Positions 1-36,193 of a stretch of 36,193 nt of DNA are shown here, piece by piece. The stretch is taken from positions 1 through 36,193 of the IMG/VR virus record IMGVR_UViG_3300042868_004541. One strand, written 5' to 3'. A program made the position numbers and the translations under genes. The notes below the pieces were generated by a model, which was given only the letters and a program-made list of their open reading frames with translations, searched no databases and had not been told where the DNA came from. Positions within the stretch are counted from its first letter, which is position 1. Every line of letters starts with the position of its first letter. Origin of the DNA: a virus.

Positions 1-127
1 TGCCTCACTTGTGGCATTGGCGAGTAAAATCTCAGGTGTATTGGCCGAACTTGACGAGGTTTTGATATAACAAACTGACATCTTTGGAACTGATGCACCT
101 GTGTTGTTTAGCACGTCAATAGCTTCA
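1..127. repeat. Terminal repeat, left copy (circular overlap)
   Basis: These 127 bases are repeated exactly at 36067-36193. The same reading frame runs through both copies, so the repeat marks where a circular or circularly permuted genome was cut open. A 127-base overlap equals a common assembler k-mer length, so it is most likely an assembly overlap and not a biological terminal repeat. Confidence 0.95.
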
Positions 128-291
128 TACTTTGATTCAGTTCTAATTTGCACATAGCTGGAACCATCCCAATAGTAAGCATCTGCCGTGCTCTCATCTA
201 TGTATATTGTTTTGAGCGCACCTGTAACGGGAAATGCGCCAAAAGTTGCAAAGGTTTTAACCTGTGATTCTATAAAAAAGTCGTAAGCCAT
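1..291 (-). CDS. Tail/receptor-region protein, N-terminal 97 residues (rest at 35458-36193)
   Basis: The ATG at 291-289 opens a frame that stays open to base 1 and continues in frame through the terminal repeat to a stop at 35458. The intact gene is 900 nt (299 aa) on the 36,066-bp circle. The N-terminus begins MAYDFFIESQVKTF and includes a stretch like IYIDESTADAYYWDGSSYVQI, the kind of short Tyr/Trp-rich segment seen in tail fibre and baseplate attachment proteins. The start overlaps the stop of the upstream 1132-aa tail gene as TAATG, so the two are translationally coupled. The exact role is unknown; a fibre or adaptor protein is inferred from position. Confidence 0.85.
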   Translation of the reverse strand, partial: MAYDFFIESQVKTFATFGAFPVTGALKTIYIDESTADAYYWDGSSYVQIRTESKYEAIDVLNNTGASVPKMSVCYIKTSSSSANTPEILLANATSEA

Positions 292-3200
292 TATTGCCAA
301 ATTACGTTAAGGATTGCATTGCTCAAAGTTACCACGTTTTGGCTATCCACGAGAACCCCGTCAATGTATAAATTTACTTGTGTGTCAGGAAGCTCCAAAT
401 CACCACCACTTACCACGCTTTCAACATAGCTGAAATCCGAGTTGTGAACGGTCGCGTTTTCACAAATACCTCCGCCGCCTGTTGTGGCATTAGGTAGCTG
501 TAAAATGATGTTGTCAGAGCCTTTGATATTGCCGTCGTATTTGCTTTCGTAGTAAGCAACTTTATCAACAAAAACCGCTTTGATTTTTGCAAATACGCTA
601 TCTGTGTACTCGAATGTTGGTGATTCCTCTTCGCTTAGAATTACAGGAAAGTCGTAGTACATATCTTGCACATGGTTGTTGGCGTTGTGGTCAGATATGT
701 AGATTTGATTTGCTGTGAGTAGGCACTCCTCATCAATTAAACGCGTCATGCAGGAAAGCAAATAGCTACTGCGAAGCTCGTAACTTCTCAAGGCTTCATT
801 GCGTACCTTTTCGCGCCTGCGATCAGTGTAAATAATGTTTTCGGTTTCGTACTTAGGTTGCATGTAGCCGAATTGACCACGAAAGCGTACCGTAGAGGCA
901 AAGCCTGAGTCTTTGTAATTAATACCTTGCTTGCGCACTAAATCGTTCAGCACAACGAATAAACGCACCGTACCAAGCACATTGAATGGTGTGTACTCGA
1001 CAAGGTTGTAACTTCCATAGTAGAACCAACCTGAATTACCTGAAAGCTCCCAATTGACACGAACTTTATAACAACCTTGAAGCAATACGCTTCCGCTTGC
1101 TACTTGCCTCCAATCAATGACAAAACCGACTGCATCGGGTTGGTGTGGAAAGTTTACCGTTATGCCTGGAGCAGGTGATAAATTGCCGTTTGCATCTTCG
1201 AGCTCAATGGTCATGTCATCGAACTTGTACGCGATGCCTGTGCGGTCGTTTTTATAATATGCCGCATCTTCTAGGCTTGCGACTACTAATTGAGGCTCAG
1301 AACAGAAAACCGCGCCTTTGTCCTCGCGAATCGCATCGCCCGGCAAAGTGATTTTATTAAAGTCCTGTTTGTGGACTAAATAAAAGTTGCCTTTGTCGTC
1401 TTTTTGATTGATAGTAGCAATAATTGTACTTGCGGTGTCAATGCCGCTTGTATCTATCTCACAAACTAAATGAACCTCGGTTGTGCTTATTTGCTCGATG
1501 TCTACCTTTGTCAATCCTGCCTGCGGTTGCAATGGCTTGTCTTGGCTTGACCAATCCCAAACTGTTGAAAGGCGTTTATTAGGGTCTGCCTCTTTTGGTC
1601 TTATGCTCAACCATCCCCAAATTGAAGGCTCAACCCATTGACCGACCGCGGTGGTAAATATGGCCTTGACGGTCATGATTTGGTTTGCAATGATGGCATC
1701 TTGTTGCGTACCGGTTGCATCAAATAGCTTTATTTCGCATACTTGGTCTTCTGCTGTATCGTAGTCGATAAGTGAGAAAGGATTTTCCCAATAGTATTCG
1801 ACATTGTCGGCTGTGAGTAAGCTACATTTTACTTTGATCGTGTAACCTGAGGTACGCAAGTAACGCATCCACTCGGCATTGAGACCGTTCTCAGGAAGTG
1901 AAGCGTTAAAAAAGTCTAAGAAAGCGTTGTTTTGAGCTATCCAATAGCGCCAGTTAGCCATTAGCGACCAAGTTAGCTTGGCTTCGTATGTTGTGAGCGT
2001 TTCTGTACCCGTAAGCTCTAGAGTTAGCTTGTTTGCCTGTGGGTTATCCAAGAATTGCTGAATAGGCTCGTTAAATGCGATTTGAATAACTCCGTTTGGC
2101 GTAGTTACGTAGTTAGCAAATGGAATCAATTTCGATACTAGCGCGAATTGGCTGCCGTCTGAATCTCTTTCAATGACAACCTCAGCCGTTAACGAGTTTA
2201 AAGCCTGGTTTTTGTCTAGGTTAAAAGTTGACTTATAAATAAAGTCATCTTCTGTCGTGAATCGGTTGTCCGTAACATTAACGCCAGCATGATCAGTAAA
2301 AAGCTGAGTCAATACACCCGAATAAACACCACCTTGCACAGGGTTTTTGGTCAAAATACCCTCTTTAAGGTTTAAAGTAACCGCGTTATTGTTGTTTGCC
2401 GTGCCTCCTGTGTTTTGTACGGTAAGCGTTAAGCGATATTGCAAGTCCTGCGAGCTTAGCGCGTCTGCATAAGTGTTAAACGCAGCGTTTGGCGTGAGTT
2501 TGAACGTGATTTGGGCGTAACCTGAAAGCTGAGTAAATGTAAAGGCACTTGATACCATGCGCTCAGTACCCACGCCGTAACCGCTGTAAATCGGGGTTGC
2601 GCCATTGAAGTAAATACCCGACAAACGTATCAATTCGGCGTTACTTTGTGGCTTGTTTTTGTACGTGTCAGGCTGTGGCACCATGTAAAACTGCGCCTCA
2701 ATGATATTTGAAATGGCTGCAGCGTTGTAAACTTTGACCGTTACATTGTTTTCCTGCGAAAAATCGACCTCATCAAGGTTATTTCCCGAAGCGTCTTCAA
2801 TAGTTAACTCATAAGTGAAGTCATTAACCCCTTGATTGTAGCTTTCGTTTAACCAACCCACGTTACCCAATAAGCTGCCGTTTGCTAGCTTCAATTGTGC
2901 GTTAGGATTGTTTACTTGCGGAATGACATAAAGCTCGAAATATGGCTTTAATGACTGCGAGGCTTCGAAAAAAGACGGCTCATCAAAGCTACCATCCTCA
3001 AACATGTAAGGGAAGTAGTAAAAAAGGTCTATTTGATAGCGCTTTTTACCTGATGAATCAGAAAGGCGTGTCAATCTGTTGAATACGTAAGAACCTCCCG
3101 ATTTGTTACCGAGTTGCTCCATTGTGGTATTACCATTAACTGAAAGACCTGCGAGCACGTCAGTTCTAAAGCGGTTTACTTCGCCATCAATCAAGCTATT

Positions 3201-3689
3201 AACCGAGCCATTTGCTGAGTTCTCAACGATATTGTGGAATATCTCTAAGGCTTGCGGTGTGGATGCAGAGGTGTTTACGATAGTCAAAGCTGTGTTGCCA
3301 GTCGCTGACATTGGCATGATTGCACCAACCAAAATACCTGAGCCTGCAGGGTCTAAGTTAGTGTTTACAGTAAGCGTATCGCCGTTTATATCTGTAATTG
3401 TTGCAGCAAAACTCGAAAAAGTAATTGTCCCGCTACCTTGTTGAACAACTCCGTTTAACTGAATAGCATCGCCTACATTAAAGCCATAGTCAGACCAATT
3501 TGAGCCAAAAACTTGTATTTGGTAATTGCTCGGAAAAGTAACCGTGTTTTGTGTCGTACTGACAAAAGTAAAATCTACGGTAAAGACAATTTGCTCCTGA
3601 ATCAATTGACCGGAGTTAGCAAGCAAAAACGAGTTGCCTGACGGCTGATTGCGAGTGACGTACTTTTTACTTAATATCGTTAATGCCAT
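291..3689 (-). CDS. Large tail/baseplate protein (1132 aa)
   Basis: This is the second-largest protein of the phage. It lies downstream of the tape measure and distal-tail genes and directly upstream of the fibre genes, where siphoviruses keep baseplate-hub or receptor-binding proteins. The sequence is rich in beta-type Thr/Asn/Val segments over its whole length. I see no signal peptide and no enzyme motif that I can name. The C-terminus ends with a repeated-looking beta stretch (LPDTQVNLYIDGVLVDSQNV) that could be a small binding domain. It overlaps the 70-aa gene upstream by 23 nt and is coupled to the next gene by TAATG. A structural tail role is likely; hub versus receptor-binding cannot be decided. 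Confidence 0.75.
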   Translation of the reverse strand: MALTILSKKYVTRNQPSGNSFLLANSGQLIQEQIVFTVDFTFVSTTQNTVTFPSNYQIQVFGSNWSDYGFNVGDAIQLNGVVQQGSGTITFSSFAATITDINGDTLTVNTNLDPAGSGILVGAIMPMSATGNTALTIVNTSASTPQALEIFHNIVENSANGSVNSLIDGEVNRFRTDVLAGLSVNGNTTMEQLGNKSGGSYVFNRLTRLSDSSGKKRYQIDLFYYFPYMFEDGSFDEPSFFEASQSLKPYFELYVIPQVNNPNAQLKLANGSLLGNVGWLNESYNQGVNDFTYELTIEDASGNNLDEVDFSQENNVTVKVYNAAAISNIIEAQFYMVPQPDTYKNKPQSNAELIRLSGIYFNGATPIYSGYGVGTERMVSSAFTFTQLSGYAQITFKLTPNAAFNTYADALSSQDLQYRLTLTVQNTGGTANNNNAVTLNLKEGILTKNPVQGGVYSGVLTQLFTDHAGVNVTDNRFTTEDDFIYKSTFNLDKNQALNSLTAEVVIERDSDGSQFALVSKLIPFANYVTTPNGVIQIAFNEPIQQFLDNPQANKLTLELTGTETLTTYEAKLTWSLMANWRYWIAQNNAFLDFFNASLPENGLNAEWMRYLRTSGYTIKVKCSLLTADNVEYYWENPFSLIDYDTAEDQVCEIKLFDATGTQQDAIIANQIMTVKAIFTTAVGQWVEPSIWGWLSIRPKEADPNKRLSTVWDWSSQDKPLQPQAGLTKVDIEQISTTEVHLVCEIDTSGIDTASTIIATINQKDDKGNFYLVHKQDFNKITLPGDAIREDKGAVFCSEPQLVVASLEDAAYYKNDRTGIAYKFDDMTIELEDANGNLSPAPGITVNFPHQPDAVGFVIDWRQVASGSVLLQGCYKVRVNWELSGNSGWFYYGSYNLVEYTPFNVLGTVRLFVVLNDLVRKQGINYKDSGFASTVRFRGQFGYMQPKYETENIIYTDRRREKVRNEALRSYELRSSYLLSCMTRLIDEECLLTANQIYISDHNANNHVQDMYYDFPVILSEEESPTFEYTDSVFAKIKAVFVDKVAYYESKYDGNIKGSDNIILQLPNATTGGGGICENATVHNSDFSYVESVVSGGDLELPDTQVNLYIDGVLVDSQNVVTLSNAILNVIWQ

Positions 3690-3879
3690 ATTGCTTTAAT
3701 TTTTCTTTATTGGCTTTAATATCAGCCATTGCCTCATCAAATTTAGTCATTAAATCAGCAGGCAAGGCCTCTCTATTTGCTTGGATTTTAGCCAGCTCTG
3801 GCGTTATCTTCTGTTCCAATTTATGAAACTCCCTGAGTATTTTAGGAATGTCCCTACCTAGAATGTCGTTAATTGCCAT
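3667..3879 (-). CDS. Small helical tail-region protein (70 aa)
   Basis: The 70 residues are strongly helical and charged, with heptad-like spacing (KILREFHKLEQKITPELAKI), and there is no membrane segment. It overlaps the distal tail gene upstream by 11 nt and the large baseplate gene downstream by 23 nt, so it is surely co-translated with tail proteins. It could be a coiled-coil tail assembly factor or chaperone. Function is not recognised. Confidence 0.7.
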   Translation of the reverse strand: MAINDILGRDIPKILREFHKLEQKITPELAKIQANREALPADLMTKFDEAMADIKANKEKLKQYGINDIK

Positions 3880-5560
3880 CGTCTATGATTATTGTTTTTT
3901 CGTTAATTGCTTGTTGATTTACTCTAATTGTGGCGGTTGCCATGTGTTCGACCTCGCTCCATTGAACGCGTGTGATTTCGGCAACTACGCCAGCGTCATC
4001 AACTATGTAATTATTTGCCATTAGTGCAAATAACTCTGCCTCAGTCATTGCCAATGGCACATTTTCATAGATGAGCTTTTGATTGTTTTGGATGTATCTG
4101 TTTGTCCAATATTTTGAAGCTATGGTTTTGCATCCGATTCTTAGCAACTGATTATCTACCAACTTACTGCCACTCATGTAAAGCAACTTGGTCACATTGA
4201 AATACTGCGAGCTTATTTGTAACGCGTTTTTTCGCGCTTCCACCTTGTTACTAAGTTTTCCACTTGTGAATAAATCGATTGCTTTAGCGTAGGCTTTAGC
4301 CGCTTGCTCTAGGAAGTTTAATTTGCCTTTGGCTGTACCACGTGCAAAAGGAATGTCAATCAAATCAAATCCTTTAATAAGTTCATAGGCCTTTTCAGTT
4401 GTGTTTATAACCTCGCTAGATACCTCGTATAGATTTTCTTTAGTGTCATCAAAGGTGTTAAAATCAGATGGATCAATTCGATACTGAACTACCATGCGTT
4501 TAAATATCTCTTCGCTATTTAATTTAAACTCACTTTGTAGTTTGTCCTGTAAGTTAAACGCTTGCAAAAGACCCGTGTTTGGTGTCTTCTCGAAATACGT
4601 TTCATGTTCAATGATTACAACACCATTCAGAACGATTGTGCGAGCGTTAAAAGTGTTCTCTATGGCTGTAATCAATTGGCCAAGCGTTTGTACTGTATCG
4701 CGTGAGCTTGGATAGCCGTTTGTGTAGCCATTTGTAGCCACTCCTAAAAGTTCATCAAACCAATTGGGGTCTTTTGGTTTTAATGGAACAGGTAAAATAA
4801 CAGCATCTTGAATAGATCCAAGCAACGAGCTGTTTAGTGTGTATCCTAAATGTTGACACCCTTTAGCAACCAACCTTTGAATGGTTGCGCCTTTGAATTT
4901 TCGTATAGGTTGAAAAATGATATTCATTATCTCAGTACCGAGCTTCACTAATGCAATTACAATAGCAATAGCGTAAGCAATGCGAGCGGCTAATTTTACG
5001 GCTGCAGAAACTATTGCACCAAGATTACCCGGAACAGGCGGCAACACCTCAGCTAAATCAGCAACGCCCTCGGCAATATCCTTTACTGCCCTTTGAAGTT
5101 CCTGAGCTAAAGCAAATGTGGCTAGCGACAAAGAGAGGTAATAAGAGGCTTGTTGTTCGGGAATAATGACATAATCAACATTACGCAAGTCACTATCTAA
5201 CCATTTCATGGTGCCGAAGGAAAGACCGTTGGCATTATCAAAGAAATTATCTGTTGACTTATATCGTTTCAGCTTGACTTTACATCCGCGTTCCTGCATT
5301 GTGAAACTTGGGTCGGAGAAATCAAGTAAGTACTTTACCGTGGTGCCGTTTGAGTATTTGATGCTTAAAGGCATCCCCACATAGTAGCCATATATCGAAA
5401 TCCATTGCTTAATAGCATCAAAGTCCTCGCGTACAAATTCGAGCGTGTCAACTGATAGCTCCAATTCTCGCAGTTGACGATCAGTAAAATCAAAGACGTA
5501 GTTAACTGAATCCTTGTTCTTTGGATTGCACTCGGTGCCGTTCAAATAGTACCTAATCAT
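3869..5560 (-). CDS. Distal tail/baseplate protein (563 aa)
   Basis: The gene follows the tape measure with an ATGA overlap, the usual place of a distal-tail or tail-associated protein. Residues 1-130 look beta-rich (MIRYYLNGTECNPKNKDSV). Residues about 145-235 contain an Ala/Ile/Val-rich hydrophobic stretch that could be helical or membrane-interacting. The remainder is mixed alpha/beta without a nameable motif. By analogy with siphovirus gene order it should connect tail tube and baseplate. The assignment rests on position more than on sequence identity. Confidence 0.7.
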   Translation of the reverse strand: MIRYYLNGTECNPKNKDSVNYVFDFTDRQLRELELSVDTLEFVREDFDAIKQWISIYGYYVGMPLSIKYSNGTTVKYLLDFSDPSFTMQERGCKVKLKRYKSTDNFFDNANGLSFGTMKWLDSDLRNVDYVIIPEQQASYYLSLSLATFALAQELQRAVKDIAEGVADLAEVLPPVPGNLGAIVSAAVKLAARIAYAIAIVIALVKLGTEIMNIIFQPIRKFKGATIQRLVAKGCQHLGYTLNSSLLGSIQDAVILPVPLKPKDPNWFDELLGVATNGYTNGYPSSRDTVQTLGQLITAIENTFNARTIVLNGVVIIEHETYFEKTPNTGLLQAFNLQDKLQSEFKLNSEEIFKRMVVQYRIDPSDFNTFDDTKENLYEVSSEVINTTEKAYELIKGFDLIDIPFARGTAKGKLNFLEQAAKAYAKAIDLFTSGKLSNKVEARKNALQISSQYFNVTKLLYMSGSKLVDNQLLRIGCKTIASKYWTNRYIQNNQKLIYENVPLAMTEAELFALMANNYIVDDAGVVAEITRVQWSEVEHMATATIRVNQQAINEKTIIIDDGN

Positions 5561-8475
5561 TTTACTCTGAATCTGTTTGTTATTTTACGACCTCCGACTT
5601 GCTTGCTTTGTACAATTTCGGCAATACCACTACTGAAAGACTGCCAATGTACATTGCTCTCTGATTTGTTAGCAACGATGTTTTGAAGCTCCTTGAGTTC
5701 ACGTGTGAGTATTGCGGTGTCAAAGCCTAGGCCTGCGCCGTTTGCCTTTGGCATTTGTGACATGGTGGCAGCACCCTCAAATGAGTTTAGCAAAGCACTT
5801 GTTTGTGTAGCTGTATAAACTCGGTCACCAGGTGAAAGCGTTGTGAAGCGTGCGCCCTTGCCTGTACCTATTTCCTTAATGTTACCGCGTCTATCGGTAA
5901 TTAACTCCGCTCCTTTTTCATCGACTACAGACAAACCACCGGGGGCGTTCATAGTACCTGATTCGTAGAATTGTAGGTTTTTAAGGAATGAGGTTAATAC
6001 CTGCGTGTTTACAATAGTTGAAGCTAATGCCTCAGCAGGCGTTTTTCCTTCGCTTAGTGCGCTTTCAAACGTTTTTAGGCCTGTACTTACCAACTCAACT
6101 GATTGCTTTGCTCTCTCAAGGCGCAATTGCTCTTGTTGCGCTTCACGTTGGATGCGTATTTGTTCGGCAATGGATTGCTGAGCGTAAATATTGCCATTGG
6201 CAGCAAGGTTCTGCAAAAAGTCTTGTTGTTTGGCTGCGGCATCGCTTTCCTTTTGCAATAGCTCAATGCGTCTATCGATTTGGTATTGTATTGCATCGGT
6301 AATGGATTGCTGAACGCTCATGATAACTTCATAGCGCTCCTTAATGAGTTTCATCTCTTCATCGTGCGTCTTTTGGTTGGTTGCGTTGGTCTTATCTGCA
6401 AAGTCGATTTGTGCCTCAATAATCTCATTATTCACGCGGTTTATTTCATCGTACTCCTCTTGTTTCAATCCGGTTACCTTATCAACCGTCTCAGCCGTTA
6501 CAACCTCTTTTTCCTTTTGAACGTCTTTGTATCTAGTCTCCTCCTCTTTATTCAAGGCGGTTAGCTTAACTTGATAATTAGCGTTGATTTTAGCCTGAGC
6601 ATCGGTGTTACCCTCGGCTCCTTTCAATAGATCGTCTCTTTCGTCTTGAAGTGCTTTGAGCCTTAGCGTTTTTTCGCGTTGGTATTCATCTTCAATGGCC
6701 TTTAGTTTGAAGTCGCGTTGTTGCTCTATGAACTGCGCTTGTATGACGTACATTTCGTGTATTACTCTTTCAAGTTCGTCAACTTGCGCCTGTCCCGTAT
6801 CCTCAGCAAATTTCACCTCATTAGCGAGCATTGCATCAATGTTTTCCTTGTGCTGCGTAATGGTGCGGCCTTGTTGGATTTGGATAAGTTCCTGATTGAG
6901 TTGGATGTATTTTGAAACATATTCGTTACCGTCCTTGAAAGCGGTATTGATTTCTTTTTGAGCCTTTACGGTTTTTTCGCCCGTGTCTTCTATTTTGTAG
7001 CCGAATTTCTCAATCTGTTCTTTTGCTGAAAGGCTAGAGAATCCATAGGCCTCCATTCTTTTGGTAGCTGCGTCAAGCTCCTTTTTGTTCTCAGCAATGA
7101 TTTGAGTATTCTTATAATAAGCAGCCGCAAGCTCAATGTTTTTATTTACTAGCTTGCCCGTCTCAGTAACTAAACCTGTTCTAGCATCCACGTTAACGCC
7201 TTTTTCCTTTTCTAGAGCACCTTGTTTAATAAGCTCTACATTTTCCTTTTCGGCTTTATTTATTTCAGCTTGTAGCTTATCTTGCTTTTCAAGGTTGGCA
7301 TTCATCAAGTTTTGATTGCGTTCTAATCTGTATCGCAACTTCTGAAACTCGATATAATTATTCACCTCAGCATTTAACTGAGCTTGGAACTTCTTTTCGT
7401 CCTTTAAGTTCTGTATAGTTGAGCCGTACTCTTCATTAATCTCTTTGATGAGTTTTGCCCTTTCGGCTGAACCTGCATTGGTGGCTTTAAGCATCATGAT
7501 GTTGCCCACGAACTCGGCAGACTCCTCCGCTACATATTGACGGCTTTTCTTAGCGTCTTCATTTCTGATTTTTGTTATTCTGGCATTCTCTTCAGCGGCC
7601 TTATTTACACCTCCTAAATTAGATGCCCATTCAACAAGTTTGCTACCATACAAAGTAAGTAACGTGACCCCAACAGATAGCAACACCTGCGTAGACATTA
7701 GCGACCCTGCAAGCGACTTGAATACGCTTTGCGTTGGCTTTCCTGCGGCAGCAAGCTCGGCATTTGCAGTCTTTAACCTACCTATCTCATCAAAGAACAT
7801 TGGTAAGTTGTTCGATATGGCCATGAATCCCGTTTGTACGGAATTGCCAAAGGCAGGCATCTCACGAGCTAACTGAGTTACTGAGAAGTTTAATTGGCTG
7901 TTTGCCATTGCGTAGTTACCAACGTTTCTTTGGTGCTTGCCCATTGTGGCATCAACCGTCTTGAGTGCTGCATCGTACTTCTGAATCTTACCCTGCAAAT
8001 AATCGTACTCACGTTGTTCTTTTGCTGTTAGCTTGGCTCCAAGTTCTTTTCTGATTGCTAGGTCTCGATAAGTTTTAACCATGCCGGCAAGTTTGCGATC
8101 TACACGGGTGTAAATGCTATTTGCTTTCTCAGCTTCACGAACCTCGCTAGCTGTTGCCTTAGCCGCTCTTTCGATGGCTTTGGCTTGCTGTTCTTTAAGT
8201 CTTTGATTCTTGGCCTCAAGGTCTATTTGTAGCTTCTGAGTGCGGAGCTTTTGCTGCAATAGCTTCTCACTTTCAATCTCAGCTTTGTTAATGGCTTCAA
8301 TATCCTGCACGGTCTTAGCTGAGGCCTTGCCTAAGTCATTAACCATTGTTGAGGCAATAGATTTTAATGCCTTGTCAAATTGCTCGAGCGAGCCTAGAGT
8401 TGAAGCGATGTCGTTTGAAATCTCTTTAAACGGGTCGCCCTGTACTATATCACTTTTCTTTATTGCTTCTGACAT
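5557..8475 (-). CDS. Tape measure protein (972 aa)
   Basis: This long, Lys/Glu/Gln-rich protein is coiled-coil over most of its length (about 1-180 and 320-830). It has a hydrophobic segment near residues 255-285 (VLLSVGVTLLTLYGSKLVEW) and a conserved-looking block before it (NYAMANSQLNFSVTQLAREM). These are the hallmarks of siphovirus tape measures, which set tail length and help DNA entry. At the usual scale of about 1.5 angstroms per residue the tail would be near 145 nm; this is an estimate. It is preceded by the 136-aa gene with a 26-nt overlap and followed by an ATGA overlap. No lysozyme or peptidase domain is obvious. Confidence 0.93.
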   Translation of the reverse strand: MSEAIKKSDIVQGDPFKEISNDIASTLGSLEQFDKALKSIASTMVNDLGKASAKTVQDIEAINKAEIESEKLLQQKLRTQKLQIDLEAKNQRLKEQQAKAIERAAKATASEVREAEKANSIYTRVDRKLAGMVKTYRDLAIRKELGAKLTAKEQREYDYLQGKIQKYDAALKTVDATMGKHQRNVGNYAMANSQLNFSVTQLAREMPAFGNSVQTGFMAISNNLPMFFDEIGRLKTANAELAAAGKPTQSVFKSLAGSLMSTQVLLSVGVTLLTLYGSKLVEWASNLGGVNKAAEENARITKIRNEDAKKSRQYVAEESAEFVGNIMMLKATNAGSAERAKLIKEINEEYGSTIQNLKDEKKFQAQLNAEVNNYIEFQKLRYRLERNQNLMNANLEKQDKLQAEINKAEKENVELIKQGALEKEKGVNVDARTGLVTETGKLVNKNIELAAAYYKNTQIIAENKKELDAATKRMEAYGFSSLSAKEQIEKFGYKIEDTGEKTVKAQKEINTAFKDGNEYVSKYIQLNQELIQIQQGRTITQHKENIDAMLANEVKFAEDTGQAQVDELERVIHEMYVIQAQFIEQQRDFKLKAIEDEYQREKTLRLKALQDERDDLLKGAEGNTDAQAKINANYQVKLTALNKEEETRYKDVQKEKEVVTAETVDKVTGLKQEEYDEINRVNNEIIEAQIDFADKTNATNQKTHDEEMKLIKERYEVIMSVQQSITDAIQYQIDRRIELLQKESDAAAKQQDFLQNLAANGNIYAQQSIAEQIRIQREAQQEQLRLERAKQSVELVSTGLKTFESALSEGKTPAEALASTIVNTQVLTSFLKNLQFYESGTMNAPGGLSVVDEKGAELITDRRGNIKEIGTGKGARFTTLSPGDRVYTATQTSALLNSFEGAATMSQMPKANGAGLGFDTAILTRELKELQNIVANKSESNVHWQSFSSGIAEIVQSKQVGGRKITNRFRVK

Positions 8476-8860
8476 ACTGCTCTTGCATTTCTTTAAATTC
8501 TACAATAGTTACTAGCTTGGTATCTATTCGGTAACCGAGCCATTTTGATAGGTAAATCAAAACTTGCTGAATGGTCATGCCGTCATGTTTTGACGGGTCT
8601 AGTTGCTCAAGTTCAATTTGCGCTATCTCGATGTTGTTTAACAAAAATACGTTGTTTGTCTGTATGTAGGTTAGACGTAGCTTTGTAAGATGCGCCTTTT
8701 GAGACAAATAGCGCTCAAGTTGCTCACCAAGTCCGTAGCGTTCAAGATACTCATTGTAAAGCCTTACCCAATTCTCAATATCGGTTTCTCTTGGTTTGTG
8801 ATCGTGATTCGCGTATTGCAAATGGCCCTCTTGGCATTTCTCCCAATTGTACAAAGGCAT
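8450..8860 (-). CDS. Probable tail assembly chaperone-like protein (136 aa)
   Basis: The gene lies between the 147-aa tail gene and the tape measure, where tail assembly chaperones are found. I chose the ATG at 8860 (MPLYNWEKCQEGHLQYANHD) over an in-frame start at 8944 because the latter would overlap the previous gene by 80 nt, while 8860 begins just after that stop. The C-terminus overlaps the tape measure start by 26 nt. I found no convincing slippery sequence joining it to a neighbouring frame, so a frameshifted G/GT pair is not supported. Function is inferred from position only. Confidence 0.7.
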   Translation of the reverse strand: MPLYNWEKCQEGHLQYANHDHKPRETDIENWVRLYNEYLERYGLGEQLERYLSQKAHLTKLRLTYIQTNNVFLLNNIEIAQIELEQLDPSKHDGMTIQQVLIYLSKWLGYRIDTKLVTIVEFKEMQEQYVRSNKEK

Positions 8861-8864
8861 CTCG

Positions 8865-9308
8865 CTAATTGAGACCCAAGATGTCTTTGAATTGTTTGAT
8901 GTAGCTCTCTTTGACCATGTTTTGAACTTTGATAAGATTTTCATCGGTTAGCGTCAGTATTTTTGTTGTGTACCATTTTTTATCTTCCATCTTCTGAGTG
9001 TCGGCATCTATCTCGATGGATTCCATTAGCACGCGCACGTACATTGAGCGGTAAAATGCGCCTGTATCGTAAAGCGTGTAAGGTGTGTTAAATTTCTTCT
9101 TTGGGTTGATTCTGGCCGTGAGCATAGAATAGTAACCGATTACTTTACCGGTGCCATCTATCCCTTTTTTCATTAACTGCTCCTGGCGTATTAAATCGAG
9201 TATTTCGGTTTTTGTTCTAGGCGAAAAAGCATTGTACCATGCGACTGCCTCGTTGAGCAATTTGCCCTTGCGTAACATTTCATGCAGCTTACTTTTCCCG
9301 ATTGCCAT
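8865..9308 (-). CDS. Tail morphogenesis protein, unknown (147 aa)
   Basis: The protein starts MAIGKSKLHEM and is basic and helical, with a TPYTLYDTGAFYRSM motif that I associate with conserved small tail-region proteins of Bacteroidota phages. An upstream in-frame start at 9335 is unlikely because it would place the start codon inside a terminator hairpin (9326-9347). The gene is the first one after that terminator, so it heads the lower-expression tail block (chaperone-like, tape measure, distal tail). Its exact role is not known; a tail-completion or minor tail function is possible. Confidence 0.75.
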   Translation of the reverse strand: MAIGKSKLHEMLRKGKLLNEAVAWYNAFSPRTKTEILDLIRQEQLMKKGIDGTGKVIGYYSMLTARINPKKKFNTPYTLYDTGAFYRSMYVRVLMESIEIDADTQKMEDKKWYTTKILTLTDENLIKVQNMVKESYIKQFKDILGLN

Positions 9309-9322
9309 AAATACAAAGTAAC

Positions 9323-9347
9323 AAAAAAGGCGCATCGCTGCGCCTTT
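9323..9347 (-). terminator. Rho-independent terminator after major tail genes
   Basis: A perfect 9-bp stem (9326-9334 with 9339-9347, arms AAAGGCGCA/TGCGCCTTT) with a 4-nt loop is followed on the minus strand by six T. It lies between the 50-aa gene and the next tail gene. It would reduce transcription from the highly expressed capsid and tail-tube genes into the tape measure block. Confidence 0.88.
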
Positions 9348-9370
9348 CTTTCATATACAAAACAAACAAA

Positions 9371-9523
9371 CTATGCCTTTTTGATAATCGGTTGCGCTTG
9401 TTTCCAAGCCTGTTTCACCACCTCAGCAGGAAAGTTCGCAAAGTGTGCAATTGCTTGCTTTTGCGTCATCCCTTCAAATGCCAAGGCATTGAATTGGTGG
9501 TTACCGATTTTAATTACTGTCAT
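9371..9523 (-). CDS. Small conserved-looking protein (50 aa)
   Basis: This 50-codon gene begins MTVIKIGNHQFNALAFEGMT, and its ATG overlaps the stop of the major tail protein as TAATG. It ends 24 nt before a terminator, so it is the last gene of the head/tail-tube transcript. It is helical with a Lys-rich C-terminus and no membrane segment. Perfect coupling and placement support a real gene. Function is unknown; it may be a small tail-tube accessory protein. Confidence 0.72.
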   Translation of the reverse strand: MTVIKIGNHQFNALAFEGMTQKQAIAHFANFPAEVVKQAWKQAQPIIKKA

Positions 9524-10455
9524 TAGTCAGCAATAAAAGTTGTTGCCTCACCTTCAAACCCGTTCAAAAGGTTACCTGTTGCAGCTCTGAAAGCAGACAA
9601 TGCAACAACGTCACCCGCAGTTTGAGCAGGGAGAGTAAGTGTATAAAGACCTGGTGTTACAGTCGACTCAGTCAAAGCCGAAGGGGTTACAGCCAAGTTG
9701 GTTGTTTGATTAAATAAATCAAAGTCAGCCAAAGCCGCACCTCTCCATGGCAAGCGGTTAACTGCGTTTCCGTACTCGTAATTAGCTTGGAACTCGATTT
9801 CAGTCGCTGAGTTAACAGTGATGTCAAAAGTAACGTCAATAAGTCCGTTAAGCTCAAGAGCAGAGAAAGGAGCGATTAAGCTAGATGGAATCATCCACTG
9901 ATCACCATCAGTTGTGATGAGTGAGTAGTCCATTGAGAACATAACTTTTGCACCTGCGTCAGAAGTTGCGTCAATATACTTAGCATAGAAGCTAAATTGG
10001 TTAACAGGTCTAGGAACGAGTTTCTCGCCTTCTAATTGACCCTTCATGTTACCACAAACGTCAATCAACATAATACCGAAGTTCACGCAGTTGTCAGAAA
10101 CTTTACCGAAGTATTGTTCGTTCACACCCCAAGCCTCGAAAGTAACTGTTTTAATACCGTTGCGAGTTTTGAAACGCTCACCATTGTCAGCAGTCTCAAA
10201 GTTCGGGTCAGCCTCCTCGTGAGTTACGTTACGAAGGTTGTTAAATGGATACATTCTTTTTGACGGGTCAGGGTTGTTGATCGCGTCTAGAATATCCTGT
10301 GCAAGTGTTGCACTTGTTAAGTCGATACCGTTACGAGTACCATCGTTTGCAAGAATAGGCATCATGTAAACTCCTGACGTAACTCCAAAAGGTTTAACCC
10401 CCGGATAGCCAGTGTTTCCAATTCGCCCCTTGCAGTTACATCCAGCAATAGCCAT
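9523..10455 (-). CDS. Major tail protein (310 aa)
   Basis: The protein is beta-rich and neutral, starts MAIAGCNCKGRIGNTGYPG, and has an Ig-like or immunodominant-looking C-terminal third with many Thr/Ala/Leu repeats (residues about 240-310). It is the first gene after the neck genes and has its own 45-nt upstream gap. A terminator lies soon after it, as expected for an abundant tube protein. The CxC pair near the N-terminus is unusual for this family. Assignment as tube protein rests on gene order, size and composition. Confidence 0.78.
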   Translation of the reverse strand: MAIAGCNCKGRIGNTGYPGVKPFGVTSGVYMMPILANDGTRNGIDLTSATLAQDILDAINNPDPSKRMYPFNNLRNVTHEEADPNFETADNGERFKTRNGIKTVTFEAWGVNEQYFGKVSDNCVNFGIMLIDVCGNMKGQLEGEKLVPRPVNQFSFYAKYIDATSDAGAKVMFSMDYSLITTDGDQWMIPSSLIAPFSALELNGLIDVTFDITVNSATEIEFQANYEYGNAVNRLPWRGAALADFDLFNQTTNLAVTPSALTESTVTPGLYTLTLPAQTAGDVVALSAFRAATGNLLNGFEGEATTFIAD

Positions 10456-10500
10456 AATCTTGTTTTTTAATTGATTAAATAAAAATTGTTCGTACCAAAA

Positions 10501-11223
10501 TTAGCAATTTTCACAATATCGCTTTATCATTTTGAAATTCACGTCTAGTTCAATCGCTGAAAGCGTGCTATCAAACAAAGCCTTGTCGATGCCGTTTTCG
10601 TTTTCTGTACCAAATTTAGGGAAGTCGCGAGTAGCGTAATTAAGGCTATCGCCGTCAAAAATATTGCTTAGCCTGTTCATTGTAGACATGAACTCATTAA
10701 GTAGCGCATATAGCGGCTTTATGGCCTCGTCTTGTCGGTCTACGTTTAGTTTCTTCCAATCAGACCAATGTACAAACCAAAGTTTTGCAATTACGGTCTT
10801 TGAGCCTCCTGCGTTGTAGTTATCGGTTTTCTCCTCTGTTGGAGATACCAACCAAATAAACGGCAGTTTATCGCGCTCCTTGTTTTGCTTGGTCGTTGGG
10901 TCCACGTATTTATTCCACTCCCATTTGGTGTTGGAAAGCGTGCCATTCAAAAGCAATGGTTTAGGTAGGGAATAGATTTCTAAGATTGTGATTTCCACAT
11001 CGGTCTCAACTATAAACTCAACCTCAGAAACAACCTCAACTACTTTGGTAGGCAATCCGTTAATGAGTAAACGATCAAGGTAAAGGCGTAGCCATTTGGC
11101 ATCGCAAAACGTAACCGACTGCGTGAAATTGACATTGTCAAATACACCAACCTCAACAGCCTTCAAAGAGTTGTCTAGGTTGTTGATTACAAATTCCTGT
11201 ATTTGCTCGCTAACTAGCTTCAT
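10501..11223 (-). CDS. Neck/tail-completion protein (240 aa)
   Basis: It sits between a connector-like gene and the major tail protein, in the usual slot for tail terminator or head-tail joining proteins. The start is taken as the ATG at 11223 (MKLVSEQIQEFVIN), which overlaps the previous stop as ATGA; a TTG three codons earlier is also in frame. The protein is mixed alpha/beta and ends YCENC. No motif gives a firm name. A tail-terminator role is an inference from synteny. Confidence 0.72.
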   Translation of the reverse strand: MKLVSEQIQEFVINNLDNSLKAVEVGVFDNVNFTQSVTFCDAKWLRLYLDRLLINGLPTKVVEVVSEVEFIVETDVEITILEIYSLPKPLLLNGTLSNTKWEWNKYVDPTTKQNKERDKLPFIWLVSPTEEKTDNYNAGGSKTVIAKLWFVHWSDWKKLNVDRQDEAIKPLYALLNEFMSTMNRLSNIFDGDSLNYATRDFPKFGTENENGIDKALFDSTLSAIELDVNFKMIKRYCENC

Positions 11224-11723
11224 ATTAACCAAGAGGTTTTGAACTCAGTTCCTTTGTATGTAGGATAAACAAGCTCTTTATTGAGCTCAATGTATTCTTG
11301 TAGCAATAGGCTGTTTTTTACAGCATCGTTGTACAGCTTGAATACGTTTGTGTAATTGTCATTTGCAAGCTCGCCCGCTTCGATTTTAGGCCTCATTTGG
11401 CCAATACTAGTATTTAGTGTGATTTGCTCACGTTGATACTTAGCGTAAATCATGGCGGTCAAGATGTCGTAAAGACCTGAGCAATATTTGCCCTCACCGC
11501 ATTTGCCCTCAAAAGCAAACTCAGTTAGTAGCTTCTCAAGTTCTGGCACCGTTGGGTCATCGTAAAGCAAATTAGTCAACTCATAACCAAGCATTTTGTA
11601 AACGGTTGGCTTCTCATAGAGCTTGATATACTCCTCAATGACGGCCTCGCCATTGTTAAAAGCAACGGTAATAGCGTAACGATTGATAAAGTTTTCAGGA
11701 GTTATAAGTTGACTGACTGCCAT
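11220..11723 (-). CDS. Head-tail connector-like protein (167 aa)
   Basis: This small, mostly helical protein (MAVSQLITPENFINRYAI) lies two genes downstream of the major capsid protein, the usual place of the adaptor that binds under the portal. An internal CGEGKYC segment is present. It is coupled to the next neck gene by ATGA. Size and helix content fit gp6-like connectors, but I cannot confirm the family from sequence alone. Confidence 0.72.
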   Translation of the reverse strand: MAVSQLITPENFINRYAITVAFNNGEAVIEEYIKLYEKPTVYKMLGYELTNLLYDDPTVPELEKLLTEFAFEGKCGEGKYCSGLYDILTAMIYAKYQREQITLNTSIGQMRPKIEAGELANDNYTNVFKLYNDAVKNSLLLQEYIELNKELVYPTYKGTEFKTSWLI

Positions 11724-11728
11724 GGTAA

Positions 11729-11980
11729 TTACTCGATTACGATTTCCTCACCTTCATTTGTTACATCGGCCTCAGGAGCTTCGTTAGTCTCAGGAGCTGG
11801 AGCCTGTGGCTCTTCAACTTCAACTTCAACTTCTTTCTTTCCTTTTGCTTTAGCTTTTTCTTTCGCGTCTACTGCCACAGCTTTTCCATCTTTGATGAGT
11901 GCCTCAGCAAATTTGTCAGATAGATCTACAACGTGACCTTTGCGATTAGGGTGAAATTTCTCGGTTAATTTAACTTTCAT
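11729..11980 (-). CDS. Small capsid-associated protein (83 aa)
   Basis: The first 38 residues (MKVKLTEKFHPNRKGHVVDL) resemble a compact beta domain often found next to phage capsid genes. The remainder is a low-complexity Lys/Ala then Glu/Pro-rich tail ending EEIVIE. It lies immediately downstream of the capsid gene, after a strong RNA hairpin, and 5 nt before the connector gene. It may be a head decoration or assembly protein; this is inferred. The biased tail alone would not be evidence of function. Confidence 0.68.
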   Translation of the reverse strand: MKVKLTEKFHPNRKGHVVDLSDKFAEALIKDGKAVAVDAKEKAKAKGKKEVEVEVEEPQAPAPETNEAPEADVTNEGEEIVIE

Positions 11981-12005
11981 TGTGTAAAGTATTAAAGGTT
12001 TCTAT

Positions 12006-12054
12006 GCTACAAACCCCGACAAACCGCTTGGGTTAATGCCGGGGCAAGTGTAGC
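12006..12054 (-). other. Three-tier RNA stem-loop downstream of capsid gene
   Basis: Nested complementary arms are visible: GCTAC (12006-12010) with GTAGC (12050-12054), CCCCG (12014-12018) with CGGGG (12040-12044), and AACC (12022-12025) with GGTT (12031-12034). It begins 13 nt after the capsid stop codon. There is no T tract on the minus strand, so it is not a classical terminator. It could stabilise the capsid mRNA, be a processing site, or act as a partial attenuator. Confidence 0.65.
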
Positions 12055-12066
12055 AGGTTATTACTC

Positions 12067-13266
12067 TTAGTCAGTAATCAATGCGATAGCGTCAGCCATT
12101 ACACCTTTAACCAATACTTGAGTATCGTTTGCAGAAACGAACTGTACCAATGCTTGCTCAGCAAGGATAGTACGCATGTTGTTTGTAAAGTCGTTACCGT
12201 CTTCTCCAATGTTGATTGAAAGACCTTCACGGAAACGAACGTTTACAACTGACAAGTCACCACCAACAAAGTCAAATCCTGAACCAACAAGCGCAAGCTC
12301 TGGAATTAATTGCATTCCGGCAACTTGAGTACCGTCAGCAGATTTGAAAGGTGGGATTAAGTAAATACCGTCAGTAGATTTCTCCATGTCCATTTGTGCA
12401 AGGATGTCAGGATTAACGAATACAGCCGAAGCAGTACCGAAACCTTTTTGTACTTGTAAAGCCAATGCACGGAACACGTCAAAGTTTGAAGGTGTAGCGG
12501 TTGTGATGCCACCACCTGTAAACAAAGTTGCATAACCAAGTAGGCCGTTTAACATTGTACCGTCACCAGAAAACAACTCAGTTACAGTTGCAACCTCGAT
12601 ACGACGTAACAAGTTTGCTTGCAAGTAAGAAACTAACTGCGGAAGGTCGCGAAGCATCTCGGTAGAAACTTTGCAGTAAACTGCGATTTTCTGAACCTTA
12701 GCTTCTTTCTCTTTGTACTGTGCAGACACTTTGGTTTTACCAACGCCTTCACCAATGAAGATTGGTGTGCCTTGCTCGTTGTACTCTTCAACCCACATTG
12801 CTACGCGGTTGTTGATTGTACCAACTGAAACAAGACCTAAGTAACGAGATACGCGTGAACGTACTGCGCTAATTACACCCGTGAAAGATGTCAACAACCA
12901 ATGTGAAGCTGAGTCACCTCCAAGGATAGTGTTTGCCTCAGTTACGTTAACTGCTGCTTTTACTTGGATGTCTACGTTAGCACCTTTGTTGTTGATTGCG
13001 TTGTTGATGTCCTCAGCTTTAGCCTCGAATGCGCTCATTAAAGCCTCACGGAAAGATTTAACAACTTTCGCAGGCTCATTGTTAGCTTGTTTCAAAGCCT
13101 CGATTTGAGTCTCAACATTTGTGATCGCCTCTTTAATCGCTGTGACGTCGTTAGCGCTTTTTAATTCTTCGATGGATGCTTTGATAGCCTCAACATCTGT
13201 TTGGTTTGCAAAACCCTTAGTTGCTAGTTTTTCCTCAAGGGCTTTAACTACTTCTTCTACTGTCAT
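12067..13266 (-). CDS. Major capsid protein, HK97 fold (399 aa)
   Basis: Residues 1-75 form a charged coiled coil (MTVEEVVKALEEKLATKGF), as in the delta/scaffold region that the maturation protease removes in HK97-type capsids. Residues about 105-399 match the pattern of the mature shell domain: an N-arm, a long central helix, and a P-domain segment ending in beta-strands with FVSANDTQVLVKGV. The gene directly follows the protease gene with an 11-nt gap, the usual protease-capsid order. It should form the icosahedral shell. Confidence is high for the family, though the cleavage site cannot be placed exactly. Confidence 0.93.
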   Translation of the reverse strand: MTVEEVVKALEEKLATKGFANQTDVEAIKASIEELKSANDVTAIKEAITNVETQIEALKQANNEPAKVVKSFREALMSAFEAKAEDINNAINNKGANVDIQVKAAVNVTEANTILGGDSASHWLLTSFTGVISAVRSRVSRYLGLVSVGTINNRVAMWVEEYNEQGTPIFIGEGVGKTKVSAQYKEKEAKVQKIAVYCKVSTEMLRDLPQLVSYLQANLLRRIEVATVTELFSGDGTMLNGLLGYATLFTGGGITTATPSNFDVFRALALQVQKGFGTASAVFVNPDILAQMDMEKSTDGIYLIPPFKSADGTQVAGMQLIPELALVGSGFDFVGGDLSVVNVRFREGLSINIGEDGNDFTNNMRTILAEQALVQFVSANDTQVLVKGVMADAIALITD

Positions 13267-13277
13267 TTTATTAGAAT

Positions 13278-14198
13278 TTAGAAGTTAGAAATTACTTTGC
13301 TCCAATCCAAGGCAGGAGCTTCTTTGCCTTCTTGAGTGTCTTTAGACGGCTCGTTGTTAGAAGTGCTTTTGGCGGCTTCCTTGCGACGTGTTCCACAGCC
13401 TTTGCAAAGTCCGTTACCATTGTCGACTGTCATGGTATCGGTTTCTGCTTCGCACGTGTCGCAGTATTCTTTATTTGCGTTCTCTACAATAGAGATTACA
13501 GGTGTAATTGCATTGCTACCTTTTACAACGGCAGAACCCTCAACAACTTTTGCCTCGGTAACTGCCCAAAAATAACCGTAGTTGTCGGCTACTTCTTTGT
13601 TGACTACCTGAGGATAGTATTTATCCCAATTCGCCTTCTCACTTGCGTAGCTTGGTTCGTTGGTGTCTACACAAAGGAAAAGTTTAACGTAGCGCATCCC
13701 AACCGAGTGATTCAGAACGTAGCCGTTTTTATACTGCTCAAACATGAACGGATTGCGCTTGTTGTCAATCGTTACGTCAAAGACAAGAGCCTCAGTTGAA
13801 CCCTCGTAACTTGCGCCTAACTTGCTCCAAGGCATTTTCTTAGTTGATGCCGTGAAGTCGTTATTTACGTTGTCAGCAATTACGTACTCGAACTCCATTT
13901 CATGCTCCTGCAATAAGTAGAGCGTTTTCATCTCCTGCAAAGACTTTTTCCAAAGACCAGGGATATGGCAGTCCATATGTGAGTCAATTACGTTGGTTGT
14001 ATTAATACAAAGGCCGAGTTTCATGGTGCCGAGCTCCATAGCTTGACCGTTACCATCTTGTTTGATTACCTCGGTTTTGTGATTGACTTCGCCATAAGAA
14101 CCGAACACCACATCTCCATGCTTTAAAGTCGATGTCTTTTTCGCGTATAAAAGCTCTTTGTTAGCTAGTACATCTTTAATTGATTCCTCTCTAGTCAT
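13278..14198 (-). CDS. Prohead maturation protease with C-terminal zinc-ribbon (306 aa)
   Basis: The core resembles HK97-type prohead proteases. His74 or His78 in DSHMDCHIPGLW and Ser165 in LNHSVGMRY are the likely catalytic residues, and the typical GSNAITPVISI segment closes the domain near residues 227-237. It then adds two CxxC pairs (C246/C249 and C265/C268), which form a probable zinc ribbon, followed by a polar 35-residue tail. The gene lies upstream of the major capsid gene and should cleave its N-terminal scaffold. The ribbon is not part of the minimal protease. The start overlaps a 28-codon ORF as ATGA. Confidence 0.85.
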   Translation of the reverse strand: MTREESIKDVLANKELLYAKKTSTLKHGDVVFGSYGEVNHKTEVIKQDGNGQAMELGTMKLGLCINTTNVIDSHMDCHIPGLWKKSLQEMKTLYLLQEHEMEFEYVIADNVNNDFTASTKKMPWSKLGASYEGSTEALVFDVTIDNKRNPFMFEQYKNGYVLNHSVGMRYVKLFLCVDTNEPSYASEKANWDKYYPQVVNKEVADNYGYFWAVTEAKVVEGSAVVKGSNAITPVISIVENANKEYCDTCEAETDTMTVDNGNGLCKGCGTRRKEAAKSTSNNEPSKDTQEGKEAPALDWSKVISNF

Positions 14199-14281
14199 TT
14201 CTTTACAGTTTCATTTGAGACCTTAACAACCTCCTTAACTTGCTTGATTGCTTCGATTTCTTTCGGCGTTAAATTACTCAT
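14195..14281 (-). CDS. Possible 28-aa leader peptide upstream of protease
   Basis: ATG at 14281 to TGA at 14195 encodes MSNLTPKEIEAIKQVKEVVK plus eight residues, a Lys-rich helix. Its stop overlaps the protease start as ATGA, so it could couple translation of the protease. A purine-rich AAGGAGG lies within it, upstream of the protease ATG. It could equally be a chance frame in the leader. Confidence 0.4.
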   Translation of the reverse strand: MSNLTPKEIEAIKQVKEVVKVSNETVKK

Positions 14282-14283
14282 AT

Positions 14284-14316
14284 CAAAGTTATTTGAGCAA
14301 ATTTATAATAATTTTG
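14284..14316. promoter_or_regulatory. Divergent promoter region between protease and portal
   Basis: The 140-base gap between the two oppositely directed genes contains three matches to the Bacteroidota -7 element TAnnTTTG: TAATTTTG on the plus strand at 14309-14316, and TAAATTTG (14298-14305) and TAACTTTG (14284-14291) on the minus strand. A plus-strand TTTG lies at 14292-14295, but its 13-nt spacing is shorter than usual. The portal gene needs its own plus-strand promoter, and this is the only intergenic place for it. Confidence 0.55.
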
Positions 14317-14338
14317 GCCTACACATTAAATTTAAACG

Positions 14339-15520
14339 ATGGACTTTTTCAGCAAAGTATTCGCGCTTTTCGGCATCAACAACCCTAATTACTATACCAC
14401 ACAACAAATCGGAACGGTTGTGCCTGAATGGGTGAACACATCTGACAAGTGGAATTTGTATTATTCTATTCCAGAACTCAACGCAGTAATTAACCGATTT
14501 GCTGACATGGTGGCTAGTGCCAATCCAATGATCGTTGACAAAGATGGTAACCCCGTGAAAAATAACGGCAACCCGATTTTCAAACTAATCGACCGACCTA
14601 ACGCTATGCAGTCTTGGGGCAAAATGATGAAATTCGTTGCTATTAATCAGTGCATTACAAATAACGTCATTGTGTACGCTCCAAACGGCTCGTTTGGTAA
14701 ATTGCAGTTGATGCCTTTGGCTTTCAATAATGTGAAGATTGTGCCAACCGGTCAAAACCTCATCACGGTTGATTTGAAGTCGTTTATTAAAGAATTTCAA
14801 ATCCCAATAAGTCGCATTGATACCTACACTACGTTTTTGCCTGAGGAGATTATTTACATTACCGAGGTGGATGGTATTGATATGTTCAACTCACGATCTA
14901 AGATTGATGCTTTGAAGATGCCATTGAGCAACCTACAAAAGCAATACGAAAAGAGAAACGTGCTACTTCGCAATATGTTCTCACTTGGTATTTTATCGAG
15001 CGACAACAAAGACGGCATTTCATCGCTTCCTTTAGAGGATGAGGATATCAAGAAAATCCGCAAGGACATGAAGGCAAGAAATGAAGGTGAGGTTATTATA
15101 ACTGATAAGCCAATCAAATTCGAGCCTATGACGTTCCCGGTTAAAGACTTGATGCTATTTGAGGAAATGACTGCTGACAAATTAGCCATTATTGATGCCT
15201 ACGGATTGAATCAACATATGTTCGGTCAAGGTGAAGGCGGCAAAGGCTCAACTTTCTCAAATGTTGAAATGGGAGAGCGTCAGGCGTACAACTCAACTAT
15301 CATTCCTACAACGGAAATCCTATACGATGAGTTCACTAAGCAAATGAAGCTCAATGAGGAGGGAATATACTTGGTGCCAGACTTCTCACACATCTCTGTG
15401 CTCAAGGAAGACCAAACGCGAAGTGCTGAAGCCATGTTCAAACGTGCAAGCGCAGTTGAGAAGATAAGCAACATTACTCCGCTTAGCGATCAAGAGAAAC
15501 GCGATTTACTCGGCATCTAG
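14339..15520 (+). CDS. Portal protein, HK97 family (393 aa)
   Basis: The sequence follows the HK97-type portal pattern. The N-terminal region has WNLYYSIPELNAVINRFADM. A central beta/alpha clip-wing region includes IIYITEVDGIDMFNSRSKID. A C-terminal segment, GLNQHMFGQGEGGKGSTFSN then ERQAYNSTIIPTTEILYDEF, is characteristic of portals. Twelve copies would form the DNA entry ring and bind terminase. It is the only gene on the plus strand of the phage. Its stop overlaps the stop of the large terminase by 15 bp. It must have its own promoter (see 14309-14316), and the late minus-strand transcript from terminase would be antisense to it. Confidence 0.92.
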   Translation: MDFFSKVFALFGINNPNYYTTQQIGTVVPEWVNTSDKWNLYYSIPELNAVINRFADMVASANPMIVDKDGNPVKNNGNPIFKLIDRPNAMQSWGKMMKFVAINQCITNNVIVYAPNGSFGKLQLMPLAFNNVKIVPTGQNLITVDLKSFIKEFQIPISRIDTYTTFLPEEIIYITEVDGIDMFNSRSKIDALKMPLSNLQKQYEKRNVLLRNMFSLGILSSDNKDGISSLPLEDEDIKKIRKDMKARNEGEVIITDKPIKFEPMTFPVKDLMLFEEMTADKLAIIDAYGLNQHMFGQGEGGKGSTFSNVEMGERQAYNSTIIPTTEILYDEFTKQMKLNEEGIYLVPDFSHISVLKEDQTRSAEAMFKRASAVEKISNITPLSDQEKRDLLGI

Positions 15521-16861
15521 TTTCGGCAACATCGCCTGAACAAACAACGCTAGACCTGTAACTGCGTCGGGCGCATCGTCATTCTTGTTTTTACCCTCTT
15601 TTTGATAGCCTTTAAGGTTGTGAATAAACTGCCCATACTCGCCGATTTGGTCGGCTAGGAATCTGAATTTGCGCAGCACGTAGCTACTATTCATTATAAT
15701 TCGCGTCTCTTTGTTCTGATTATTTACAACAGGCAACAGCCTCGTTTTTGTGGCCTTGCGTAGCGATTTAATGAATATCGCCCCCATTCCATTGGTTTCA
15801 ACCCTACAATAGCTCACGTTGTTGTCATCCAATACTTTGGCACAAAGTGGGATAGTAACGTCAGTATTTGCCTTTGAGAAAACTACATCTGTGATGTACA
15901 CATCTTTTCCGACTATGTGGCCAATGACTAAGCAAAGGAAGTCGCTGCCCTCGTCAGCTACGTCAATGTAAGCAAATGCGCCTGCGGTGTGTTTCTTGAC
16001 CGCCTGAACGTCTTTAAATGTACGCAAGTGCTCAAACAAACGGCCTTTGATGTCAACAGGCTGCTGCATATACTCAGCCATCCAAATCTCTTCCCTGGTC
16101 TTTTGCTTTTTACGCAAATATTCCTCGGTGGTCATTACGGCCTCGCAAAACGAAAGCAATTCACCGTCTTGCTCAATGAGTGCCGGCACAATTATTTGTC
16201 GGTCGTAATAGCCTTGTTCGGTATTTTTACCGATAACGTCGTCACGTGTCCAACGCGTACCGATGTCAATCTCAGCACATCCGCTTTCTTTACGTGAGTC
16301 ATGTGTTGCCTCTTTCCATGAGTGCGTTTTTTCGCGTATCGTTTCACTCATCGCATCCTCCATGGATTTAAAAAGGTCATCGGTAATGGCTAGCTTGCTT
16401 GCACCAAAACCAATGATTGTACCGCCAACGCCTCGGCCAAAATAACCGACCTGCTTTGAGTAATTAGTCGACCAAGCGTCAACGCTACCTCTGTCATCTG
16501 ATAGCCTTACTTCGGGAAATACCTGCATGAATTTTTCTGATCGTACAATATCCCTTGCATCGTATGAAAGTTTTTGAGCAAGCGTTGCAGTACAGGTGTT
16601 TCTCATTACGCTTTCAGTTGGATGCTTTCCAAGTGTCCAAGCACAAAACAATGAGGTTATGTAGGATTTACCTGCGCGAGGTGGTAGCGATACTGCCAGC
16701 GTTCTGATTACTCGGTCATCAATATCTTGAAACGCCTGTGCGATTTCTTTGAGGTATGGCCGTGATTTGAAAAAGTCATAGTCATAGAAGAAACAGAACG
16801 CAACGAAATTACTTCGTGCGGCCGATTGCAGTAATGGCTTTATTTCATCATAGCTTATCAA
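15506..16861 (-). CDS. terL: Terminase large subunit (451 aa)
   Basis: The ATPase domain has a Walker A-like PPRAGKS at residues 60-66 and a Walker B-like LAITDD near residue 160. The C-terminal nuclease domain begins AFAYIDVADEGSDFLCLVIG and ends with DDAPDAV, giving the acidic residues expected of the RNase H-like headful nuclease. It packages DNA through the portal. The gene has no in-frame ATG near its N-terminus; a TTG at 16861, overlapping the small subunit by 14 nt, is the best start. It converges on the portal gene with a 15-bp overlap. Confidence 0.93.
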   Translation of the reverse strand: MISYDEIKPLLQSAARSNFVAFCFFYDYDFFKSRPYLKEIAQAFQDIDDRVIRTLAVSLPPRAGKSYITSLFCAWTLGKHPTESVMRNTCTATLAQKLSYDARDIVRSEKFMQVFPEVRLSDDRGSVDAWSTNYSKQVGYFGRGVGGTIIGFGASKLAITDDLFKSMEDAMSETIREKTHSWKEATHDSRKESGCAEIDIGTRWTRDDVIGKNTEQGYYDRQIIVPALIEQDGELLSFCEAVMTTEEYLRKKQKTREEIWMAEYMQQPVDIKGRLFEHLRTFKDVQAVKKHTAGAFAYIDVADEGSDFLCLVIGHIVGKDVYITDVVFSKANTDVTIPLCAKVLDDNNVSYCRVETNGMGAIFIKSLRKATKTRLLPVVNNQNKETRIIMNSSYVLRKFRFLADQIGEYGQFIHNLKGYQKEGKNKNDDAPDAVTGLALFVQAMLPKLDAE

Positions 16862-17384
16862 TGAGCTTCGTTATTTGGTCATCGTTTAGCTCAATTCCTT
16901 TTGGGGTGTTTAGGCTTTGATTGTTGGTTGTAATGTCGACCTTATCGCCGTACTTCTTAGGCATGATTTTCGATAAGTACCATTTACGCGTGTCAATTTG
17001 TAGCTTGTTGCGGTGAATGACATTGTGGTCTGTTCGCTCCTTTCCATCAGCATCAATGTACACGTCTTTGTCTTGTTTATCAGCAATATCTAGCATCTCC
17101 TCGAATATCATTTCGCTACGTATTTCAGCTGCACGCGCGTATTTTTTCGCGTTATTTTCGTCCTCATTTAGCCATTTATAGAACATATCAGTGCTTAAAC
17201 CAAGCCTTTTAATGCCCTTAATTGCGCTAATCCCCTCAATTTCAATCATTTGGCAAAGCAACTCAAATTTCTCAGGCGTATTCTTCACAGTTGGCACACC
17301 TGTTTTCTTTCTTGGTTGTCCTGCCTTTGTTAATGGACTAGGCTTTTTCCTTGGTGCTCTTGGTTTTTTCTCTTTCTTTTCCAT
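16848..17384 (-). CDS. terS: Terminase small subunit (178 aa)
   Basis: After a very basic N-terminus (MEKKEKKPRAPRKK), residues about 45-90 hold a helix-turn-helix-like block (EGISAIKGIKRLGLSTDMFY), followed by a helical oligomerisation region and an acidic C-terminus. This is the layout of Sf6-type small terminases that recognise the packaging site and form a ring. The ATG at 17384 is preferred because an earlier frame start at 17411 lies inside a terminator hairpin. It heads the packaging/head operon. Confidence 0.85.
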   Translation of the reverse strand: MEKKEKKPRAPRKKPSPLTKAGQPRKKTGVPTVKNTPEKFELLCQMIEIEGISAIKGIKRLGLSTDMFYKWLNEDENNAKKYARAAEIRSEMIFEEMLDIADKQDKDVYIDADGKERTDHNVIHRNKLQIDTRKWYLSKIMPKKYGDKVDITTNNQSLNTPKGIELNDDQITKLIDKL

Positions 17385-17396
17385 GTTACAATGTAT

Positions 17397-17422
17397 AAAA
17401 AAGGCCGACAATGAGCCGACCT
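17397..17422 (-). terminator. Terminator between early region and terminase operon
   Basis: An 8-bp stem (17402-17409 with 17415-17422) has two G-U pairs that form only in the minus-strand RNA, with a 5-nt loop followed by six T. It ends the transcript carrying the ParB-like gene and separates it from the packaging genes. Confidence 0.82.
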
Positions 17423-17447
17423 AATTGCATCAATCAACGTACCAAAT

Positions 17448-17681
17448 TTAGCGTTTTCTGTACAATTGAAAAAACTTAACCAACATCCTTGCCTTTCTTT
17501 GTTCGGGGTGTTGTCCGATTATTTCAAGGAGTTTCGGATAAAGTGGCAGCGCTGAAATGGCACGGTTAAAACGTCTGTCGGTCATTGCTCCGTGAACAAT
17601 TAAACGCCCAATTTGCTCGTATTGTTTAGCTTGTAGGTCTTTTTGTTTTTTGCCGAATAAGCGTCTAAGAAAAGAAAACAT
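17448..17681 (-). CDS. Small basic protein (77 aa)
   Basis: The start MFSFLRRLFGKKQKDL at 17681 is preferred over a frame start at 17726 because it overlaps the preceding membrane-protein gene by only 17 nt. The protein is rich in Arg/Lys and helical, with an amphipathic N-terminus that could touch the membrane. It is the last gene before a terminator. Function is unknown. Confidence 0.6.
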   Translation of the reverse strand: MFSFLRRLFGKKQKDLQAKQYEQIGRLIVHGAMTDRRFNRAISALPLYPKLLEIIGQHPEQRKARMLVKFFQLYRKR

Positions 17682-17898
17682 ATTGAATGAATTTGAAGAT
17701 TGAAAATAAGATGAGCGCCCAAACAATGCGGTAAGTAGTCAGAAGAACAACCCACCAATTTGGGTGCTTAAGTGCTACATTCTGGTGCCATTGGTTGCCA
17801 ATTGGATAGAACGAAATAAACAACCTATCTGCAATAAATAGGTAAAGATAAATAGGCGCTAAAATGATGAATTTTGCTATTGTGATGGCTTTTTTCAT
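17665..17898 (-). CDS. Small membrane protein (77 aa)
   Basis: Two hydrophobic segments are visible, near residues 6-30 (ITIAKFIILAPIYLYLFIA) and 50-75 (VVLLTTYRIVWALILFSIF), with a polar loop between them. It follows the ParB-like gene by 3 nt and overlaps the next small gene. A small phage inner-membrane protein is likely. It could affect the host envelope or superinfection, but nothing in the sequence proves this. Confidence 0.68.
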   Translation of the reverse strand: MKKAITIAKFIILAPIYLYLFIADRLFISFYPIGNQWHQNVALKHPNWWVVLLTTYRIVWALILFSIFKFIQYVFFS

Positions 17899-17901
17899 GT
17901 G

Positions 17902-18651
17902 TTACTGAATATAAACGCGGTCGCGCATTTTGTGATTGATAATTGACTCCATTTCTGAAATGATAGTCTTCGTTGTTTTTATTGCCTCAATTCTACGGCC
18001 TGATTCTCTGAGTTTGGCTATCATTTTACCATGATCGTATTTGCCATTTCCTTCAAGCGCAAGCATAACGAGGTACATCCTGGAGCTATACGGGTTGTCC
18101 ATGTGGCCAATGAAGTCGGTTAACTTTTCGGTGAGCTCAACAATATGATCGTAATGGTTCAATTTGAATTGTCCATCTCTGAAAGCGTCAATCCCCTCTT
18201 TGCCGTTTGGCGTGCCGTCATGAAACAATTTAACTGCGGTTGATAGGCTTAGTCCTGGATGTTGGTCTAAGAACTCGCGAAGCTCAATGTAGTCATGTTT
18301 TTTAAGGTCGATGTAGCTATTCAAGAAATCCGTGTTTTTCCATTTGGTGTGATTGCTATTGATTGCCGGAACAATTGTCAAATCTGCCTCTTTGTGGATG
18401 ACATAGTAAACATTGGTTCTGAGCTCTTTGGAAACTACATAGCGGTGTTGCCCGTCAATAATTTGCATTGCCTCGTTTACAATGATTGGCGCGTATTTCA
18501 GTACGTCAACTCCCTGCTGAATGATGTCTTTGATTTTGTTTACTTTGCGCTCGTCTAGATCGCGGTTGCCTTTCAGGAATTTAAAGCGGCCGTAATCGGT
18601 TGTAAAGTAAATTTTTGTGTTCGATTCGACATGGTTAAAAGTAGTTTCCAT
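17902..18651 (-). CDS. ParB/Srx-domain protein (249 aa)
   Basis: Residues about 15-95 resemble the N-terminal ParB/sulfiredoxin-like domain, with IIDGQHRYVVSKEL containing the signature DGQHR motif, preceded by a segment that fixes the PIIVNE strand. The remainder is helical and unrecognised. Phage proteins of this class can bind DNA, act as nucleases or hydrolyse nucleotides; no partition partner (ParA) is present here. The gene follows a terminator and has its own TACCTTTG element 27 nt before the ATG, so it is separately transcribed. Confidence 0.75.
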   Translation of the reverse strand: METTFNHVESNTKIYFTTDYGRFKFLKGNRDLDERKVNKIKDIIQQGVDVLKYAPIIVNEAMQIIDGQHRYVVSKELRTNVYYVIHKEADLTIVPAINSNHTKWKNTDFLNSYIDLKKHDYIELREFLDQHPGLSLSTAVKLFHDGTPNGKEGIDAFRDGQFKLNHYDHIVELTEKLTDFIGHMDNPYSSRMYLVMLALEGNGKYDHGKMIAKLRESGRRIEAIKTTKTIISEMESIINHKMRDRVYIQ

Positions 18652-18677
18652 AGCTGAGGTATTAGGATTTCACACAT

Positions 18678-18685
18678 CAAAGGTA
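18678..18685 (-). promoter_or_regulatory. Putative -7 element for the ParB-like gene
   Basis: TACCTTTG on the minus strand matches the Bacteroidota TAnnTTTG element, 27 nt upstream of the start codon at 18651 and just after a terminator. No clear TTTG -33 box is at the expected distance; the terminator hairpin occupies that place. Confidence 0.45.
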
Positions 18686-18716
18686 AATAAAAAGCCAATC
18701 CGATTGAATTGGCTTT
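18686..18716 (-). terminator. Terminator at end of recT block
   Basis: A perfect 9-bp stem (18691-18699 with 18708-18716, arms AAAGCCAAT/ATTGGCTTT) with an 8-nt loop is followed by TTTTTATTT in the minus-strand direction. It starts 8 nt after the stop of the 136-aa gene. Confidence 0.85.
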
Positions 18717-18723
18717 GAGGTTG

Positions 18724-19134
18724 TTACTTATTTCTATTGCGAAATTCATAAATTATTCGCGTTGCTTTTTGAAGTGAAATATATTCAATAGGAACGCCAC
18801 AAACAAAAATCCTGAGCTGATGCGTTTCAATATCCCATTGAATAATGAACTCCTTTGATTCAAAATTGACGAGAAAATACGGATAGCCGTGTTCATTCTC
18901 AAAAACGTCATCGCTAGCCTCTTCACGTTTGAAGCCTATTGCGATTACTTCGTCATAGGTTGGGTTTAGTTGCTTCCTGCGCTCTTCAATGGTTTTATCA
19001 TTAAGCTCGCTTAATGAGTCTGCAAAAATTGGTTTAATGGTTGATGTGTAATTGTTACGGTTTTTGTAAAGTATTTCACGAAGTTTTTGCATTTGCTTTT
19101 CCTGCCATTCTCTCACTTGTTCTTGTGTTGCCAT
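18724..19134 (-). CDS. Hypothetical protein (136 aa)
   Basis: The first 60 residues are a charged helix (MATQEQVREWQEKQMQKLRE). The second half is beta-rich with aromatic residues (YPYFLVNFESKEFIIQWDIE). It is the last gene of the recT transcript, with a terminator 8 nt after the stop. I do not recognise the family. Its leader contains CCTAAAAACCAAG, resembling the leaders at 22222 and 29857. Confidence 0.65.
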   Translation of the reverse strand: MATQEQVREWQEKQMQKLREILYKNRNNYTSTIKPIFADSLSELNDKTIEERRKQLNPTYDEVIAIGFKREEASDDVFENEHGYPYFLVNFESKEFIIQWDIETHQLRIFVCGVPIEYISLQKATRIIYEFRNRNK

Positions 19135-19151
19135 TTTACTTGGTTTTTAGG

Positions 19152-19352
19152 TTACTTATTCTTTTTCATGTAGTCATCAATCAACCCCATTGTTTGCGCG
19201 CTGATAGTGCCCTCACCTGTTAAAAATCGGCCTATTGCCTGCATGTTGGTGTAGCCGAATGAGCTGCAAATTATCCAAGGTGTTGTTTGCTTTTGTAAAC
19301 AATAGCGCTCCACTTTTTTGGCGAAGCGCTTTTCGAGTTTGGTTTGGGTCAT
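19152..19352 (-). CDS. Small helix-turn-helix-like protein (66 aa)
   Basis: The C-terminal half, MQAIGRFLTGEGTISAQTMG followed by LIDDYMKK, has the spacing of the recognition and following helices in Cro/C1-type domains (RFL.G...S..T...I..YL). At 66 aa it is the size of a Cro. It is coupled to DUF4494 by an ATGA overlap. It is the best candidate in this genome for a regulator of the repeated TATAA-type operators at 21590, 24514 and 30053; that link is inference. The N-terminal half is basic and unremarkable. Confidence 0.55.
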   Translation of the reverse strand: MTQTKLEKRFAKKVERYCLQKQTTPWIICSSFGYTNMQAIGRFLTGEGTISAQTMGLIDDYMKKNK

Positions 19353-19774
19353 TCCTCAATTGTTTGTTCACTTTGGAAATAGTCCAAAATTTTGGTTTCT
19401 ACTATGGATTTGATTTCGGGCAATGTAGTGTAGTTTATTTCGTCATTGAATAACGCAACACGTGTTTTAGCGCCTTCAATCATGTTGTCGATTACAAGCA
19501 GCTTCATTTTGATTTCTCGGTCGTCAATATCGGTATAAACTTGCTTTACCAAAAAGAATTTTTCACCGCTTCCAAATATCTCATCTGCAGAAAACCTATC
19601 CATTTTCATGATCGTGAACTCGCCTTTAATCATGGAGCCTAAATGCGTGTATACATTAGCCTCGCAGTCGGTGAATGTGTGGCCATCGAATAGGTATTGC
19701 TCAACAACGCGCTTAAATGTGCCGTTATCGAATTGCTTGGTGTAGCTTACTTTGGTTAAAAATGTTTGTTTCAT
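19349..19774 (-). CDS. DUF4494-family protein (141 aa)
   Basis: The N-terminus (FLTKVSYTKQFDNGTFKRVV, then EQYLFDGHTFTDCEA) matches the conserved block of DUF4494, a family found in Bacteroidota phages and mobile elements. The pattern is KVxYxK...G..K.V.EQYL.D..TFT..EA, followed by GEFTI. Its molecular role is not established. It lies between the nuclease remnant and the HTH-like gene, joined to both by ATGA overlaps, so it belongs to the recombination operon. The family is one of the better pointers to a Bacteroidota host. Confidence 0.78.
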   Translation of the reverse strand: MKQTFLTKVSYTKQFDNGTFKRVVEQYLFDGHTFTDCEANVYTHLGSMIKGEFTIMKMDRFSADEIFGSGEKFFLVKQVYTDIDDREIKMKLLVIDNMIEGAKTRVALFNDEINYTTLPEIKSIVETKILDYFQSEQTIEE

Positions 19775-20466
19775 AACTCAATTACTTGGTTTTTATCAGC
19801 GCAAATAGTTGGAATCCCGAAAGCCTTTTCAGTGTCCTGAATGAAGCGTTTTTCATCCGTATATCCATCGCTTAGGTGAATTAAAATGATTTGTTTGCAC
19901 TCGCTTAAATCGAGCGTCTTAAGGGTTAATAAAGCGGTTTGAAAGCTCATGTGCGAGCGAAAGCGTCTTTTGTTTACAAAGTCATCGGCTTTGCCTTTAA
20001 TGAGCTCCTCACAATAGTTTGCCTCGATCATTACGCACGTGAACTTAAATGACGAAAAGTCAAATTGCAGCTTGTAGTTGTCTGTAATGAATAACAGGTC
20101 ATCAATGATGAAATTAAGCGGTTCGGCCGCGTCATGGTTAGCTTTGAAGCACTTAACGGGCCCACTAATCGCGCCATGATAAAGCGCTCTTTGTCTATCT
20201 TCTGGACCAACTTTTAGCGCATCGTAAGTGCCTGCGCTTGCAAACATTGGTATTCCTGCTCCGACTACTTGCTTCCATGCTTTCGAGTGGTCTTGTCACT
20301 GGTGCTCGTGAGACACGAGCACTGCTTTTATTTTTAAGAGGTTAAAACTTACTGCCTTTTGTATCTCGGCGAACTTTACACCGCACTCGACTAGAAGCGC
20401 GGTGTTGTTCTTTTCGATTATATAGGCGTTGCCCTTGCTTCCGGATGAAATAATGTTGATTCTCAT
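19771..20466 (-). pseudogene. WalJ/YycJ-like metallo-beta-lactamase nuclease interrupted by an in-frame TGA
   Basis: Read in one frame from the ATG at 20466 (overlapping the recT stop as TAATG), the gene shows the MBL N-terminus MRINIISSGSKGNAYIIE and then VSHEHQ. A TGA follows at 20298-20296, and the frame resumes with QDHSKAWKQVV down to 19771. The metal motif HxHxDH is split: removing six bases (GTGACA) restores HEHQDHS exactly. Downstream features of the family remain (NHDAAEPLNF, EANY, RFRSHMS, IHLSDG). Such enzymes degrade dsDNA and commonly neighbour recT. A downstream ATG at 20247 could give a 158-aa fragment lacking the first metal site. Inactivation, readthrough and sequence error are all possible. 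Confidence 0.75.
20302..20322. repeat. Perfect 9-bp inverted repeat beside the TGA in the MBL gene
   Basis: GTGCTCGTG (20302-20310) and CACGAGCAC (20314-20322) pair across a 3-nt loop. On the coding strand the hairpin ends 3 nt before the in-frame TGA and encodes part of the metal motif. A hairpin here could have promoted the six-base insertion by polymerase slippage or template switching. Confidence 0.7.
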
Positions 20467-21335
20467 TACTCAGGGAATTCCGATGGTTCTGCCTCTGCTT
20501 TTGCTTCGGTTGGCCTTGCTGACTTAATGGCGCTTTTCGGCTCATTTGCCTCAATCTCAAAAGTTATTTGCTCGCTTGCTGTGTCCTCAACAATTTCGTG
20601 TTTAATGTCAATCGTTGTCGGCTCGTCTGTGTCCTCATCGTAACCACCCACCAGAATAACATCAGTTGAGCTATTGATAGGGGTTTTGCAAGCGCGGTTA
20701 ATGACCGTCTTTTTAGCCATTTCCTCGGTAAAGTTTTTGTGCGCAGGTGAGTTGCCACGTGTTGCACCTTGATTCCATGCGGCTCTGATTTGCTCCATTG
20801 TCATTACAGTGGCCGTTGTAGATCCATCTTTGTAGATTACAATTGCATAGGCTGCAATAATCTTGTCGTTGGCAATGTTCTCGAGCTTGTTAATGTGCTT
20901 GTAGATTTCTTGGCGGCCTGTTTTCACGTCAGTTCCGTACTCGAATACATCGTTTTGGTAAACTACAACTGCGTTCACCTCTTTGACCTCAGCCACTCGC
21001 TTAGCCAAAGCAATTGAACCTTGGTAGCTTCGCGACCACGTCAATTCCTTGTCGTAAGGAATAAAGTAACCTTGCTTTTTAAGTACGCTCAGACCCTCTA
21101 CAACCATTTTCAAAAGGGATTGAGCAATGCTCGTTTTTGAGCAATACTGCAAAACCGAATGACCGTCTTTTGTTTTTAGGTCTGACAAGACTAGCATAGC
21201 GCCTTTGAGCGCGTTCTCGGGTGAGTAGTCTTTTGGGATTCTTAGCTCGCCTGATTTCTCAAAGGCTTGCACTTTCTGAAGGACTTGCGTAGTGATGTCC
21301 TTTTCTGCCACTGCTGGCTGCGTTGTTGTGTTCAT
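20466..21335 (-). CDS. recT: RecT-family single-strand annealing protein (289 aa)
   Basis: The protein has the RecT layout: a helical N-terminus, then a core with LQYCSKTSIAQSLLKMVVEG, GYFIPYDKELTWSRSYQGSI and YGTDVKTGRQEIYKHI, followed by FTEEMAKKTVINRACKTPIN near residue 215. It ends in an acidic disordered tail (residues 230-289). It anneals ssDNA during phage recombination, normally with a 5'-3' exonuclease. The next gene is a damaged MBL-type nuclease that would be the natural partner. The leader upstream is a 269-nt structured noncoding region. Confidence 0.92.
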   Translation of the reverse strand: MNTTTQPAVAEKDITTQVLQKVQAFEKSGELRIPKDYSPENALKGAMLVLSDLKTKDGHSVLQYCSKTSIAQSLLKMVVEGLSVLKKQGYFIPYDKELTWSRSYQGSIALAKRVAEVKEVNAVVVYQNDVFEYGTDVKTGRQEIYKHINKLENIANDKIIAAYAIVIYKDGSTTATVMTMEQIRAAWNQGATRGNSPAHKNFTEEMAKKTVINRACKTPINSSTDVILVGGYDEDTDEPTTIDIKHEIVEDTASEQITFEIEANEPKSAIKSARPTEAKAEAEPSEFPE

Positions 21336-21365
21336 TGTATATGAATTTAATTGGTTACAAAAGAT

Positions 21366-21431
21366 GCTCGTCTTTCCGAGCCGTCATCGGTTTTTCTTCA
21401 TAGCTATCGTTTGACCGAAAACACCGATAGC
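21366..21431 (-). ncRNA. Hairpin pair in the recT leader
   Basis: Two stems are evident: GCTCG/CGAGC (21366-21370 with 21377-21381, loop 6 nt) and GCTATCG/CGATAGC (21403-21409 with 21425-21431, loop 15 nt). They lie between the tRNA-like element and the recT start, in a stretch with no open frame. They may be part of a single structured leader or of the 3' flank processed from the tRNA-like RNA. No long T tract follows, so a simple terminator is unlikely. Confidence 0.55.
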
Positions 21432-21445
21432 CCTCTTCGGAATGC

Positions 21446-21575
21446 AGTCAGGACAGGATTCGAACCTGTGTGATGAGGTGTGTTTTTCTCTCAGGGCTTC
21501 TTACATGTTATACACCTGTCTTGATTACCGACACTTAATACCAACCTACGTACTCCGCCACTACGCAACCTGACT
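21446..21575 (-). tRNA. tRNA-like gene with oversized anticodon/variable region (130 nt)
   Basis: A 7-bp acceptor stem is formed by AGTCAGG (21575-21569) and CCTGACT (21452-21446). Directly beside the 3' strand is a canonical T arm, ACAGG-TTCGAAT-CCTGT, holding an exact GGTTCGAATCC B-box. The 5' side has TTGCGTAGTGG, which fits the D-arm/A-box pattern with one mismatch, and a D stem GCGT/ACGT. About 78 nt separate the D arm from the T arm, instead of the usual 25-45. No 5-bp/7-nt anticodon arm is convincing; a loop ATTAAGT (anticodon UAA, Leu) is conceivable but its stem is mostly wobble. CCA is not encoded. It may be a tRNA with an insertion or intron, a decayed tRNA, or a tRNA mimic. Confidence 0.5.
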
Positions 21576-21585
21576 AAAATTTTAA

Positions 21586-21606
21586 CAAATATAAGTATTT
21601 ATAGTT
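21586..21606 (-). promoter_or_regulatory. Operator-like repeat copy 1 with -7 element, upstream of tRNA-like RNA and recT
   Basis: The minus strand reads AACTATAAATACTTATA (21606-21590), one of three copies of AACTATAAATAnTTATA. It overlaps TATATTTG (21593-21586), a match to the TAnnTTTG -7 element. It starts at the stop codon of the preceding small gene and precedes the structured leader and recT. A -33 box at the right spacing is not evident. Confidence 0.55.
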
Positions 21607-21772
21607 ACTTGTCGTTAACTATTTTGTAAATCAGCATGTAAAACATTACTAAAAAGCCAATTATAATGAAGTAAATAGCGCCATCTTTAATCATGCCGAC
21701 AAGCCAAATGCTGGCGAAAATTGAAGCCATAACTGCAATGGCTTTTAGGTGTTTAATTATTGCTGTTTTCAT
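21605..21772 (-). CDS. Small membrane protein (55 aa)
   Basis: Two hydrophobic helices fill most of the chain (residues about 8-26 and 30-50, with IYFIIIGFLVMFYMLIYKIV). The ATG at 21772 is preferred because it starts after the preceding gene's stop (21784), while an earlier frame start overlaps it. It is the last gene before the recT promoter region. Function is unknown. Confidence 0.65.
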   Translation of the reverse strand: MKTAIIKHLKAIAVMASIFASIWLVGMIKDGAIYFIIIGFLVMFYMLIYKIVNDK

Positions 21773-21783
21773 CACTTTGTTGT

Positions 21784-21981
21784 TTAAAGTTTCTCTAATT
21801 CTTGCTTTACTTGTTCCCAATATCGTTTAACTGAAACAACGCCCCAATTATTGATTTGACATAAAATCTCATCAACTGCAATCAATGCACATTGCTTAGC
21901 ATTATGTTCAGGAGATGAGCCGTCTGCTACTTGCTGATAATAATTGAAATATAAATCTCTTGCTTTTTCTTGTGGTGTCAT
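21784..21981 (-). CDS. Hypothetical phage protein (65 aa)
   Basis: The start MTPQEKARDLYFNYYQ at 21981 follows the stop of the previous gene by 22 nt. The pattern (EKA..L...YY, then AKQCALIAVDEIL) is one I recognise from many small phage and prophage genes of Bacteroidota, with no assigned role. It is helical with no membrane segment. Confidence 0.72.
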   Translation of the reverse strand: MTPQEKARDLYFNYYQQVADGSSPEHNAKQCALIAVDEILCQINNWGVVSVKRYWEQVKQELEKL

Positions 21982-22003
21982 TTCTCTGATTTTTGAATGA
22001 TTA

Positions 22004-22222
22004 CTATTGATCTTCTTGCGAGTATTCAAGTTCTGCAAGTAAAGCATCGGCGCATTGCGCCGATCTCATTGCGATTGTTTCCGGATGCAATGTGTATCCA
22101 TCCTGCTGATTAGCTATCCATCCCTGCATTGCCATTGCTGCAAAATACTCGCGCTTGGTTAGGCCGTGTTGATGCGCTTCATTAACGATTCCTGTAAAGG
22201 CTGACTTTTTTCCGTTTTCCAT
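22004..22222 (-). CDS. Hypothetical phage protein (72 aa)
   Basis: The central motif GLTKREYFAAMAMQGWIAN is characteristic of a widespread small phage protein of unknown function in Bacteroidota and other phages; the remainder is helical (AMRSAQCADALLAELE). The leader contains TAACCCCTAAAATCAAG just before the ATG, almost the same as the leader of the 91-aa gene at 29857. Confidence 0.72.
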   Translation of the reverse strand: MENGKKSAFTGIVNEAHQHGLTKREYFAAMAMQGWIANQQDGYTLHPETIAMRSAQCADALLAELEYSQEDQ

Positions 22223-22241
22223 TTTATCTTGATTTTAGGGG

Positions 22242-22544
22242 TTACTGTTTAAGTATTTTGTCAATTTTTGCAATAGTATCTTCTAATCTAAAAGGTTCTT
22301 GTAATTGTAGTTGATGTTTACATTCTTTTAAAACATCGTAAATACTAGCGATAAACTCGGCAGGATTCTGAATCCCTTCCATTGCGTTTACGCATTCGAT
22401 GACACGATAAGCGTTTGCATTACCTTCCTTAACAGTTCGTGTTTGAGACATGTACATCAGGTACGCGGATTGCTTTTCCGAAAAGATGTTTGTGCCGACG
22501 GAGGTGACTCTCACTCCCCACGGCTCCGGTGTGTGTGTTTTCAT
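22242..22544 (-). CDS. Hypothetical phage protein (100 aa)
   Basis: Begins MKTHTPEPWGVRV and contains NAYRVIECVNAMEGIQNP, resembling a small family of phage proteins with an NA.RI..CVNA.EGI pattern. There is no enzyme motif. It starts 3 nt after the stop of the SMC-like gene, so it is in the same operon. Function is unknown. Confidence 0.72.
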   Translation of the reverse strand: MKTHTPEPWGVRVTSVGTNIFSEKQSAYLMYMSQTRTVKEGNANAYRVIECVNAMEGIQNPAEFIASIYDVLKECKHQLQLQEPFRLEDTIAKIDKILKQ

Positions 22545-22546
22545 AC

Positions 22547-24478
22547 CTAAATTATTACGGTCAATTCATCAAATGCCTTATCCACCTGCAAGCTAATGAC
22601 TTGGCAGTCTGTTTCGATTATCTCAACAATGCTTTCACGTGCGTCGATGAATACAGGCGCGAACATTCCAAAATGGTAGTTTAGCGCGTTGATTACGTCA
22701 AGACCTGCGTTGATTTTCATTGCGGTGTTTAGATCGTTGTACGGCGTTCCGTTTACAGTTGCCTCGCACGTTGGCGCCAAACCTCCGTTGATTTGTTCAT
22801 CAAACATTTTCCACTTGACAATAGCAAACTTCGCGTTTACTCGGCTCTCAACTAGCTCAATGTGCGCTTTTTCGTATGCGTCAATTTGGAAAGCTACGCG
22901 CTCAAGGCTTGCGATTTGTTGCGCTAATATGCGCTTGTTTTCTGATAGCTCTGCAATACGTGTGTTAATATCGGCAATGTGGCTAAGTTTAGCGAGCGAT
23001 GCCTCAACATCTTTGATTTGCTCATCGAGTTGCTCGCGCTCTTGCTTCAATGCGTTGTTACAAACCGCCTCAGGTGTGTAAGGCTTATGGTTGTCGATGG
23101 CGTTTTTCAATGCCACCATGTCAGGCGTGTCGCTTGGCTCTTGCTCGACTACAAATGAGGCCTCAACTTCTTTTAAGTAGGTGTTTTTCGTCTCGATGTC
23201 GTTAGCAATTCGGATCAATGTCAAGTCAAGAGTTTGCGCCTGGCGTTGCTCGGCCTCTTTGAGCTCTTTAATGTCGGTAGCCTCTTTGAGTATTTGCGCT
23301 ATTGCGTTGGCTCTAGCTACATTGAACTTCTCGAGTTGCTGCTCTTCGTTGTTGTCCATTGGGCGGTGGCAACATGGGCAGTTTTCAGCTACAAACGTAA
23401 ATTGCTCAGCTTTCTTTTTAGTCCATGCTTCTTTGAGTTTATCCGATGCGGCTTGGCGCTGCTCGATTGACTTTTCGAGTACTGTAAGTTTTGACTTGGT
23501 TTCAGCCTGCTCAAACTCTAGCTTTTGGATTTCTAGGCGCAAATCTGCTTTGCGTTTTTCGTATGCCTGTGCTCGGTCGTTATGGTCTTTGAGTAGCTCG
23601 CGTTTTGCTTTGCTTAGTTCATCCTGCCATTTGTAAAGCTGATTGTTGCTATCAATTACCTTTTGTTGCTCGGCTTTGTTTTGCTCGGCGATGTCGTCGA
23701 ATTGCTTATTGATTTGCTCTTTAGCGGCGTTTAGCTCGGCTTTCTTGGCGTTTAGCTCGCTAGCATCCAACTCGGTTACGGTCATGCTTGTAAGCTCCTC
23801 AATCTTGGGTGCAATGCCATCTAGTTGCTCCTTTAATCTTTTGCGTTCCGATGCGATGCGCGTTTTTTCGTCTGTGAGCGACTTTCTCGCCTCGAGTAAA
23901 GCAAGTAGTTCATTTGCTGATTTAAATTCGTCAGGCGCAAAATTTAGCACGTCTTCAGGCGTTGTATCGCCTGCAATGGAAGTTAAAATCTCGCGGCGCT
24001 CCTGCCATTTCATTTTTTCATTGAAATAAAGTGGTGAGCTGATGACCTTTGCAATGGTGTCAGAAATCATGCCTTTGACGTATGCGTCAAACTCTGATTT
24101 GCTTTTTGGGATTTGGTCGATGAAATACTCAGTTGTATGCCCTGTAAGCTCTTCATGCTCGTTACCGCGTTTCTTTTGCCACTTCTCTTTGTAATGGCGC
24201 TCTAGTTGAATAACATCGCTGTCTAGAATAAACACACCTCGCACACTTGCAACTAGGTTATGAATCACGTTTCCGCTTTCATCTAGGCGCTTGATGCTAA
24301 AATCTTGTTGATCGTGTGAGTTCTTGCCGTAGAGTAACCACGTGTAAGCGTCAAAGATGGTTGATTTACCTACGCCGTTGGTGCCGGCAATGGTGGTTTG
24401 TTGTGCAAAATCAATCTCTAGGTCGTTGATTTTCTTAAAGTCGCGAATATGCAACTTGCTTAAAATTAGCTTTTTCAT
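22547..24478 (-). CDS. Rad50/SbcC-like SMC ATPase (643 aa)
   Basis: The N-terminal lobe has a Walker A motif GTNGVGKST at residues 32-40. Long coiled coils (about 195-360 and 380-530) flank a zinc hook CPCC at residues 367-370. The C-terminal lobe ends with NYHFGMFAPVFIDARESIVE, a degenerate Walker B region. This is the architecture of Rad50/SbcC, shorter than E. coli SbcC (about 1050 aa), as in phage versions. I chose the ATG at 24478 because the in-frame start at 24544 would place the operator-like repeat inside the coding sequence. The usual SbcD nuclease is not adjacent; the nearby MBL nuclease remnant, or the distant phosphoesterase at 30254, could be partners. Confidence 0.87.
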   Translation of the reverse strand: MKKLILSKLHIRDFKKINDLEIDFAQQTTIAGTNGVGKSTIFDAYTWLLYGKNSHDQQDFSIKRLDESGNVIHNLVASVRGVFILDSDVIQLERHYKEKWQKKRGNEHEELTGHTTEYFIDQIPKSKSEFDAYVKGMISDTIAKVISSPLYFNEKMKWQERREILTSIAGDTTPEDVLNFAPDEFKSANELLALLEARKSLTDEKTRIASERKRLKEQLDGIAPKIEELTSMTVTELDASELNAKKAELNAAKEQINKQFDDIAEQNKAEQQKVIDSNNQLYKWQDELSKAKRELLKDHNDRAQAYEKRKADLRLEIQKLEFEQAETKSKLTVLEKSIEQRQAASDKLKEAWTKKKAEQFTFVAENCPCCHRPMDNNEEQQLEKFNVARANAIAQILKEATDIKELKEAEQRQAQTLDLTLIRIANDIETKNTYLKEVEASFVVEQEPSDTPDMVALKNAIDNHKPYTPEAVCNNALKQEREQLDEQIKDVEASLAKLSHIADINTRIAELSENKRILAQQIASLERVAFQIDAYEKAHIELVESRVNAKFAIVKWKMFDEQINGGLAPTCEATVNGTPYNDLNTAMKINAGLDVINALNYHFGMFAPVFIDARESIVEIIETDCQVISLQVDKAFDELTVII

Positions 24479-24503
24479 TGTTGTTGTATATTGGTTTTGG
24501 GTG

Positions 24504-24530
24504 TAAATATAGGTATAATTATTTATAGTT
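24504..24530 (-). promoter_or_regulatory. Operator-like repeat copy 2, upstream of SMC-like gene
   Basis: The minus strand reads AACTATAAATAATTATA (24530-24514), followed by TATATTTA (24511-24504), one base off the TAnnTTTG -7 element. It lies in the 73-nt gap between the methyltransferase stop and the SMC start. The -33 box is not obvious. Confidence 0.55.
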
Positions 24531-24551
24531 GGTTTATTTTTCAATAATAAT

Positions 24552-25766
24552 TTACAACGGCAATTGCTTCAAGATTTTGTAAAGAACATTTACCACAATT
24601 GAGTTGCCAGCTTGCTTGTATGCTTGAGAGTCAGACACCTTCCAAGTAAATGTATCTGGGAAGTCCATCAGCCTGAAGCATTCTCTTGGTGTGAGTCTGC
24701 GGATTTCTCCTGATTTTAAAGTTCCTTGATTACAAGCGGTATCCAAAGTTTGTGCTACCCCTTTGCCTACTCTACCTCTTCTAGTTTCACTATTTGGTAC
24801 GCTAAAATTTATTGAATCGCCTTCAGTTGCTTCTTCGTAACCTTTGGCTGTAGCTGATTTTACTTGAATGTATCCCATAGCATATCCATGCGTGCCAGCT
24901 GTCATAGTTTGCGAAACACCATCTTCAGAATAAACTGAACTTGCCTGAGTATCTTGATTTACAACTCCAACTTTCAAGGTGTTATCAGTTGCCGCAAGGG
25001 CGGCATTTGCCCTTAAACAAGCAGCAATGTCATTTTCATCTTTTGGTTTCCAATTAAATCCATCTTGCCCTTTTTCCTCAATATGCCTTTTGTTATGCGC
25101 TAAAAATCCTGAAATCATTTTCTCACTCAGAAAATACTTTGAATCCACTTCACTTTCAAGAACATCTTTCAATCGCTTGGTTAAATGCTCTTCTCGTGGG
25201 AATTGAAATTTGTTGTCTGAATCATCTCGTATGCCAATTAAGAACACTCTCTCACGATTCTGTGGAACTCCATGATTCTTCGCATTAAGAACTTGCCAAT
25301 ACAAATGATAAGGCACTGATTCTTCGTAAGGAAATAAAACCGGTAAGCCATTAACTGATTTTCCGCCAAGTAAATTTACCCACTCTTGAAAAGTTCTGCC
25401 ACCATCATCAGAAAGTAAACCTTTGACGTTTTCAAAGATGAAAAACCTTGGCTTGTTTACTTGAATAAACTCGTGTGAATTAAAGAACAAAATGCCTCGT
25501 TTGTCTTCTTTCCCAAGTCGCTTTCCGGCCAAGCTAAACGCTTGACATGGTGGCGATGTCATGTAAACATCAAGTGACTGCTTTGGTATTTCTCGATCAT
25601 ACACATTTGTCGGATAGTAGTCGGGTTCTCCGTAGTTGTGAATGAATGTATCTCTTGCAAACTTATCCATGTCGCAAGCAAAAATCGTTTTGTAGTCAAC
25701 ACCTAATCTAATCAATGCTTGATCAAAAGCGCCAACACCGCTAAAGTCTGAACCAACCCTTACCAT
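24552..25766 (-). CDS. DNA (cytosine-5-)-methyltransferase (404 aa)
   Basis: All main C5-methylase motifs are visible: motif I DFSGVGAF near residue 7, motif IV TSPPCQAFS with catalytic Cys74, motif VI FENVKGL near 112, and motif VIII PQNRERVFLIGI near 168. A target-recognition region of about 150 residues follows, then motif X QAGNSIVVNVL near the C-terminus. It transfers methyl from AdoMet to a cytosine in an unknown target. No restriction enzyme is encoded nearby, so it is an orphan, probably protecting phage DNA from host restriction. The start at 25766 overlaps the preceding stop as ATGGTAA; a start 18 nt upstream is also possible. Confidence 0.93.
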   Translation of the reverse strand: MVRVGSDFSGVGAFDQALIRLGVDYKTIFACDMDKFARDTFIHNYGEPDYYPTNVYDREIPKQSLDVYMTSPPCQAFSLAGKRLGKEDKRGILFFNSHEFIQVNKPRFFIFENVKGLLSDDGGRTFQEWVNLLGGKSVNGLPVLFPYEESVPYHLYWQVLNAKNHGVPQNRERVFLIGIRDDSDNKFQFPREEHLTKRLKDVLESEVDSKYFLSEKMISGFLAHNKRHIEEKGQDGFNWKPKDENDIAACLRANAALAATDNTLKVGVVNQDTQASSVYSEDGVSQTMTAGTHGYAMGYIQVKSATAKGYEEATEGDSINFSVPNSETRRGRVGKGVAQTLDTACNQGTLKSGEIRRLTPRECFRLMDFPDTFTWKVSDSQAYKQAGNSIVVNVLYKILKQLPL

Positions 25767-26257
25767 CTCATCCCATTTTTGCACGCGAGCTTTACGGTCT
25801 CTTGCGCTAGGTAATAAATCTTTTTCGGCAATATCTGCTGTACTGCGTCTTCTACTTGGTTTTTTGCTACGTCTCGAATGTAAACGTCTCTAGCTGCATC
25901 CTTGAGGTTTGCCCATTCATGGCGCATTTGCCTCCAAAACTTATCAGCTATCACGCGAGCTTCAAACATATCTCCCATCCATTCATTGAACTCTAGGCTA
26001 TCAATGTACTTTTGTTTGGCGCGCAGGAAAAATTGTTCTTCAGCTTCGTTTGAGGCTTGTTGCTTTGTGTTTTCGATGTGTTGCTGTTCAATCACCTGGC
26101 GAAGTATTTGCTTTTTCTTGATGTAGTCGCGAATTGGCGTCATGAACTCATCAAGGGTCATTTTTTGGCCGGGAATCTTTTGAACGGTTGTGTAATCAAA
26201 GCATGTTTTTAAATCGTCAATTGATAGAGGATTGTGCATGTTGATTAAAGTTTCCAT
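25760..26257 (-). CDS. Hypothetical helical protein (165 aa)
   Basis: The frame is open from 26518, but that start would overlap the replication initiator by 242 nt. The ATG at 26257 lies 20 nt after the initiator stop and is preferred (METLINMHNPLSIDDLKTCF). The protein is helical with a Gln-rich, charged middle (IEQQHIENTKQQASNEAEEQ) and a YIDSLEFNEWMGDMFEARVI block. Between an initiator and a methylase it might assist replication, for example by recruiting host helicase, but no AAA motif is present and no family is recognised. Confidence 0.68.
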   Translation of the reverse strand: METLINMHNPLSIDDLKTCFDYTTVQKIPGQKMTLDEFMTPIRDYIKKKQILRQVIEQQHIENTKQQASNEAEEQFFLRAKQKYIDSLEFNEWMGDMFEARVIADKFWRQMRHEWANLKDAARDVYIRDVAKNQVEDAVQQILPKKIYYLAQETVKLACKNGMRW

Positions 26258-26276
26258 GATTGAACTTAGCAGTATA

Positions 26277-27269
26277 TCAGTTATCCGATCGCTCTCCAAT
26301 CCGTAGCGTACTTCCAATATTCTCAGGATTAAACTCTGGACTGCTCCAATCGAGTTTCTCAAGTCTTCCGATGAACTCGACAGTATCGAGTTTACCTGTT
26401 GCGTGCTTAAGATAAAATTCCGCGATTTCAACTTGTCTTGAATTGAGGCTTCCGAGCCTTGCCAAATTTCTAACAGCTTTGTGGATGTCAGCGTAACGGC
26501 GTTCTTGTGGTGTTCCATTTTGAGTTGTTATTTGATTGTTATTTGATTGAGTTGATTTTAATTTAAATAAGCCTTTCCAAAGGCTTGATATTGACTGATC
26601 AATAATTTCTTGAGCAAGCTGGCTATTTCCCCCGCAAATTTTATTCAAGGCGTTGATTGCTGTTTGCTCCGTTTCTAATTCCTTGTACTTTTCTTTGTGT
26701 TGAGTGTGTTTATACCTAACCCATTGCGACCATAATTTTTCAGCTAAAATAGGATCGTTGAAATCTTGAAAATTGAGTTTTGGCTCCAATACTAATTCTA
26801 CTTCAGTAGGATTAGTAATATTATTTTCATTATTATCCTTATTATCATTATTCTCATTATTGTCTGTGTCGGAACGCAGTTCTTTTGCAGTCGGCTTGCG
26901 GTTTTTTTGCGGTTTTTTTGCGGTCTGATGCTCTTGGTAATCGCTATATTTTACTATGGTTAAGGTGGTCTTTTTTGAATCAGTAACTTTTTCAATCATT
27001 GATTGACTTTCGAGCAGACTTAGAAAAGTCCTGAGCTTACTTTTTGACCATGAAAATTCAGCCATTAATTTGATTTCTGACGTAATAAACGAGCCTTTTT
27101 TTACATTTATCAATTGGTTGCCTAGCAGAACTTTTGTGTCCGTATGGTTGGCATTCATCAACAAATAAAGCCATGCTTCAAATTTTGAAAAAGCGCGCTT
27201 TTCCTTAAAAAGAAAGTTCTGCATTACCTTCCTGTGTAGACTTATGTAACCTTGATTTTCTTGGCTCAT
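26277..27269 (-). CDS. Replication initiator-like protein with N-terminal winged helix (330 aa)
   Basis: Residues about 5-115 (GYISLHRKVMQNFLF, then AFSKFEAWLYLLMNANH and ITSEIKLMAEFSWSKSKLRT) match the winged-helix N-terminus of phage replication initiator/replisome-organiser proteins. A Lys/Pro then Asn/Asp-rich linker follows (about 115-160), and a helical C-terminal domain (about 170-330) could load host helicase. The start MSQENQG at 27269 is chosen because an earlier frame start lies in a terminator hairpin. The linker DNA contains an 11-bp repeat array and an AT-rich run (26816-26923), as in lambda O, where the origin lies inside the initiator gene. No other replication enzyme is encoded. 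Confidence 0.75.
   Translation of the reverse strand: MSQENQGYISLHRKVMQNFLFKEKRAFSKFEAWLYLLMNANHTDTKVLLGNQLINVKKGSFITSEIKLMAEFSWSKSKLRTFLSLLESQSMIEKVTDSKKTTLTIVKYSDYQEHQTAKKPQKNRKPTAKELRSDTDNNENNDNKDNNENNITNPTEVELVLEPKLNFQDFNDPILAEKLWSQWVRYKHTQHKEKYKELETEQTAINALNKICGGNSQLAQEIIDQSISSLWKGLFKLKSTQSNNNQITTQNGTPQERRYADIHKAVRNLARLGSLNSRQVEIAEFYLKHATGKLDTVEFIGRLEKLDWSSPEFNPENIGSTLRIGERSDN
26816..26923 (-). other. Candidate replication origin: five 11-bp repeats plus AT-rich run
   Basis: On the minus strand five 11-mers lie head to tail at 26923-26869: CCGCAAAAAAA, CCGCAAAAAAA, CCGCAAGCCGA, CTGCAAAAGAA, CTGCGTTCCGA. The shared core is CyGC followed by A-rich bases. The period of 11 is not a multiple of three, so the repeats are read in different frames (AKKP, QKN, RKP and so on), which argues for selection at the DNA level. 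Immediately beside them, 26866-26816 is almost pure A/T on the AAT/GAT pattern, a natural unwinding element. The layout resembles lambda-type origins. Confidence 0.6.
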
Positions 27270-27286
27270 TTCAAATTTATTGGCAA

Positions 27287-27337
27287 CAAAAAAGCCCATT
27301 AGGTTCAGCAGTTGCAGTACTTCCCCCAATGAGCTTT
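27287..27337 (-). terminator. Terminator before the replication initiator gene
   Basis: Arms 27291-27300 and 27328-27337 form a 10-bp stem. The single C/A mismatch on the plus strand becomes a U-G pair in minus-strand RNA, and a six-T run follows in that direction. The loop is long (27 nt). It separates the small early genes from the initiator gene and explains why the initiator should start at 27269. Confidence 0.7.
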
Positions 27338-27393
27338 CAATAATTTCTTAATAACAATATAGCTCTGCAACAGCCATATACATAGCAAATATA

Positions 27394-27504
27394 CTAATCT
27401 ATTTCAATACACGGCTTTGCTAACCTTAAAATTCTGCAAACTTCCCGGTAAGAAATCTTGTGTGCTGGACTCACAATGATCCGCTTAGTAGTTCGTCTAT
27501 ACAT
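27394..27504 (-). CDS. Possible small basic protein (36 aa)
   Basis: MYRRTTKRIIVSPAHKISYR starts with an 8-nt overlap (ATGTATAG) with the preceding stop, a coupling pattern common in this genome. It is strongly basic, perhaps nucleic-acid binding. Size alone leaves room for chance. Confidence 0.5.
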   Translation of the reverse strand: MYRRTTKRIIVSPAHKISYREVCRILRLAKPCIEID

Positions 27505-27769
27505 TGCTTTTCACGATTTCATGGCAAACGCCGTTGTGCACTTCAATCTTGCTTTCACGCTTGTAATTCTCGCAATAGACCTGTGAAAAAGTGGCTACAA
27601 ATGAGTTCTGATTGACGTAAAACGTCTTCGTTCCTTCGCTTTGGCCGTCTTTAAGTTGGTTCTTAATGTGGTCAAGGAAGTCATCTAGATTTTGCTCGCT
27701 AGTGTACTCAATAATGATTGTGGCGCGCTTCATGTTTTTCTTTACTTTCTCTCCGTATTCTACACTCAT
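27497..27769 (-). CDS. Hypothetical protein (90 aa)
   Basis: Starts MSVEYGEKVKKNMKRATIII at 27769, one base after the previous TAA; a TTG three codons earlier is also in frame. A beta strand (ATIIIEYTS) precedes a helix (NLDDFLDHIKNQLK) and further strands, suggesting a small ferredoxin-like alpha/beta fold. Function is unknown. Confidence 0.65.
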   Translation of the reverse strand: MSVEYGEKVKKNMKRATIIIEYTSEQNLDDFLDHIKNQLKDGQSEGTKTFYVNQNSFVATFSQVYCENYKRESKIEVHNGVCHEIVKSNV

Positions 27770-27770
27770 A

Positions 27771-27995
27771 TTATCCAATTACCGGCCTGCGCCAAATTAA
27801 TACTACTGATATTTTGCGCATTTCCTCTGCTGTAAGCTCGTATTCAAAGCCGATGAGGTTGCCGCATGATTTGTACAAAAAATTCACTTTTGGGTTAACT
27901 TTTGCCTGAAATGTGGCGTATTTTTCAATAAATTCAGACCTTATTTTTGAATATTCCTTATTCCATTCTTCGTAATTCACTTTAGGTTGTTGCAT
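27771..27995 (-). CDS. Hypothetical protein (74 aa)
   Basis: MQQPKVNYEEWNKEYSKIRS opens a helical N-terminal half; the second half has ELTAEEMRKISVVLIWRRPV. It overlaps the preceding gene by 14 nt. No membrane segment or motif is recognised. Confidence 0.6.
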   Translation of the reverse strand: MQQPKVNYEEWNKEYSKIRSEFIEKYATFQAKVNPKVNFLYKSCGNLIGFEYELTAEEMRKISVVLIWRRPVIG

Positions 27996-28311
27996 CGTAT
28001 GATATTGGATAAGTTATGGTTCCGAATGAATCTACTTTTAATCTCGGTGAAATTTTTACACCTCTTTGAACTAATTGGTAGCAATTGTAGTCAGCTCCTG
28101 AATAGATGTGCAACTTAATGCCGCGCCACCTTAGCTTGCCTTTTGTAATTTCTCCTTTTATACCTGTTTTTAATAAATATGGCTCAAAATATTCGTCAAT
28201 CTTTTTTGACACCCATTTGGCTTTTCTGATTGCCGCCTGCTCCATTAAATTAAATATTTGAGATTCTGAATATGCCGGAAATTCATTTTTATATGTTGCT
28301 ATTTTTTCCAT
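27982..28311 (-). CDS. Hypothetical protein (109 aa)
   Basis: The ATG at 28311 overlaps the previous stop as TGATG. The first half is helical (ESQIFNLMEQAAIRKAKWVS); the second half is beta-rich and basic (KGKLRWRGIKLHIYSGADYN). No family is recognised. It belongs to the run of tightly packed early genes. Confidence 0.65.
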   Translation of the reverse strand: MEKIATYKNEFPAYSESQIFNLMEQAAIRKAKWVSKKIDEYFEPYLLKTGIKGEITKGKLRWRGIKLHIYSGADYNCYQLVQRGVKISPRLKVDSFGTITYPISYDATT

Positions 28312-28604
28312 CACTTACGTCTTAAAATTAATACTGTTTGTCGTTTCTCACCTGAGTACCTTACGCCTACCACATGGAAAAACAAGCGGTTGTTTTTGGC
28401 GTTATGGCTTTGGGTTATGTAGTGGATTTCGTCAAAATGGTCAAGGCTTAGGCCGTTAATCATATCCATGCGTTCACCTGATAAATACCCGTGCAAAACG
28501 TAGTCTTCTAATTTAAACCAATCGGGCCCATAAGTGAACTGTGCGTCTACAATTCGGTAAGGCTCCAGGCGTTCGGAAATTCGGCGTGTTCTAATGGTAG
28601 ACAT
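28311..28604 (-). CDS. Hypothetical protein (97 aa)
   Basis: MSTIRTRRISERLEPYRIVD begins a basic protein whose end is a run of Arg/Lys beta strands (RYSGEKRQTVLILRRK). It overlaps the 32-codon membrane ORF upstream by 14 nt and the next gene as TGATG. No function is recognised. Confidence 0.65.
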   Translation of the reverse strand: MSTIRTRRISERLEPYRIVDAQFTYGPDWFKLEDYVLHGYLSGERMDMINGLSLDHFDEIHYITQSHNAKNNRLFFHVVGVRYSGEKRQTVLILRRK

Positions 28605-28689
28605 CTGAAAGGATTTTAATGATCATGATTAGGGTCATAAAGGCAATGATGCCTAGTAATAACCTGCGGTCGTTTTCAATGTGTTTCAT
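28591..28689 (-). CDS. Tiny membrane protein (32 aa)
   Basis: MKHIENDRRLLLGIIAFMTL is followed by IMIIKILSDVYH: a short charged head and one membrane helix. It starts 6 nt after the stop of the 52-aa gene and overlaps the next gene. Tight packing and a clean membrane helix favour a real gene. Confidence 0.55.
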   Translation of the reverse strand: MKHIENDRRLLLGIIAFMTLIMIIKILSDVYH

Positions 28690-28694
28690 GGATA

Positions 28695-28853
28695 TTACAC
28701 TTTAAAATAAGTTTCGCATCCCCAAACTTTTTTTTGAAATGCTATTTTTTTGTATTGAATAGAGCTTCTTCTTATAAAGCATTTATAACCTGACTTCTTG
28801 TGCCATTGCGCTTTAAATTTCTTTTTTAGCTTGCGAGGTATTCTATTTTTCAT
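28695..28853 (-). CDS. Small, very basic protein (52 aa)
   Basis: MKNRIPRKLKKKFKAQWHKK and the following residues hold 19 Lys/Arg out of 52, with two Cys (C25, C46) and several aromatic residues. The ATG overlaps the preceding stop as ATGA. Such small basic early proteins can bind nucleic acids or host proteins; the function here is unknown. An inverted repeat TTATAAA-gca-TTTATAA inside it (28772-28788) looks superficially like the operator motif but is coding and differs from it. Confidence 0.6.
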   Translation of the reverse strand: MKNRIPRKLKKKFKAQWHKKSGYKCFIRRSSIQYKKIAFQKKVWGCETYFKV

Positions 28854-29272
28854 GGCTTTAGTGTTAGTTCTTTACCGGTTAGCCCAAAATATAGGTTTTG
28901 AAGTTGGTGGACGTATTCTATATTAACACAAAAATCACCCGTACCTGTTGTTAATATAAGTTTGCCTTGACAAAAACTAAATGGTGTATTTGGTAAGTTA
29001 AATGTACAAGGTAAGTTTAATGGTGCAATAGCAATACTTGTTAGTGCAATACCTACTTTATCAAACCCAAACTTCAACAACCATTCTTCTGTTAGTGGGA
29101 TTGGTTTTAGGTTTGAAATATTAACATTGTGATGTTTTACATGACAGTTTAATGGGCGTGTTGACACGCATTCAAATTCAAGTACTGAAATAATTTGATT
29201 GATTCCATTCTCAAATTCATACTCAGATTCCTTATAAATAAAATTCCCAATTCTCAATTCTCTTGCTTTCAT
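28850..29272 (-). CDS. Hypothetical phage protein (140 aa)
   Basis: The pattern MKARELRIGNFIYK..., PIPLTEEWLLKFGFDKVG and the C-terminal YVHQLQNLYFGLTGKEL are those of a widespread uncharacterised protein of Bacteroidota phages and prophages. The fold appears beta-rich. It is coupled on both sides by ATGA overlaps. The family adds to the host assignment, but its function is not known. Confidence 0.78.
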   Translation of the reverse strand: MKARELRIGNFIYKESEYEFENGINQIISVLEFECVSTRPLNCHVKHHNVNISNLKPIPLTEEWLLKFGFDKVGIALTSIAIAPLNLPCTFNLPNTPFSFCQGKLILTTGTGDFCVNIEYVHQLQNLYFGLTGKELTLKP

Positions 29273-29490
29273 TGTCCATTGAATTTGCGGTTATAAACTC
29301 CTTCGGCGTACTTTACCCAATCTCCCTTGAGCTCGTAGCTTACTTCTTGATAGGTTTGGTAATCAATCGTGTTTGCGTCGATTACAGGCGGTTTATTGGT
29401 TCGGCATAGGTAAATGAGTACCACCGCGCCAATTAATGCAACTGCGAGGCCTCCAATAAAGTCAGGGTCTTGTTTGATTAGTTTTAGCAT
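29269..29490 (-). CDS. Small membrane protein (73 aa)
   Basis: One membrane helix near residues 11-30 (IGGLAVALIGAVVLIYLC) is followed by a soluble tail of about 40 residues rich in Tyr/Asp (IDYQTYQEVSYELKGDW). It overlaps the preceding 33-aa membrane gene by 7 nt. Function is unknown. Confidence 0.65.
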   Translation of the reverse strand: MLKLIKQDPDFIGGLAVALIGAVVLIYLCRTNKPPVIDANTIDYQTYQEVSYELKGDWVKYAEGVYNRKFNGQ

Positions 29491-29585
29491 AGCTGATAAA
29501 TTAAATTGATGAGTAAAAAGATGAATATTGCAATAGCCGCGTAAAATGTGGCTTTGTAGGCTTGGATTAGTTTGCGCTCGTTCAT
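29484..29585 (-). CDS. Tiny membrane protein (33 aa)
   Basis: MNERKLIQAYKATFYAAIAI and the following FIFLLINLIYQLC form a short charged head and a single membrane helix. The start overlaps the stop of the 91-aa gene as ATGA and its end overlaps the next start by 7 nt. Double coupling supports translation. Confidence 0.6.
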   Translation of the reverse strand: MNERKLIQAYKATFYAAIAIFIFLLINLIYQLC

Positions 29586-29857
29586 AGCTTACCTATTACT
29601 TGTTTTAGGTTTTCTTGGTATTGACTACGCTGGCGGTTCCAATCGCTTATTTCCTCGGTCATGCGCTCGCGGTAAATTTTAGGCAAGTGATTGAGTTTGT
29701 ATAGCTCATGGTCACAGATTTCAATCTGTCTGATTAGGTAAGAAGCCGAGTCAATTAACGGCTTGAGCTTGTTGATGTCCAAATCTTGTTGATCGTTTCC
29801 AAGTGCTGAAACTTGGCGGATTTCATCCCAAAAAAAGTTGGCGTTTAGTTGTTGCAT
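29582..29857 (-). CDS. Hypothetical helical protein (91 aa)
   Basis: The start MQQLNANFFWDEIRQVSALG at 29857 is preferred over a frame start at 29941, which would lie inside the preceding 46-aa gene. The protein is helical and charged throughout with no membrane segment. Its leader TTAACCCCTAAAACCAACACA closely resembles the leader of the 72-aa gene at 22222. Function is unknown. Confidence 0.65.
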   Translation of the reverse strand: MQQLNANFFWDEIRQVSALGNDQQDLDINKLKPLIDSASYLIRQIEICDHELYKLNHLPKIYRERMTEEISDWNRQRSQYQENLKQVIGKL

Positions 29858-29874
29858 TGTGTTGGTTTTAGGGG

Positions 29875-30015
29875 TTAAATATTTCTTTCTTTGATGTATC
29901 GCTGCATAGCTTGTGTATTGCTTGCAAATGATTTGATACATTTCTCAATTTGCTTTTGCGTACCTGATTGGCCGTTATAAATGCAAATCTTTTTAGCTAG
30001 ATTTTGAATATTCAT
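29875..30015 (-). CDS. First early gene, small protein (46 aa)
   Basis: MNIQNLAKKICIYNGQSGTQ starts 29 nt downstream of the promoter/operator at 30044-30074, so it should be the first gene expressed from it. Basic, helical, with two Cys (C11, C26). First genes of phage early operons often target host functions, but nothing here proves that. Confidence 0.6.
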   Translation of the reverse strand: MNIQNLAKKICIYNGQSGTQKQIEKCIKSFASNTQAMQRYIKERNI

Positions 30016-30043
30016 TGTGTTGTTGTTAAGAGGTTTACGAGTG

Positions 30044-30074
30044 CTAAATTACTATAAATATTTATAGTTGCAAA
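30044..30074 (-). promoter_or_regulatory. Early promoter with palindromic operator in its spacer (repeat copy 3)
   Basis: On the minus strand TTTG (30074-30071) and TAATTTAG (30051-30044, one mismatch to TAnnTTTG) are separated by exactly 19 nt, the normal Bacteroidota spacing. The spacer is filled by the perfect 16-bp palindrome CTATAAATATTTATAG (30067-30052), part of the shared motif AACTATAAATAnTTATA. A dimeric repressor bound there would block polymerase directly. The first early gene starts 29 nt downstream. Confidence 0.7.
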
Positions 30075-30134
30075 TATTTTATGAAAAAAAGTGAAAATAT
30101 TTTTTGCGGTGCCAATTATTTGACTTGTACCAAA

Positions 30135-30165
30135 GCAAAAAAGGCACTCAAAAATGAATGCCTTT
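30135..30165 (-). terminator. Terminator at end of the lysis/tail-fibre transcript
   Basis: Arms 30140-30150 and 30155-30165 form an 11-bp stem in minus-strand RNA (the one plus-strand C/A mismatch becomes U-G), with a 4-nt loop followed by six T. It insulates the early promoter at 30044-30074 from late transcription. Confidence 0.88.
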
Positions 30166-30191
30166 CCTGCTAAAACCAAGTGAGTGATGTC

Positions 30192-30227
30192 CCTGCGCGC
30201 CGATGCTGTTACCTACCATTGCGCAGG
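30192..30227 (-). ncRNA. GC-rich hairpin after the phosphoesterase gene
   Basis: CCTGCGC (30192-30198) pairs with GCGCAGG (30221-30227), a perfect 7-bp stem with a 22-nt loop. It lies 27 nt after the phosphoesterase stop and upstream of the terminator at 30135-30165. The pair of hairpins may stabilise the 3' end of the late mRNA or belong to a small RNA of about 90-110 nt. Confidence 0.5.
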
Positions 30228-30253
30228 AAACCATACACAACAACGGGGTGAAG

Positions 30254-31135
30254 TTACAAATTTCCGGGGAACTTCATAGAATCAATGTGTTTTGTAAACG
30301 TAGATTTTTTGCCTTTCTGGCTTCTGACGTTCTCTAAAGTGATAATTCGGCCGCCAATTGGTTTAGGTGGCGCACCTCTTTCAATGTGCCAACCGCCTGA
30401 TCCATCGCCATATTCCTCTTTATACGTTCCGCAAATCATTAAGTGAATAGGTCTAAGGATTTGTTGATAGCTTCCTGAAACTGATGCCAAGGTGTCTCTT
30501 ACTACCTCAGTTGCTTTATTCTCGTGAATGTGTCCGGTAAGTAAAATATCGAAGTTTTCGTAAAACTGCAAGGCTCTAGATAGGTTTATCTCTCCACGGG
30601 TTACCACGCCGCCACCGCCTGAGCCATGAAAGTATTTTATCTTGACAAACACAGACGTGTGAGTGCCTAGCTTTATAATTACCCAACCGCCATAGCCTCC
30701 GATTTGAAGCTCAGCACCTGTTTTGTAATTGAATAGATCCACAAAGCGGCGTAATACATCTGTTTCTTGGTATTTGATTATACTAGTTTCGTGATTACCA
30801 TATCCAACCAATAGCATGATTTTAGCGTAAGGAGCAAAGAACTCAACTGCCGTTTCGACAATTGAATCTAAATACCTCGCATTGTTGTGTTCTGGCCTAA
30901 TGTCATCTTTGCTACTTCTGCGGTCTCCACGGCCTTGCATAAGGCAAAAGAAGTCACCAGGGAAAATGATGTAAATCTCGTTTTTAAGGCAGTAATCTAG
31001 GTGTTTCTTGAGTAGTTCCCAATCGCATTTTGGGTTATCCCAATGCAAATCGGACATAGCGGCAATCTTCACTTTTTTAGTGTTGAACTCAAAGAAATGA
31101 ACATTTTTAGAATAGCGTTTGAATGAGGTCAACAT
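30254..31135 (-). CDS. Calcineurin-like metallophosphoesterase (293 aa)
   Basis: All core motifs are present: DLH (D29, H31), GD (D61), GNHE (113-116), a later His in YFHGSGGGG, and GHIH near residue 199. These bind two metal ions and hydrolyse phosphate esters, in nucleic acid or nucleotides. The Gly-rich GSGGGG segment and a 60-residue C-terminal extension are not typical of SbcD. It is the last gene of the late lysis block, ahead of a terminator. It could be a DNA nuclease partner of the SMC-like protein, a nucleotidase, or an RNA-modifying phosphatase. Confidence 0.87.
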   Translation of the reverse strand: MLTSFKRYSKNVHFFEFNTKKVKIAAMSDLHWDNPKCDWELLKKHLDYCLKNEIYIIFPGDFFCLMQGRGDRRSSKDDIRPEHNNARYLDSIVETAVEFFAPYAKIMLLVGYGNHETSIIKYQETDVLRRFVDLFNYKTGAELQIGGYGGWVIIKLGTHTSVFVKIKYFHGSGGGGVVTRGEINLSRALQFYENFDILLTGHIHENKATEVVRDTLASVSGSYQQILRPIHLMICGTYKEEYGDGSGGWHIERGAPPKPIGGRIITLENVRSQKGKKSTFTKHIDSMKFPGNL

Positions 31136-31146
31136 AGGTGAAGTGT

Positions 31147-31722
31147 TTAAAATTCGTTAATCAGGCAATAAGATACAACCTTTTGAGGCTTGACGTATTG
31201 CATCCATTGCTTGTATTTCTTTACGTCAAAAGCTACCTGACAGCCTGCCGACCACCACCCAATGGTATCGCCTGACGGTTTACTTAGGTCATATGTGTTC
31301 GGGTGGAAATTGATCCCGAAATAACCTGTTTGAAGCACTCCGATTTGTTCGCTTTTGAGGTCTTTATCTGTGTCTCGGTAAACGTCTGCCGGTGAGCCGA
31401 TTTGTAGCAATGCTTCGACTTTTTTGTTGTGTTTTCCGTAGTGCCAAAATTTATTATACCATTGGTCGGCCTTAAGAATCGCCGCGCCTGCTTTATTAAC
31501 TTTCTCAAATTGTGTTAGTGTTGGTGTGCCTGGGTTTGTTGTGCCTCGCATGACATCAATGAACTTTTCACCTAAAAATAGGTAAAACTTGTCATCAGGT
31601 CGGTTCGGCGTATCTTCATTGGAGCGAGCCCCAATTATCCAATACTCTTGAGGTATTGATATGAATCGAGGTGTCTTTTTTACGCGAGCGAGTAGCTCGG
31701 CATCTGTGTAGTTTCTAACCAT
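31147..31722 (-). CDS. Putative endolysin, L,D-transpeptidase-like cysteine fold (191 aa)
   Basis: The C-terminal part has GYFGINFHPNTY (His140), then a spacer and GWWSAGCQVAF (Cys161), the His ... S.GCQ pattern of L,D-transpeptidase/YkuD-like catalytic centres. The remainder is alpha/beta with no signal peptide. The gene sits in the lysis cassette directly after the spanin-like gene (8-nt overlap) and is not matched by any other lysin in the genome, so it is the best endolysin candidate. The start at 31722 (MVRNYTDAELL) is preferred over one at 31758 that would overlap by 44 nt. Confidence 0.68.
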   Translation of the reverse strand: MVRNYTDAELLARVKKTPRFISIPQEYWIIGARSNEDTPNRPDDKFYLFLGEKFIDVMRGTTNPGTPTLTQFEKVNKAGAAILKADQWYNKFWHYGKHNKKVEALLQIGSPADVYRDTDKDLKSEQIGVLQTGYFGINFHPNTYDLSKPSGDTIGWWSAGCQVAFDVKKYKQWMQYVKPQKVVSYCLINEF

Positions 31723-32254
31723 TGATTGCAATATATCGTTTGATTGCTCGAATAACAATAATAAGTAAAAGAATCAGAGCGGTGCTAAAAATAGACAACG
31801 CTACCCACTTCATTCCATCCGCAAATCCGTTTTTATTCTCGCTTTGCGTTTGCTTGGTCTTCTGCTTGGTTACTATCTTTTTTTCATGTGACTTGATTTT
31901 TTGCCTTTTAAGCTCGTTTTTTAGCTTGGCTTCATACATTGCACGTATTTGCGCTAAACTATCCGCAAATCGCTTGTTATCGAACCGATAAACCCATCTA
32001 GGAACGTATTTGATTTCAGTTCGTACAACTAAAGAGTCTTTATATTTGATTACAGGATACGGCTTGCCGTCTCTCCACATGGTGTCCACTCTCGCAACCT
32101 TGAAAGTATCCACATGGATAGTATGAATGTAGCCTTTATTTACCGCCTTTTGGTGCAGTCGCTCTGCTGAGCATCCATACATCAGGAAACTCCAAAGCAT
32201 GACAAATGCGGCGTAAATCAGGAAGTAAACTATTGTTGATCTAATTGGTTTCAT
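31715..32254 (-). CDS. Possible unimolecular spanin (179 aa)
   Basis: The N-terminus has a basic start, a hydrophobic stretch (residues 8-26) and a lipobox-like LMYGC with Cys28. The middle (about 29-145) is soluble, charged and partly coiled coil (AMYEAKLKNELKRQKIKSHE). The C-terminus has one membrane helix (about 148-170, WVALSIFSTALILLLIIVIR). An outer-membrane lipid anchor plus a C-terminal inner-membrane helix in one protein is the u-spanin plan, known for phage T1 gp11, which fuses the two membranes at the end of lysis. Position between a holin-like gene and the endolysin candidate fits. The lipobox is imperfect, so an ordinary double-membrane-span protein remains possible. Confidence 0.65.
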   Translation of the reverse strand: MKPIRSTIVYFLIYAAFVMLWSFLMYGCSAERLHQKAVNKGYIHTIHVDTFKVARVDTMWRDGKPYPVIKYKDSLVVRTEIKYVPRWVYRFDNKRFADSLAQIRAMYEAKLKNELKRQKIKSHEKKIVTKQKTKQTQSENKNGFADGMKWVALSIFSTALILLLIIVIRAIKRYIAING

Positions 32255-32468
32255 TGTTGTTATTTATGGTCTTATTCCAAACTGTAAGACCGAGTGAAGT
32301 TGCTGAGTATGTGAGTAAGCCAACGAAAACAAATTCATGCACCTCAAATGGCTTGAAAATCGGTAAAATGGCGTAAAGTATCGCTGCCCAAAATGAAGTA
32401 AATGCACCGAGTCTTTTGATAGACCATTTGCCGTTAGGCTTTAGAGTATCGGCGATTAGTTTTTTCAT
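32241..32468 (-). CDS. Holin-like small membrane protein (75 aa)
   Basis: MKKLIADTLKPNGKWSIKRL is followed by two membrane helices (about 24-42, FTSFWAAILYAILPIF, and 46-66, VFVGLLTYSATSLGLTVW) and a polar Asn-rich tail. Size and topology fit a class II holin that would release the endolysin. The start at 32468 overlaps the preceding gene by 35 nt; five codons upstream another ATG is in frame. The neighbour upstream also has a membrane helix, so which of the two is the holin is not settled. Confidence 0.65.
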   Translation of the reverse strand: MKKLIADTLKPNGKWSIKRLGAFTSFWAAILYAILPIFKPFEVHEFVFVGLLTYSATSLGLTVWNKTINNNNETN

Positions 32469-32658
32469 CTGGAAGTATAGCATATAACTTGTTCGGTAAT
32501 TTTACCTCATTTTCCATGTTGCCTGCTCTCAATTGAACTTCATAGCAGTCAACTAGCATTGCACGCATTTCTTTTACCTCGGCCTGTAAAGTCCAAACCC
32601 AAACCGCAAGCAACCCTGTTACTCCGTATTTCTTAATTATTGTTACAAATTCAGTCAT
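32434..32658 (-). CDS. Small membrane protein of the lysis region (74 aa)
   Basis: One N-terminal membrane helix (residues about 10-27, VTGLLAVWVWTLQAEV) is followed by an amphipathic helix and a polar tail. It could be a holin partner, an antiholin or a fibre-associated protein. It overlaps both neighbours (8 and 35 nt), so it is translated within the same cassette. Confidence 0.65.
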   Translation of the reverse strand: MTEFVTIIKKYGVTGLLAVWVWTLQAEVKEMRAMLVDCYEVQLRAGNMENEVKLPNKLYAILPDEKTNRRYSKA

Positions 32659-33010
32659 TTGTCGGTAAATTTAGAAAAATTGGCTCATATTCTTCAGTTG
32701 TTGCGTGTCCTGCGAATGCGTGCTTTGGGTTCTTTGGTTCGATAAGGTTAGCTCCGAAGTCATAGGTGTTGTCCGACATTACGTCGTAGTGATACCCGTC
32801 TGCGTAGATAGGTTCTTCGATTACTTCCATTCCTTCCATTACGGGAGGGGTTAACATAATTTTTCCGATAGTTACCACAGCTTGTACGCCATTACCATAA
32901 GCTAAAGTTATTTTCTCGTCAATACCTTTAGTTTCGACTAATATGCCTTTTGACTTCAAATCTTCAATTCCTTCCTGTTCGTTATTGTAACAGAGCTTAA
33001 AAATGTTCAT
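32651..33010 (-). CDS. Hypothetical protein (119 aa)
   Basis: MNIFKLCYNNEQEGIEDLKS starts with an ATGA overlap with the endonuclease gene. The chain is acidic and mixed alpha/beta, with YADGYHYDVMSDNTYDFGAN in the middle; I recall similar short proteins beside fibre genes in Bacteroidota phages but cannot assign a role. There is no signal peptide. Confidence 0.65.
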   Translation of the reverse strand: MNIFKLCYNNEQEGIEDLKSKGILVETKGIDEKITLAYGNGVQAVVTIGKIMLTPPVMEGMEVIEEPIYADGYHYDVMSDNTYDFGANLIEPKNPKHAFAGHATTEEYEPIFLNLPTND

Positions 33011-33708
33011 TGTATGTGCTTTTTAAAGTTTAATCCCTTCCATTCTCTCGTTAAAATAGCCTTATCTTTTTTACAGTTATAATAAACAGCTCTTCTATCA
33101 ATATTAAATTCTTTTTCTATTTCCCAAATCTTACCAATAAAACCACTATTAATCTCAATAATTAAAGCGGCTTTTTCTTTTCTTTTTTGCACTCCGTTTT
33201 CTATCGCTTGTCGACTTGGGCAATATCCTTGCTTTGATTTCTTTACTTGCTTGCAAAAATATTCACTTCTTTTTTTACCTTTAAATGCTGCCGACATTTT
33301 GGCTTTAGCTTCTTCTGTATGACTTAGGTTGTAATTTGGATGCCCTTTTGATTTAGCTGATATTTTAGCTCTAGTTTGCTCGGAAACTACTTTTCCTGTA
33401 TTACTGATAGATATTTTTCTTTTAGTTTCTTCGGTATGCTTTAAACCAAAAGCGCCTTCACCGCCTAAAGTCTGATTGCATAAATTGTCAATACCTATTG
33501 AAGCAATGAGAAATTTCTCCATTTGCTTAGCTGATTCTAAACTCAACGAATCTGAAATAATATCAACTACTTTGCCGTATTTTTTAAATACTCTAGTCCA
33601 ATGGCTATTTCTGCCTTCGTTTCTGTAAGCTCTTTGAACAGAACTTCCAATGCCAACATAAAAAATGTCACGCGTCTCAGGTTTCATATGTACATAGACT
33701 ACTGCCAT
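33007..33708 (-). CDS. GIY-YIG homing endonuclease with NUMOD3-like repeats (233 aa)
   Basis: The N-terminal nuclease domain has VVYVHMKPETRDIFYVGIG (the variant GIY and YIG elements), Arg in RAYRNEGR, catalytic Glu in AKQMEKFLIASIG and a closing NLCNQTLGGEG. Residues about 95-160 carry repeated HTEETKRKISISNTGK-type NUMOD3 helices that grip DNA. A Lys-rich C-terminal region ends in an HTH-like IWEIEKEFNIDRRAVYYN. It is free-standing, not in an intron, just after the fibre gene. I start it at 33708, two bases after the fibre stop, because the longer frame overlaps that gene by 113 nt. It is a selfish gene that would cut related phages lacking it. Confidence 0.9.
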   Translation of the reverse strand: MAVVYVHMKPETRDIFYVGIGSSVQRAYRNEGRNSHWTRVFKKYGKVVDIISDSLSLESAKQMEKFLIASIGIDNLCNQTLGGEGAFGLKHTEETKRKISISNTGKVVSEQTRAKISAKSKGHPNYNLSHTEEAKAKMSAAFKGKKRSEYFCKQVKKSKQGYCPSRQAIENGVQKRKEKAALIIEINSGFIGKIWEIEKEFNIDRRAVYYNCKKDKAILTREWKGLNFKKHIQ

Positions 33709-33709
33709 C

Positions 33710-35461
33710 TTATAAACTTGTGAGCTCGGCGAGTTGAGTGTTTGTAAGGCGAGTTTTCCAAAGGGCAGCTGCGTTAATTTCCATTCTTTGTTTGTATGTA
33801 TCTGGCAAAGCGTAATAGTCATTGAATGTTATTGCATCTGTTGAAATTACCGAACCACTTGTATCTGTACCTATAAGGTCTCCATTAAGATACAAAACAA
33901 AATCATTATTTGCGTATGCACCTGCTATCTTATATCTACCTGCTGTGAGTGAATTTGGAGAAAGTATTGCAGCATCAGGGCCAACCTCAAAAGCTAATCT
34001 TTTAGTTGAGTTTAAATATATCTGATTGACATTGAATTGACTCGCATTTTGAAATGTCTGCATTAACACGAAATTACTTGAAACACCATCGAAATAAAAG
34101 TCTAAAAAGAATACCCCCTCTGTTTGTCCTATAAGCGAACTAATACCAGTCTTTGAAATAACATCTGCGTTTCGTGTTACACTTGCAGAGGTTGTAGGTA
34201 TGTAACTTGTACTATAATTTCCAGCTTCGAGTTGTGCACCCCAAATTGTGACTACATTAGATGAGTTTACTGCACCCGTTGTAGGTGTTACATCGCCCGC
34301 ATAAATGTTAAAATTACCTCCCGTGCTTAAAGCGGTTACTGCTACAGAATAGCGTTCCCACTCGTTAGTAATACTGAATACTTGTCCTCCGTGATTTTGT
34401 AGGCCTAAAGTAAGTTTCGCATTACTCGCTGAAGATTTTGCCCATACACTCAAAGTATATACTGCACCGCTTGTTACTGAATGCGTTTGATATACTCGGT
34501 TGTCATAAGCACCGCTTCCGCTTGGTGTTAGTGTTTCGGCAGTTGTAGTCCCGTCGGGCGAAGTTGTTGCATTAGCACTTACGCTAATTGTTTGAGGTGT
34601 CCACGCTCCGTTATCAAAAGACGAACTATAAGTAAGTAGGTTAGTCCTTTGCGGTTCTACAAGTAAACTTGGACAAGTTCCGTTTGAGTAGTCAAGTCTT
34701 GGGATGTTTAGTCTTGTTTCCGTTTTTTGGTAGTCTTTAGCGGTTGAGCCTTCGACTACTTGCGCACCCCAAGCGTAAAAATCACCTCTTTCTGCAGGGT
34801 CAACATATTCACCGAAAAGAAGGTAAAAATAAGTTAATGCTTGGGATGTTTGCGTTACTGATAATTCATAACGAACCCATTCGCTTGTAAGAAAACAACT
34901 TTGGCCAGCAGTTGTAGTTCCACTGCCTTCAACATATAAACGAACTCTTTGACCAACTACTCCTTTTAAATAGACTGAAAATTTATATACGCCAGCACTC
35001 AAGTTTAATGTTTGATAACAAACAGCGTATCCAGTTCCAGTATAATCAATTAAATCAGCGGTAAGCGTTCCATTTGGAGCGGTTATAGCATTTGCAGTAA
35101 TAGTTGCGTTTGACTTTGTCCACACTGCATTGTCGAATTGCTCCGAGTATTGCAATAGGTTATAAGGCACTAACTCCACCAAGCCAGCAGAGTTTACTCT
35201 TGTTGCGGTGGTCGCTCTTACAACATCAAAATCCCCAATTGGGTCAGGTGGATAGGAAGCGATTAGTTTGCCTTCAAGGTAAGCATTTGGCGTAATGATT
35301 AGCGAAGCTGTTTCCATTAATGATCTCAAACCGTGAAGCGTTTGCCATTGGCAATACTCCGCCTCGTAGCTTGCGCCTAAATACTTGGCACGTAGTTGCG
35401 TTGTGTTGACGTATTTACGCGCGTCATCAATGAATACAGGAAGTTTAACAGAGCCTTTCAT
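33710..35461 (-). CDS. Tail fibre with tandem carbohydrate-binding-like modules (583 aa)
   Basis: Two homologous beta-sandwich modules follow each other at about residues 100-245 and 273-420. They share NLLxYSxxFDNAxWT, TxPxGTxTAxxL, a hydrophobic QT-L-SxGxYxxSVxxK strand, SEWVRYxxxVT and YxWGAQxExG, the pattern of phage carbohydrate-binding modules. A C-terminal lectin/LamG-like domain (about 440-583) contains VFFLDFYFDG, YKIAGAYANNDFVLYLNGDL and ALWKTRLTNTQLAEL. The N-terminus (1-95) would attach to the tail. This is the likely receptor-binding protein for host surface glycans. It is coupled to the gene before it by ATGA. Confidence 0.87.
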   Translation of the reverse strand: MKGSVKLPVFIDDARKYVNTTQLRAKYLGASYEAEYCQWQTLHGLRSLMETASLIITPNAYLEGKLIASYPPDPIGDFDVVRATTATRVNSAGLVELVPYNLLQYSEQFDNAVWTKSNATITANAITAPNGTLTADLIDYTGTGYAVCYQTLNLSAGVYKFSVYLKGVVGQRVRLYVEGSGTTTAGQSCFLTSEWVRYELSVTQTSQALTYFYLLFGEYVDPAERGDFYAWGAQVVEGSTAKDYQKTETRLNIPRLDYSNGTCPSLLVEPQRTNLLTYSSSFDNGAWTPQTISVSANATTSPDGTTTAETLTPSGSGAYDNRVYQTHSVTSGAVYTLSVWAKSSASNAKLTLGLQNHGGQVFSITNEWERYSVAVTALSTGGNFNIYAGDVTPTTGAVNSSNVVTIWGAQLEAGNYSTSYIPTTSASVTRNADVISKTGISSLIGQTEGVFFLDFYFDGVSSNFVLMQTFQNASQFNVNQIYLNSTKRLAFEVGPDAAILSPNSLTAGRYKIAGAYANNDFVLYLNGDLIGTDTSGSVISTDAITFNDYYALPDTYKQRMEINAAALWKTRLTNTQLAELTSL

Positions 35462-36193
35462 ATTCTAATCAGTATTGTTACGTAAAAATCCTCAGTTGGC
35501 AGGTTGTTGCAGTAAAATTCCACATAGCCGTTGAAGCTCTCGGTTAGTGGTAAAACCTCAATGCCTTGCACAATGCTATAAGCATCATTTGCAGGAATAA
35601 TCTCAATAACTTTAATGTCGGTAATTGCAGCGTTTGAGTATGTGTATTTATAAATTCCTGCGCTTAAAACCCAATCGCCTGCGCTAACTAGTACGCTATC
35701 AATTTGGATTGTTGGTGAAACATTTTTCCAAAGGTCGGTTGCGTCATCAAAAATCAGAGCTTGGCCATTTGTTGGTGTGTCGATAAGCACGTTGTGTAGC
35801 TCGTTTAGTTCATAGCCGTTTTGGATAGCTACCAAAATGCGCCCATTTTGCGACTGCTTGCGCGTTACAATACCAAGAAAAACAGCGTGATTTGGTTGTG
35901 TTGGTGGTGTAGTGGTGATGCTTCCATCAGTTGTACCAAGCCAAAGGCGGTCACCTACGTTGTAGGCCGAAGTATTGAACTTGTCGTATTCACCTGCCGT
36001 AATTAATTTACCTGTTGCTGCATTGGCTGTTGTAGCCATGAGTAAGCCGATAGTTTTCGAGCTCGTTGCCTCACTTGTGGCATTGGCGAGTAAAATCTCA
36101 GGTGTATTGGCCGAACTTGACGAGGTTTTGATATAACAAACTGACATCTTTGGAACTGATGCACCTGTGTTGTTTAGCACGTCAATAGCTTCA
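35458..36193 (-). CDS. Tail/receptor-region protein, C-terminal part (continues at 1-291)
   Basis: This is the remainder of the 299-aa gene whose ATG lies at 291 on the other side of the circular join; the frame is open to the window edge. A GTG at 36180 is in frame but is not the true start. It contains a beta-rich block with PEILLANATSEATSSKTIGLL and GEYDKFNTSAYNVGDRLWLG, resembling short trimeric fibre or capsid-like decoration domains, and ends with FYVTILIRI. It is followed by the fibre gene (ATGA overlap), so it may link that fibre to the baseplate. Confidence 0.85.
   Translation of the reverse strand, partial: EAIDVLNNTGASVPKMSVCYIKTSSSSANTPEILLANATSEATSSKTIGLLMATTANAATGKLITAGEYDKFNTSAYNVGDRLWLGTTDGSITTTPPTQPNHAVFLGIVTRKQSQNGRILVAIQNGYELNELHNVLIDTPTNGQALIFDDATDLWKNVSPTIQIDSVLVSAGDWVLSAGIYKYTYSNAAITDIKVIEIIPANDAYSIVQGIEVLPLTESFNGYVEFYCNNLPTEDFYVTILIRI
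36067..36193. repeat. Terminal repeat, right copy (circular overlap)
   Basis: Exact copy of bases 1-127. Joining the copies gives a 36,066-bp circle and restores one intact gene. See the left copy. Confidence 0.95.

What the first reader, a model, noticed from the sequence alone, without database searches (positions are those of the whole stretch)
14284..15520. Portal gene inverted inside the head operon, the only plus-strand gene of the phage
All other genes run on the minus strand. The portal lies between terminase and protease in the usual gene order, but is flipped, and its stop overlaps the terL stop by 15 bp. Late transcription from terminase towards protease and capsid would make RNA antisense to the portal gene. 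The portal needs only 12 copies per particle against hundreds of capsid subunits, so antisense or collision control of its dose is plausible. A TAATTTTG element at 14309-14316 could be its promoter, with minus-strand promoters facing it.
Basis: partly seen in the sequence, partly recalled or inferred. Interest (0 to 1): 0.75.

Follow-up and report, generated by a model that had tools for sequence, protein, structure and literature searches.

The report
Flipped portal gene with two-way promoter
In a large group of uncultured, probably Bacteroidota-infecting phages, the gene for the DNA-entry ring of the virus head is turned round by itself inside the head-gene cluster, and it appears to share one mirror-symmetric two-way promoter with the capsid genes, which could be a simple way of expressing the two parts of the shell together.

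Summary
ORF 14339-15520 (+) is a full-length portal (PF04860, 2e-29). It lies tail-to-tail with terL (15-bp stop overlap) and head-to-head with the protease-capsid operon. It is not an assembly error: 33 of 56 non-redundant relatives have the same single-gene inversion. On the portal tree orientation changed four times; rooted on canonical isolates, the parsimonious reading is one ancient inversion and three reversions.

The unexpected part is the promoter. Between portal and protease lie two back-to-back Bacteroidota -7 elements (window: CAAATTTA-TAA-TAATTTTG, 14298-14316). Strict pairs offset by 10/11 or 20/21 bp (one or two helical turns) occur in 23 of 32 inverted relatives (shuffles 0.02) and 0 of 21 canonical ones (relaxed: 29 of 32). 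In 315 kb of inverted loci, 23 of 24 such pairs are at the portal. The capsid operon thus carries its own promoter and need not be read through the portal.

The antisense/collision idea is therefore unnecessary and not supported: terL-portal overlap varies from -20 bp to 3 kb. Best explanation: a symmetric bidirectional promoter fires portal one way and protease-MCP the other. Whether the two directions compete is untested. Nearest known: P2 divergent head operons, E. coli bidirectional promoters.

The parts
14339..15520 (+). portal protein gene, 393 aa, the inverted gene
   Evidence: PF04860 2.1e-29, phrog_12 2.4e-31; purifying selection in the + frame
14309..14316 (+). -7 element TAATTTTG of the portal promoter; predicted start of transcription about 14321
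   Evidence: Consensus TAHHTTTG with start 4-5 nt downstream in F. johnsoniae (PMC6847099); present upstream of portal in 27/32 inverted and 19/21 canonical relatives, shuffles 4.5 and 2.3
14298..14305 (-). -7 element TAAATTTG of the protease-capsid operon promoter; predicted start of transcription about 14293
   Evidence: Exact match; reverse element in 29/32 inverted relatives, shuffles 3.6; fixed offset to the portal element
14298..14316 (.). symmetric bidirectional promoter core CAAATTTA-TAA-TAATTTTG (offset 11 bp)
   Evidence: Only occurrence in the window, expected 0.01; 23/32 strict and 29/32 relaxed in inverted relatives, 0/21 in canonical
14195..14281 (-). small ORF, 28 aa (MSNLTPKEIEAIKQVKEVVKVSNETVKK), first gene of the protease-capsid transcription unit, ATGA overlap with the protease start
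   Evidence: Conserved as a 28-35 aa ORF in the window's clade; positional counterparts of 38 and 44 aa in Flavobacterium phage snusmum9-1 and Polaribacter phage Freya
13278..14198 (-). prohead protease homologue (306 aa)
   Evidence: No direct Pfam hit, but 6 of 14 aligned homologues match PF04586 Peptidase_S78, best 5.9e-23
12067..13266 (-). major capsid protein, HK97 fold
   Evidence: PF05065 5.9e-18, phrog_10 2.1e-28
15506..16861 (-). terminase large subunit, convergent with portal
   Evidence: phrog_38 2.2e-74, PF17289
16848..17411 (-). terminase small subunit (likely start ATG at 17384)
   Evidence: PF20901 8.1e-26
15506..15520 (.). 15-bp overlap of the terL and portal stop ends
   Evidence: coordinates; 12-15 bp in the close clade, otherwise variable
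10496..10503 (-). -7 element TAATTTTG upstream of the next late unit (gene 9523-10455)
   Evidence: similarly placed in L012, L014, L034, L060

Best explanation
The portal gene is a one-gene transcription unit that carries its own host-type (Bacteroidota primary sigma factor) promoter. In the window and in most inverted relatives this promoter is one half of a mirror-symmetric bidirectional promoter whose other half starts the leftward small-ORF / protease / MCP operon. The two -7 elements lie 11 bp apart here (10-11 or 20-21 bp in relatives), so each falls on the AT-rich -18 or -28 region of the other, and two polymerases could not both be bound. terS-terL form a separate unit that converges on the portal. 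Shown by sequence: orientation, its conservation, the promoter-like pair, its fixed spacing, and its link to inversion. Inferred: that both halves are active, that they are used late, and that they couple portal to capsid expression. An ancestor with a self-promoted portal in canonical order (as in the Freya and snusmum isolates) made the inversion tolerable; it was later undone three times on the most parsimonious rooting, and the canonical descendants lack the symmetric pair.
For: Inversion in 33 of 56 portals at 90% clustering, portal identity to the window 38-99%. Tree: four orientation changes forced by supported branches, same count across bootstraps. Strict symmetric pairs at 10/11/20/21 bp in 23/32 inverted, shuffle mean 0.02, max 1; relaxed 29/32; 0/21 canonical. 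23 of 24 strict pairs in 315 kb lie at the portal start; unique in the window. Motif equals the published -7 TAHHTTTG with no G at the H positions of the portal-side element, and published AT-rich motifs at -18 and -28 fit the 10/21-bp spacings. Forward element 18-25 nt before the portal ATG in most inverted loci, reverse element usually about 14-22 nt before the first leftward ATG. No other -7 element upstream of protease or MCP in the window or the relatives checked. Extra genes between portal and terL in relatives (up to 12) are all on the terL strand, so the inverted unit is always portal alone. Canonical Freya, Danklef, snusmum and gut contigs all have portal co-directional.
Against: No transcript data. 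The host is inferred, not known. Phylogenetically independent contrasts between orientation and symmetric pair number only four (on average 3.3 agree, none oppose), too few for significance. Several relatives have TAnnTTTA in one or both halves, which may be weak. L168, L151 and L176 lack a pair by the relaxed rule. A palindrome of this kind could instead be an operator. In E. coli the two directions of tested bidirectional promoters did not compete at basal activity (PMC12825309).
Confidence: 0.74

Rival explanations
1. Antisense or collision control: late transcription from terS-terL runs on through the portal in antisense to protease and capsid, lowering portal expression.
For: Convergent arrangement with 15-bp overlap and no terminator found at the junction in the window.
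Against: Protease-capsid operon has its own conserved promoter; overlap varies from -20 bp to about 3 kb; intrinsic terminators at 4 of 27 junctions, expected about 0.2; the convergence is not conserved in length or sequence.
Confidence: 0.12
2. The symmetric element is mainly a palindromic operator for a dimeric phage or host regulator, with the -7 match incidental or secondary.
For: Perfectly matching halves in several loci (L029, L144, L167 and others).
Against: Two discrete spacings (10-11 and 20-21 bp) suit two independent -7 elements better than one rigid operator; canonical relatives keep a single half upstream of the portal ATG; the sequence is the published sigma consensus.
Confidence: 0.13
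3. The inversion is a neutral, tolerated rearrangement with no regulatory value; the promoters are simply those each gene needs.
For: Four orientation changes on the tree and viable canonical relatives show that either orientation works. Some canonical members carry separate promoters for portal and protease.
Against: Long persistence across portals as low as 38% identity and a tightly fixed promoter spacing suggest constraint on the shared promoter, though fitting two promoters in a short space may be reason enough.
Confidence: 0.3
4. Assembly error or contig chimera.
For: None found.
Against: Same arrangement in dozens of independent metagenome contigs, with matching promoter architecture.
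Confidence: 0.01
5. Invertible (phase-variable) DNA segment flipped by a recombinase.
For: Sister loci L029 and L031 (81% identical portals) differ in orientation.
Against: No flanking inverted repeats around the portal in the window; all near-identical relatives share one orientation; the canonical loci have different promoters, so the change is evolutionary.
Confidence: 0.02

Closest known systems
Phage P2 divergent late operons (P-Q versus O-N-M-L...)
   Same: Portal gene on the strand opposite to the scaffold/protease-capsid operon; divergent late promoters between the two units; a shared regulatory site.
   Different: In P2 terL (P) and portal (Q) form one operon on the same strand and terL, not portal, is next to the promoters; starts are 111 bp apart with an annotated activator site. 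Here portal alone is flipped, terL is on the capsid strand, and the two core promoters interlock within about 20 bp.
Bidirectional (symmetric) promoters of E. coli
   Same: Back-to-back core elements giving divergent starts, with mutually exclusive polymerase binding (PMC12825309).
   Different: E. coli cases use sigma-70 -10 symmetry with starts commonly 18, 10 or 23 bp apart; here Bacteroidota -7 elements are 10/11 or 20/21 bp apart, giving predicted starts about 28 bp apart in the window, and sit at one conserved place between portal and capsid genes.
Bacteroidota primary-sigma promoters (TTTG / TAHHTTTG)
   Same: Exact -7 consensus; weak or absent -33; short AT-rich leaders (PMC6847099).
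   Different: Paired and interlocked in opposite directions.
Canonical flavobacterial head clusters (Polaribacter phages Freya/Danklef, Flavobacterium phage snusmum9-1)
   Same: Same order terL, portal, small ORF, protease/structural, MCP; homologous proteins; a TAnnTTTG upstream of portal.
   Different: Portal on the same strand as its neighbours and no symmetric pair.

Membership tests
Phage portal protein (PF04860) | Sequence match to the family over its full length | tested here: met
   2.1e-29, model 3-320 of 321
Phage portal protein (PF04860) | Dodecameric ring at one capsid vertex | not testable with these tools
   needs purified protein or particles
Bacteroidota primary-sigma promoter | -7 element TAHHTTTG | tested here: met
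   TAATTTTG and TAAATTTG; conserved in relatives
Bacteroidota primary-sigma promoter | -33 element TTTG about 19 nt upstream | tested here: not met
   No TTTG at that spacing for either element in the window and no clear -33 column in the alignment; F. johnsoniae promoters also show little -33 signal, so this is not treated as excluding membership
Bacteroidota primary-sigma promoter | Transcription start 4-5 nt downstream of the -7 element | not testable with these tools
   needs 5'-end mapping
Bidirectional (symmetric) promoter | Core elements on both strands at a fixed short offset | tested here: met
   23/32 strict at 10/11/20/21 bp, shuffles 0.02
Bidirectional (symmetric) promoter | Divergent transcripts from both halves, mutually exclusive binding | not testable with these tools
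   needs in vitro transcription or RNA-seq
P2-type divergent head operons | terL and portal co-transcribed, both opposite to the capsid operon | tested here: not met
   terL is on the capsid strand; P2 record checked
Invertible DNA segment | Inverted repeats flanking the segment | tested here: not met
   none around the portal
Prohead protease S78 (gene 13278-14198) | Match to PF04586 | tested here: inconclusive
   Window protein itself no hit; 6 of 14 aligned homologues hit, best 5.9e-23

The most novel reading that the evidence does not exclude
The interlocked promoter is a polymerase-partitioning device: because polymerase can face only one way at a time, the portal (12 copies) and protease-capsid (hundreds of copies) are expressed in linked, ratio-controlled fashion, and selection on that coupling has kept the portal gene inverted across a large phage lineage.
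Probability: 0.28. Interest if true: 0.8.

Novelty: new variant of a known kind. Interest (0 to 1): 0.62.

Why it matters
Head-gene order and direction are among the most conserved features of tailed phages, and how the portal is kept at one 12-subunit ring per particle against hundreds of capsid subunits is a long-standing question. A lineage in which the portal alone has been turned round, apparently turned back several times, and tied to the capsid operon by a symmetric promoter of fixed helical phase is a natural experiment: canonical and inverted relatives can be compared directly for portal:capsid ratio. It also suggests that symmetric bidirectional promoters, known in E. coli, exist with the very different Bacteroidota sigma factor, with a spacing rule that can be tested.

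Tried and rejected
Assembly error: rejected by independent contigs. Phase-variable inversion: no flanking inverted repeats. Second portal elsewhere in the window: only one portal match among the 20 larger proteins scanned; not searched exhaustively. E. coli-type sigma-70 promoters: no excess over shuffles in 12-18 kb. Full TTTG-N18-21-TAnnTTTG promoters: one chance-level match, not here. Rfam and tRNA scans of the window: nothing. A conserved convergent terminator: strict scan 4 of 27 junctions, none in the window's close clade, so not a general feature; a first version of that scan missed stems that absorb the T run and was replaced. An antisense gene inside the portal: longest antisense frame 80-141 aa and not constant. 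Asymmetry of promoter strength: the two halves show no consistent difference in consensus match. Host genomes: only one distant canonical relative, in a Rhodobacteraceae MAG that may be mis-binned. Literature searches for an inverted portal gene found none; the library holds open-access papers only.

Full report
OBSERVATION. The window is a 36,193-base IMG/VR virus record, linear. ORF 14339-15520 (+), 393 aa, is a complete portal protein: PF04860 2.1e-29 over almost the whole model, phrog_12 2.4e-31. Its neighbours are terL 15506-16861 and terS, both minus, and on the other side a 28-aa ORF (14195-14281), a protease homologue (13278-14198) and the HK97-type MCP (12067-13266), all minus. The protease label rests on homologues: 6 of 14 aligned members hit Peptidase_S78, best 5.9e-23; the window protein itself does not. 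The portal and terL stops overlap by 15 bp. All other genes with family matches are minus; gaps between them hold only short plus-strand ORFs, at most 43 aa. Substitutions between relatives fall mainly at codon position 3 of the plus frame.

NOT AN ARTEFACT. Relatives were fetched with portal and terL queries and with a 17-member portal alignment. Scoring portal, terL, MCP and protease with profiles built from them gave orientation for 164 portals (redundant copies included); at 90% clustering 33 are inverted and 23 canonical. All 99%-identical relatives and members down to about 38% portal identity share the inversion. In relatives with extra genes between portal and terL, up to 12 of them, every extra gene is on the terL strand; the inverted unit is always the portal alone.

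HISTORY. On a maximum-likelihood portal tree orientation needs four changes, all forced by supported branches and stable across bootstraps (a quick mixture-model tree also gives four, three of them forced). The window's 12-row clade is entirely inverted. Sister loci L029 (inverted) and L031 (canonical) differ. Canonical outgroups are Polaribacter phages Freya and Danklef, Flavobacterium phage snusmum9-1 and gut contigs. Rooted on Freya the parsimonious reading is one inversion at the base of the group and three reversions (L145, L031 and an 18-row clade); the long outgroup branch makes the root less certain, and counts of changes alone cannot tell gain from loss.

PROMOTER. Upstream of the portal, 27 of 32 inverted and 19 of 21 canonical loci have TAnnTTTG, the Bacteroidota -7 element, against 4.5 and 2.3 in dinucleotide shuffles. 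So the portal probably has its own promoter in either orientation. In the inverted loci a second element points the other way. The start-to-start offset is 10 bp (10 loci), 11 (7), 20 (1) or 21 (5): 23 of 32 loci carry a strict pair, shuffle mean 0.02, largest 1; with the last base relaxed to G/A 29 of 32; canonical 0 of 21. In the window the element is CAAATTTA-TAA-TAATTTTG at 14298-14316, its only occurrence (expected 0.01). In 315 kb of non-redundant inverted loci 23 of 24 strict pairs lie at the portal start. In Flavobacterium johnsoniae the -7 consensus is TAHHTTTG, transcription starts 4-5 nt downstream, and AT-rich motifs at -18 and -28, successive helical turns, outweigh any -33 motif (PMC6847099). 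An offset of 10-11 or 20-21 bp puts each -7 element on the -18 or -28 region of the other promoter; this link is my inference. Among the head and tail genes checked, other -7 elements lie upstream of terS, of gene 9523-10455 (similarly placed in relatives) and of gene 291-3689, and none upstream of protease or MCP, so the leftward half is the obvious promoter for the protease-capsid operon.

MECHANISM. Most likely the region is three late units: terS-terL; portal alone rightward; small ORF-protease-MCP and following genes leftward. The last two fire from one symmetric promoter. Polymerase binding one way excludes the other, as for E. coli bidirectional promoters, but there basal competition was too weak to matter unless an activator was present (PMC12825309). 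Coupling of portal and capsid expression is therefore possible but unproven. In the window's own close clade no terminator was found, so some antisense RNA is possible there.

LIMITS. Relatives share ancestry: only four phylogenetically independent contrasts link orientation to the symmetric pair, two to four agreeing in different pairings and none opposing, which cannot reach significance. No RNA data exist. The host phylum is inferred from promoter type and from the isolates with homologous head genes.

COMPARISON. P2 also has portal opposite to the capsid operon, with divergent late promoters, but there terL and portal form one operon, terL is the promoter-proximal gene, and the starts are 111 bp apart. 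I found no report of a portal inverted alone, within an open-access library. I class it as a new variant of a known kind.

Noticed in passing
17384-17450: On the minus strand a -7 element TAAATTTG (17443-17450) is followed by a terminator-like hairpin with a T run (17422-17402) and then the terS ATG (17384). The longest-ORF TTG start at 17411 lies inside the hairpin. This could be a leader attenuator for terS-terL or the end of the upstream unit.
   Followed up: partly
12067-13266 and 11729-11980: Between otherwise 98-99% identical relatives (L003, L004) the MCP is only 83% and the next gene about 70% identical, suggesting local recombination exchange of capsid genes.
   Followed up: no
16848-17411: terS is 75% identical in L007 while terL is 100%, and 99% identical in L014 while terL is 90% and portal 70%: mosaic exchange within the packaging genes.
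   Followed up: no
33007-35461: A NUMOD3 homing-endonuclease-like gene (33007-33822, minus) starts inside the last 113 bp of the preceding tail gene with a carbohydrate-binding domain (33710-35461, minus).
   Followed up: no
L023, L030, L032, L063 (terL-portal junction): In these canonical relatives the TAA stop codon of terL is itself the first three bases of the portal -7 element (TAAATTTG / TAATTTTG).
   Followed up: partly
L160, L158 (upstream of portal): Both a 10-bp and a 20/21-bp partner element are present on the capsid side, possibly an intermediate between the two spacings.
   Followed up: no
25760-27329: Two same-strand ORFs (25760-26518 and the DnaD-like helicase loader 26277-27329) overlap by about 240 bp; one start is probably misplaced.
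   Followed up: no
L219: The only genome-collection relative is a contig of a Rhodobacteraceae MAG but has the canonical head cluster of this phage group with a Bacteroidota-type -7 element; probably mis-binned.
   Followed up: no
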